Source: Daphnia pulex (Eukaryota; Arthropoda; Branchiopoda; Diplostraca; Daphniidae). Taken from it: a DNA stretch of 64,000 bases. This document shows, piece by piece, positions 1-64,000 of this stretch. The stretch's first letter is position 1. Each line of letters starts with the position of its first letter. The notes below the pieces were generated by a model that saw only the letters and a list, made by a program, of their open reading frames with translations, did not search any database and was not told the DNA's origin. The position numbers and the translations under genes are program-made. Where the stretch lies: contig NC_060017.1 in assembly GCF_021134715.1 (NCBI RefSeq), forward strand, positions 2,728,001-2,792,000, in the 5' to 3' direction.

Positions 1-820
1 TATTACTCGATCAATATTCACTTTGAAACCGATAACAAACTCTTTGCCTCCTGTGTCTAACATAGGCCAAGGTTGAATCTTGGCGAGATAAAAAAACATA
101 ATTTGTCCTTTAAATTAAGAATAAGATTCACTATGCCAAGTTACAGTCACCGACATTCAGTTTTTCCGCGTATGTCTGCGAGATCACGGACCGACCAACC
201 GATTGCTCGTTCTATTTTAAATGAGCATTTATCAGCGTTACAATATTCATTGATTTACTTAATTTTAAATATATTTTCGGCCATTGTCGACCGTCCATAT
301 CTATTGAAATGAGTACCGATACACTCATCAGATGAGGGATTTAAACTATTTTATATTATGGATTATTTTCCCATTTTAATTACTACATCCAGGCGTTCGT
401 GCAACTGAACTTACGCTAAATAGTCATAGGAATGATTAGACTCTATAGTTGATTTGGCTCTATAGTCTAAAACCCATATGATATTTGAGTAAACAAGTTT
501 CAGGAGATGCTACACATGCTGCAAATGCTGCTGTTGTTATGCATGCCTTACGCTGGCTTAAATTACATCAAAAAAACAAGCGAATAAATAGGGCGAGATA
601 TTCCACATTAGGATAACTAATGTGCGATCCGTGTAACAAGTTAATTTCCTCGCTTGGATACTTGAATAAAGAATAATGGCACTCGTATTGATGCAGCGCT
701 CTGTAATTGATATAGTTCACTTTCAAAAACGGAATTATCGAGGTGAATCCTGTTATCAGCGCTAGCGAAATGACTGATGACTAAAAATAATAATAAGCCT
801 CTATTAACAAATACATGCTA
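1..820 (-). repeat. Copy 1 of ~690-bp dispersed repeat (cut by window edge)
   Basis: This stretch aligns by eye with the copies at about 59800-60503, 61640-62328 and 62328-63020, all in the same orientation, and inverted with those at about 5390-6780. The diagnostic core is at 681-720 (actcgtattgatgcagcg then ctgtaattga and gttcac). It is followed by a cgctagcgaaatgact motif near 760 and by cctctattaaca near 796, which also occurs after copy 4. No open frame of note is shared between copies, so it looks non-coding. Its left boundary lies outside the window. Confidence 0.7.
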
Positions 821-3800
821 GGGTAGGCTCATGTTATGGTTTATATCCTTGATTGGTACTGGTATAGTGGCTATATATATTCCGGTTATTCCCATGGCTT
901 CCCAAGTTGAGGTCAAGTAAATCGAGCCTACATTCAACCTTATCCTTTATCGTGATCATTTGCATGAAATTGAATGGGAATGTATAGTAAATACTCGGTA
1001 TTGGAGAAAATATCTGGACAAAGAAATTTTTTTCACAACACGACACTGACGCACAACAATCATTTCAATGGAATAATGGTTAAACTGCAAAGACAAATAA
1101 TGATGTAGTGGTTATAGCGCTGGCGTAATATGTGAGAGATTCGTGATTCACATCCCAACGAGCTTGACATTTCAAACTTTATGACATATTTTTTCTCTCT
1201 CTCCAAAAAGATGAAAGCAGCTGCTGCTTCTGCACTTGTGTGAATAGAATAGTTCAATTGACTTTGTCCAGTGCGAAAGAAGTGCCTTGCTTGTTAGCGC
1301 TCATCTTCTGTATTGTTCGCGTAGATACAGTCATACGTCATGTGTGAGAAGCCATACACAAGACGGTTGAGTCATCATATAATACCCTCGGATTTGATGT
1401 AATTCATGTCAGGCTACATATTCTACGAAGATGTCGCTATTGGGCGACGTCGTCATGGGAGATCCTTTAGAGTTGGAAAATATTTTGAGATAAAAGAAAG
1501 ATAATATAACGCTTTCATCGTGTCCTATATTTATATGTTGCCAGCAAGCCTTTGTCCATAAAGCACTGGTTCACTATGTAGTCCAACACATTCACGACCG
1601 CCTATAAAATATAAAATAGTAATTACAAGGCTGAGGGGATGCAATAAAGGGAAAGAGGGCGCGTCTGGGCGCATCGCGGAAACCCAATTTAATGGCCTAA
1701 CAACCGACTTGAGCTGCTACCGACGCTATAGGGCGACATCCGCGGACGAGGAGCCGAATAAGCCGGCCGACATCTATATATATTATCTTAACACACAGCC
1801 CGGCAGCCGAGAGAGAATACATAGTGGAGTGCTGCTGTGCCGTGCTGACTGGCGACGATGGACTTTGGGCGTTGAGACGTTCATTGGCTCGGACTAGCAG
1901 TCTATTAGGCCCCCCATCGTCTAAATAGAGTTCCAAATTGGAAGGCACAGCAGCAGCGATGGATGGAGAGAGAAAGAAAATAAGAAGAGACACAAAACAA
2001 GCTTTTGGGCTTTTGGGAGAAAAGAAAAGGGAAAAAGAAGTGAGTGATGAGGGAAAAAGGAGGGGCGGGCAGGCGGGCTACTACTACTACGACTACTACT
2101 ACTCTATACAACTCCTACTATATAGCCTATATATACTATACGGGGTAGAAAATTGCAATGACATTTCAAGTGGCAACACGGAGCTACAAGAGTCAAGCTG
2201 CTGATGACGACGGATGGACATTACAGAGGGAGGAGCTGACTTGTCAGTCGCCAGCCAATCGCGACAACTTGGAGAGACTTGGAGCGCAGCGTGTTTCACA
2301 CTCGCACGCACACACTACACTGCTCTCTCTCTTTAGATATATCCATCTACTACACATAGTTGAAATATAATGAGGAGAGAGAGAGAGAGAGAGGGGAGAC
2401 AATGGGTGATAATCAGGCGAGTGTGGGATTCTACTGCAGCGCGCCGTTGATTCGTTGGAGGATCTGTGACGCATCCCCCCATCTTGGCACTCATGGGTGT
2501 GTCAACTGCCGCACTAATTATCGTTTCCCATGGCAGCACATAGAGTCTTCATTAATCTTTAGGAGGTGAACGGGACGACGACGGCCCTTCCGTTTTATTA
2601 GACAAAAAAACCTTAATCAGGCCGCACACAATGGTCTCGGAATATTGAACTGAATGCATGAGTTCGGCTGCTGGAATGGCTGAAATCTGATTAGCCCGAA
2701 CGAACGCCATAATTACTCTGAGACGACGATTGCAAATTCACGAAAAAACTACGTACTATATTGATCCTATGGGGGGACGCTTTGTCTGACTCTGTTCATC
2801 CCCTACATATTATATGCTGGACTGTTCATCGACAAAATGACAGCGAAGATGGCTGTCCATTCAGTTGATTCAGTTCCACCGTAAAAATCGTTTTCCCCCG
2901 CTACTTCAATAGAACTGAAATCTTCACCGATCTTCACGCGAACGAGTGAAAAGCTTAAGTCGTGAAATGACTTTGGCACGAAGCCATCAGGACGGCAAAG
3001 AAGCGAATGGAATTGCGTAGCAGCAGCATCTCCACATAAAAATGCCATTAGCAAACAATCAAAGAAGTCTATCAATTGGAATCGTTTGGACTCTGAGTTG
3101 ACGGCCAACATTGAAGGGGCCGCGCTTGACAATGACGCCCGTCACGAGAAAAGAAGCTGTCCGGCTGATCATTTCTAAAAAAAAAAAAACACACTTTGGA
3201 CATCAGGACAATTTTCGAGTTTATTTATAAAATGTTAGCCAGAGGAAAAGTGGATCGCTCGGCACTCGACTCTCCTCTTGGATCTATCGGTGGCGATTGG
3301 TTCGACAAAATTTCCCACGAGCTTTTCCTGTTTACAGTTGGCCCTGTGTTAACACGGCCGGGCGTCATCTCGAGTCTCTCATCCCATCAATATATCTCAG
3401 CCACCATCCAAGTATAGAAGAAGTCCCATTTCACAAGTATATATACATCTAACTGACAGAAATCTGTCGAATGGAGGCTGCTGCTGTCGTCCAATTTCCA
3501 GCTCGGCTCCGATCGAGAGCGCGATGCGCAAATAATCGATATCATTATTAGATATTTCCCCGAGATTTTGCGGGAAAGATGGACGATCAAGAGTGGCATT
3601 TTTATTTATTTTTTTGTTCATCTGACACAAACACACACAGACGTACAACACACAAAGCCAGGGTTGTTTATAAATATATGGAAGAGGAAGAAGAAAAAAA
3701 GTATGGCTTCCCACTGCATTTGTGATGGAAATGAGAGGGAGGCGACGTCGAAACTGGAAACTTTGCAACCGAACAAACAGCCACATAGAGTATACACACA

Positions 3801-5389
3801 CACACACGCATCCACTCGCACGAGGAACATTTTTTTCCATTCTTCTTCCTTTAGCTCTCTGCTCTTATCAATCTCTCTAAAAGTTCACATGAATACGTAT
3901 ACAGATGTAGACGAGGAAAAAATTCAACCGACACAAAAGCGCGGTGGAAAGAGCTGAAAACGTTCACACTTTTTCATCAATAAATATATATATTATTCAG
4001 CCATGTAGCGTAGGGAGAGGGGGGAGGAAAAAATCGAGGGCTGGGCTGAATGCGTAATCGACTCAGCTTGGGGTGGTGTTGGGGTCGCTCCTTTGCCTAT
4101 CTCGCATATGACGCTAGTTGCTGATTCGCTCCCCTACGACTACCAATGGGGTAAGTCGGAGAGAGAAGAAAGAGACAGCGCGGAGAATAACGCATTCATC
4201 GAACGTGTATTACATTTAAAAAAGTCTATTCCGTCTACGTATATTCGTGTTGTCGTGCGCTCCGAGAGATATTAAATTATCATCCTCCGAGGTTCTTGGG
4301 TGTATAGTCCACCAGCAACACTTCATTGCACGGTAGCTAACATCTTAGATGCATGTTTTTCTAGAGTTCTTAATCACCTTCTTTCGCTCCTCGCCTGCGG
4401 ACCGTACAAGTGCAATACTCTGCCAAGCACGGGCTCCTGCAAAAAAAAATCTACTGTCTTAATGATGGCTCCTAGTGTCAACTCTTGTGAGCCTGTTCAA
4501 CCTTACATTTTTAAATTAGTATATACACTTCAATTAATGTCAAATTAGGATTATATGGACTCACATTCATGCAGAACTTTTGCGTCTTTAGTATTAAAAA
4601 AGAATAAAAGTAACGAATATTGCGGACGGATTTTTCTTGCTTGGATTTAATTAATCTTGAAGTTCACGACTATTTGTGCCGTTGACAAATTGAGTGATGA
4701 CGACACAGCATTAGCGAATGGAATGGAAAATGGGGTAAAGATAGAAGCTCTGTTGCGATAAGTTGAGGCAATTGAATTGACCGGCAGGTTTTTATACGGC
4801 TGTTCACAGGGGCTATGGGTAGGTTGCAGCAGCAGCTTGTAGCCTCTCTTGTTGAGCTCTCGGCCCATCTTCAGCTTGAAGAAAACAACTCGGGATGGAC
4901 AATCATGACTTGGACATTATTAGACAACCGGCCGATGATTGCGCACATTCCTCATACAACAGAGTCGTAAAAGGCCAGCTGGAACCTCTTGAGACCGTCA
5001 CTTTGCATCAATCGAAGAAGAACCGGAGATAACAGAGAACGCTATATACACACACAACACAAAATTTATTCGTTTATGGTCCCTTTCTGGCTTTTGTCCG
5101 ACATCTTATCGTGTACTGTTGATTCGCTCCCACCCCTCGCTTAGGTTGATAATTCTTCAAATCGTAAAGATGATCAACACCCAGGAGTTAAATAGTCATT
5201 TGTGTGTATAGATGCTGGCGAATGAGTGGAATGCTTTGGTAATTGAGGGCTAGATTGCCGAGTCATTCAGCCCATTGGCCGTTTATTGTATTGACAGAGT
5301 GGACAAGACGCTTCACACAGACACAAAAAAAAACCTCTTTCCAGCGCAGATTTTGAAAACCATGTTCAATCATTTTGAAATATGTTTGA
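821..5389. other. Intergenic stretch, no supportable gene
   Basis: Only short open frames occur here, with low-complexity or stop-interrupted neighbours. I found no splice-linked coding exons. The stretch includes a GA dinucleotide run near 2372-2393, several A/T homopolymers and (CA)n-like tracts near 3626-3650 and 3794-3807. The region 1630-2600 is GC-richer and purine-skewed (GA-rich 1960-2060) and could be regulatory, but nothing in the sequence proves that. Confidence 0.6.
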
Positions 5390-6060
5390 TAATTTCATTT
5401 TTGAAAGTGAACAATATCAATTACAGAGCGCTGCAAAGATACGAGTGTCATTATTTGTTATCGAACTATCTAGGCGAGGATATTTACTTGATACGGTGAA
5501 CGCCAAATATTGACCCAATGCAGAATTATTGTCCTATATAAGTTTTGAAATTAACATCCAAAATTAGAGCCGTTCTGACGCTCGTCCTATGGCTTATCCC
5601 CAGGAAACTTTTGTTGCCTCTTCCCAATGAAGAAAATGGAAAGACAAATGGAAAAAAATGGAATGGGGTTTCGTCGATGACGTCAGCGTAGCAATTGACG
5701 TAATTGACGTATTGGAGAACGAGCGTCTAACAACGTAAATTAATATTAAAATTCGTTTAGTTTAAATTAGTTTAGAATTCTCAACTGAAGAACGTATTGA
5801 CTTTCAAGATAACATTTATGAATGGTCGACAATGACCAAACACCTAGGTTACTTGAGTGATTTTAATCAAAATTGTAACTCTGATAAATGTTCATTTGTA
5901 ATCAAATCAAGAATATTTGGAGAAACATCAGTTGGATGAAATTCTTCAAATTTGAAGGACGCATCGTTAGACGTTAGACAATTGGAGGGCATCCTTTTCA
6001 GGCGAACGAAGTCTATGGTTGCTACAGGGGTGTTATTTATTATGGGGGTTGTCAGTCTAT
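5390..6060 (+). repeat. Copy 5 of the ~690-bp repeat (inverted relative to copies 1-4)
   Basis: The core gtgaacaatatcaattacag at 5406-5425 is the reverse complement of the core in copies 1-4. Further along, aaatgttcatttgtaatcaa (5887 on) and the segment around 5960-6010 (cgcatcgttagac, then gagggcatccttttcag) match the reverse complements of 62390-62490 and 61700-61800. The copy is directly followed by copy 6 in the same orientation, so the unit exists as a tandem pair here, as at the right end. Confidence 0.7.
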
Positions 6061-6780
6061 TTCGCTAGCGTTGATAACAGGAACGGTAATAATTCCATTG
6101 TTGAAAGTGAACAACATTAATTACAGGGCGCTGCATCGATACAACTATCTCTATTCGTTTTTCAAATATCCAGGGTAGGGTATTTATTTGATGCATAGTT
6201 TGCACATTAGTCACTCATTTCGGTAATACTTGACTTATTTAATCATTTGATATTTACAATAATTTTTAAAGTGTATTTGACGCACGCTGGTCGATCCAAA
6301 AATTTGGTAAAGAAATCCTCCCATGCGAAATTTCTCATGCTGTCCTACATAGCCGTCCGACACATGATAATCTTTCTCAGGTATGGATAAATTTGGCCAA
6401 ATTGATGCAATTGTTCAGCACGTGCGTCTAAATGACATAAATTAAAGTAACCTCCAACCATGTTATAAAATAGTTAATATCCTCAAACTGAAGAACGTAT
6501 CGGTTTTCAAGTTAACAGACATGAACGGTCGACAGTGGCCGAAAAACTATTTGAATTGATTTCACTAAATTGAAATCGTTATGCTGATAAATGTTCATGT
6601 GTTAATAAATCATATTTATTTGGAGAAACAGCAGTTGAATGAAAGTTTCAGATTAGCATGACGCATCGTTAGACCAGGTTAGACCATTGGAGAGCATCCT
6701 TTTCAGTCGAACGAAGGTAGTCTAAGGTAGCTTTATTTAGGGGTGTTATCAGGGAGGGTTTTGTCAGTCTATTTACGTGT
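6060..6780 (+). repeat. Copy 6 of the ~690-bp repeat, tandem with copy 5
   Basis: It begins near ctatttcgctagcgttgata (6057-6076) and holds the core gtgaacaacattaattacag at 6107-6126. It ends near the ttgtcagtctattt motif at about 6765. The second half repeats the aaatgttcatgtgttaat and cgcatcgttagacc blocks of copy 5. It abuts the internal element 6780-7975. Confidence 0.7.
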
Positions 6781-7975
6781 TTCGTTTAAATCTCGTTCTA
6801 ATACTCGTATCCTGTCCACCCAGGTTGGGCTTGATGAAACTTGTCGAGAAAAACAATTTGAAATTAAAAACTCCTGATCTCTCTAGCGGACGGACTTGAG
6901 CAGTGAGCACTGGCGATCAAACGGCTTTTATCGTTTTTTACGGCTTGGTTTTTGGGAAAGGGGTTTATTTTATTTTATTTTGGCGGTTGAGAGGCGAGGA
7001 GGGCAGATTTTCAATATCGATATCTTATTATTAATCGTGGTAGAATATTGTCGTCTGCTATGTTTTTGTTTCAGATTCACAGTTTCGTAAAACTAAAAGT
7101 CAAGATTTTTTTTTATTACAGGAAACTAAACGGATCACTGGTAGGTAGGGAACTTGTACGCTTGTACGTGGTTGCAAGAGAACTAGCAGAACATAATAAA
7201 ATGTGGTCGGCGTGTGAACTTTGATGTCGTGACTCCCTATGCTCACCACTCCATGCTGTCTAGCTCAGGTAAATAAAACATAAAACTAAGAATGCAAATG
7301 GAATGATTTTGGGAGCTTGTTAAACCTGTTCCAAATTTGTGAATTCATGAAATGTATGTGCCCGACAACAGTGATTGACTAGCATTTATCATGTATGTTC
7401 GTTTTCGTTGCATGGTAGAGTTTGTTTGATTATATTGTAATCTTTTTACCTTTGTGCAGACTTCAGGCCTGAGCCAGCCATTATAATCACAAGATATGCA
7501 AGTTTTGATACTAACCTGTCATCATCAATTGGGTAATTTATAATAATTGATTTTTATTACTTTTATTAATCTGTGACCTGCCGTATATTTTAATGGTGCC
7601 TGAAACTTGCACGAAATGGTAGGCTATTACACATAGACCTTAAGTAATCCTGTTTATTACCAATAAGGGGTTACACAGCACTGTCTTCTCTCTAACTTTT
7701 CCTTCCTTTTTGTCTCTGCAATATTTTTCGTAACCCATTTTTTATTTTTTGTTAAGATAAACAGCTCATCGAAAAACTCTGTCCTGTGTAAGGTGTATGG
7801 ATATTCACGATGACCCCCTTTTCCTATCTTGCCTGGCGTCAACTTTACTGAGGATGGAGCACTGGTGGACGCCTGGCTGTGGATTTCCCGTGCTTAAAGG
7901 TAGGACACAGGACACACGTCTCTCTGTTCTTCCTTTTTGTAATTATATTTGGTGGCGTTGGTTATAAAACGTTAC
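6780..7975 (+). mobile_element. ~1.2-kb unclassified repeat element, left copy
   Basis: It is colinear by eye with the reverse complement of 60507-61625. Shared landmarks in order are: actcgtatcctgtcc with gttgggcttgatgaaact (near 6804-6842), ggcttggtt with aaggggtttatttt (near 6942-6970), acgtggttgcaagagaacta (near 7167), ataataaaatgtggtcggcg (7193-7212), ggcctgagccagccat (near 7467), caattgggtaattta (near 7527), and ggtggcgttggttataaaac at its end (7951-7970). No transposase, reverse transcriptase or other enzyme motif is visible. Short open frames at 6896-7090 and 7657-7842 (minus) are not conserved intact. Flanking by ~690-bp repeats recalls terminal-repeat elements, but the class is unknown. 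Confidence 0.6.
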
Positions 7976-10900
7976 GGAGTACGATTATTCCTGAGCTAGA
8001 CAGTTGACTGCAAGTTTTCTCTTGCCGTTTCTGTTATCTCAATCAAGGTTAATTTAATAACTCATTTGTAGAGCGACTGCACATTAGGCTTGTTTTATAC
8101 CTCACAACTTTGTCTGCGGGTAAACATAATCAAAGTCTATAAAATTGTAAAGAGGTACCTGACGCCACACCGGCACCTCCTCGTTGCCAACTTTTGTTAT
8201 TGCATGACGTTCACGAAAATTAATTGCTATTCTATTTTGTGATATTCTTAGTCCTTATTTTCGTAAGAACGACAATCAAATTATCATTAGTCATAAAAAC
8301 TATCAACACGCCCATCCATGCATAAAAATGCAGTCATCCTTAGTTTAAAAAAATCGATTCTGCATTTTTCTGAGTTTTGTTTGTTCTTTCATTCATTCAT
8401 TCTTTTCTTTTCTATTACTTTTCATATTGTCTTGTAAGGCTTTCCAGCAGTCCATTTTAGGCCTATTGTTTCCAGGTGTATTCTTTGTATTCACCGTGAT
8501 GTTCACTTTATGGGTGCGGGTTTGATGACGAAAAGAAAAAAAAAATGTCAGCTCACAATCCTTAAATTTCTAATGCTGGTTTGGGGTTATTTGTCTTGTT
8601 GATTGAATCTACTTTGAGATTTTCTTTTAAGAAAACGGATATGGTCAACACAATGACGAAACGGGTATGTGTAGTCGTGCTGATTGGGTGGATAGTGTTT
8701 TTTAAGAAAACAACATGGGCGTTTCTCTGTATGGCCTATAGTCTAAGAGAGGGTGCAGAGTGGCAGTGAAAAGCCTATTTGTAAATAATCGTATAGGCTG
8801 CATACAAGTTGAAGCATTGTTCTTCTTGTATTGTTTGCAATTCTCACAATCGGTTGGAATATATATATATATATATATATATTCATTCCAAACACCATCA
8901 AGATGCGAAACAGCAGGACTGCGGTCCGAATGGGTCGGTAGGCTTGTCATTTGATGATAAGAATTGAATGAACTGATAAATTCTGAGCAACCATATCCAT
9001 TTCGGCATGTCTTAACCACCACTTCGTGTAGGCCTCGTATTTAAGTTGGAAAATAAGAATTTGAATTCCGTACTAGAAAGAATTTTAATTAAGTGGTAAT
9101 CATGCGAAACGGATTGAAATTGTGCGATGTTGCGGGAGTTTATTCCGGTTTTTGTCGCCTAGCATTTTTAAAGAGTTCCTCATTTTAGTTATTTAAAAAA
9201 TATCAAAAATTTTTCACTATAAGACTGTCTGTTGCGATAGTAATTAAGAAGTCCAGAAACTGGTATCGTTTTTCTTACATCCGGAGATTCCCTTTTGTCG
9301 TCAAGTAACTGAACTCTAACATGCTCTAACTCGTCTTTTTTTACCGTTCAAGCTTGCCTAGGAAGGTTCATCTAAAACTAAAAAGCCTTTCTTTGTAGTT
9401 TGTCTAGGTAGTCTGGTAGTCATCTAGCGATACATCAGGCAACTAAGCCTGTTCTTAGAGTTGTTTGGTGAAAGCTCGAGAGATGGCCGACCTACTTAGA
9501 ACCAGTTTTCTAAGCATTAGCTTGAAAAATTTGAAAAATATTACAGCAGGTTTTTATCGCTTCTTTGTCTTCCTAAATAATTGTGAGGCTTCACAGCGCC
9601 TTATTCAGATGAAATCTGAAGCGGCAAATAAATTTGTGACTATCTTGAACAGGTAAACAGTCGCAGAAAACCGGGTTAAATCACAGTTAAATAAGGAAAA
9701 CATCGAAAGCATAGAGGATTTAATTTTGTAATGTTATACAGCTAAAAGTTGGCCGCTAAATTGGCCTACAGAAGTAGATCCATTCTTATCTTTGAATAAG
9801 GGACGTCACTGGCAGCGTTGCGCTAGCGCAACACAAATTCTGTTTTATTCACGCACTACATCACAAATGTGTCATCTTAACGTCTTTAAGCCGTCAAGAT
9901 GGTTCGCTAGGCTTCCAACTGCATCATCGTGCCCATATAAATATTGAATTGAGAGATGAATTGGATGCGATGGCTAGCTGTCAGCAATTCAAAATAGCTG
10001 ACGGCTGAATGGAGGGGAATTTTTTCGTAACGATTTGAGTTGGCGTGTAATTGGCACACACGAGGCACGATGTCATTTTGCAATGGCATTGCAGATAAAA
10101 AGCAATAATATATCGTGCGAAGAAATCGGTTTGAAATGTCGTTTCATAGTTCATTATAGGACTCTCTGTTCGTGACGTATTCTGGTCCAACGGAGAAACC
10201 GAGGAGAAAGCCCGTTGTATATAATTTAATGCGCAAGGCGACGTTGTATTTTCTTCGTCAATCTTTCGAGACTAGATATAAAACAACATTTCGGTCCTTC
10301 TACCGCTTTGTTTCTCCTTGTTTTTTACCTTTCTCCAGAAAAAGGGAAAAATACTGCGAGCAACTTTCTCCTAGCCTGAGTAACTAGTAAGGGAGTAGTG
10401 TCATGTTTACCAATGCGTGCCGGAAAGCTCGAGAAGAAAGAGAGGTCAAACTTCCAAAGACATAATAAAGAAAGCAAGAGGGAAAATACGAAGGAGGAAA
10501 CGCTGAACTCCAGGATATAACAGAGGGCACCAAAATGGCCGACACAAAGAAGTGAGGAGGGAATAATACACCTCATCCGAAATACGTGGTGAAAACTTTC
10601 TCTCCTTTCTTTCTACCTGCGAAAGCACCAAACCTTTGTTCACTTTCTCCGAGAGGACAACGACCCTCGATGACGAATCCAAATTCCAATTTTCTGACAA
10701 AACCAAAAAAGAACTCTCCATTTTCACAATTTGCAATCGGAACTGTATAGATCCGATGTGCTTTCTTAACATCACCTGATTTGATGACGTCAACTGGGTC
10801 ATTGGTTTTATTAGTTTAAGACGGTAACGGAAGTAGTGTCAGGTGATGTTATTTCATGGTTACATGGTGGAGTGCTTATACTGATCTGCCAGAAAATTGT

Positions 10901-12960
10901 TCAACCACGATCGGGAAACTGGGAGAAATCAAATCATGCGATATCTAATACAACAAGAATACCAAGGGGGGATAGTCACGGAATCGACAGCCGGCGAGGA
11001 TGCCAAGCGGGAGCTTGGCATCGATTCTTTTACTCCTATCCGGGAGAGAAAGTCTGAATTAGTCATCGGAAATGAGGGGACTATCGGAAGCAATCCAAAA
11101 GACTGCTTCAAGAGGGAAAAGACCAGAATTATTCAGTCATTCAGGTTAATAACGTCGTCCATCACGTAAAGGCGAAGAAGTAGAAAGACAAAAGAAGACT
11201 AGCTGCTTTCTCCAGTTCACCATCGAACATTTTCTCCGTGGTCGTGTCATAAAAAGAATAACAAAACACCCAAATGGTTACTCATCCAATGAAATTATCA
11301 AACAAACGTTTTGTTTTTGTTTTGTTTTTTAATTTTGGCGAATTTCGTATTTTTTAATGTTTCTTTAATTAAATATTCCAACAGACTAATAACCATAAGA
11401 AATATGAACAATACGCTATGCGATGCTGCATTATACGTGAGTTGACACACGATCTGTTTTGAAGCCGGATCTCGTATTTTTTTTAAAGCCTCGAAAGTCT
11501 AGAAGTGAAAGTTAATTCCTGGTGTCTAACCAACGATACAAAACTTGTCGGCAGAGTTTCTCACGGATGTGCTATTGTTGTGCCGTTCTTATGGGGAAAT
11601 GAATAAGAAAAAACCCAGGATCTCAGTCTCGAAAGCTCTGTAAATCGATCGATGTGGACGTGACAAAAAATAAATAAAAGGCGCTTGAATGGGCGTTGCC
11701 TTGACTGGAAATGTTTACTCCATGCGACATTGGACCGTATATCGTAACGGTTGTGCATATATGGTCATCAGCTTCTTTATTCGTCTCCTTGCCGCAGGAA
11801 AATCGCATTGTAGAGCAAGAATGTTGTACAAACAAGTATGAATAGATTGTATTATTTAAGAGGTCTTGGAATTACAGAGCGAGGTGGGAGTCGCTCTAGG
11901 TGAATGCAGAAATCCCCATACTTTTAAAAACAAGATTATCTTTCATATGTTTATTCACTCTTTCGACCTCCCTTCTTCTTCCCCTCTTGACTCATATTTT
12001 CTGGTATCTTTCATACACATGTTCAGGTCAGGAGAGATGAAAGGAAATTATAGAAACTAGGACAGAATATGATCGCCTAGCCTAGAAAAGACTCAGCCCT
12101 CGCCGAACGTGGGCCTATCCGGGAGATGGCTATCAATTTGAGTGGAGGATAATAATAATGCGCTGGAGAAAGGGCGAGCTGTGCGGGTGACCGACGCGGA
12201 AGACTAAATGCAAAAGAAAAGACTAGAAAAAAGTTTTTTCCCCTCAATTTTACTTTTTTATTTTATTTTTTAAAGGGGGAAACGAGGTGTCTGTAGGAGG
12301 GAGTTTTTCTTCCGCTGATGGACGGCTGTGTAAAGGTATAAGTTCTTTATTTTCTATGTTTCTGTAAGGGCAATGCGCAGTGGCCTCTTCTTCTCGTATT
12401 TCTCATCATTTACCTCCTCTTCCTTCTCCTCTTGTTCACCTTTTTCTCTCCTTTTCTCCTCTCGCTATACCCCACACACCACCTACTCGTCCACCCCATG
12501 GAAGAGAAAATGTAGGTCAACTGCCGGCAACAAGGTCCGGGAAAGTTGGCTGGTTGAACAATTTTAAGGAACCCGTGCGTCAGCGGATCAGCAGTCAGAA
12601 TTCAGTCGCTTCCACGGCCAGCAGCCAGCCGGGAACCCCTTCCAACAGCGCCTGAAACGATCTCTAGCCGCAGGAGAACTAATAAGGAATCATCAAAAAC
12701 GATACTTTTGCTCGTAAAATTTCATTTTCGAGTTCCGCCGTTGCAACATTCATCTTCGACAGGCGGAGTAAACATAAGAGAAAGAGAAGGCGGTCCAGAT
12801 CGGAGAAACTTTTTTCGCTTCCGCTCGGCCACTTTAAAGAGGAGGCGCAGTCGCTGCATCAAGTCATTCACTGGCCATCCAGCCACCAAAGCACAACTCA
12901 AGTTATTTATTCCTCATTCATAGTTCATCTTTTGTGACAGAACAAGGAAAACAAAGAGAG
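7976..12960. other. Intergenic to 5' region of the first secreted-protein gene
   Basis: No conserved gene is recognisable. There is a pure AT dinucleotide run near 8860-8883. Around 12481-12655 one frame has high GC at third positions and a plausible Ser/Gly/Pro-rich C-terminus ending in TGA at 12653-12655; it is discussed as a finding. A probable 5' untranslated exon of the downstream gene ends at 12960, just before a gtaagt donor. A weak TATA-like tttaaag at 12833 lies about 30 bases before a tcattc initiator-like site at 12864; this promoter placement is speculative. Confidence 0.5.
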
Positions 12961-13488
12961 GTAAGTCGTCTTCTTAATCAAAGATTGATTCAATTAGATA
13001 TTACACGGCGATAGAAGGATATTCTATTCATAACAGTTCACACAACGGAGAGATAGTCTACCAGTTTCGAACTCGACAAGTGGTTAGACGACATTCAGTC
13101 TGAGATTTTTTAACAGAGTGGCAGATTCCGACAGATAATAGCGGAGTACCAGCATCTTATTCCACATCGACTTCCATACTTCATCATTTTAGACTATTGC
13201 AACATTTGGGCAAAATAGAAGCGCAATGTCGTTTCGGATAAAGGCAGGCCGATTGCCAAGTTTGTGTGACTTCAGTATTTTTACTTTAGTCGCTCTGTTT
13301 GTTTTAGTAACGTTTTTACCTCGAGGCTCTAATCTGGCTGAAAGCTCATCGAAGCATTTCACGCAGCGGTTGCGTGAATTGGTTTTCCAGGGCAAAAGAT
13401 CAATAGATACTTTCTTTTTTACAACTGCTATAACAATGTCAAATTTAATCGCATTTTTATCTTTTTATGACGTTTCAGGATCTATAAA

Positions 13489-15789
13489 ATGATGAAAGCC
13501 TTGATAATGGCGCTCCTCCTCGTAGGAGCCGCGTTTTGCCAAGAGGCCGTCCCGTCCGAGCAATCGACGCTTCATCCCGACGACAATCTAATTGCCACCA
13601 GCACGGTCGCTTCTAATAACAAGGAAGTGAACCAAGGAGATGAACCCACCGTTTTACTACCGGCGCCAGTCGATGTGTCTTTCGCCGTTGGCGTCAAAGA
13701 ACAAGGCGACGGAGAAGGTGTTATTCCCCGCGTCGAAATTGATACTGATGGCGTCCCAATTGTTCACGGAGTCGTTCTGCCTGATGACCCCAATGACACG
13801 AAAACCTGGCGCAATGCTCGCGTCTTAAACAACGTCCTGCTCGACAAACAACAGCAGCAGCAACAGAGAGATGACAACAACTCTGCCATTCAAGAACAAC
13901 AAGACATGTTCATCTACAGGCCTGCGAGCTCCGTCCGCATTCTCAATGACGATTTCCAGCCTAGTCAAGCCGATACCTCGTCTTTCTCACCGTCGTTGCC
14001 TTACCCGGCTTACTACTACCAGCGATTCTACCAGGACAAAAGCTCGGCACAGCCCCAACTTCCGGATTCGTTGGCTGTCGAGACGGACGAGGAAGATTCG
14101 TCCAGCAATCCCAGCGAAGCCGTTGAGTCAGTGTCGGAAGTAGACCCCAATGTCGACGGGAGAGGCTTCAACATTAAGAAGAAAAACACCGGCATCGTCA
14201 AGGCGAAACCAGGATCTTCATACGGCTCTGGCGCTCGACCCATTACCTACTACGTCAAAGCAGAAGAGGCCAAGGAAATCCACGATGACCGCAGTCCCTA
14301 CGAATACGAACCGGCCCAGCACCAGACTAGCTACTACACCAGTGATTATTCTACTCAGGAATCCGTCTCTAAACAAGACGTCCAATACTACCAGCAACAA
14401 CTTGAGCAGCAACAACAGCAACAATTGCAACTGCAACAGCAAGAGGAACAGCAGATGAAATTGAAACATCAACAAGAACAAAAGCAACTTCAGCTCCAAC
14501 AAGAACAGCAATTGAAATTGCACCAACAGCAACTCCTCCAGCAACAACAGGATCAGCAATTGAAACTCCAACAGCAACTTCTTCTTCAACAACAACAGGA
14601 GCAAGAGAAACTTCAATTAGCTCAATCTCAGCAGCAGTATCAACAGGAAGCCAACCCACAACGTACTGGATACTACCAACAAAATGGCTTTGTGCCCGGT
14701 AACGTTGTTCCGGCACCTCAAGATTCATTCGTCATTCGAGACCAGACCTACACCAGTGGAGGCCAGACTTTCTCTGTACCCATTCCCGTTCCCAGGGATC
14801 AGTACGTACAACAATACGATCAGCAGCAGTATGCTGCTCAACAGCAGTATGCTTCTCAACAACAGCAGCCGCAGTACGCGTACAATTTCCAGCAGTATCC
14901 TCCTCAGTTCTCTCAACAATATTACAAACAACAGCAACAGACCCAGCAGCCACTCGACTTCCTTGGCGCCAAGTTTAAGGAGCAGGTCCAGAAAGCTAAG
15001 GACAAGTTGCACGGAATTACTGATCCGGTGGTCGACCCTTTGATGGAAGCTGGACAAAAGATCTCAACTAATTTGGGTCTGCCAGATCGCGTTAACCAGA
15101 TCAATCAGAAGGTTGCCACTCCCGGTATTCTCGTCCCTTTGGCCATGGTCGGTGGCGCCGCTCTGGCCCTTGGCGGTCTCGGCACGGCCATCCATTTGAG
15201 CAATCCCGACACCAAGAACAACGTCTTCAAGACCCTCAAGATTGACAACTCGACTCTGGCTGAACGCATCACCACTGCTTTGCATCCGTTCCGCAATACT
15301 AGTCGAGTCGCCCGCTCCGCTGACGATGAGGATGAAGGCTATCCGGCAGCATCCGAATTCGTCGACGACGAAAAGGAGAACCTCCTCAATCACGTCCTGT
15401 CTGCCCTCAATGGCCCGCAAAAGTCGTTCCTGGCTCAGATGCAACAGACGGGCTTTGACGAATGGCAGAAGACGCCGTGCGCCAAGCGAATCTTTTGTGA
15501 CGTCATGATCCAGCAAAATGACGACGCCATTAATCTCATGGAGAAACGCATGTCCACCTTCCTCAGTCTGTAAGTTGGCTCCCGAGCCTTGCGGCTGTTT
15601 TCGGTCACAATGTCAGCAAAGATATTGGCAACACTAACGTCTCGTTTTTATTTTCTTATTTGCAGACTGGACAGTGGCGTGGCGCGCAATTTGCAAGCTC
15701 TGACGTCTGACGTGATGGATGGAATTCGCCGTAGGAATTGTCGAGCATTCGTTTGCGGTAGCGCTCAACCCCATCCCCAACAACAGTGA
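13489..15789 (+). CDS. Secreted Gln-rich protein, cluster member 1
   Basis: Exons are 13489-15569 and 15666-15789, joined by a 96-bp phase-2 intron, giving 734 residues. A 5'UTR intron (about 12961-13478) precedes the start. The first ATG after that acceptor opens a clear signal peptide (MMKALIMALLLVGAAFC). The body is acidic and Tyr/Ser-rich. A Gln/Leu-rich, likely coiled-coil tract spans about 299-391, followed by Tyr/Gln repeats. A hydrophobic Gly/Ala segment lies at about 543-571, an R-V-A-R basic site near 606-609 and a Cys-x5-Cys pair at 664 and 670; the second exon adds a Cys-x4-Cys pair. The same C-terminal plan, with the intron between the two Cys pairs, occurs in the genes at 19820 and 29575. 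I do not recognise the family. An extracellular or matrix role is inference from the signal peptide and low complexity. Confidence 0.85.
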
Positions 15790-18700
15790 TACGCCCCGTA
15801 AAAACGGCCGACATTCACGAGAGACAAAAGAGCAATTCCAACCTGCTACTTTACATTAGCGCCCAAACGGCGTCTCGGTCTTATATTACTTTTGTTTTTT
15901 GTCTCCAGCGTGCATTCTTTTCTTATTTTTAATAAGCCTTTCGTTAATAAGTTATTGATGATATATTACTTATTATTGACTAATTCTCTATAGTTCGGAC
16001 TATCATCAAAAGCTTGGAAGAAACAGCAAAAGTGTCAGAGAACCATTTTATTATACGAACGCAATTTCCGAACTGGTTTCGGCAATTGGCAACTGAAGTA
16101 TTAGTTAACTTTATAGTAAAAAAAAAACGCCTCTATATCTCGTGCTGTTTTGTTTCGTGTGTCGCCTCAAAGGTTGTTGCTTCATTTTTTTGCATCGACG
16201 TAACCCGCACACGTTTTTCTCGTTCGTCAGCCCGATCTACTTATTTACTAACGCTATATTTACAACGGTTTGAAAATACAAATGTCCAACTTTATTTTTC
16301 GAGTCTTCTTCTTTAGGGCAGTAGGCTATATGGCTGGCTGTTAAAATATTATTCGTTGGAAGGATAGAAAATATGTCAAACACTTGGATCAAACCTCTAA
16401 AAAGGCGCAGCGCATCAATAGGGCAAGAATGACTCAGCGCTGTTTCAATCTCATACATTGAACGCAGTCGTTATCACAAGAAAGCATGACGCAACCATTC
16501 ACTTGAAACAACTGCTGCTTTACTGAGACAACGGTGAATATCTTTCAATCATACACGTACCATAAATTTAATTTTCCATTCAATTTTTACTGACAAGACA
16601 ATCTAGAATTCAATCCGTTGGTTCCGCTCAATTTCATCGGACGAATAAATGTTCTCAACTCGGCAAATCAAAAACAAAGCGATTTAATGGATGTTTTACA
16701 AGAAAAAATAATAATAATTCCCAGTTGGTATTAAAGTTTTGGATTGGGCGCACATAAATTGTTCATTGCAGAGGTGAATGCTAGCAATTCGGGAACTGAA
16801 TGGCCATTGTTGCTGAATCAAAGCTGACATTAAAATAGTTAACGAAGTGCATAACTTGTACGAAGCCCACTTTTCCGCTCTTTGTTGCGTCATGATCAAA
16901 GAATATCGCGCCGTAAAACAAGAATTTGAGGAGCACAAATCCCATACATCTGCCAACGTTTGGACGCATTACTCAACAGCGCTGCCGCGTGATTCGCCGA
17001 GGCGTGAAATGTGAAAGCTGCACCGAAGAACAAAGAGAAATTTGACAATCCAACTCATGGCTGTATTTCACAGTCGTTGGACAAGATTATATATTTAAAT
17101 CATCATAGAAAGAAGGCGGAGTCTCGGCAGCTGGACAATCAAATGACTGATGAAGTTGGTGAACTCCATCTGTCCCACCTACTACTATGGTACTGGGAAC
17201 TTCATTGACATTGAATAACTCTTTTGGATCCCCCATCAGAGAGCAGTCAGCCTCATCTCGCATTGAAGTGCTCCTTATGCGGCCGAGGGTACGGGTAAGC
17301 TCCGTCAATGACGAATAACCGATCAGATCCCTTTTTTATTCTTTCCAGTGGCGTTATTTTTTTTAAATCTTCATCCATAGTGCATGTATGGTGGGACCGC
17401 CCAGACGGTGCCTACAGTTTTCGACACCATACGCAATTCGCCAAAGGCCTTTCTTTACTAATAAAACACCGTGAGTTTTGCCGGCCTTGGTAGTTTCTGA
17501 TAGGATTTTATGTTGGATCAAGACAAGGGTCTTCTTATCATTATTAAACATCGCGTGATGGCTGTTATTCCACACATTGGGTCGTAAGAATCAGACGACC
17601 AAGATCCCGTCGAGTGATGTGATCATGGCTGTCGTGTTACAGAAAATGATAACTGGCTGTTAACTCCCTAACCTACAGCCAGAGGCAATGAAGACGATGT
17701 TTAGATTGTTGTTTTTTTCCCTTCTCGCTAGCTCAGCGTTTCGTGGCGTCAACACCCGCCGATGCAGTTGCGTGAGCGCATCATCATCACCGGTGCCAAA
17801 GTGTCTTTCGTTTTTTTTTTTTTGGGTTGTTGGAATTTGATACTCCGCAATAATCTCTGCGCATTAATTGTCTCGCTGCCATCAAGAAATCATCCGTTAT
17901 GTTTGACAGCGCCTTAATGTAAAAGATAGCCACTATCTAACATCTGTGATTAATTTAGCGGCCCTATAAATAATTTACGATTATATACGCACAGCAGCGC
18001 ACAAGGTACACGTGAATTCTTCGAGTGGCGGCGCTGCTGCAGGCGTACCAAGTTGTCGTTATCATCTCCTTCGTTTTTTCTCCGCTGCTGGTTCCTCGAA
18101 GCAAAAAGATGGTAATCGAGGGAATTTTTTTTTGTCCATAGAAATGTTTCTGTGTTCCGTTGCGCCGTTGGGGAAACTCGGTCAGTGTGTCTTTTTCTCC
18201 CCGTACCTCCTCGTGCCTCATCGGTTTGTGGCCGTACCACCGAGGGGTTCCCGATCGGATATGGCGATTGAATTATGAACAGGGGTTTGGGGCTAAAGCT
18301 TTCTATTTGAAATTCAAAAATAAGAAGAAAACAGAGAAAGAGGAAGATATAGAGAACAAGGAAGATGCGGAGAAAGAATTTTTTAAATGAAAGGGGCCAT
18401 CCTTATTACAGACCCAAAAACGGCTTAACCGGACCTTTAACCGATTTGTTGACCTACATTTCAAGGTCGCTAATGATATCCTTTTTTGTGTCCATGTCAC
18501 TCAGCATCGACCTTTATGTATTTACCGTGCCGTATTCATCTACCATCACGTGTGTATGCGGGAGTGACCTCCCCTTTGCCATATATATCCTATGCACAAC
18601 CTTTCTATGGGTGTGAACTCTATCTCCATTCAACGTTCAGCCTCTCCGCCTTAGCAATATGGAATTAGTTGGAAGCCTTCTGACCCCATTCTCTTTTCGG

Positions 18701-19395
18701 ATTCGAACTTGTATCCAACAGATGCGAGGGACGAGCAGGAGAGCTAGCTTTCTACGATTTCGATGATGGACGACTGACTAGACTCATCCCAGTATTTTGC
18801 ATACGGTGTTATTATCGAAACAACTTTTTTTTTATTCTTTCCCTTAATTGTTTCCGCCTTTCTCTTAAAATGCCGTTGCGTATTCGAGTTATATAAATGA
18901 AGGAACGATGTCATTTACGAGAACCCGCATAGGTACGCAATGAACTCACAAGGAAATGCCAATCGCGTGATCCCCTCCACCTTCGTTGACGGGAGAGAGT
19001 TGATTAGAGATTGTTGTGAAAGAGTGAGAAAACTTACCCGACCGCTTTACAGCTCCACAATGTTAAACAAGCCAAGATAGAGATGCGGTTAGGAAATGCC
19101 AAATCACACTATACAAGAACCACTCCTGGCCCACATCAATCAATGGTTTATATAGAAGAACCTGTATGGTCGATATCAATTTACAGTTTCAAACAAAAAG
19201 ATACAAAATACTACCAGTCCATTGATGGAATATTCTCAGAGTTTTTTTTTTGTTTTTTGGCCACCACTTTCTTTTCAGAAAGCGGGTGCTGATTCTGATA
19301 ATAGTCACACACTCACAGGTCTACATTTCGTTCGGCTTTATTGGACTAAAGTTATGAGGTCACGTTTGACAAAAACAAAATGAAGTGAAGAACAA

Positions 19396-19432
<37 letters not shown>

Positions 19433-19600
19433 AGACGTCGAATTGAGTTTAACATATTCTTAATAAGAAATGCGTACGGGTTCGCATGGCATTCACCAAG
19501 CGACGAGCGAGCGAGCAACCGAGGAGGAGACTTTTTGAAAGAGTAGCGTGGGCTCTCTTCTACCTCGAGTGGGCCAGTTTGAGGTCAACCCTGGACCCAG
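15790..19600. other. Intergenic stretch between cluster members 1 and 2
   Basis: No coding exon is supported. It contains the 3'UTR of member 1 (an AATAAG-like signal near 15930), a GA dinucleotide run at about 19401-19431, and a TCAGTTCAG initiator-like sequence at 19600-19608 that may mark the transcription start of member 2. Short open frames at 17950-18278 overlap on both strands and show no family features. Confidence 0.5.
19401..19431. repeat. GA/TC dinucleotide microsatellite
   Basis: About 15 AG units lie roughly 170-200 bp upstream of the probable start of cluster member 2. GA runs near arthropod promoters can be bound by GAGA-type factors; a role here is only inference. Confidence 0.8.
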
Positions 19601-19819
19601 TCAGTTCAGCCTCCGGAGAAGTCTCTCATCTCTCAGTGTCATAGCCAGCATCATCCCACAGACATTGCTGCAGCTTCTGCATATCTCGTCGTAGTTTTTC
19701 TTTCGAGAGTCTTATTATTTTCGTGTTTCAGCAGCTTCAAGTCTATTCAAGGGCTGATTTATTCAACCGCAAGGTGCACAAAGGTGGTTGTTTTCTAAGG
19801 CAAACTGCAGCGCCGGATC

Positions 19820-22800
19820 ATGCGGAAGATTGGGCATCGCCAGTGGCGGACACGCAACTTTTGCCACTTCATAACGGCGTTGGTAATCCTCACGGCCATC
19901 TGTGCGGGAGCGGATCAGACGAATGACGAGTCTCGCATTGTTGTTGTCAAAAGAGGCAGAAGCGGCGGCAGCAACAAACGACCCCCCGCAAATCGTAAGC
20001 AATTTAATCAACAGCAATTGTTGACTCATTCTTTTCTCATTTACAAAAACCCTGCCGATGATGCAATTGTGGACACTGTAAAAGAGGTCGACGAGTCGCA
20101 AACGGCGGCACTCGACACCAACTTCCTACCCCCGCCCGTGCAACAATCAGCTCCAGTTGTTTTTACACCTGGTTTCGTTCTACCGGTGGAAGAGCCCAGC
20201 TTGGACTACCTTCCGCCTCAGTCTGCATCGATTCCACCACCAAGGGAGTCCACCAAGAAAAATCCAACCATTTTTTTCCCTCCGCCTGACAGAAATCCAG
20301 AAATCGATGCGGCCAATCGTTCCCTTTTCGATGCCAATGAACGGCCGCTCTCCTTTGAGCCAAAGAAGGAAGAATCGTTGAGCGTGAACAACGGCCCGTC
20401 GTCCTTATTTGACGATAATGTCATTCCTCCTGCTGGCGTTATCCAAAGAATCGTCGTCAACAACAGCAAGAACAGACAAGAAGCCCAACCGAATTATTAC
20501 ACCATCCCGAGCAGAGTATCGAACGAACCCAAACCGCCAAGTCCACCCGTTTATGATCGATTAGACGACAGTCTTTTCGACTTGGAATCCGAGTACGAAG
20601 ATAATAAAGCTGTGCAGCAGAATCCTGGTTTGCCAAGTGCGTCGTACGGATGGCCGGCCACTACTAAACGCCCCAAAACTCCATCGCTGTTTGACACTCC
20701 CTCCAATTCGGATGATTTTAAATATCCCGTGGCATCTTCATCGTCGAATTTTGAACCATCACCGCCATCTATTTCACTACTGTCGAATCCTCCAGCAGCA
20801 CCTCCGGGGTACATTCCTGACTCTCCTGCTCCGCCAGCTCCTCCTTTTTCTCCTCCTTTGGCTTCTCCTCCTGCCAATCCTGGCCCGGCTGCTCCAGTGC
20901 TCTATGCTCAATCCGACGGAGATTATAATCAAGTTCACTTGACATGGGCACAACTTCACGCCAGTTTGACTCCATCGACAGATGCCGCAGGTATTATTTC
21001 TTCCATCACCAATAGTGGCAACAATTACGCCACTACTAGCGGCGGCGGATCACGTCCCGCTCCTCCAGTGGGGCCTCCGTCACCTCCAATTGTTGGCCCT
21101 CCAGCTCCTCCTCCTACTGGAATCCGACCTCCTGCTCCTCCTGTCGTCGGTCCGACTCGTCCAGGTGGGATCGGTTCAACGATAGGGTCAACAATTGGTT
21201 CAACGTTAGGCTCACTGCTTCCGGGCGGAATCGGCTCGGGGATAGGATCAACGATTGGATCAACGATCGGCTCACTTGTTCCTTTCAGTCCACAACCTCC
21301 TGCTCCTCCTCTCACATTCGCACCTTCGTTGTTTAGTGCTAATTCCGACTCTTATGGATTTTCCAATAGTGGAACTCAATCCGCCCAGCCGCAATCTTAC
21401 CAGCAGCCACAACCACAACAACAAGAACAACAGTTTCCCAGTTATGTTCTTTCAGCAGCCAGTCCCTTGGCTGCAGTTGGGCCTCCATCAGGTTACAGCC
21501 CATCTTTTTCGAGTCCTCAGCAGCAACAACAACAGCAACAGAACACACCAAGTGGGCCAACGATCATTATATATTCAGGATCGCCCTCTTCTCCTGGCCA
21601 ACAAAGTGATTCAGGATTAGACTACGGTAGACAACCTTCTTTCAATCCTCCTGCCAATCCACCGTCTTATCAACAGTCTTTTAGCAATCCACCAGCAGCA
21701 CCTCCAGCGAATCCACCGTCATATCAGCAATCTTTTAGTAATCCTCCCGCTTTACCTCTAGCCAATCCACCGTCATATCAACAGCAGTCTTTTAGCAGTC
21801 CACCAGCGAATCCGTCATATCAGCAATCCTTCAGTAGCCCACCGGCAGTACCTCCTGCAAATCCTCCGTCATATCAACAGCAGTCGTTTAGCAGTCCACC
21901 AGCAAATCCACCATACCAACAGTCTTTTAGTAGTCCATCTGCTGCCCCTCCTGCAAATCCTCCATCATATGAACAATCTTTCAGTAATCCTCCCGCTTTA
22001 CCTCTAGCCAATCCACCGTCTTATCAACAGTCTTTTAGCAATCCTCCCGCTAATCCACCGTCATATCAGCAATCATTCAGTAGCCCACCGGCAGCACCTC
22101 CAGCCAATCCTCCGTCATATCAACAGCAGTCTTTTAGCAGTCCACCAGCGAATCCACCGTCATATCAGCAATCCTTCAGTAATCCTCCCGCTTTACCCCT
22201 AGCCAATCCACCGTCTTATCAACAGTCTTTTAGCAATCCACCAGCGAATCCCCCGTCATATCAGCAATCCTTCAGTAGCCCACCGGCAGCACCGCCGTCC
22301 AATCCACCGTCTTATCAGCAATCGTTTAGCAATCCTCCGGCTAATCCGCCGTCATACCAGCCATCCTTCAGTAGTCCGCCCGCAGCCCCTCCAGCGAATC
22401 CGCCTTCTTTAAATTACGATTCATTTAATCCTTCATTCAGTCCATCTTTTAATCCACCCGCAACTTCAAACTTCAATAACTACGCACCAGCAAATCAACA
22501 ATTTTCTAGCCCGCCGCAACCTCAAGCACCTCCTCAACCTCCTGCGCCACCCCAAAGTCTTTTTAATTCGTACGGAGAACCCATTGGATTAGCTGGTGTC
22601 CCCATTCGACCAAACTCTCAACAACAGCAGCAACAACAACAGTTGCCCAGCTATGTTCTTTCTCCGGCTAGTCCCCCAGCACCCCCAGCACCCCCAGTGG
22701 GTCCTCCATCAAGTTACAGCTCTTCTTTTTCGAGTCCTCCAGCACAAACTTTCCAGGATGCCATTCCGGTATCCAGTCCGTCTTATCAGCTAGCCGCACA

Positions 22801-25800
22801 ATCACCACCTTCTGTAACTTACGTACAGCAGCAGCAACAACCCGTTTTTGTCCAGCAACAGCAACAACAACCCGTTTTTGTCCAGCAACAGCAGCAACAA
22901 CCCATTATTCTACAGCAGCAGCCGCAGCAACCCATTATTGTCCAGCAGCAGCCGCAGCAACAGCAAATTGTTGTCCAGCAGCAGAGGCCAGTTGTGGTTC
23001 AGCAACAACAGCCTGTTCTCGTTCAGCAGCAACAACAACCTGTTCTCGTTCAACAGCAACCCATCGTCGTCCAGCAACAGCGGCCCGTCCTTGTCCAGCA
23101 ACAGCAGCCTGTCCTAGTTCAACAACAACCAGTTATTGTCCGGCAGCAGCGGCCCGTCATCGTCCAACAACAAGCACCGGTATACGTTCAACAACAACAA
23201 CAACAACAACAATATACTTATGATAGTTATCAACAGCCAGCAGTTCAGTTCCAGCAATCATACGAGCCTGCCTACCAAACGGTGGTCCAACAAGCCGCAC
23301 AGCCAGTTCTACAGCCCGTCGTCCAAACAGTCCTTCAGCCGGTTCGAGCAGTTTTCGATCCCGTTTACCGGCCAGCTAATCCCACGCAAGTCTTGCGCGT
23401 TCCGGGATTCAAAGCTCAAAAGGGTAACAAAGCTAAAGCCAAAGGTAAAGAAGGAAAAGGAAAAGACAAGTTTAAGAGCAAAGGTAAGGGTCCATCCAAC
23501 AACAGTTTCTCAGCTCCGTCCAACAGTTACGCAGCCCCGTCCAACAGCTACGGAGCTCCACCGTCCAACAATTACTACCAACCTCCGGCAAACGATCCGC
23601 CGGCAAACGATCCACCGGCTCAAGATGACCCAGTGTTTGACACCGTCGTTGAGGTCTTGCAGCCTCAGCTAGACATTCAATATCAGTACAAATACTCTGG
23701 GCCACCCATCATGGGGCGCGGTGAAAAAGCTTCTAAGAAACTCAAGAAACTTTTCTACAAGGGGGCCATCCTGCTGGGCGGATTAGGAGCTATTACGGCA
23801 GCGCCCATCGTTCCCGGAGTAATAGGTCGAAGAAAACGTGATACCCGACAACCGAACGACGCCGCAGTAGCCAATTTAGCACTGATTCCATCGACTGATT
23901 TGATGCAAGATTCGTATATTCCTAATCCGAAACTGGAGTCAGCATCGGTGGCCGCCGAGAACAAGTCTCTACAAATGGGCAACAGCAGCACATCTTTATT
24001 TGATAGCCTACCTTTTCAAGGTGCCCCGATCCCCAAGAAATTGCGCAAGGAACTAGCTCGTTATCTACCAACTGCCGAAGCCATGAACGATGCTGAATGC
24101 CTACAGAAATCTTTCTGTGAAAATTTGATTGAACTCAACGACTCACCTTTCCAGGACAGCTTTCTCTTCTTCTATGCTGCGTGAGTATCTGCATTTATTT
24201 AATTCATTCCTTATTCGATTTGCTTTACCGACATATCTGTGCGGATATCTAAGATCTCAGATATGGGAAGGAAATCGCGTCGTTCCTTTTTTTTTATGTC
24301 TGAATTCTGGTGAGAAAAAAAAAATCTGTTGAGCAACGCAATGATGCAATCGAAAACAGGAATGACCAGTCACCTGAAGAGTCTCGTGAGACAGCGTTAA
24401 ATTCGTCGCGGTATATGTGGAACGAGGCATTCATTTACGGATTGGGCGGATCTCGGCGGCAGGATTCCACAAAAGTTTAGGTGTCTGTGCCTCATTGGCA
24501 TTTTCTATTTGAAACCTTATGATGTTGCAATATCAAGCTCGGGTAAAAATAGATTAGATAGACTGAAGCCAAGTAGGGAAACAATACAACGGTTTGTCAG
24601 CTGACCGAAGTAAAGATGCCAAGTGGTCCAAGTGCGCAAAGTCCATCCATAATGTATAGAGTGACGTGAACTGTTGAACTCCCCATTCCCAAGTTGCAAC
24701 TGTGTCACCGTTCACCGGCAACAGGTGATCCCCCCCCCCCGAGGTGAATAGACGGTAGCTTTCACGGAGAAAACGGTCGGTTGCGTCGTTTATAAACGCA
24801 GACGTGAAGCATTCTTTCCTTAGTGGCTTGTAGTTGGCGAAATCTGATACTTAATTTATTCGAATCAATATATTAGCTCGAAACCCGATAGAAACCCCAA
24901 AACTCCTATCGGAAATCAACGGTGAAAAGGGCTTAGAATAAACCTGAGTCACGTACAAAATCCCCAAAATAAAACTATTGGATAATGTTAAGATACCTGA
25001 AACATTATTTAAGGAAAGAATTCGCCTGCGAGCACGCGAAGTCTTCAGTCTTGTTCTGACAATATGTTCATTCTTGCGGCCAGCAGATGTCTTCAATATG
25101 CGTTCGGTAAAGAAATTTCCACATAAGGAGAACTAGGATTTATTTATTTTTTTTACAAAAAAGGACATTAAAAAGCACTCCGAATTTTAGTGTGCGATTA
25201 AAACGGGTTTGGGGTCAAATTACTGAATAAGTAGATTATCTGCGTTGAAAGCCAAATGGTGAACGAGTGATGCATCGGATTAATTTAGTCATGCAGGTCG
25301 ATAATGTTATTCCTAGAACACGAAAAGTAATCAGGGCAAATCAAGGGATTATTTTTTTAAAAAGACCCATTTAAAAGTTTTTGTTTTCTAAATGTCGATG
25401 GGCTGATTAGGAAACTTCCATATAGTCGATAAATTTTCCAGGTCAGACATCCGTTTCATGCACAACCATTCCAATAATCGATACAATACCAAATTACAGG
25501 TTAAGAAAGAAAAAATACTGTGGTAGAGGCTTGGACCCGAGTTGGATGACCCTTTGAAGTCCATCGGTTTCCCCCTATAGGCAACATTTCATGTTGTCCT
25601 TATTGACAGCGCTAATAACACCGTCTGATGTACGTCACGTAGACAATAACCTCCTGGTTCTTTCCAATCGATCGCGCCCTACTTTCACAAAGTCGTGCTG
25701 TAGATTTAAGTTCTTATTCTTCATTATTGCTTCGATGAGATCGCCATTTGAAGCAATGCACATACTCGTACTATAAATATGTCCTCAGTATAAATAGAAG

Positions 25801-27097
25801 ACCGCCTTTATTTATTGCCACACAGTAGGGGCGTGCGTGCAGCACGCCTTCGGCGGAGTGAAATTCCCAAACCGACTCCAGACCGGCTGAGCGCAGTCTA
25901 TATTTGCAGTCGCGCCCTTGGAAGCGGCGGGCCTGATTGCGTCGCAACGTTGTGATGCATATGTATACGCTATATCGAGACGGAAACATAAAAATGTATT
26001 CCACTCAGCGTATTCAAGAGAGACAGAAATTGCAACGCGTCTGTGTGTGTACAATTGCACATTGCGTGACAATAGGTATACGGTATAGGATTGTTGAAAT
26101 GCCTTACATATTGCGCTAGCCCCTATTATTTTGCTTCATGATGAAATATGACACCCACGACAGCACATCGATAGAACTCGGAAATGCGTGTTGGCGGACG
26201 GCTTGCTGCGCATTTGGCTACCAAACTCCAAGTGATGGGCTTCGCATTCCGTTGAAATCACGTAACGACCCCCAGTACGACAATTGCGGCTATCGTGCAG
26301 CGCCACGAGCAATGAGATTACGTCCCGAGAAACAGAGAAAAATCACGGGACGGGTGTGTTTGTAGATTAACCTTGTGAGGGTATCACGTGCTGAATGCTG
26401 AGAGAATCAAGGTCTGGCTCGACATAAAGGCATCAGCGCTGTCGCGCCCAAATCGATCCAACTCGAAGGCGATTTTCTTGTTGTTTTCCAATTGTTGACC
26501 CTTTGGCGATTAGAACTCTTTTGATAGACTTATTCGGTCCAATAGAGGAAGAATAAATTTAAATTCGTATTCAACTAAGCGGCGCATTGTTTTTGAAACC
26601 ACGACTACCTCTAGGATTATCACGCTAAACAAAAGTTTGGATACAAGCGTTCCCTAAGAAACCAAACAAGGCCATGGCGGGTTCGATCGATTGAATTGCC
26701 GATTGCATTACCAAAGTTGGATGTACAGAAGCACGTTTTATAACGCTGGGAAACAGACCAAACAAAAAATATATCTATGCCAAACGAGAGCAGCAGTTAG
26801 ACTAGCGATACTTTTGTTTTGGTTTATTTTCATTTCTGAAATGTATAAAATCAACCGGGAATACGATTTAATTTAACGGGTTATTTTTACAGTCTGTCAC
26901 CTGAAGCGGACAAAAACCCATGGTTGCAACAGTCGCTGACTGCCGCCAAAAAGAAGAAGTGCAGCGAATTTTATTGCACGAAAACGGCGGACACGAAAGA
27001 CGAGGACGGTGCGGAGATCGACGACGACACAACTGCGACTGATGACACAACCGTTAGTCACAATCCAGAGGCTGAAGGACCGTCGCCAGCTGCTTAA
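19820..27097 (+). CDS. Large secreted Pro/Gln/Ser-repeat protein, cluster member 2
   Basis: Exons are 19820-24180 and 26893-27097, with a 2.7-kb phase-2 intron, giving 1521 residues. After a basic N-terminus the segment FCHFITALVILTAICAGA (about residues 14-31) is a signal peptide. The body holds Pro-rich stretches, Gly-Ser-Thr-Ile repeats (near 450-490) and about 14 imperfect NPPSYQQSFS(N/S)PPA units (about 607-870). It continues with QQPVLVQQQ-type repeats (about 1000-1127) and a Lys/Gly-rich tract (about 1197-1223). A hydrophobic Gly/Ala/Ile segment ends in R-R-K-R (about 1312-1340), a good furin-type site, then Cys-x5-Cys; exon 2 carries Cys-x4-Cys and an acidic tail. The repeats resemble arthropod structural, cuticle or adhesive proteins, but no chitin-binding consensus was seen. 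It shares its C-terminal plan with the genes at 13489 and 29575. Confidence 0.85.
21640..22430 (+). repeat. Coding minisatellite: Pro/Ser/Tyr/Gln units
   Basis: About 14 in-frame units of roughly 36-60 bases encode ANPPSYQQSFS(N/S)PPA with variants such as ALPLA, AAPPA and AVPPA. Higher-order repetition of two to three units is visible (for example PALPLA recurring in a fixed order), which points to unequal crossing-over. Length variation between individuals is likely. Confidence 0.85.
22820..23215 (+). repeat. Coding repeat: Gln/Val/Pro-rich units
   Basis: CAG/CAA-rich units encode (Q)n-P-(V/I)-(F/L/I/V)-V-Q repeats within cluster member 2. Mixed CAA and CAG codons interrupt pure triplet runs, so selection for glutamine at protein level is as likely as slippage alone. 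Confidence 0.8.
24181..26892 (+). other. Long intron of cluster member 2
   Basis: The intron starts with gtgagt at 24181 and ends with ttattttta cag at 26892. It contains a C10-type run near 24729-24738 and no recognisable nested gene. Opposite-strand frames at 25771-26072 are short and featureless. Confidence 0.7.
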
Positions 27098-29250
27098 TTT
27101 CTAAACAACAACCTTCTGTACTTCTATTATCATATAGTGTCTGTATACGAACTAAAGTAGCTAATCAACATGTGTTTCATTTCATTATCTCAAAATGCCG
27201 CAATTGTCCTTTATGTGACTAAATCCCGTTTTATTATTGTTACCACAATCAAGGCCAGCAGAAAAAAGAAGAAACAACACACAGGAATTTATCGGATGTA
27301 ACGAAAACTCGCAGCAGGTCTCGAGTCAATATATACACACTGTAATTTTCACGACGCGTTCGGTTATGATGATCTATCCGCAATACACAAAGTTTTTATT
27401 CCAGCACGACTGTCATTTTCCTGTCGCAACTTTACTAAGTAATAATATCCAAGGAGACGAATTCCCTACAGGAAAATAATTAGGCCGGCAATTGCTTGGA
27501 AATTTCCTGTTACGGAAACCTCTATTCCCTTCGTTTCCTGTGTATATGGCTGCTAGATTGTATTCCAACCATCGGTTCTTACAAGGAAAGAAAAATAAAT
27601 ATTTCACGATTTTACCGTATAATTTCTAGCTGTGGCTAACGAACCTGATTATATTATACAACTCACCAAGGTGTAAAAGAGACTTTTGTTTCTTCTCTCG
27701 TCTTATGTATATAGGTATCTCTCCCTCTGTTTCTGTTTCGAGCTTGTCGCAAAAGTTTTCCGTCAGTCAACCATCTTTCCTGCTTCCCACCGATATTCTT
27801 CCTCCCAACACTACACTGTCCACTTTTTGACCGAAAAATCAAGAAGATTCGGCTATAGTAGCACAAAAGTGTGAGCCATCAATTGATGGAATGGAACGAG
27901 TAATAATGGCAAGCACACTGACAGACGTTGAATAATTGAAATAATGAATAGAACGGCATACCGTATAACTTTGACAAAAAGACAATAGGTGACACACATA
28001 CCCAAAACTTGGCGAATGAATCAACAAGCAGAGGGGTGACAAATACAAAATATTGTTCGACTCTAACGGTTGGCAGGTTCGAAACCCTTCATCAATAAAA
28101 ATAAAATAAAGAAACTCCAGCAGCTTATTCTTCCTTGTGTGCAACAAATGCCTATGCGCTTCTCCTGTTTTTTTTGGCATGCTGTTGTCCTGCTGAAACG
28201 CCACATCGTAACATGGTCATAGATGGCTATCCCGTTATATTAGGGAGAAGAAAAAAAAGGCAGGGAAGGAAACAAACGTTCTGTGCAGCAAACGAATAAC
28301 GCTACCGTTGTGTCAATTCCGTGAGAGAATGAGAGGTGATGAAACTGATTGGAGTTCTGCACGAATCCCGTGATCACGGATGATACAGAAATTCAAATAA
28401 TCATTGAATACTTTTATCACGCTAGGTTTTTCGGGTAGTGTAGGCAAGAAAATAATACATAAATGTGTGTAATTTGCATTCACATAACTGACGTATGTAC
28501 GTTAAAAGAGATGACTTTGTAGTTTTACAAGAGAGAGACCACGTCTGTCTGTCAAACGGAAGCAATTAGCCTTTAGCCATCCAATGTGTTATGACGTCGA
28601 CCACTTTGCGTAACAAAAGGGAAGTAAATGGAATGTTCTTTTCATCGTTTGATGTACCACCAGATTAATAGGCTATATTACACGCAGTGGTATGACACAA
28701 ACATTTAAAATTGGATATTCACTTCAAAGTACTTAACGGCTTCCTTTTCCCGTTGTACTACCGGCCCTACCCGGCCCCTTTTCAAGTAACACAGACTAAA
28801 CGAAATATTCGATTGACTCTAAGAGAATCCAGCGGAAGGGAAAGCGTCGCTGATGTAAAAACAATAAGATTCGTCACGTATCGACACCTTCAACCTTGGA
28901 AGAATCCGTCCACACCCTTCCTCTGGCGTCAACATTCAACGTAAGAATACTCTTTTCATATTCTTCTATGTCTCTAGGTTAAAGATTCGTTCGACAGTTT
29001 CTATAATGTTTCGGGAGAAAACTGTGAAAATGATACGGTGGTTGAGTTTCTATTGTCCGCTTTTCCTTCAGCGAATGATTTTTTTGCCGTCCGGATGGAT
29101 GGCTGGAGTTGGAAACTCACGAGGGCGTCAATAATACCGTGCAATGAAATATACTGCCAGGTGTTGTGTGTGTATTCGTTAGCGATGACGAGAGGCTATA
29201 TGGACATTACTATACTACGTGAGACAGAAAGAAGGAAATAAGAGGAAGAC
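27098..29250. other. Intergenic stretch between cluster members 2 and 3
   Basis: This holds the 3'UTR of member 2 and the upstream region of member 3. No coding exon, RNA gene or repeat is recognised. Confidence 0.5.
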
Positions 29251-29254
29251 GTGC

Positions 29255-29287
29255 GATATAAAAAGCTCGGTGACACTCCACAGTTGC
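29255..29287 (+). promoter_or_regulatory. Probable TATA box and initiator of cluster member 3
   Basis: gatataaaaag lies at 29255-29265 and a cacagttg initiator-like sequence about 25-30 bases downstream (near 29280-29287). A 5'UTR then runs to a donor after 29493 (aag|gtgggt), with an acceptor at 29570, four bases before the ATG. Spacing fits a focused arthropod TATA promoter. No transcript evidence is available. Confidence 0.45.
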
Positions 29288-29574
29288 ATGCATTGACTTG
29301 TTCGCCGTCCTCTAGATGCTTCTTCGACTTACTTGTCAGTGAAACAAAATTAAGTTTAAAATTTTCTTTCTCCGAGTGCGAAACTAAACACCTCGTTTTT
29401 TAACACGTGATTATCCCGCGTCAAGCCTTTCGTGCAATCACTCTCGTCTATTCGCATTGCACGTCACTAAGGAATTTACTCAAGTTACTCAAGGTGGGTG
29501 TTGAAACTTTTTGAACCAAAAGAAGGCAAACTTTTTTCATGTCATCTATTTCGTTTTGATAATTACACAGGAAA

Positions 29575-30584
29575 ATGACAAAACGGGTTTTCATCGTAAC
29601 TATTGCCCTGCTGGCTTTGGCTGCCGGTGCCATGAGTGCTTCACTTCAGCACCAATCGAGTCTCGAGGACGATAACGAGATCGATCTAACCGGCTCCGGG
29701 AAGACCAGCAACAAGATAACGATGCTCGAGATGACCAAAGCCCTTCTAATGGAGCAAGTAGCTCGTGCCACATCCACCAGCGAGGTGTTGACGCTCAACA
29801 TCACAAATCTGGTCGTCCTGCTGGTCATCAAAGCCATCATCTTTGGCTTTGGATTTCTGGGCAGTTTCGGACGTCGGTCGTCGCCACCGTCGTTCTCTGA
29901 ATTCCTTATCGATCGTAACGATTTGATGATGGTGATGAGCTACGCCTTGGGTTCGGCCACCGACGACTACAGCTGCCTCTACCGTACGGCGTGTGACGAG
30001 CCAGAAGCCGCGCAGAGATACATGACCGCCACCAAGATGCTGGTGAAGGGGGCTAAGCTCTTCAAAAAGTAGGTTGAAATGATTGAATATCCATGTCATC
30101 TTTGTTTTATCCTCAATCAATCAAAGCCCGGTGGGTATCGCATATAAAGAATACCTGTGCATTTGTACATCCTGCAACAAGTCGGCCTATAACAGCATTC
30201 TCAGCATACCACGGCATTAGATAGCAACATTGTTTGCGTTAAGGGATGACGGAAAGAAGCAATAAGGAAAAAGAAAAATGGAAATTTCCTAGAGGAGTTG
30301 TCCATCTCTGTCGGAAAAATGCAATGCCTGTGAAAAAGTGGGAACGCGGCGGGTGAATGTACTTGTGCAAAGCAACTCATTTTTTATTTGTTTGTCGCTT
30401 GTTATGTCAATGTCTGACATATGTCTGACTTTCAATAACGTTGTGCTTGCTTTTTTTCTATAGTGAAATTGCTGGTTACAATGCGGACTTTGAAGATGTC
30501 ATCTACGGCGTTCAGGAGGCCATCGAGTTCCGCAAAGGAAGTGGTGTGTGCCACAAACAATACACCTGCAAGCCGATGGAATGA
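29575..30584 (+). CDS. Small secreted protein, cluster member 3 (minimal form)
   Basis: Exons are 29575-30068 and 30464-30584, with a phase-2 intron, giving 204 residues. The ATG directly follows a 5'UTR intron acceptor at 29570 and opens a signal peptide (VFIVTIALLALAAGAMSA). A short linker leads to a hydrophobic segment (NLVVLLVIKAIIFGFGFLG, about 77-95), a basic F-G-R-R site, and Cys-x5-Cys at 134 and 140. Exon 2 ends with Cys-x5-Cys and a Lys-Pro-Met-Glu tail. The low-complexity body of the two larger neighbours is missing, so this gene shows the conserved core of the group. Function is unknown; secretion or membrane insertion is inferred from the two hydrophobic segments. Confidence 0.85.
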
Positions 30585-32958
30585 ATTCCACAATTCGTCG
30601 CATGATCAACTTATCTAAGCAAAATGATTCGTTTATTCCCGCAATTCTATCAAAAGATTAATTCCTTTCTCCCTTTTTGCTACATTTCCCTCTACAATTT
30701 GAGGTGCAAATGAGCTAACAAAGTCAGCTCTTTCGATTCGGTCTTCCCCATTCGTCCTGTTTGAATCGATTAGAGCTGGCATTGATACCTCATTTACGGC
30801 TTCAAAGCGGGCTCTGTTATCTTTCTTTTCCATAATGTTGCGGCTCTTTATTCAGAGGTTAATCACAGAGCCCACTTCTTGCGACACACAAACTACTATA
30901 CTGACGAAGTAAAACGTTTATGCGTGGACACGTCATCCAGTATTAGCAAAAATAGTGTACATAGGAGATTTCCCGTTTAATTCGCGCTGTATGTGATCGT
31001 GTGCCTTTTCTCAGTAAAACTGTATTGAGTAATTTAATGACAATAAAAATAAATCAATTTATTCCTCTTTTTGCTCGAAGCTGGCAATCTTGAGATAGCT
31101 CAAATTAGAACAAAAAAGTCGCATCAGGAAACGTTTTACATCAAAGCAAAATGTGTTTGTAAAAATTTTCTATAGACGCTAATTCCCGGTATTTACGGTA
31201 CTCTCTTCCCCTTTCGTCAAACAAAATAAAAGCAAGAATTTAATGCACACGGAAGTAGCAAAAGACAAAAGAGTATAGATAAGACTTGTATATCTACAGT
31301 TTGCGTGCTACGGGTTACACTCCGTTCTACGCGTTATCGTTTATCGACCTCTGAGTAATAAAATAAAAGACAGTGATGGGGTAACATCGTATATATGTAT
31401 AATAAAGTCTCCGAAGCACGAAGGTACGAACAAAGTTTTGCTATTTTATTTTATTTTTTTCGCTGGAAGCCAAACTGAATGAAAGCTGAATGAATTCGCT
31501 TGTTGCTGTTCCAGTTGTTCTGCATTGAGCGATGAATATTGCCCAAGTCTGTCCGTCTCGACTGAACAAATGATTGGCCAATACAAGGGGAATGTAAAAA
31601 CAAAACAAAATAGTATTGCTGTTTATGTGACGATATTGCATGTTCTAGAACTGCTGGATCCAACGTTCAAAGAAGAAAGGCTGAAAGAATGAGCGGATAG
31701 GCTTGTCGGAGTCTTGAGGCAGAAAGCCGTGCGAAGGTTCTAAGATATTAGGCAAGAGACGGGAAAAAAATATATTGCGTAGAAATCGATAGCAGTATTC
31801 ATACAAATAATTTGCGTTGACTATTTAAAAATTTGAAGAGCGGAAGTGTATAAAAAAATTTTTCATTGTTCAAGAGGCTAACTCCTATTGTCGTGTCGTA
31901 TCGTATAAAGTTTCTATGGATTAATCTGAAGGATGTTCGCGAAAGTCGTACTAGAAAGATCGTACGGTACTAGAAGCGTTAGAGGGGAACGTTACCATGT
32001 TATTTGATTTAAGATAAAACCGAAATAGTGCACCAATCGATTCCACGATTTGAAATGAATAAAGAATAGCTCAGAAAACAACTCACGACTCACGCACGTT
32101 GTTCGATTCCCGTTCAATAATTAATGTTTTTTTCCTTACATTCCTTTGCTGTTTCAGTCAATGGCTTTAAAAATGCAATTCATGTTTGATTCATTCGTGA
32201 TACTTTTAGCAAGGATATCCTCGAGCTCTTTAAATCTTATTTTACCTAAGGAATCTCCGCTTTGGCATAACTCATTATCGCTTAGTGGCAATCAAAGTTT
32301 CCAAAAAACATGTCAACATTTTCTGCAAGAAAATCGAAGTGTATTTTATTTGAAATCGAAAAACGGGAGAGGTAAGTATTGAATATAAAGGAGAAAATGG
32401 ACAGGTTAAAAAATGTATAGATTGAAAAAAGAAAAAAAGTTACGTCATGGAGGACGGGATTGAAAACCCCATACACCGACTATTTCTTATAACACACACA
32501 AAAAAAAAGCCAACTGGGTCAAAGCGGGCGTGAAGAGCAGAAAAAGGATCGACTGGTTTCATGGTGATCGGAAAAATAATTATAAATTTTCAATTTGAAA
32601 TACACAACGGAAAAAGGAAGTACGGCAAATGCAGGCAAACAGTACTTTAAATGATAAAGTCGAAATTCGCTCTAGACACAACCTAGGGGACCAGACGCGC
32701 GCAAAAAAAGAGCGATTTCTCTTAAGAAGAAAACATCCGCAGTCGATCGCCCATAGTAGTAACAATTAAAAAAAAATAATACTTCCGGGCGATCCGCCTG
32801 CTAGAACTAGTGGGCAAAAATGAACAATCCAATCGAAGTTATCTCATGCAACACGAAGACGAGATATGACACGCAATAAAAAAATTCTTGCTTAACCACA
32901 GGGAACTCTCGGTGCAACACATGAAAAATATCGCTTGGTTGAAGTATAGTTTAATTTC
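30585..32958. other. Intergenic stretch, converging 3' regions
   Basis: Cluster member 3 (plus) and calcineurin B (minus) converge here. caataaaaataaat near 31040-31053 could be a plus-strand polyadenylation signal. No gene is supported. Short frames such as 31441-31663 (minus) and 32146-32382 (plus) have no family features. Confidence 0.5.
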
Positions 32959-34005
32959 TTATACGTCAACAACCATCTTTTTGTGAACGTCTGTGTTTCC
33001 AACCACCTGAATGAGAAATAGTTTCACAGGAAAATTAGCTATCCATTTTCTATCGCGAAAGTGAAAATAAGAAAATTTAGACGCAACTTACAGCGCAAAA
33101 TTCCTCAAAAGAGATTTTCCCGTCTTCGTCTTTGTCTGCGAAGAGAATAGTTTTGTCAACAATCTGCTGCAGCTGAGTGTCTTTCAAGTTGTTCCCCACC
33201 ATCATTTTCAAAACCTAGAGGAAAACAATTGTTTAGTCTTAAAAAATGAAATACAAGAATACAAGACAAGATTACTTGAAACAGTTCTCCATTTGAAATG
33301 GCTCCATCATTATCCATATCATAAATGCGAAAAGCAAAGCGCAGCTTTGATTCTTTATCACCTTTGACACTGAACTGAGAAACACCCTGAATGAATTCTG
33401 TTTTTAAAACAAAAATAAGCTTTAAAGTAGAGTATTTGAAATCTGCTTAACTACAACAACAATTAATTACCTTTAAAGTCTACTTCTCCATTTCCATCTT
33501 GGTCAAATATGTCAATAACTCTCTGAACAAGTGGATTTTGTTGAAGCTCCGGCAAAGACATAAACTCATCCACACTTAGTGAACCGGAGTTGTCAAGATC
33601 TAACTTCCGAAAACGCTTCCCAAGTCTTCGGATTTCATCAGCATCAACTAGTAATCATGCATAAATTTTAGTATGTACTATGATATTGATTTATATAGCT
33701 TACAGTTTGAGCACATCTCCATGGGAAGTGAACTTTCATTGCCCTGTATTCAAAAATCAAATCATTAGATAATCCTTGTATCTCGCAGAGCATCGTTTGA
33801 AATTGATGAAAATCGAGTATCACACAATTAAACGTCTGCGTTCTATGATAAACACTAATTAGAGACAATGTTTATCTCTAGATCAATGAACTAGCAGAAG
33901 TCCATGTAATGAATCAGACGATAGAATAATATTTTAATAGCGGAAACTCAGCTGGTAGAACGATGGGAAAGCTAGTAAAGAAATGTTTAAGAAGATTATT
34001 ACCAT
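32959..34005 (-). CDS. CanB: Calcineurin subunit B (Ca2+-binding regulatory subunit)
   Basis: Exons on the minus strand are 34003-34005, 33704-33743, 33471-33647, 33276-33397, 33092-33214 and 32959-33006, giving 170 residues, the usual family length. The first coding exon holds only the ATG, which directly abuts a GTAATA donor. The protein starts MGNESS, a typical N-myristoylation signal. Four EF-hand loops are visible ([48 protein letters not shown]), and it ends VHKKMVVDV as in other calcineurin B proteins. It binds the calcineurin A catalytic subunit and makes the phosphatase calcium-responsive in the cytosol. It lies about 830 bp downstream of BTBD9 on the same strand. Confidence 0.97.
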
Positions 34006-34833
34006 TTTCTGTTAATTCAGGTGGTTATTTGGAGAATGAGAATGAAAACACGATCGTAACTGAGTCAAGTGTAAGGATAGAAGAGTAGCTGAAATCAACT
34101 GCAAGAGAAAAAACTGCGAGAGCCCCAAGAGTAGCGCTGAGTTGTCAAATCGTGAAAATCCCGTTTACTCTGCTCGTGACTCGTGACTGTACACTGTAGT
34201 GGAAAAGAGGTACGCAAGTATTGATTCACTCTCTCGACTCCGAGCTAGAGAAAGTTGTATTTTGGTGCTCCCGCATCAGTCCGCGTAAAATGCAAGTCCA
34301 CGTAAAATCTTTGGGAGTTCATGCAGGCAGTTGTTGACGCATGAAATTAAACAAAAATTGACGTGTAAAAAGCAGCTTTAACTGAGTTGGAAAAAGTGGA
34401 TATCACTATGCAAACGATGTATTGTTAACCAATAGCCTTTCTACATGTATAAATATTTTAATATCAGCACCAAATTTTCAACCAATAATATGAACAAAAA
34501 GACCAGCATATCGATTTGGATAGCTTTCATATTAAAGCCATTTCGCTTAGTGCCGAAACAAGCTCTCGCATAAAATCTAACAAATCGATTTCAATAATCA
34601 CAATGAGTATTATAAATTCTATTTCTACATAGGCAATATCGGGGGGAGGGGCTAACTTTTTAGATTGCACTGTATCCGAGCAATCAAGAGTAGCGCACGA
34701 CTGTAGTTATGTATCGACGGAAAAAGAATTTTAGATATTTCACGATGAAAGTCTGCATAATTGGCTACACGGCACTCGTTTGAGGCAAACAAAATTGTTC
34801 AAAGGTTCATGCAATTGACAGAAACCACGAAGA
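34006..34833 (-). other. Upstream region of calcineurin B
   Basis: This is AT-rich intergenic DNA between the BTBD9 stop (34834) and the calcineurin B start. It should contain the calcineurin B promoter and 5'UTR and the BTBD9 3'UTR. No distinct motif is certain. Confidence 0.5.
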
Positions 34834-37653
34834 TTATTGACGAGGGCTACGCTGTGAAGTGTGTGAACCATCAACGCTGGATGTGAATCTGATGGGAAGA
34901 TTGGTTCCTTCTTCCTCCTCTATATTGCGAGGTTCCCGATCAAGTGGCCTTGGATTAAAATTATTAAAATTATCAGGTAATGGAGGTGGGACAGGTGGGG
35001 CAGTGGCGTCGACTAAAAGACTTGGGCTTGGCAAAGGCGCGTCGATAGGTAAGCGAGGAGTTGAACCCACCAACTCCTCAAATCCATTTCCATCCTCTTG
35101 AGCAGGACATTCAAAGTGAACACAGTGAAAAACCTAACCGATGCAGCAAACAAAAACATGTAAGGTTTCCAAACGGATGAAGTACAATGATAATGTAATT
35201 ACATCGTTCGCTGTGTTTTGAGTTCCAACAATTCTTACGTATACAACTGGCTGCGGGATGAAATTTATACTTTGCCAAGATTGACATGGCTGCCGACTCC
35301 TATCACAAACCGTAATCCAGTCACGATTATTTGTTGATACCTCCACGTAGAAACTGTATCGGCGATCATCACAATCCCAAAGCAAAAGCCTGTAGAAGAA
35401 AATGTAATAAATTTAGTCTGTTGATTAGCTATGCGAAAAACTATTCTTTAAGTGGTAATTGAATTTGATCGTAAGATTCAGTTAACCCAAAATTTATAGA
35501 AATAAAAAGAATTGAGGACCTCATTGAGCTGACGATATACGGTTGTGCTAACTGAACGACAATCGCTCCTGATCCCAACTGATGACAAGTATAACCGGAG
35601 TCCCAATCATAGTTTTTTGTGTCTCCATTCAGCAATGCATTTCTGCTTCTACTAACACCTTCCACTACACAAGCGGACAATTGGATTGTAGCAACATTAT
35701 GCTTTGGCACTGAAAATGGAAAAAAAGAACAATTCTTGAACTATTGCTGATGATGAAGTAAAAAAAATCTTAACGTTATAGCAATACCGATTAGCTCTTT
35801 TTCGAGTCGGACGATAGTAGGAGAATAATAGGCTTCAAGAGAAACAACGTGAAATACTTTGTTGACGGTATTATGAGTTCCTATTGGGGAGAGAAAAGTG
35901 AATAAGTTTCATATTTCTTCATTTTAAAAATTAATTTCTTTACCAACTATTCTGATAAAGCGAACGACTCGTTGGGGAAAATAGACACGCTGCCACGAGC
36001 GGCAGTGGTAGTTTGAATAATCAACGACGCGCAACCAATCCCGTTGATCCATAGAAACTTCAATGTAGTACGAGTATGACCTTTCAACAACAACGTTTTT
36101 AGGCGGTGCTCTAAGAATTATTCTTCAAATTGAATACCTCATATCTCGGTCCCAAAGGAGAACTTTTATATGATTTATGATAGAAGGCTGTCCAAGTCGA
36201 ACGACAATACCGACATTGCCATCTTCAATTGGATGTCGAGTGAAACCACGTTCCATATCATAATTAGTAGTCTCACCATCTAAAAGGGCCGTGCGCATTT
36301 CACCTTGCAAGACCTGAGCCCCAAGTCGAGAATGTGCTACATTGACCTCAGGCACTAAAAATAAAATTTACTAGGTCAATAATTTGTAAGAAATAATTAC
36401 TTATGGCGATGAACCGTACTTAATTGGCCGCGGTATGGAAGATCTGAATCTCGAGACTCAGTTCGAAATTTCAGCGCGTCAAGGATAACGTCGCTAGAAA
36501 CTAAATGACTAGGACGTACTTCGTTTAATAGTTCAGACAGCGTGATTAATGGTAGCCGCACGGAGTTTAGAACGGCATTCAATTCACTGGTAGCATCTGC
36601 CTTAATGACGGAGTCATCGTAGCTGTTATGATGCCACCAACGCGAAACAGCTCGAAAAATTTCAATTTCAGTGACGCAGAAGGAATCGCGTTGAAGAAGA
36701 TCACACAATGTCCCCTGAATATATATATCAATTAGAAATATACATAAATTTAATTAAAACGGTGATATTTAACATTACCGGGGATAGCTGGAGAAAAGCA
36801 TCGCTCTGCAATATATCTGTTGCATGTCGATCAGCATATTGCCTGCAAGCCTCCATCAAGGCGCGTAATTGATACAGATTTGCCACGTCATACACCAAAC
36901 ACATATTGGTTTGACTAAGAATAGATTTCAAATACTCGGACACAGACTGTTCCAATTCGGGAAAAGCATACTATCCAGACGAAACACACGGCTGAGTAAA
37001 ATGGATGATGTTAAGAAAATTTCAAATATTATTATACCTGATGCGCTAGTCCCAGCAGATCTTTGACAAGTTCCTCCTATATAAAACGACCCATATGAAG
37101 ATGAAAATCAACAGAAACAACTAACTCTTGCTAACCATTAATTGTGTACCTTCATATTGCAAAGACTGACATATCCTGTGTAGACATATTTAAGAAGAGC
37201 ATGGAAAGCTGCAGCACTAATACCCTTCAGCTCAATCTCACTTTTTTGGCTTTCCAATAAGCCGCCAAAAAGTAAAGCCCTGTCAAATAAAATAAAATAA
37301 ATGTTAACTGAGATACCCCAGGAAACAAGAGGGAAAACACAAAAATTAAAAAAAAAAAAAATCAGTCACGCTCTCACGCATGCATTTAGGTGCATTAACC
37401 TTAATGTACACATTACGAAAAGGACGAGACGTTTCTTTCAAAATACAAGTGACATATACCTGAAATATTCACTTCTTGATGCCAAAATGATCTTATGGGC
37501 TGGGATTCTCTGGTTTTCAACAACGAGAGTGATGTCCTGGTAATTGTCACTCAAAAGAAGGGCATTAAAATTGTCTGACAAAGATCGTACATGGTCAACT
37601 TCTCCTAATCCAAGGGGTGGTGACACAAGACCTAATTGCTGTTGACTGCTCAT
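34834..37653 (-). CDS. BTBD9: BTB/POZ domain protein BTBD9
   Basis: Eleven minus-strand exons: 37460-37653, 37150-37279, 37038-37076, 36779-36970, 36420-36714, 36138-36354, 35944-36080, 35788-35880, 35520-35709, 35203-35389 and 34834-35133. They give 657 residues (about 612 in human). The order is a BTB domain (about 20-130, with DITLVVENQRIPAHKIILA), a BACK-like helical region (VRLPLITLSELLNEVRPS), then two discoidin-like domains. These carry family hallmarks such as GQPSIINHIKVLLWDRD and RSRNALLNGDTKNYDWDSGY. The C-terminal tail (100 residues, exon 11) is Pro/Asp-rich and lineage-specific. BTBD9 is regarded as a cullin-3 adaptor linked to sleep and iron or dopamine biology. For exon 5 the donor at 36420 (a|gtacgg) was chosen because a later donor gives a stop. 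Confidence 0.96.
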
Positions 37654-38190
37654 TGTTAAATTCTAAAAGATGAAAAATAATGTTACACAATTTTACAAAT
37701 TCTTGAATTTAAATTATAAACCAATAAATTTATAAATAGTGCAACTAAAATGTCTGAAAAATTTATGTCAATTTCACTAATAAACAATTTTTTCAGCAAT
37801 TCAGATATTATTTAGGTCAAGTTACGTGAAGTTTGTTTTGTTCACTTTATCAGAAATAATACTACTAAATTTGAGGAAAAGAATAACAGAAGTAAACTTC
37901 AGATTTAGTGAATTAAACCAATTAAACAAATCTTTTGATTCTTTTTTGTCAAAAGCACCAACAATATCCAGAGAATTTTTTAGTTTATGTATCCAAGTGG
38001 TACGTAAATTCGAAACAGGAACCAAAACTCGTAAAGGAACCAAAAATAGCTAATGATTTCACGGGAAATTTTCTCTCAAAAACTTTAGGACTTTCATAAT
38101 ATTTTTCATTCAAGAGATGCAGTAAGGATTCTTACCTTATTTTTCAAAGCACTTAAAAACAGCTCATTGCTACATAATACAAATTCACAA
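37654..38190. other. Upstream region of BTBD9
   Basis: AT-rich sequence that should hold the BTBD9 5'UTR and promoter. No coding exon is supported; overlapping frames at 37822-38053 on both strands are shadows of each other. Confidence 0.5.
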
Positions 38191-38192
38191 AA

Positions 38193-38296
38193 AAAATGGG
38201 GTCGCCATAATTCGTCATCGTCATCGTCATCGTCATCGTCTGCCCATAGGGGGCTAAAATGCGGGATCCGCTGTGGATGCCACCAGGGGGCACCAC
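38193..38296 (+). repeat. Left arm of ~105-bp inverted repeat with (CGTCAT)n and CTCF-like site
   Basis: ggtcgccataattcgtcatc with four to five cgtcat units starts at about 38200. The arm continues to the sequence CCACCAGGGGGC at 38280-38291. It pairs by eye with the reverse complement of 39205-39313. The last 12 bases equal the core of the CTCF consensus in forward orientation. Confidence 0.75.
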
Positions 38297-38685
38297 TGGA
38301 TTTCAAATAGTCATAGGCTAAAGTTGTGCAAGTTTATCTAGATTTTTATGCTTGTTTTATTTTAAAAATAGGCAATAATGAATTAAATCGAATTTTTGTA
38401 TGCAAAAAAATGAAGAAAATTTTCCTGTATTCTGAAACATTCACGCATAGAAAACATCAAACTAACGTTAAAAATAAAAATAGACGTTAATTCCGAAAAA
38501 ATAGTCGGCGGATTGTCGTAGATAACTAGACATCCTATAACAAGTTATAAAACCACGCTTCAATCAGAACCTCTGAGAATCTAATTATAATTAGGATTTC
38601 GCAAATAAAATAGGGTCTTATACATGTGTATACGTTTATATAAGAGGGTACACAAGATACGGAAGCAAGTCCGTCAAAGCCAAGT

Positions 38686-38938
38686 CCATCAAAGCATGTG
38701 ATATTAAATATGATTATATGCGGATATATATTATTGCATATAATTATATATATTTTAATATATAATGGTATATATAAATATATAAAGTCGTATATGCACG
38801 TAGAACGGTCACGTCCATGAAAACATGTGATATTAAATATTATTATATGCGGTTATATAATATTGCATATAATTATATATATTTTAATATATAATGTAAC
38901 AATATAATGTTATATATAAATATATAGTCGTATTCAAG
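38686..38938. repeat. Two-unit AT-rich tandem repeat (period about 129 bp)
   Basis: Unit 1 starts at 38686 (ccatcaaagcatgtgatatt) and unit 2 at 38815 (ccatgaaaacatgtgatatt). Both continue with gattatatgcgg-like and ttgcatataattatatat segments and end with taaatatata(a)gtcgta. The units lie in the spacer between the arms of the inverted repeat. Confidence 0.8.
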
Positions 38939-39204
38939 GTATTCTCCTATCAAATTAAAGACAGATAATTTTCCAGAGGTGACATGAAAATATAATAACT
39001 AAGCACCACGTATATTTTATCTTGGACGGATCACATCATCGCACTCATAAGTCATAATGTCAATATATAGTTTTAAGTATTTAATGCATTACACCAATTG
39101 CATTAGCATTACGCTAATAGAGCTAGACATTCAAAGATATTTGTACTACCATGTTCGAACCACAAAAAACTGTAGTGGTTGTTCGAAATGCCAAGTAGAA
39201 GTCA

Positions 39205-39313
39205 AGAGGCTCCCTCTGGTGGCCGATTCATGATTTCCACAACACATTCCGCAGTTTAGTCCCTAAAAGACGATGACGATGACGATGACGATGACGAATT
39301 ATGGCGACCCAAA
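39205..39313 (-). repeat. Right arm of ~105-bp inverted repeat with CTCF-like site
   Basis: The reverse complement reads gggtcgccataattcgtcat, cgtcat units, gggactaaactgcgg, and finally CCACCAGAGGGAGC at 39222-39209. It matches the left arm in order, with diverged stretches between the blocks. The CTCF-like core is on the minus strand, so the two sites converge. Confidence 0.75.
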
Positions 39314-40399
39314 AAAATGTTGTTGTCGTCTATTGCGATGTGTTTGTATGAAGATGTTACTGCTTGCTTCACTTGCTTGATTCTTAAAATAGTAGGTAGG
39401 TGTGCTAGTGGAGCTAGTGCCATATTTTTTTTTTTTTGTGTGGGAAGGATTAGTTGTCGATTGTCTCGCTAGATGACCATTACAACTACAGCCATCTAGC
39501 GCAAATCGGCTATTCAAGCCCAAATTTAAAAAAATATATATATGCTTTTCATATCATAGGTAAATGATCAGGTGAATCAATTTGATCTTTATCTATAAGT
39601 TTTCGATGAAGCCATCATTAATGAAAGGTGAAACTTGAAAGTATCTGCCCTGTTCTGTTTTCAAATAAGTCAATTTCTGCGTAAAAAATATACGGTAAGT
39701 ATTCTTCTCTGCATAAGATTTATTGTAGGTGCTCACCCGTGATCTTCTGTTATATCTTATTTCTTATTACTTACGTCTTGGCCAATTGAAAAATTTTTCA
39801 GCCAAGTTGTCTTCGGGACTTTAACCTAGATATTTATTTTGAATCTTCCAATTTTTAATTCCTTTTCCATACAAAAATTTTTTCCGTAAACATTCAATGC
39901 CTATACTCATATTATTTTGTGACTGGTAAAACATGTTAAAAGTATTCCAGCTCTTGTTACTTTGGAAAAATATTTCTCGTCTCATACTGTATTAAAAGGA
40001 GCGAAAGTTATTCGCTGGAAACATAACCTAATAGCACACGAGTTACGTGTGAAGCTCTACTTACCTGGTTACGAGTATGAACGTGACCACCCCGTGACGT
40101 GTCGAGTATATCTTATTGCGTACTTTTTCTCGTCTGCTTTGGCTGTTGCGTGTGCTTTACTTTGGGTTACTTGGGTAATCTGGCTCTGTTGAAGCTCATC
40201 ATTTATAGAGCACTTTATTAATATTTGGTAATAACGTTTTTGATATACAACTAAGCTTTCATATCGTAACGGGATACAACACAATCCACTATTAGATATA
40301 GTAATCCACAAAAATATAGTAGAAAAGATATTAGAAAACGAGTTTATTCAGACAATTCGATCAAGAAGATTTGCATATTACAATTTAACAAGTGATCTT
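39314..40399. other. Intergenic stretch below the FEM1-like gene
   Basis: AT-rich sequence with no supported coding exon; plus-strand frame 39962-40192 and minus-strand frame 40069-40311 overlap and show no family features. It includes the 3'UTR of the FEM1-like gene with an AATAAA on the minus strand (40348-40343). Confidence 0.55.
40343..40348 (-). terminator. Polyadenylation signal of the FEM1-like gene
   Basis: TTTATT on the plus strand (AATAAA on the minus strand) lies about 52 bases past the stop codon of the FEM1-like gene. The position is typical of a short 3'UTR. Confidence 0.6.
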
Positions 40400-42157
40400 T
40401 CAGTGACGGTTTACAAACGTGAGTAGACTTTTTGGCAGGTCGCCGGGGACGAAAGGTATTCGATTTCGACGAATCACCTGAGCAGCTAAACATTTAAGTG
40501 GCCGTAGCCGCACTCTATTGATCAGCTTTTGAAGATATTTACTTGGCTTTCCTTTATCATTCAAATCTTTTTCTTTGAGTTTGAAAAGATCCAAACATGT
40601 TTTTCCTTTGCCATCTGGCTGATCGATATTGGCTCCCGAGTCCAACAGCAGCTGAACTGCATCCGTGATATTCGTTGTCTCCGACCAGCGTTCCCATTGG
40701 AAGCTGTTCGCTAGAATATGTAGTGCTGTTTTTCCATTGGTAGAGGTAAAATTTGGATCAACATCGAGTTCCAGTAACAATTTCATTAGGTTGATCCGAA
40801 AGCGTTTCGGTCCTATCAAGTCTGCAAATAAGTTACAACACGCCAGGTGTAGAATATTTCCCTTGTCTACTCTGTCAAACCTGTAATCGGCGCGAATGAA
40901 CTCGTAAACGATCTGCTTGAATTGGTGACTTTCTTCCTTGCTTAATGTTGGAAGCATTTCGGTTAAAAAGTCAATCAAGTCAAAAATCAACAAATCAAAT
41001 TCTTGATATTCGCTGATGTTAACCAAATTGTGATTGACCTTTAAGGTATTTTCGAGTGTGGTCATCACATTAGTGAATGTAAATTCGGAGCTGGGCACGT
41101 CTTTGAGTTTTGCGAAACTTTCAACTAAAATTCCAATCGTCCTGATGATTATGTCGTTAACTTCGTCATCCCATTCTTCAAAGCCTTGAAACTCATCCAA
41201 CATGAACATGCCGATGTTTATGGCTCTATTGTAGTGGTCTTCACAGTGCAATCGATCGGCATGATTGCACAATTGCAGGAGAATATATTTGTGTTGCTCA
41301 GGATCTGATTGATCAAGAATCCTCTGAATGACTAACAAGGCCTGAGTGTAGAGATTCAATTCAGGGTAGTCATCATCAAAGTCAAGCTGGGCTTCGAGTT
41401 GCTCGAGGTGTTCCAATGTCAGGAATTCGGAAGTGAAGCCCATCGCCTTGACAAAAAGATCAGACGGAGGCGAAATTGTTTTGGGAATCGCCTGTTCTCC
41501 ATCGACAGTCGAAAGACGAAGTCTCGTGGCTTCTTTCCAGATAGAAATGGCGTAACTCGATGATACTAGGCTTGGGCTGTATCTGTAAAAAACGTAGGCT
41601 GCTCCCATCAATTCCAGCGCTTCGATTTTCTGCTCCGTAGGGATTGAACTTGCCTTTATTCCCTCCATGTCGGCGGTGACCTTATCCAACTGCTCCTCTT
41701 CGACGACGACAAATTCGTCGACAATGTCCGCCTGACGGCTTATTATGGCTGCGCACAGAGGTGAAACATTGTCATACTTGACTCCCCTCCACTCGAAAGT
41801 CCCATGGAGATTAACATCAACTCCAAGCTCCCTTAGAAAGACGACGACTTCACAAGATCCGTTTTGGATGGCGGTCAACATGGGGGTAGTTTCGTGTTCG
41901 TCGCGGGAAGTTGCCGGTAGTGTCGTTATTTCTGGGCCTTGAATGGCAAGTACTTCTTGTAATTCCGGTATAAATTCAGATTTAATTGCTCCCTGGAAGA
42001 CGTGTTGCAAAAGTCTCCAGCAAGCATTCGATTGATTCCGGCTTCTTTTGGTTATCAGGAAGAAAAAAATCAAAGGCAATGACATACCGAATAATAGGAA
42101 GATGTAAAATTCTGGAGTCAGCGGTGAAGTGCAGTCGTCCATTTTATTTAAGTCCAT
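40400..42157 (-). CDS. Divergent, intronless FEM1-like protein with N-terminal membrane segment
   Basis: A single uninterrupted frame encodes 585 residues. The C-terminus LKCLAAQVIRRNRIPF followed by GDLP and LLTFVNRH matches the FEM1 VHL-box end. The segment KIEALELMGAAYVFYR matches the conserved FEM1 helix after the ankyrin block. Two N-terminal ankyrin-like repeats (near 90-150) and two C-terminal ones (near 440-525, TALHILANS and LLLDSGANIDQPDGKG) remain, whereas FEM1 proteins usually carry six or more N-terminal repeats. Residues about 17-37 (FYIFLLFGMSLPLIFFFLI) form a predicted membrane anchor not expected in FEM1 proteins. FEM1 proteins are substrate receptors of cullin-2 ubiquitin ligases that read C-degrons. 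Lack of introns suggests an old retrocopy. Whether it still assembles a ligase is unknown. Confidence 0.85.
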   Translation of the reverse strand: MDLNKMDDCTSPLTPEFYIFLLFGMSLPLIFFFLITKRSRNQSNACWRLLQHVFQGAIKSEFIPELQEVLAIQGPEITTLPATSRDEHETTPMLTAIQNGSCEVVVFLRELGVDVNLHGTFEWRGVKYDNVSPLCAAIISRQADIVDEFVVVEEEQLDKVTADMEGIKASSIPTEQKIEALELMGAAYVFYRYSPSLVSSSYAISIWKEATRLRLSTVDGEQAIPKTISPPSDLFVKAMGFTSEFLTLEHLEQLEAQLDFDDDYPELNLYTQALLVIQRILDQSDPEQHKYILLQLCNHADRLHCEDHYNRAINIGMFMLDEFQGFEEWDDEVNDIIIRTIGILVESFAKLKDVPSSEFTFTNVMTTLENTLKVNHNLVNISEYQEFDLLIFDLIDFLTEMLPTLSKEESHQFKQIVYEFIRADYRFDRVDKGNILHLACCNLFADLIGPKRFRINLMKLLLELDVDPNFTSTNGKTALHILANSFQWERWSETTNITDAVQLLLDSGANIDQPDGKGKTCLDLFKLKEKDLNDKGKPSKYLQKLINRVRLRPLKCLAAQVIRRNRIPFVPGDLPKSLLTFVNRH

Positions 42158-42879
42158 TTTGGTTTTGAACTAATTCCTTGAAATTATCTTCGATATGACA
42201 ATATGTGTCTTATAATTCAGTCCAATATATATAGACTTTGTTAGGATATGTTTGTTGAGCAACTCACTTCTCGCAAAGAATTTCGCGTTTACCTTTCGAC
42301 TGTTTTCTCATTCATTAGAAATTACTTTTGTATCGACTTTAATTCAATTTCACACACATTGTTTAATTATCTCTATTTTAACATTTTTTTACTATGAATT
42401 TTGTTTATAGGTTATATTTTCTTTGCTCGGTCCTTGCTCATTTCAAAAATGTGCGCCGTGTTCGTTACGGCGGTTCGTTTAACTATTCCTAGGTGGCCAT
42501 TGTTGTTTTAAAAGCAGACATATGTGATGCATATTTATGTGTGCATTTATATGCATTAGCCATTATAGCCCATTAGGTAATTCTTGTCGGTTAGTCGGGG
42601 TTAGAGACTAGAGAGCTGCCGGAGAAAGTACACGAAATAAATTAGAAAACAGAAATCATGTTTTTATTACTTTTCAGTCATTCATTGTGCGGCCGGCATG
42701 CACTGCTGAACGGACTCGCAAGTCGCAACAAACGGCGAATTCCGCAAGAGTGCGTTCGCAAACAAGGGGGAGAGCAGACGACAACTGGTAAGCAGTCCAT
42801 GTCCAAACACGTTGTGTTTTGTTGCACGTCGTTATTCCATTGAAAGGACAAATTACAATTTTGAATTGCCAAGAATAAA
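42158..42879. promoter_or_regulatory. Head-to-head upstream region, FEM1-like (-) and C9orf85-like (+)
   Basis: The 720 bp between the two start codons should hold both promoters. A plus-strand frame at 42658-42843 lies in the probable 5'UTR of the C9orf85-like gene and shows no homology I recognise. Confidence 0.5.
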
Positions 42880-43725
42880 ATGAGTTCTCAACGAGGTAAT
42901 GTGTCTAGAACAAGAAAGCAAAAGCATACTAACACAATAAGCTTCAAGAACAATAAGCATGGCGAAACACCGAAGACGAAAGCATTAAATGGTTTACAGG
43001 TATTCGTGTCAGTCTATTCTATATTACGGTTACGAACAATTTTTAAATTATGTTTTAAAACTCGTTGAATAGATTTGCAATGTTTGTTCTCATTGCAAGA
43101 ATGTGTTGGAATGGAAGATAAAATACAACAAATATAAGATACTGAGTGCTCCTGCAAAATGCACAAAATGTCTAGAGAAGACAGTGAAGCAGGCCTACTC
43201 GATTCTTTGTCAACCTTGTGCTGAAAAATTGGAGGTCTTAAGGTTTCTTACTTGTTTTGTAACCAAATGATTTACAGTTTTTATTGATTTAGTTATGTGC
43301 CAAATGTGGAAAAAAAGAAGAAATTGTTTGTCGACCAGAACCAACTGTAGCTGAAAAAGCACAGATGGAGGCAAAATTCCAAATGGAATTGAAATCCTTG
43401 TCTGAAAGGAAGCGCCGAACATTCATGAGATATCTAGATCGACTTGGCAAAGTTAAGCATGAAGGTTGGTTTAATTTTAACTGAAATTTGATCGAATTTT
43501 TGTTTTCCATGTTTGTTTATTTTCTTAGATGATGATGGTGAAACAACATCAGGGGAAACAAAAACAAAACCGAAATCAAATAGCTGGATGGAAGAGGCTG
43601 AAAAGCGACTTGAGCTTTTGAAGCTTCAAGTAGAAAAAGAGGGCAAAGATGAAGATGAAGATGATGATTGGGATGGTTTAGGTAGTTCAGATGAAGACTT
43701 TGATAGTGAAGATGATAGTTCTTGA
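42880..43725 (+). CDS. C9orf85 homologue (conserved Cys-rich protein of unknown function)
   Basis: Exons are 42880-42999, 43073-43234, 43293-43464 and 43529-43725, giving 216 residues. The start MSSQRGNVSRTRKQKHTN and KNNKHG match the human C9orf85 N-terminus. Exon 2 and the start of exon 3 carry the family's Cys pairs: C-x2-C (CNVCSHCK), C-x2-C (CTKCLEKTVKQAYS), CQPC and CAKCGKKEE, which may bind zinc. The C-terminus is acidic (DEDEDDDWDGLGSSDED). Intron sizes are 58-73 bp. The biochemical role of the family is not established. It is followed within 135 bp by a possible micro-ORF. Confidence 0.93.
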
Positions 43726-43857
43726 AAATACATATGGTAAACAAGGGCAAAAATTCAAATCTCTTAAATTCTGGTTGTGTTAACTGAAAAGTTTGCATTT
43801 GACATTGTTGCTTTGATTGTTGAATGAAGGATTTTATCGATATAAACTTAAAAGTTC

Positions 43858-44079
43858 ATGAAACAATCCTTTAAATCGGTGTGGGGAGAGTATTGGCGTT
43901 TTCTAAGAGTAAGTCTATTGCCAGCGCTTCTTGCTTCCTTCTTGGCCGTGATTGCTGTGCTCTTTTGTTCTAGTCTAGTTAGGTATGAAAACAATATAGT
44001 TAACACTTTTTTTTCATCTGTAAAATTATAAGCAAATGACCATACTTTAAACATGGTTCACAGGGGCGAAAAAAAGTAG
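43858..44079 (+). CDS. Possible 46-residue single-pass membrane microprotein
   Basis: Two exons, 43858-43982 and 44064-44079, join across an 81-bp GT-AG intron (gtatga to cacag) to give 46 residues. Residues 1-17 are basic/aromatic (MKQSFKSVWGEYWRFLR). About 18-41 form a strong membrane segment (SLLPALLASFLAVIAVLFCS within it). The tail is RRGEKK. This charge pattern is typical of small integral membrane proteins. Unspliced, the frame runs to a stop at about 44030 and loses the basic tail. A competing 65-bp intron (gtaagt at about 43909 to ttctag) would remove the membrane segment, so the locus could instead be untranslated transcript. I do not recognise the family. Confidence 0.4.
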
Positions 44080-44309
44080 GAAAGGATGTCCATGGCGAAA
44101 CTTTGCGAGGATGCTGAGCAGGGTCTGGAATTAAAGGCTTCGTTAAAATATGTTAAACATTTCTGGGTTCAGATTTTGCACTTACAACGTCTGTCCTGGT
44201 ACACCCCAGAGTGGCGTTCGTGTCTCTTTCGTTTCCATGCCCAATGCTCAGGACAAATCGCCATTATCTACAAAACAAAAAAACTACAACAATTTGAAAA
44301 GCGGTTAAA

Positions 44310-45146
44310 CTAGGATAGTATTACTTCCTCGCAGACTTTTCGTGGGACAAGGGCCCGATAATCCATACGGACAAAAAGCTCGTAACGTAAACGGTGCATG
44401 GGAATGTACTCCTCGTCGTCGTTTTCAATCTGTTTCATCTCCCATTGCACCACCAATTCTTCAATCAAAAAGTTTTCTTCTTCTATTTCGTGGGCAAGAA
44501 ATCTAAATAAAATTTTTTGTCAATTACAACTTAATTCGCTTAGGTATAAAGTGTAGGCAAGAATTTTTCGATTACAAAGCGGTACAGAAGTTTGTAAAGT
44601 TGTATTCTTCGTGAGCGAAACCAGCTCGAAGAAAGTAAGTGAACACCATAGCCAGAAGGTATGAATCAGCAAATATCTTGCATTTGTCTTGTTCCAGAAA
44701 GCCTTTAATACGACCATCTTCTGCAATTTCAATATTTTGTATGTAACTCCTCCACGAACGTAATTTGTATGTGAGGAATACGATTAAATAGACAGTTACT
44801 TACCCAACAAAATGAAGAAATCCTTCATACGGGATGCAGTAACTGAGACCTCCGCAACCTTTGTTTTCCTTGTCCAATAACGATGAAAGCTATTGCTTAC
44901 ACTGCCAAGCCACCGACCAAAATCATAAACTGCTTCAACGTATGTGTTAGGGCAAGCATTCTCCTCATCTTGAAAATTGTGTTTTCGCTTAGGCTTGGAA
45001 TGTCCTAACAATCGAGGAAGAACTGTTTCAACAGCAAGTCGAAACTCGTTCTGCCCTACGTTTCTCTCTGAAACGGCATGGTACTGTTTGTTGTAGGGAG
45101 ACACACCAGTTTCTTCTCGCTTAACGGCAACATTTGCAATAACCAT
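44310..45146 (-). CDS. Speedy/RINGO family CDK activator
   Basis: Minus-strand exons are 44804-45146, 44576-44720 and 44310-44502, giving 226 residues. The Speedy core starts at about 107 (MKDFFILLGEDGRIKGFLEQ). It continues with the hallmark FADSYLLAMVFTYFLRAGF, then NFCTALFLAHEIEEE across the second splice junction, and ends MDYRALVPRKVCEEVILS. The family consensus includes DKYLLAM.FTYFKRA, FF.ALYLAN..EEDEEE and DYRA.VSRRCCEEV, so the match is clear although the middle (normally YEIFPWALG) is diverged. Speedy proteins bind and activate CDK1/CDK2 without cyclin and act in meiosis and cell-cycle entry. The protein stops right after the core, without the long C-terminal tail seen in vertebrates. 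It is head to head with synoviolin. Confidence 0.88.
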
Positions 45147-45628
45147 GTTTCAAAATAATTAAGTTCACCTTGTTTTCAGAACAAAAATGCTTAGCTTTGG
45201 TGGTACGACTTTTAACGAACCAAATCAACGTCTTTCCGTCTCGACGGTCAGTTCCTCAGTAACAGTTTTCACTCCATGTGCTGCCTTCATTTCCTGTTCG
45301 AAAGTCGTAGAACACCGCGCTGATCCGTCGTCCAATCAGAAAACGCCGAATATAATGTTAAAAACTTTAAATAAATCAAAAATTAAATACCTATGCTTAA
45401 TTTTTTTTTTCAAATGTTTAATGGCTAATTTATATCGAATAAATTTTTTAATTTTTGATCAAAACATTTAAAGACACGAAACACGATGGAGAGAAATGAC
45501 TCTTGCCTAAGGGATGTTGTTCACTCAAAGCTCAAAGGCTTCGAGCCTCAACGTCACGTCATCAACTCAAGTCAACGACAGAAGTGATGTAAAGTTCTCT
45601 CTGAAACGGCTAATGAAAGTAATCGAAA
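45147..45628. promoter_or_regulatory. Shared upstream region of Speedy (-) and synoviolin (+)
   Basis: About 480 bp separate the two start codons. A cgtcacgtcatc element at 45551-45562 includes a CRE/UPR-like CACGTCA string. This is notable because synoviolin is an ER-stress-induced gene in other animals, but no binding data exist here. A plus frame 45187-45471 is featureless. Confidence 0.45.
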
Positions 45629-47939
45629 ATGCGTATCGAATTAGTTATTCTAGGCAGTCTTGTTTTGTCTACGTCAGTCGTGGGAAATGCGTATTACCAA
45701 AAGAAGCAATTTTATCCTTCAGTGGTTCATATAACTAAATCCAATCCTAGCATGATGGTAACCATTTAACATAAAAATATTGGTTATAAAAACACATAAT
45801 ACAAACAAACTTTACAACAGGTGATGTACATTCAAGCCCTAGTCATTGTGGTTTTGCTGGGAAAATTGATGAAAAAAGTGTTTTTTGGCCAATTGCGAGC
45901 TGCAGAAGTTGAGGTATGTATTTACAAAATGTTGTGCATAATCTTGTTCAACTTCTAATTTTCATTATTCCAATTACAGCATCTTATTGATCGATCATGG
46001 TATGCAATCACAGAAACATGTTTGGCTTTTACTGTGTTTAGGGAAGACTTTTCAACCAAGTTTGTTGCCCTCTTCACGGTTCTACTCTTCCTCAAAGCTT
46101 TCCATTGGCTTGTTGAGGACAGAGTTGATTATGTACGTAGAGCTTCACTGTTTTATTTAAATATTTTAATGATCTCAAATAATTTTGTATATTTGAATTT
46201 TAGATGGAGCGAAGCCCCATAATATCTTGGTTGTTCCATTTTAGAGTGACATGTAAGTTAGAGTATATATAACCTTTCTACATAGAATTGTAACAGGAAT
46301 GTTGAATATCTTTCATTCAGCATTACTTTTGGTCTTGGGGGTTCTGGACTGGCATTTTATCCAAGTTGCATATTATGCTACTTTAACTCAAGGAGCTTCA
46401 GTTCAACTGGTATTTGGTTTTGAGTATGCCATTCTGTTGACCATGGTAGCAATGGTTACAGTAAAATATGCTCTCCACACTTATGACATCAATCGTGAAA
46501 ATCCTTGGGAAGATAAAGCAGTCTTTTTGCTGTATGCTGAACTTGCCATTGGTAATGTTTTTCACTGAGAAGTTACTGAGTAAAAAGCTTAATAATTTTA
46601 TAAAAAATTTAGGTTTTATCAAAGTCATTCTATACATGATGTTCATGTTGATTATGATTCGTGTATACACTCTACCCTTGTTTGCTGTCCGACCGATGTA
46701 CCTAGCGATGAGGTAGCTAACTTTGATCAATTTCATTGTCATAGTGTTATAATTTTAGCCTTGTGAAATAGGTCATTCAAAAAAGCGTTAAGTGACGTAA
46801 TCCTTTCTCGGCGAGCCATTCGCAATCTGAATACATTGTATCCCGACGCCACAACAGAGGATTTGGCTAACACCGATACTGTCTGCATTATTTGCAGAGA
46901 AGAAATGGTTACTGGTAATTCATCACAACAAATCATTTGTTTGGCTCTAATGATAATTTTTTTATTCTTTCAATAGGAGCTAAAAAATTGCCTTGCAACC
47001 ACATCTTCCATGCTACTTGCCTTCGATCCTGGTTCCAGAGACAACAAACTTGTCCAACTTGCCGACTTGAAGTTCTGCGTGCACCGGGCAATCCAGTTGG
47101 GAACCCGGCAGCGGCACCTGCCGCTGCTAATATGCGACCACCTCAACCACAAGCTGCGCCACCACCTCCTCAGGTATTAATGAATGCACTTAATGAAACG
47201 CAAAAACTTATAGTTCATTTTTTATTTTTTATGTTTTATTATACTTATGATTATGTTTTAGGCTGCAGCAAATATGCCCCCGGCAGCTCCGATTCAGCCA
47301 CCACTACAGCCTTTCATCCCCCCTCATCATCCTTTTACTTTTCCTTTTCCCCTGCCGAATATCGCCCAACAAGCTGCAGCAAACGACGCTCGATACGCAC
47401 CGGACGCAAATGGCCAAAGGCCAGCTATGCCTCCGCCATTTTCCCTCCCACCTTTCATGCCATTTGGTATGTATTTAATTTATCAAGTGGATATTGAAAT
47501 ATCGTCATCTCTGTTTTTTTTTATTTTGTTAGTTGTTCCACCTCCGAGACCGCCTGCTAATCTTGGTGCACTCAGTGACGCTGAGTTGCGAGCAATGGAA
47601 GGGCAGGAAAGACGACACCTTGAAGCCAGAATTCGTGTTCTGAGAGATATTCAAGTATTGCTCGATGCAGCAGTCTTGCAGATGAATCAATATGGAATTC
47701 TAGTGTCTCGCTTAGAACATGAGGCTAATAATAATACTGAAACTCTAAGGAGCGCAGGCGAAGAGGCTTCAGCGACGTCTGCTCCACAGACGAATGAGCA
47801 AGAGCCCATTATCAACGTTACTCCTCCAGAAACGGAAAATGAAGTTTTGACTCCTGAAGAAGAGACAAATTTGAGTGATCAAGAGAGATTAAGACGCCGA
47901 CGTGTACAGAGATTCATGAATGCTGGGGAGCAAAATTGA
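45629..47939 (+). CDS. SYVN1: Synoviolin/HRD1, ER membrane RING E3 ubiquitin ligase
   Basis: Ten exons: 45629-45757, 45821-45913, 45980-46132, 46204-46252, 46321-46551, 46613-46712, 46772-46914, 46977-47173, 47262-47466 and 47533-47939. They give 568 residues (617 in human). The start MRIELVILGSLVLSTSVVGN was chosen because the next residues align with the human N-terminus (AYY...QFYPSVV...TKSNPSMM). Multiple membrane segments fill about 1-235 (GQLRAAEVE, HWLVEDRVDY, GASVQLVFGFEYAILLTM are diagnostic). A RING-H2 domain spans 290-328 (CIIC...CNHIFH..C...CPTC). A Pro-rich cytosolic region and an Arg-rich end (RLRRRRVQRF) follow. It ubiquitinates misfolded ER proteins in ERAD with SEL1L. All intron phases agree. 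Confidence 0.97.
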
Positions 47940-48150
47940 ATGTTGTTCGATTTTCAAGGAATTATATTTAATTATAAAGGGTGTCTATCTGAAAAAAATT
48001 TACTAGGTTGTACCCTTTTTGTGTGTTCTTCTGCCTCATTAGTAGGTTGTCCAATCAATTTGTATCCTTGTACATAATTCCTCCGTTGCTTGGAATTGGG
48101 TGGGCATGGTCAGTGGAACGACAAGACGATTGAAGTTGTAACTTGTAACT

Positions 48151-48156
48151 AATAAA
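48151..48156 (+). terminator. Polyadenylation signal of synoviolin
   Basis: Canonical AATAAA lies 212 bases past the stop codon at 47939. It is the first such hexamer on this strand after the gene. Confidence 0.6.
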
Positions 48157-48374
48157 TGTATTTTACCTTTTCAGTTACTTTTCTTTTAAACTAACATCAA
48201 ATTCTAAATTTATTGTGTTTTTAAAATTAAAAGTTTTTATGAAAATCTGAGACAATTTTTCAATGAAAGATTTTTTTAAGATTTAGGAACCAAAGATGAC
48301 GATTCAGTTAACGTCTGAATGTTTTAGTTTCGCAGAAAGTATTAGAAAGTCCTTAGAACTAAGGCCAAGTAAAT

Positions 48375-48590
48375 AATGATAAAGATTCAGCCAGACCCAC
48401 AATGCTTCTGCCGATTTTCCGTTATGGACAATCGAATGTCAGGAATGGCAATAACACCTCAAGATCAGTATATTCCCGTTTTGAGATGAGACTCGATGCG
48501 TCTGTCTTGCAGGTGAATCAATGCAAAATCCCAGTTCCCTTGCTTAAAACAAGAACTAATGCCGAAATTTTGTTAACACTGACCTAACAA
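48375..48590 (+). pseudogene. Diverged partial copy of synoviolin's last exon
   Basis: ctcgatgc at 48492 and gtcttgcaggtgaatcaat at 48503-48521 match 47661 and 47673-47691 of the real exon. Translated in the same frame, LDASVLQVNQCKIPVPLL aligns with LDAAVLQMNQYGILVSRL, and the upstream VYSRFEMR part aligns loosely with the ARIRVLRD region. It lacks the RING, membrane exons and proline-rich part. An open frame 48402-48587 (61 residues) still spans it. It most likely reflects a local segmental duplication followed by decay. Confidence 0.7.
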
Positions 48591-48757
48591 AAAAAAAAAA
48601 AAACGCATGGAACACAAGTTTTCTTTTGATTTTACACCCTGAGTACACTTTTTCTTCATGTTGGCTAACCAAATGCTTGGACTAATGGATCTGTGAAAAA
48701 TGCAATACATATTTAATATTTTTTACTAATTTCTGTATTTTTACTGTTCATTGCTAT

Positions 48758-49652
48758 TCAAAAACCAGCATTCATTAACCATTTTTTCACTTCATTCACA
48801 TAGTCACCTCTAAACTTAATATGCATGGCAACTTCATGTACTCGAGAAACCACAGGTTTCTTTGTTAAATTTTCCAGATGTGATTTGATAGCTTGTTCTA
48901 ATGCCTATAAATAAATTTTAAATGATTAATTAGCAAGAAGAAAGGTTAATCAAACATAAATTTCTTTTAATTAAAGAGAGAGAAAAAACAACACAATAAA
49001 GATTAATTACCCAAATGTCTCCTTCAATATGTCTGATGATGGTGATTTTTCTTGCATTCCTTACTTCTTCAAAATTTAAATAAACAGGGACCATAAAATT
49101 TTTAGTTCTCTTCACAAAATATGGCAAGTTTGGTGGTGTATCTGTAATTTAAAGTAAATTTTTTTAATTAAATAATAACAAATGTAGTGAAGATGAATTA
49201 CAACATAAATAGGTTATTTTGCATTTATCTATTCATCATCTAAATTGATCTTCTCCGCAGAAAACATTTCTTTAAAGCAAACTGGCTTTACCTGATGGGG
49301 GAATCCAATCAGAAGCATAGTTTCCATCTGTTGGATAAGAAGGCACAAGCAAATGAGGTCTTAATCGTTCCACAAACTTCCAGTTTTCAGACGAAACTTC
49401 ATGGTATCGAGTATAGTTTTCTGGAGATTTCTCTTTAGGACTTGCTGCATATGAACTATAGCATGATTTAATCTAAGAAAATACATAACATGAAAGGAAT
49501 TAAGACTCAACAAGATTGAAATACGACAGCTTCCAACATACAGACAAATCTTGAGTTGTATGGGCTCTTACTTTAATAGATGTTGCAAAACTTAGCCGAT
49601 GAGCACCAGAATGTTGCTTCATAATAATCGAACGTGCTATAACTGAAGCCAT
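48758..49652 (-). CDS. mRpL49: Mitochondrial large-subunit ribosomal protein mL49
   Basis: Minus-strand exons are 49542-49652, 49292-49472, 49011-49141 and 48758-48904, giving 189 residues. The N-terminus is basic and lacks acidic residues (MASVIARSIIMKQHSGAHRL), as expected for a mitochondrial presequence. The mL49 core is visible: WKFVERLRPHLLVP, DWIPPSGDTPPNLPYFVKR, PVYLNFEE, TIIRHIEGDIW and the end FRGDYVNEVKKWLMNAGF. It is a component of the mitochondrial 39S subunit. Exon 1 has two in-frame donors, at 49542 (gtatgt) and 49572 (gtaaga); the first gives a typical 69-bp intron and is preferred here. The alternative removes ten residues of the presequence region. Confidence 0.95.
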
Positions 49653-51310
49653 GATTAATAAGTTTTGAAAAACAATGAAAGAATAAGCAAAAGCACTTTA
49701 CTCGTTCTACCCACTCGACTTGTATAAACCATTTCGTCTGCACCGTGATGTCTGTGCTCTGTGGACTGTGGTATAGTTTTGCGATGATGCCGGTTGTAGA
49801 AAAATGTTTCGGACTAACGGAATGAACCGGATGAGGATGACGGATTGACGGAATCGATTGTATTACAAATTACGGGAGTTATTATTAGAGAATATAGAGA
49901 CTCATAGTATTCTCATAAAGACTTTCCCGAATATGATATGATTTTAATCTACAAATTAATTTAGAATGGTGTGGAATTCGGATACTGGGTATTCCCATTT
50001 GTAGGGGAAAACGCTGCTCATATCATGGGATAATTCTAATATTGGGACTCGATTAAATTCACTTAGAGATGTGCACTCATCGCTCAACGATTTTTGTAGC
50101 AATATATATCTCACTTCTAAACTCATCATTTTATAGGCGTCCTGTTACTAAAATGGACGTCTATAATAAAGATCGTAACCCATAAAACACTGGTGTCTCG
50201 GCGTTGACAACCTAGGTCGTATACTCGTAGCCTATTCCACTCTAAACAACCTTCCCTTTTGCTAATTTAAAAACAATTCATTTGTAACAACTCCAATTTA
50301 TTCTTATCCTAAGTTATCCTAATTTACTTTTAAGCTTGTAATATCACGTTGCATCTGTCGTCACTTATCTCCAACGTTATATCGATTGCATTTTATAAAA
50401 AGGTATAATAACCAACGTATAAAATAAAAATGAAAATCCTAATTCTTTAAAGTGTATAGTTATGTACGTGAGGAAAACAATCAACCTAGACATTTAAAGA
50501 CGTGATGGGATATTTGTTACTGTATTCGCCATTACAAGAAAGAGAGTACAAACACTTGGGTTTTTTTTTGGTAGTCATGGAACAATTTCGGTGTAACTAT
50601 GTAAATTCAAATTGGTAGGACAGCGAATGTTGCGATAAAAAAAAAACGAAATGTGTCACAAAGAAATGAAAAAGTACAAACCAGGGGAATGTTTAATAGA
50701 AAACGCTGCCATAAGAGATTACATGTAAGAAAATTCAGTAGATAGGTCAAGTTGTAACGTGTAAATGTCAAATAATATCATCTTGAAATGACAGGGACAA
50801 ATAAGAAGAGTTTCTAGGGATTTTTTTTACACCATCAAACGCACAGAAGGATTTAGTGAAGGGATAAAACAAAGTCATTCATCAATTTTACGAGGGTTAT
50901 TGCACAATTAATATATAATAAACGGAGAAATGAAATATTGGAAACAGAAATAATAAGTCGGCAGCTACGTTGAGAATGAGAGTTTATAATACAGAAACGG
51001 TCGCGCTTGTTGATTACATTATGAGCACGAAATAATTGTGTTAGAAATCACGACTGCATCCATTCGCCAATCCGATCAATAAATAGTCACGTCAGAGAGG
51101 CGAAAGCCAGCCATGTTAAACGAGTTCGTATTTGATGGATTTGACTTGTAAACAAGTTAACGTCTTCTTCTTCTTTTCTTTTAATTAGCCATGAACTGAC
51201 TGTGTCTTAAGCCCCTGATAAAACACAGTCAATGAAAAGTGAACGAACGAGCGATTTCTTACGTTCACTGGAGATCTCGGCTGAATTTTTGAAGCGAATA
51301 AGTGAGGCGA
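49653..51310. other. Intergenic stretch between mL49 and the homeobox gene
   Basis: AT-rich DNA with no supported coding exon. It contains the mL49 promoter region at its left end and the 3'UTR of the homeobox gene at its right end. Confidence 0.55.
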
Positions 51311-54300
51311 TTAAGATTGGTACTGAAGAACGGGCGTGGTCAGGTTTGCTGAGTGGGCGGAGTTCATGCGCAGTGCAGTCAAGCTTTTGTTGTACCATTC
51401 GTCCTCGGAGGTCATGCCTGCTGTTAGAAAGAAATATCGTTTTTATCCCTTGAACAATTTCTCGAATTTTGTTTTAAGTGTTTTAGTTTTTAAAAAGCGC
51501 GGCAATCTCGCGAACATAATCACCGCAGTGTTTCTATTAAATGGAACTTTGTAATTTTAAAGTAATAACTCGATTAAAAGAATATAGACTGCACTCAATC
51601 CTGTTAACGAGATTTAGTCTATAGATTATTGCCAAAGAACATTAACTTACTCATAGAATCTTGACGAACGGTGGGCATGTGAGGCGGAGTATGAGCCGAT
51701 ACTCCGAAGGGTTGCGCCATCGACGTGTAAGCAGCCGCAGCGCTGTGGTTCATCTGGGTCAAATCCGATAAGTACTGCGAAAATTCATTCTATGAGTTGA
51801 ATTTCTTTTTATTGACTCGTCCCAGCAGTCAGGTGTTATTTAATCGTCTGAGATATGACATACCTGGGGATATCTGTTCATCTGGAAGGTGTTGGGGTGT
51901 GGATAGGGTTGATATCCGCGACTAGCCGTCGGATAAATGTTCCGCATCATAGCCGCTCCATTGCAGGCCGGAAGAACCGACGGAGCCAAAGCTTTTTGCA
52001 GTTGTTTCTCCTGTTTGCGGTACTTGGCTCGACGATTCTGGAACCAAACCTGTCATGTTAAATAAAAATGTAAGTTTAAAATTGATTTGGAAGATCTCAA
52101 TAACTTTATCCAGTTTATCCTCCTTATCTATCCAGTAATGCATCGATAATATTCATGACATGTACTTCATTCAAGTGGCTGTCCACACGACTCGCTGCTG
52201 CTGATGATGATCCCCTCCACACATATCTTCTTTCTCTATAGATCCTATAGACTTTCTACATGTCTAGATTTGTGTCGTCCCCTCGCTGTACTTTGCCAGC
52301 GGAAGCGGAAGGGAATAAGCAAGTCCCCTCATCTACAGCTCGCCGAGCCCGAATTGCTTAATAAAGTGAAAAATGCCCTCCCGCAGAGCACACATGACTG
52401 TATTTCAAGCCGATGCCCGACACCCTAATCAAACAATATATACGTGGCAGTAGCAAGTACCACAGATCGAGCGGCGGCGGCGGTCATCTGACACAGTGCA
52501 CGTCTAATACAAATCTGCCTGCTGTTGTCGTATCGACGGCCCGCCGCCGAGGAGGTACTTGTGTACGGTGAATTTGAGTCGTCTCTCTCTCCTGTGTTCA
52601 TCCCATCAAATTGCACGTGCATTTCCCTTTTGGGAGCCGGGCCGTATCCACTCCACCTTCTGGCGTCATTTTGACAGTTTGCGTTCGTATCCGGTTCTTG
52701 AGTTTCACAACTTCCATCGATATATCAAACTCGGTCTCGGTCTGTCTTTCATCAGCAACAAGGAAGATAACGAATTTTGGCCAACATTTTCGTCCAGTAT
52801 CGATCGTTGCTTCTACACGCCCAGCATTTACAAGACCCGGTATTATGTAATACAGATTGGTGGCAGCCGATATTCACTTGTATAAGATGATGATGAAGGA
52901 CCGATTGAATCAGTTAGCCGTATTAAGGATCTACTCAAGTCTATACAAGCGTGTTGTGCTTTTATTTACCTGAATACGAGCTTCATTGAGTTTGGTGACG
53001 CGGGCAAGTTCCTCACGGCAGTAAATGTCCGGGTAGTGACTCTTGGCAAATGCGGCCTCCAGTTCTTGTAACTGCTCCTATTGGTTTACAGAGACAATTG
53101 ATGATATGAGCATACATGAGATTAATGTGTAATAAACTTTCGCCAGATTAGATTCCATTAGGCCTATTTGGTTGTAGCCATCAAACGCCCGTCAAATAAA
53201 ATGAAATCAAGCCCAGTGTTTCAATGCCATTACAAGTCGTGTAGAATAAAATTTACTGTGCATTACGAATGATGCGATTCTCAAAATTGTATTTGACTCA
53301 TTCCACATCGTTTTGCATGGTTAATTCGTTTGAATTTGGCAAGTAAATGCTTTGTCAAACAAATTATTTCTAACAGCATTAACGTTGAACAGATTAACAT
53401 AATAGTGCGATACAGCCTACACAGCATACGTAGGCCTAGACGTATTCAAATTCACGTCTACACACTAATTCATATTACATTATAGAGCTAATTCTACAGA
53501 CTGGCCTGTATTTTCTTACTCGAAAATATTTGAAAATTCACGAGAGATTCGAGAAAAAATGGAAACTTACTTGAGTGAAGGTGGTGCGATGTCGGCGACG
53601 CGCCGGAGTCGGACAAGAAGCCGCCGACGGGTTGTGGAGGTGCGAATTACCGACGCAACTATTGGATCCCCCACCGCCTCCAGGGCCGACGCCGCCCAGC
53701 GACGAACTTTCCGATTTCAGTTTCTTGAAAGCGCCTTCAGGACCTGCGAAATAATCATTTATGAAGACTTTCTTGTTGAAAATTCTGTTTACACTATAAA
53801 CTGAATGCGCGTGTATGGAATCTACTTGCAGGGAATTGCATCGCAAGTGAATCGCTTAACACAGCACACTCCGTATACAATATGCAAATAGATCATCAAG
53901 TGAGAAGAGAAAGAAGATGACGGTACTCTCTTGCCCGCTCTCATTTCTATTCATGGACACTCGCATCTGCAACACTGGAGAGAGTCTCATCCTTTTTTTT
54001 TCACACGCAAATTGAATTTTAAATGAGAAAACCATTGAATTTTGCAACCGGTCTCTTTGTGTGTACTTCAAGACTATATGTGACGCTTGATGTCGCAGTA
54101 CACTCGAGAAACGAGTCAAAAAGAGTTGAGAGTCCGTGTCCCATCATGGGCAATATGCTGGCCACTTGTTATTTATTTGCTCGCCTTTTGTGCTGGTCTA
54201 TTTCTCTCTCTACACTCGTCAATAGCAAATTTATAATAGAAGCTCGATATTCTATTCAACTCAGTATATATAGTTACATAAGAGAGCGTCGTTTATTTGT

Positions 54301-56762
54301 CTAAGCCCAGCTTTTGGTGTTACCCTCTCCACATGTAACATCCTCTATAAAAGCAGATTGACGGATTGTACTTGACTGCCGCCCGTCGGTCTATACGACC
54401 CATCTCTGTGTACGTATTTAGGGGGATCGAGAGCCTCACTCCTCTTTAATCCTCCCCAGTTTCAATAGAAAATCGGTAAGAGTGAGTATATAACAGCTCA
54501 AAGAGCCCCCTCAAAAAGGGTTACTGGATCTGATGGAGCTTTTTAAAAAAAAATAAATAAAAAAAGAGAGAGACTATACGTGAATTGACCCCAGAGGTCG
54601 GCAGATGGTTCGGTCTGAACAACTCTTTTCGCTATCGAACAAGACTGGAATCCCGCAGTGCGCCCTTTTTACATATTGTATTTAATGAAGTTGCTATACA
54701 GCAGAAGTGTTGAAACGGCTTCCGAAAAGAATTGACAAGCCTCGGGGGCTAACCTAACTATCAGCCGTCTATGAAAAGAATTATTGATGGAAAAAAAAAG
54801 AGACCTTTGTTCTTTTGCCTCACTGAATGAAAGCGACAATTTCGCTCATTAGGCCGAATGGCGGAATGCTGATTGACAACCTGTTCTGTTGCGCAAAGGG
54901 GTTAATGATTTTTTCAAATATAGTTCACGCTCTTTTGAAATTCGCGCTACAGTTTCAATCACCGTAAGAAATGTCGCGTTAGTTTTTCGGTCACGTTCAA
55001 TCGTAGGCCTAGGCACTTATAAGCGAACCCGCTGTCAAATCTCTCATTCTTATGAATGCCCACACACTTTTCATTACAATAGTTAACAACCAATCCCGAC
55101 GGATTATTTAACGATTATCAAGAAAACGAATTACGCTATTCGATTTTTGACGTTCAGATAAAATTTAACAAACTGAAATATAAATAAAAATTCACATCTT
55201 TTTCTCCCGAGGAATAATTTTATCAACGTGGAATGAATGCCAAAGAATTCTTTTACTCTACCCAAACATGACAGCAAAATAAAATGTGCAAAATGTAAAA
55301 AACCCGAAAGACAAAAGATGTGAAACCGTAAAATGTCAACATCACACACACTTTCGGTACCTATAACTGGAAAGGGTCTCAACTGTTCCATCCATCCATC
55401 AACTCAATTATATTATTTCAGAAAGGCCTGTAAGTGCAGCATAGAGTAGCCAATCTAATGACTTTGGCTGATGCTGGGCACAAAAAGTTTTCCACGTTTC
55501 TCGGAGCACTTTACACGGCTCACCGCCGTGTCTGAATTTCGCTCTCCGCTTCCTTTGATCTTATTCCCATAAAGATCAGCTATATCTCCGATATAGCCAG
55601 GGACGACACAGCAGAGCAGCATGCAGATGCGTGTGGCCTGTTTGATTTCACTTTCTCTCTTTGTACCTATAAGAATCCCCCTGTGCTTTATTTTTAAACG
55701 TGTCAAACTTTAGGCTTCATCCACCTCATACCGCTCCTCTAACAAGCTTCAGACAAGTTTCTGATGTAACCTTAAATATCTAAAACGAATCAAAAGTCAG
55801 AACTCATCCACACAAAAAAGGTTTTGTCAACGAACATATTTCTCCGAATCGCAGTCAAGCACCCGCTTGATGCAGTTAAATGACAGAAACTCTAAAAATG
55901 GCAGACTAGTTCTTTGAAGTAACATTATTACCAGTAAATCCGATGGAACACGGAATGACCATCTGAATGGCATTAATGTAACGCGTGGCTATTTAAAAAA
56001 AAAAAAAGAGGTGAGCTATTGAAAAAATGGGGTTTATCGAATATCGGCCTGCTGTCTTTGACATAGTTGAATTGAAAATTCGACACTCTTTTGCAATCGG
56101 ATATTAATACCAGCGAATTCATTCATTCAAATTGAACCCGCCCCTTGCAGATGCAGTAAAAGACTATCAGCCTAGCCCTGATTTACATTTATCGGATTAT
56201 AAAAATTGACCAAGCTGTTTCCATACAAATCTCGAAAGGATTAGGCACGATTGTTAAACTTAAAGAAAAAACAGGAGTACTGGAGGGGAGAGTACATTGA
56301 ATATGGTGTATAAATCAATTGAATTGGGAACTTACCAGGCAGTCCAAGCGGGTTTCCGGAATTCAGCAGGCCTCCGCCTCCGGATTGAATGCTCTGCGAG
56401 CTGGATGTCGACGGCGCGATGCTGGTAATGGAGGAATTACCTCCGCCGATCAGATTGTGATGGTGAGACGAGTGGTGCGAGTGGTGATGGGACAAGCCGG
56501 CCGAGTGGTGGTGATGATGATGATGGTGCAGGTTCTCCAGAGCGTAGAGTGAGCTCAGGTCAGATGTTAGGCCGGTCACCGAGGTCGGAATCAGGTGCTG
56601 CTGCTGTCCGTTGTTGCCGTTGTTGCCGCTGCCTCCACTGCACGTCTTGCGTTTCATTTCGCCGTTGTTGGAGCTCTGCGGCGACGACTCGTTGCTGGCC
56701 GAAACGGAATGCAGCAAACTGTTACCAAGTTCCAGCTTGGATGATGAAGAATACGACTCCAT
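51311..56762 (-). CDS. Paired-class homeobox transcription factor, Prop1/CG32532-like
   Basis: Minus-strand exons are 56336-56762, 53571-53743, 52970-53077, 51864-52049, 51651-51774 and 51311-51420, giving 375 residues. The homeodomain lies at about 191-250. It reads RRHRTTFTQ, then [34 protein letters not shown] and [15 protein letters not shown] across three exons, with Gln at position 50. [19 protein letters not shown] and the RKQE...LLQ/QLQK tail are closest to Prop1; conserved flanks MMRNIY and [12 protein letters not shown] resemble Drosophila CG32532 as I remember it. The N-terminus is Ser/Asn-rich with an octa-His run at 79-86 and further His clusters. The last exon carries [12 protein letters not shown], an OAR-like motif. 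Expected to be a nuclear DNA-binding developmental regulator. Orthology needs a tree. Confidence 0.93.
52050..52969 (-). other. Intron within the homeobox gene
   Basis: This 920-bp intron splits the homeodomain between ARIQ and VWFQ, the classical paired-class intron position. No nested coding exon is supported; plus-strand frames at 52559-52885 are featureless. Confidence 0.7.
53078..53570 (-). other. Short intron within the homeobox gene
   Basis: This 493-bp intron falls after TTFTQ near the homeodomain N-terminus. It is AT-rich with nothing else recognised. Confidence 0.7.
53744..56335 (-). other. Largest intron of the homeobox gene
   Basis: This 2.6-kb intron separates the His/Ser-rich N-terminal exon from the homeodomain exons. 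No nested gene was found. Large first introns of developmental genes often hold enhancers, but none can be placed from sequence alone. Confidence 0.6.
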
Positions 56763-59700
56763 GACGGGAAGCGAAAATCAGGCGACCGATCGACACCAGC
56801 GGGTAAAAAAGCGGAGAGATGTGATGCGGTTCGTCAAGTCTAATCAGCAAGACGTTCCACCAAGAGTATAGGCCAGGAATAACTCGAGTTGGGATGAAAC
56901 CGGAGCCAGGAAATGAATGACGACTTTCCTTTCTTGTTTTTTCTTTCTTTCTTTTCCTTTCCGGGCGAGAAAATAGCGCGATGGCTGATGGCTGGAAAGA
57001 CGCACGGTAAACAGGCAAAGGCTGTACGGAATCTAGTGTAACACCTGTCCAATCGTATTAGACTCTTGTTGTGGGCTGCGGCGGCTCAAATTAACTTCAT
57101 CTTCGTCAGCAGCGGGCAATGAAAGGAGGACGAAACAGCAGCCGTGTGTGGGATCTATGCGGGGCACAAAAGTTCAGCCAACTCGGTCCGCTCCAAATCG
57201 CGCAAAACAATCACTGAACACACGATGCCCTCAATGATAAGTAACAAAGTTAGCCCGTCAGGCTCAAGTCTTATAGCGCAGAGGACGGGACCCGTGACTC
57301 GGATGGACTCGGATGGTCTACGGGGAACGGCCCCTCGCTCCAGCCGAGGGGGAGGAGCCGACCCATCCGATTGGATGATTCCGACGAATTCACGCTACCG
57401 CCGCCGTCCGTACCCTCCCGCGCTCCAGCCACCAGCCGGGCTCAAACCGACCCCCAGTGGCTGATTACGTGCAAGAGGGGCGGAGGCTCCCCCAGTCTCC
57501 CCTTCTTCCTCCCTTCCGCAGCAGCAGCAGCAGCAGCAGCATCCGCTTCCTCTTTCACGACGACGGGCGCAGACGTCGATCGTCTGCACGTACAACTATG
57601 GATCGAAATCGGATGCCGCGCCTCTCTCCCATCTCGTCCGCTCCTCTGGCCGAATCAATAAGTGTGTGGAACCTGTTTCTTTTTTGTCTTGCAGGAGATT
57701 CCGTGAACTCTATAGTCGCAGTGTGTAATATTATAACGAATAATGAGTCATGGATGCACACACATACATAAAACACAAAAAAAGTCAAAATCACCAGATA
57801 ATAGACGAAAAGGCGAGATGGACTGTAATAAGATCCCGTTGATTTCAAGGAAAGAAAAACTTACCCGTTATACACACTATTTCGGAACAGTCTAAGTAGC
57901 CTATAAATATAATAATCGAATCAGCTAGGGTCTAATAATAATAGAGTCTGCCCTGGTTTGTTTGGAGTTCGTTTTTTTGTATCTGCCTAATTTCGTTGGG
58001 AATTTCTGCGATGATAATTGGAGCGTGCTGATGTGGTGGCCAATCCTATAAATACACACACACAGATGTTTGCATAAGAGCATTAAGGATGAAATTGACT
58101 GCGCTGTGATCCGGTTGAGAAGAGACGCCCGTGTGTCTCTATGCTGCAGCAGCTGCTGCATTCCATCAACGGCAAGGATGAAATTCGCTTTTCCGCAGCA
58201 CGCCGCCCGCGCCTCCAACGCGATTACACAATTAGGGACCTAACAAACTATTGAAAATCGCATCAAACCAGGGCGTCATCGTGTAGTATGTAGACGAGTG
58301 TAGAGTAGTAGATATATCAGGCAACGGTTATAGGCTAGCCTCTATAGTAGACTCTAGTAGTAGTAGCCGGGGCTATAAATATATGGACTGCACACATCAG
58401 TCGTCAGCAGACAGGAAGTAGAGCCTAGTTCCGAACACTACATCTGCTGGACGGACGCGCGAAATCCTTCCTGTATATATGCGCAGCGGCTCTACACACA
58501 CTCAGACACACGATAGTCAAGCGGAGAGAAGATGAGAAAAGGAAGAAATAAAAGTAGAACATAGAGCGACGTCAATGGCGTTCATCCACAGAGGAGAGGA
58601 GCAGGCGTCTGCTGCCATGCATGGCTAACTTCGTTTCATCATAGGTCATCCATCTAAATCACCTTTTGATCAATCCTAATCGAATGGAATTGCTGACGAG
58701 TATTCAACGACGTTGTTAAATACGTCAGCCTTCATAACAAAAGCGTCTTTAATAATGGCCTCTTTTGTGTGTACACGCAGCCTAATATATTAAAAGTCAA
58801 GTGTTGCCTATTGCGTCATTGGCTCTTATTTGTCCAACTTTTCTGTACAATTGCTGCGCTCACACATCTACCGCCGTGTCAATCAAAACTGACATGTTGA
58901 TAAGCGAGCACTAGGATGTAACTATTGTCCTGATTTCAGCCTATACAAACGAGCTCAAATGTGGCGCCAAATTTATCAGCTCTGATTGGCCCTTTACCAC
59001 GGGGCTTGAATGGATCGGTGGATTGCGGATACAATCTGGGTTTGTCTGCGGCCTGTACGGTACCAAGAGTTGCGGATCTATACAAAGTGGCTTGTACATA
59101 AATGGGCACCTGCTCACCAACGGATGTGGCTGGAAACCTGGAAGTGTGTCGGTCGCGTGCCGTGCCGGCCCCCCCACTCCATCTTTTAAATGACGGCACG
59201 CGACAACTGGGGTGTGTTTACACTTGCAGAGGGAGTGTGCATGGGGTGTGTTGAATGCGGTGACTTCCCTTGTCACAACAACGACGCAACTAACAATTAA
59301 TAACTCGGCGCATCGTGCAACACGAGTGTGTGTGCTGTGATTGGCCCATTGTGGTTTCACTGTGCACACCGTTTTCATAAAATTTGAGTCTGTGTAATAA
59401 AGGCAGGCTCGCACAATCACAGCATTTCTTAAGTTTATCGGAGTGCTTCATGCGAGGCTTATTTGACATTAATTTAATTTTTTTCTTTTTAATACACAAT
59501 TTTCTTCGTGCGTTTCCTATAGATTGCCTTGCCTTGAGATTTTCAAACTAACCAAGAGAGATTTCAAAGCAAGTGTCGTGACGTGAAATGGATTCTAACA
59601 ACAGTTAGGCCTAAGTGTCATCCTTCACGGCATTCTGAATAGTCAATTAACGTAACTGATGTGCTTCTCGGTGCTTCTTTAATAAATGGATGGTAATAGT

Positions 59701-59799
59701 TTAAGGACCTTGCTCTTTCGTTACTTTTACTCTCTACTCATCAGCTGACATTTCTGAACTACGCCAAAACGATATGATGGCCTCCGTTTGAATTTCTAA
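56763..59799 (-). other. Upstream region of the homeobox gene
   Basis: This holds the probable 5'UTR (GC-rich, 56763-57660) and promoter region, with a GCA trinucleotide run at about 57520-57541 and palindromic gctgcagcagctgctgcat near 58142-58160. Both-strand overlapping frames in 57144-57771 result from the GC-rich composition. No coding exon is supported. Tracts of gta/tag repeats occur near 58300-58370. Confidence 0.5.
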
Positions 59800-60503
59800 G
59801 CGGGAGCTATTTATATTTGGTTCTAACGTTCCGCTGTTGTGTATAATAAGCTATACTATTTACCTTCGTAAGACTGAAAAGAATACCCTCTGAGTCAATT
59901 GTCTAAAACGATGTGTCGTACAAGTCTGAAGACTTCTATAATCTATATCCATCTGCTGTTTCTCAAAATAATTAAATGATTTTAATTACAATAAATGAAC
60001 ATTTATCAACGTAACAATATCCATTAAGATACTTCTAACAAAATATGCTTTCGGTCAATGTCGACAATTCACATCTGATAACATGACAGCCTATACCCTT
60101 TTCAATTAAGGGGTGTAAACTGTTTTATATTATGGATGGAATTTCCATTTCATTACGTTACCCAGGCGCTCTTCATTATTTGCAGTAATTTCAGTATCAG
60201 GGCTGTGAATGTCGATCACGTCATACTCGTTAATACGAAACGCGAGATATTCTGATCAACAGACATCGATGCTATAGATAAGCACAGATCTCAAATGGCG
60301 AGCGCTTGAATGATGAGTTAATTAATTTCAAGTGAATAAGTAGGTCGAATTATCCCGCAATCGGACTACTAATGTGCCATCCATAAAAAAGAAAATTACA
60401 TCGCTTGTATGTATAAATAACGATTAATGATACTCGTATCGATGCAGCGCCCTGTAATTGATATTGTTCACTTGCAAAAATTATCAAGGTGGATCCTGTT
60501 ATC
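59800..60503 (-). repeat. Copy 2 of the ~690-bp repeat
   Basis: The copy starts near agctatactatttaccttcg (about 59850 within a longer alignment to 61675) and holds the core at 60431-60472. It ends at ggatcctgttatc (60491-60503), where the 1.2-kb element begins. It is in the same orientation as copies 1, 3 and 4. Confidence 0.65.
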
Positions 60504-60506
60504 TTA

Positions 60507-61625
60507 CGTTTTAAAACCAACGCCACCGAATAGTTACAAAAAGGAAGAATAGAGAGACGTGTGTCCTACCTTTAAGCACGGGCAATCCACAGCAAGGCAT
60601 CCACCGCCACCGCCAGTGCTCCATTCTGAATAAAGTTGATGCCAGGCAGGATAGGAAAAGAGGGGAATCGTGGATATCCATACACCTTACACGAGGAGAG
60701 AGTTTTTTTCAATTAGAAAAGGAGTTGTTTATCTGAACAAAAAATAAAAAATAGGTTACGAAAAAAATATTGCAGAGACAACACAAGTAAGGAAAAGTTG
60801 GAAAGAAGACATTGCTGAGTAACCCCTTTGTTTATTGTTAATACACAGGATAACTCAAGGTCTATGTGTAATAGCCTACCCTTTCATGAACCATTAAAAT
60901 ATACGGCAAGTCAGAGGTTAATAAAAGTATTCAAAATCAATTATTGTAAATTACCCAATTGATGATGCTGAAATTGCTGGTGATGACAGGTCAGAATCAA
61001 AACTTGCACATCTTGTGGTTACGATGGCTGGCTCAGGCCTGAAATCTGCACAAAGGTATAAAGGTTACATAGAGCAAACAAACTCTACCAAGCATTGACA
61101 ACGAGCATACATGATAAATGCTAGTCGATCACTGTTGTCGGGCACCAACATTTCACAAATTTGGAACAGGTTTAACTCTTCTGTATAAGCTCCCCAAATC
61201 ACTCCATTCACATTCTTAGTTTTATTTACCTGAGAAACAGCATGGAATGGCATGGGGAGTCACGACACCAAAGTTTACACGCCGACCACATTTTATTATG
61301 TTTATCTAGTTCTCTTGCAACCACGTACACGTTTCCTAAAATAAAATAAATCTTGACTTTTACGGAACGTGAAACAAATGACAGCAGACGACAAATTTTC
61401 TAATTAATCACGATTGAGATTTGAGATATCGATAATAAAATCCGTCCTCCCCGCCTCTCACCACCCGCCAAAGTCAAGGAAAATAAACCCCTTCCCTAAA
61501 ACCTGCTAAAATAAGCCGCAAAAAACGTTAAAAGCGGTTGGTCGTTATCACATTGTTTTTCTCGACAAGTTTCATCAAGCCCAACCTGAACGGACAGGAT
61601 ACGAGTAAAAATGTAAACGAAACAC
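60507..61625 (-). mobile_element. ~1.1-kb unclassified repeat element, right copy (inverted)
   Basis: The reverse complement is colinear with 6780-7975: gttgggcttgatgaaacttg near 61585, aaggggtttattttccttga near 61497, acgtggttgcaagagaacta near 61326, aggcctgagccagccat near 61037, and ggtggcgttggttttaaaac at its other end near 60510-60530. One frame on the minus strand, 61065-61253 (62 residues, starting MPFHAVSQVNKTKNVNG), is open here but broken in the left copy. With copies 2 and 3/4 of the ~690-bp repeat on either side in direct orientation, the block has a terminal-repeat-like layout. Confidence 0.6.
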
Positions 61626-61639
61626 GTAAATACTAAATA

Positions 61640-62328
61640 GACTGACAATCCCCCCCCCCCCAAACAACCCTTAAGCTACCGTTTAACCTACTTTCGTTCG
61701 ACTGAAAAGGATGCCGTCCAATTGTCTAACGATGCGTCGATATCTGAAGACTTTCATCCAACAGCTATGTTTCAAAATAATTCTGATTTGATAACAAATG
61801 AACATTTATCAGTATAACGATTTCAAGTAAGGTAAAACAATTCATATAGTTTTTCGGCATTTGTCGACCATTCATTTCTGTTGACATGAAAGCCGAAACG
61901 CTCAGCAGTTAAAGATTGTATTAATTTATAACATGGAATGAATTCTTTTACAATTAAGTTATTGAAGCGCCCGTGCTAAAATGATGCGACAGTTTTAACA
62001 AGATGACGCGTCGAAAGTTTTTCTTCTGTCTGATGATTGAGTTCGACAGGCAGAAACTATAAACGTTGTGGGTCTCTGTTAATCCTATGAGCATTAGCAG
62101 GGGCGCTCTATGCAATTCTAAAATTTCATTAAATATCAAATGATTAAGTAGGTCAAGTACCTCTACATAAGGTTACTAATGTGCAATATTTGTAACAAGT
62201 AAGTTATCCCCCTGGATATTTGAATATCGAATAATGACAGTTGTATCGATGGCGCGCCCTGTAATTAATGTTGTTCACTTTCAAAAATGGAATTATTACC
62301 GTTCCTGTTATCAACGCTAGCGAAATAG
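61640..62328 (-). repeat. Copy 3 of the ~690-bp repeat
   Basis: The unit runs from actgacaatcccc (with a C-run at 61651-61661) to the next actgacaacccc at about 62329. Its core lies at 62237-62280 with the variant ggcgcgccctgtaattaatg. It is directly followed by copy 4, so the period is about 688 bp. Confidence 0.7.
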
Positions 62329-63020
62329 ACTGACAACCCCCATAATAAATAACACCCCTAAAGCTATAGACTACTTGCGTTCGAATGAATGGGATGCCCT
62401 CCAATAGTCTAACTATGCGTCGTTCAAATCTGTTAACTTTCATCCAACTGCTGTTTCTCCTAATAATTCTGATTTGATTACAAATGAACATTTGTCAGCG
62501 TTACTAATTTGATTAAAATAAATTAAATCAAATAGGTATATTGCCTTAGCCGAACTTTCATATCTGTTAGGATGAAATCCGAAACAGTTTGTAGTTTAAG
62601 TGTATATGCTACTTTTTATTGGGGAAGGTATTTCCCTTAAATTACATTCTCTGTGTTCGAACATTTTTTAATTTTCGAATCAGGTTGTTGGTTTTAGGGT
62701 CAACGACGCTGTGATTTTAAATCATGGCTCGTGCCAGTAAGCCTCCCAACCTTTTCAAAAATCTTATGACAAACACTAGATTAATTTGAACAACAAAATA
62801 AAATGAATAAGTAGATCAACATACCCCGCGTTAGCATGACTAATGTGCAATCCTTAAAATAATTAAATTCCCTCGCCTGGATTTAGCATAACGATATATG
62901 ACACTCGTATTGATGCAGCGCCCTGTAATTAATATTGTTCACTATCAAAAATGGAATTATCGTAGGGAATCCTGCTATCAGCGATAGCGAAATGATTTAT
63001 TACTGAAAACAGCAATAGGC
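62328..63020 (-). repeat. Copy 4 of the ~690-bp repeat, tandem with copy 3
   Basis: It starts at actgacaacccccataataa and holds its core at 62901-62942. It continues through cagcgatagcgaaatga (about 62979) into aggcctctattgacaca (about 63016), which also follows copy 1. Confidence 0.7.
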
Positions 63021-64000
63021 CTCTATTGACACATAAATGGAGTAAGTTGTCAAGGACTGTAACCTTTATAATATTGTTTATTCTTTGCACACAATCACGC
63101 GGTAAACTTCCCATTTTTAATCTGCCTCAATTGTGTTGCTTCCATATGGGATGAACCAATTTTGATCTAATTGCTATCTGAAATGGCATCGGCGAAAGTG
63201 TGTCGCCGATAAATGTTCCAATGATTCCAAGTATAAATCGCCTGTTGATATGAGTCCCTAAACCCCACCCCCTCCCCTGCTGTTCTTATATAAGTACCTT
63301 TGCGCTTTTATATTTCTTAAGTTCTTCATCATCAATTTCCGATGTTCTACATTCGTCCTATCTTTTTTTTGATCGTCACGCCGCCCACACTTGCTGGAAG
63401 GGAGGGGGGAGAAACGTCTCCCTCTCTACCCACCTTCCCCCCCATCATCAAATGTCATTTCGGCTCTCTCGTGTGTGTCCCTTAATATATGTATTTCAAG
63501 TCCCGGCATCATCATAAGAAAATCCGGAGCGTCAAAGGGATAGAAAATAAGGGAAGAAGAAAATAAAAATAAAAAGAGCTCTATTCGAAAGGGAGGTTGG
63601 GGGGTTTCTCTGAGAAGGTGGGTAGAAGGCGTTGGTTGAGGAGGAAACGACGAAACGTCGAAGGGAGAAAAATGTATCAAAACTCGTTTCCTTTTTCCCT
63701 TTCAAATGTCCCGCCCGGAGTGGGAGGAGGAAGTGTGTATACAGTACAAACGCGGGGATCGAGGAGGGATTGGAGGATTTCTGTATAGGATATAGAAAAA
63801 AGGAAAAAAATAAAAACGTCAAGCGTCAAGAAAGAATCGAGTGGGAGTATATAGATATATAGTAATAGCACGATAGAAAGAAAAGAAAAGTGTTTTATTT
63901 TCATTTTTTTCATTTTTTTTTTCATTTTTTTTCCCAATTTTTTTATTCACGGGACCCGAGTGGCGGATCCCTTTGTGCGGAGGGGAGACTCTCCGGGAGC
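63021..64000. other. Right end of window, no supported gene
   Basis: Purine/pyrimidine-skewed sequence (C/T-rich 63380-63440, then G/A-rich 63540-63700) produces overlapping open frames on both strands without family features. A T-rich tract lies at 63890-63945. Confidence 0.55.

Follow-up and report, generated by a model that had tools for sequence, protein, structure and literature searches.

Three tandem genes with a common cysteine plan

The window, that is the whole stretch of DNA analysed, spans 64,000 nt of contig C1 (2728001-2792000), in a genome of 133.2 Mb in 13 contigs. Coordinates below are positions within this window unless the contig is named. Three genes, G1, G2 and G3, lie on the plus strand and encode proteins of 734, 1521 and 204 residues, respectively. 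Their splicing was read from the sequence alone. Each has two coding exons separated by a phase-2 intron of the GT..AG type, with donors GTAAGT (G1), GTGAGT (G2) and GTAGGT (G3) and acceptors TTGCAG, TTACAG and CTATAG in the same order. The last exon of G2 was picked by eye among the 21 acceptor readings listed, because its acceptor is T-rich (TTATTTTTACAG) and the exon ends in a Cys-x4-Cys pair. The parts of the three genes are as follows.

13489-15569, plus strand: G1 exon 1, with signal peptide, Gln-rich body, hydrophobic segment, RVAR and Cys-x5-Cys, ending in phase 2
15127-15183, plus strand: G1 hydrophobic Gly/Ala/Leu segment, residues 547-565 (Kyte-Doolittle 1.97)
15304-15315, plus strand: G1 RVAR, residues 606-609, a weak putative R-x-x-R cleavage site
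15478-15498, plus strand: G1 Cys-x5-Cys, CAKRIFC, followed by D
15570-15665, plus strand: G1 phase-2 intron, 96 nt
15666-15789, plus strand: G1 exon 2, with CRAFVC and the stop codon
19820-24180, plus strand: G2 exon 1, with signal peptide, Pro/Gln/Ser-rich body, hydrophobic segment, RRKR and Cys-x5-Cys, ending in phase 2
21647-22409, plus strand: G2 body, tandem repeats of ~54/96/246 nt encoding PSYQQSFS..PPA units
22826-23198, plus strand: G2 body, 24-69-nt repeats encoding PVxVQQQ units
23768-23824, plus strand: G2 hydrophobic Gly/Ala/Ile segment, residues 1317-1335 (Kyte-Doolittle 1.98)
23828-23839, plus strand: G2 RRKR, a putative proprotein-convertase site
24098-24118, plus strand: G2 Cys-x5-Cys, CLQKSFC, followed by E
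24181-26892, plus strand: G2 phase-2 intron, 2712 nt (acceptor picked by eye, 21 readings)
26893-27097, plus strand: G2 exon 2, with CSEFYC, an acidic tail and the stop codon
29575-30068, plus strand: G3 exon 1, with signal peptide, hydrophobic segment, GRR and Cys-x5-Cys, ending in phase 2
29809-29865, plus strand: G3 hydrophobic segment, residues 79-97 (Kyte-Doolittle 2.40)
29974-29994, plus strand: G3 Cys-x5-Cys, CLYRTAC, followed by D
30069-30463, plus strand: G3 phase-2 intron, 395 nt
30464-30584, plus strand: G3 exon 2, with CHKQYTC and the stop codon

A first-pass annotation of this DNA had proposed that the genes share a signal peptide, a hydrophobic segment, Cys-x5-Cys, a phase-2 intron and a last Cys-x4/5-Cys pair; this plan is present in all three plus-strand models. 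Outside the signal peptide, each protein has exactly four cysteines, including the 1521-residue G2. They are located at residues 664, 670, 719 and 724 in G1, 1427, 1433, 1477 and 1482 in G2, and 134, 140, 194 and 200 in G3. The first pair is thus Cys-x5-Cys in every case and the last is Cys-x4-Cys in G1 and G2 or Cys-x5-Cys in G3, with the intron placed 23 (G1), 20 (G2) and 24 (G3) codons after the second cysteine. Besides the signal peptide, each protein shows a single 19-residue hydrophobic peak, ahead of the first cysteine pair. The basic site attributed to each gene was borne out in part: RVAR is found in G1 and RRKR in G2, each past the hydrophobic segment, but FGRR in G3 is only dibasic, and G3 is without any R-x-x-R. 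Other R-x-x-R sequences are present in G1 and G2, so that RVAR points only weakly to cleavage.

Pairwise comparison of the three proteins with hhalign gave E values of 0.014 for G1-G2, 0.034 for G3-G2 and 0.24 for G3-G1; alignments as good were obtained in 1, 7 and 37 of 100 shuffles, respectively, in which the cysteines were kept fixed. When the genome was searched with the whole of G3, a 245-residue tail of G1 and a 223-residue tail of G2, each matched itself only. Common descent of the three tails, as put forward earlier, is nevertheless backed by the phase and place of the intron, the four-cysteine plan and an octet at the first pair, C-x2-[RK]-x2-C-[DE]. A search of PDB sequences with a profile of the three tails returned five chance-level matches (best E 0.32), and the same search with G3 alone returned none. 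An AlphaFold2 model of G3 exon 1 alone contained helices only, at a mean pLDDT of 45.

Composition and proposed growth of the bodies

The bodies preceding the tails differ as had been described: that of G1 is Gln-rich (120 Gln in 734 residues), that of G2 consists of Pro/Gln/Ser repeats and that of G3 is nearly absent. The coiled coil assigned to the Gln/Leu stretch of G1 was not supported; no heptad pattern was seen, and 726 of 2000 shuffles were equally good. The body of G2 is made up of DNA tandem repeats of ~54, 96 and 246 nt plus shorter ones. It contains PSYQ units in 14 copies and SYGAP once, which we take to resemble matrix proteins such as resilin.

Differences between repeat copies in G2 were counted by codon position. 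At positions 1/2/3 they amount to 23/25/62 (offset 96, 367 sites), 4/3/22 (offset 96, 164 sites), 23/24/40 (offset 246, 323 sites) and 4/1/6 (offset 30, 103 sites), all being raw counts without a significance value, drawn from stretches that overlap. An excess at third positions is clear in the first two of these four comparisons and less clear in the other two. Such a leaning toward third positions would be expected if the protein is under selection, and suggests that the body of G2 is kept as protein. As the first cysteine pair and this body share an exon, and tandem DNA repeats make up the body, growth in place is preferred to exon shuffling; the body of G2 looks to have grown inside exon 1 by repeat expansion rather than to have been swapped in.

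Probable relatives of the tail in the same genome

The four-cysteine plan resembles that of the DM4/DM12 family, and the genome was therefore searched with the model of that family, PF07841. Of the 19 places matched, 14 passed the cut-off by themselves and one further place did so together with its neighbors. Nine loci were read; as L001 contains two of the places, they account for 10 of the 19. In L001-L008, the first pair reads C-x2-R-x2-C-E and is followed by a phase-2 donor 21-22 codons past the second cysteine; six of these eight, all but L005 and L008, were assigned a last exon containing C-x6-C-P. The ninth locus, L042, has C-x2-K-x2-C-R; no intron separates its two pairs, which lie in a single open frame, and the last cysteine is not followed by proline. 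The combination of C-x2-R-x2-C-E with a phase-2 intron between the pairs is thus found in eight of nine loci, and L042, which has neither the intron nor the acidic residue, argues against its holding throughout DM4_12.

DM4_12 is presented in passages of PMC12825958 as a motif of unknown function carried by two planthopper members of the Osiris family; it is 115 residues long, and four cysteines toward the C-terminus are highly conserved. A table note in that paper terms it a transmembrane domain. It was the only paper found under the accession PF07841. None that gives DM4_12 a function was recognized among the matches listed, most of them judged by their listing, and searches for literature joining Daphnia with DM4_12, or Daphnia with glutamine-rich, proline-rich and cuticle, found nothing. 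PMC13322080 was set aside, as it concerns a retrotransposon with the same letters.

Two motif scans were carried out over 314 kb, comprising the window and its flanks (200 kb on the upstream side, 50 kb on the downstream side). The first, on both strands, gave 15 cases of Cx5C plus a donor, nine in phase 2, three in phase 0 and three in phase 1. Some second exon was available in 10 cases, and five of these were judged by eye to be genes, namely G1-G3 and two upstream; the scan proposed for G2 a second exon other than the one adopted here, because the adopted acceptor failed its filter. A narrower scan with a looser donor gave 15 occurrences of Cx5C[DE] having at least 20 residues open upstream. 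Eight of these were followed 15-30 codons later by a donor, in phase 2 (five), phase 0 (two) or phase 1 (one). A complete second exon was found for four of the five phase-2 cases, which are G1, G3 and the genes U1 and U2; the fifth is by deduction G2, because its acceptor failed the pyrimidine filter of the scan.

U1 (~C1:2584390-2585200, donor at C1:2584899) and U2 (~C1:2587929-2588700, donor at C1:2588399) lie on the strand of the trio, ~140 kb before the window begins. As read, both have two coding exons and encode a signal peptide, a hydrophobic Gly/Ala-rich segment, a basic site, Cx5CE, a phase-2 intron 21 (U1) or 22 (U2) codons after the second cysteine, and C-x6-C-P. The hydrophobic peak reaches 2.32 in U1 and just 1.36 in U2. 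G1-G3 are built in the same way, with Cx5C[DE] and a final pair, but U1 and U2 are only 214 and 210 residues long, and their last pair is x6 followed by proline. U2 aligned to positions 12-86 of the 86 in PF07841 at E 0.0064 and 17.6 bits (cut-off 22); U1 gave no match to this model. Searches with U1 and U2 reached two further genes, the C9 pair, which have C-x2-R-x2-C-E and a phase-2 intron at 21 codons, with an additional intron inside the first cysteine pair. As a group, U1, U2 and the C9 genes aligned to the DM4_12 group with an hhalign E of 7e-6 across 71 columns. Altogether, the phase-2 intron is at the matching place in 12 of 13 relatives examined (L001-L008, L042, U1, U2 and the two C9 genes), and in the last pair the spacing is x6 in 9/9 measured, with proline after the last cysteine in 8/9.

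The trio has the four C-terminal cysteines that the passages on DM4_12 in PMC12825958 describe. An intron in phase 2 some 21 codons after the second cysteine, a trait of this genome and not part of the Pfam definition, is matched by the trio at 23, 20 and 24 codons. The octets CAKRIFCD (G1), CLQKSFCE (G2) and CLYRTACD (G3) differ from C-x2-R-x2-C-E by conservative changes of R to K or E to D. In the form C-x2-[RK]-x2-C-[DE], widened from R and E after the trio sequences had been seen, the octet occurs in 3/3 of the trio, in every relative read except L042 (12 of 13) and in none of 280 control Cx5C octets from other open reading frames in the 314 kb, where [RK] was present in 27 and [DE] in 10. 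The model itself, on the other hand, matches none of the three genes: searched with exon 1 of every gene, with spliced G3 and with the tails of G1 and G2 after splicing, Pfam-A gave no DM4_12 match up to an E of 10, a range within which the HMMER filters lose most matches above ~0.1, and the gathering cut-off of PF07841 is not reached by G1, G2 or G3. The last pair also departs from that of the relatives, being x4, x4 and x5 followed by G, T and K, with neither x6 nor proline. Weak Pfam matches to Gly-zipper_Omp, ASFV_P17 and ASXH fell under their own cut-offs and were taken as chance.

Profile comparisons gave graded results. Against a profile of ten relatives, the exon-1 windows of G1, G3 and G2 ranked 1, 2 and 8 among 104 Cx5C windows, which is a mild test because the 101 controls are arbitrary stop-to-stop frames, probably mostly non-coding. 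With cysteines fixed, shuffles equaled the scores against this profile in 6 (G1), 14 (G3) and 30 (G2) of 300 trials; in a smaller run against all relatives the counts were 0, 2 and 4 of 100, and against DM4_12 alone 4, 2 and 10 of 100, in the same order. An HMM of the exon-1 ends of the relatives placed G3 17th, G1 39th and G2 292nd among 2461 open reading frames, with E values of 13, 41 and 220. A profile of the trio aligned weakly to DM4_12 (hhalign E 0.027), over the first pair only. The plan and gene structure of the trio agree well with DM4_12 and the sequence weakly, G2 being the weakest of the three, and for this reason the genes are called divergent relatives, not members, of DM4_12. 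The first-pass statement that no named family is known with this plan is in part wrong: DM4/DM12 genes of the same genome share the plan, and U1 and U2 link the trio to it, even though G1-G3 themselves go unrecognized by Pfam.

Alternative readings and a possible role

The Osiris family (DUF1676, PF07898) resembles the trio in having a signal peptide, a hydrophobic or transmembrane region and a conserved cysteine pair. A search of the genome at E 1 found no DUF1676, Pfam-A reported none in G1-G3, and the C-terminal Osiris motif AQXLAY is absent from all three proteins; Osiris identity was ruled out on these grounds.

In our assessment, G1-G3 are probably divergent relatives of secreted precursors of the DM4/DM12 (PF07841) type, two of them, G1 and G2, with long low-complexity bodies in exon 1. 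Homology to DM4/DM12, which we infer with moderate confidence, is drawn from gene structure, cysteine plan and octet. That the trio instead forms a family of its own, with the four-cysteine tail and phase-2 intron having arisen twice or coinciding, would fit the missing Pfam match, the shorter last pair without proline and the low profile scores against DM4_12 relatives. It is nonetheless unlikely in view of an octet shared by the whole trio and absent from every control, an intron whose phase and place recur in all but one of the relatives, and bridge genes U1 and U2 that show the same full plan. Plain coincidence among unrelated secreted genes, suggested by the near absence of pairwise similarity (hhalign E 0.014-0.24), is very improbable indeed: within the 314 kb, the combination of Cx5C[DE] and, 15-30 codons later, a phase-2 donor picks out five genes of this family and nothing else (G2 by deduction), and just four cysteines lie outside the signal peptide even in a protein of 1521 residues.

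A different question is the topology. If the hydrophobic segment, with its 19-residue values of 1.97-2.40 and the basic residues that follow, spanned the membrane and ended in a basic stop-transfer, the proteins would be of type I, with an extracellular body and a cytosolic four-cysteine tail. This arrangement is improbable. The segment is weak in the relative U2, and N-glycosylation sequons lie past it in G1 (two) and G2 (three), though none does in G3, which makes this weak evidence. In addition, conserved paired cysteines better suit an oxidising compartment.

Taking the genes as divergent DM4/DM12 relatives, the trio looks like a distant variant of a known, functionally unexplained arthropod module. 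This C-terminal module would comprise ~100 residues with two cysteine pairs, usually split in this genome by one phase-2 intron. In G1 and G2 a long body, Gln-rich or of Pro/Gln/Ser repeats, would stand between signal peptide and module in the same exon, and G3 would be the module with nearly no body. Judging by the predicted signal peptides, the proteins probably enter the secretory pathway, where two disulfides could link the four cysteines within a small domain, which may aid folding, packing or assembly of the precursor. Convertase cleavage at RRKR in G2, and perhaps at RVAR in G1, might then release a structural body, possibly into cuticle, eggshell or another extracellular matrix. The earlier suggestion of the tail as an anchoring, assembly or secretion module, with the bodies as its cargo, is likewise a hypothesis. 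A wider proposal, by analogy with the C-terminal domains of silks, is speculative: across arthropods, the four-cysteine tail and its relative DM4_12 might serve in general as a cap for assembly or secretion, carrying bodies of varied composition and length, those of the trio having expanded by repeats within one exon.

If the tail of the trio is indeed a DM4_12 module, its presence behind bodies ranging from near nothing to more than 1000 residues suggests that the module handles what precedes it, in secretion, packing or assembly. The octet together with the phase-2 intron forms a gene-structure signature, which may find relatives that profile searches miss.

A probable bridge to the DM4_12 family

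Two small genes lie ~140 kb ahead of the window start on the same contig:

U1, about G000:C1:2584390-2585200
U2, about G000:C1:2587929-2588700

As read from the genes, both follow the plan of the three secreted proteins G1, G2 and G3, and they form a bridge from these to DM4_12 (PF07841).

Variation among relatives

The phase-2 intron is also present in two more relatives on contig C9, L040 and L041, where an additional intron within the first cysteine pair separates CGSR from LIC. In the DM4_12 place L042 (contig C4:1738500-1739300), the cysteine pairs are found without an intervening intron, and the residue following the second cysteine is arginine, not glutamate. A further match, at G000:C10:15332455-15332760, was obtained by searching the genome with PF07841. 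The reading frame holding it is open over 507 residues and may encode a large-bodied DM4_12 protein.

Flanking reading frames

Translation of the window revealed other open reading frames flanking the three genes, with resemblances presumed from the translated sequences:

33156-33446, minus strand, presumably calcineurin B-like (EF hand)
40400-42169, minus strand, presumably resembling an ankyrin-repeat protein
46257-47939, plus strand, presumably resembling an HRD1-type RING ubiquitin ligase
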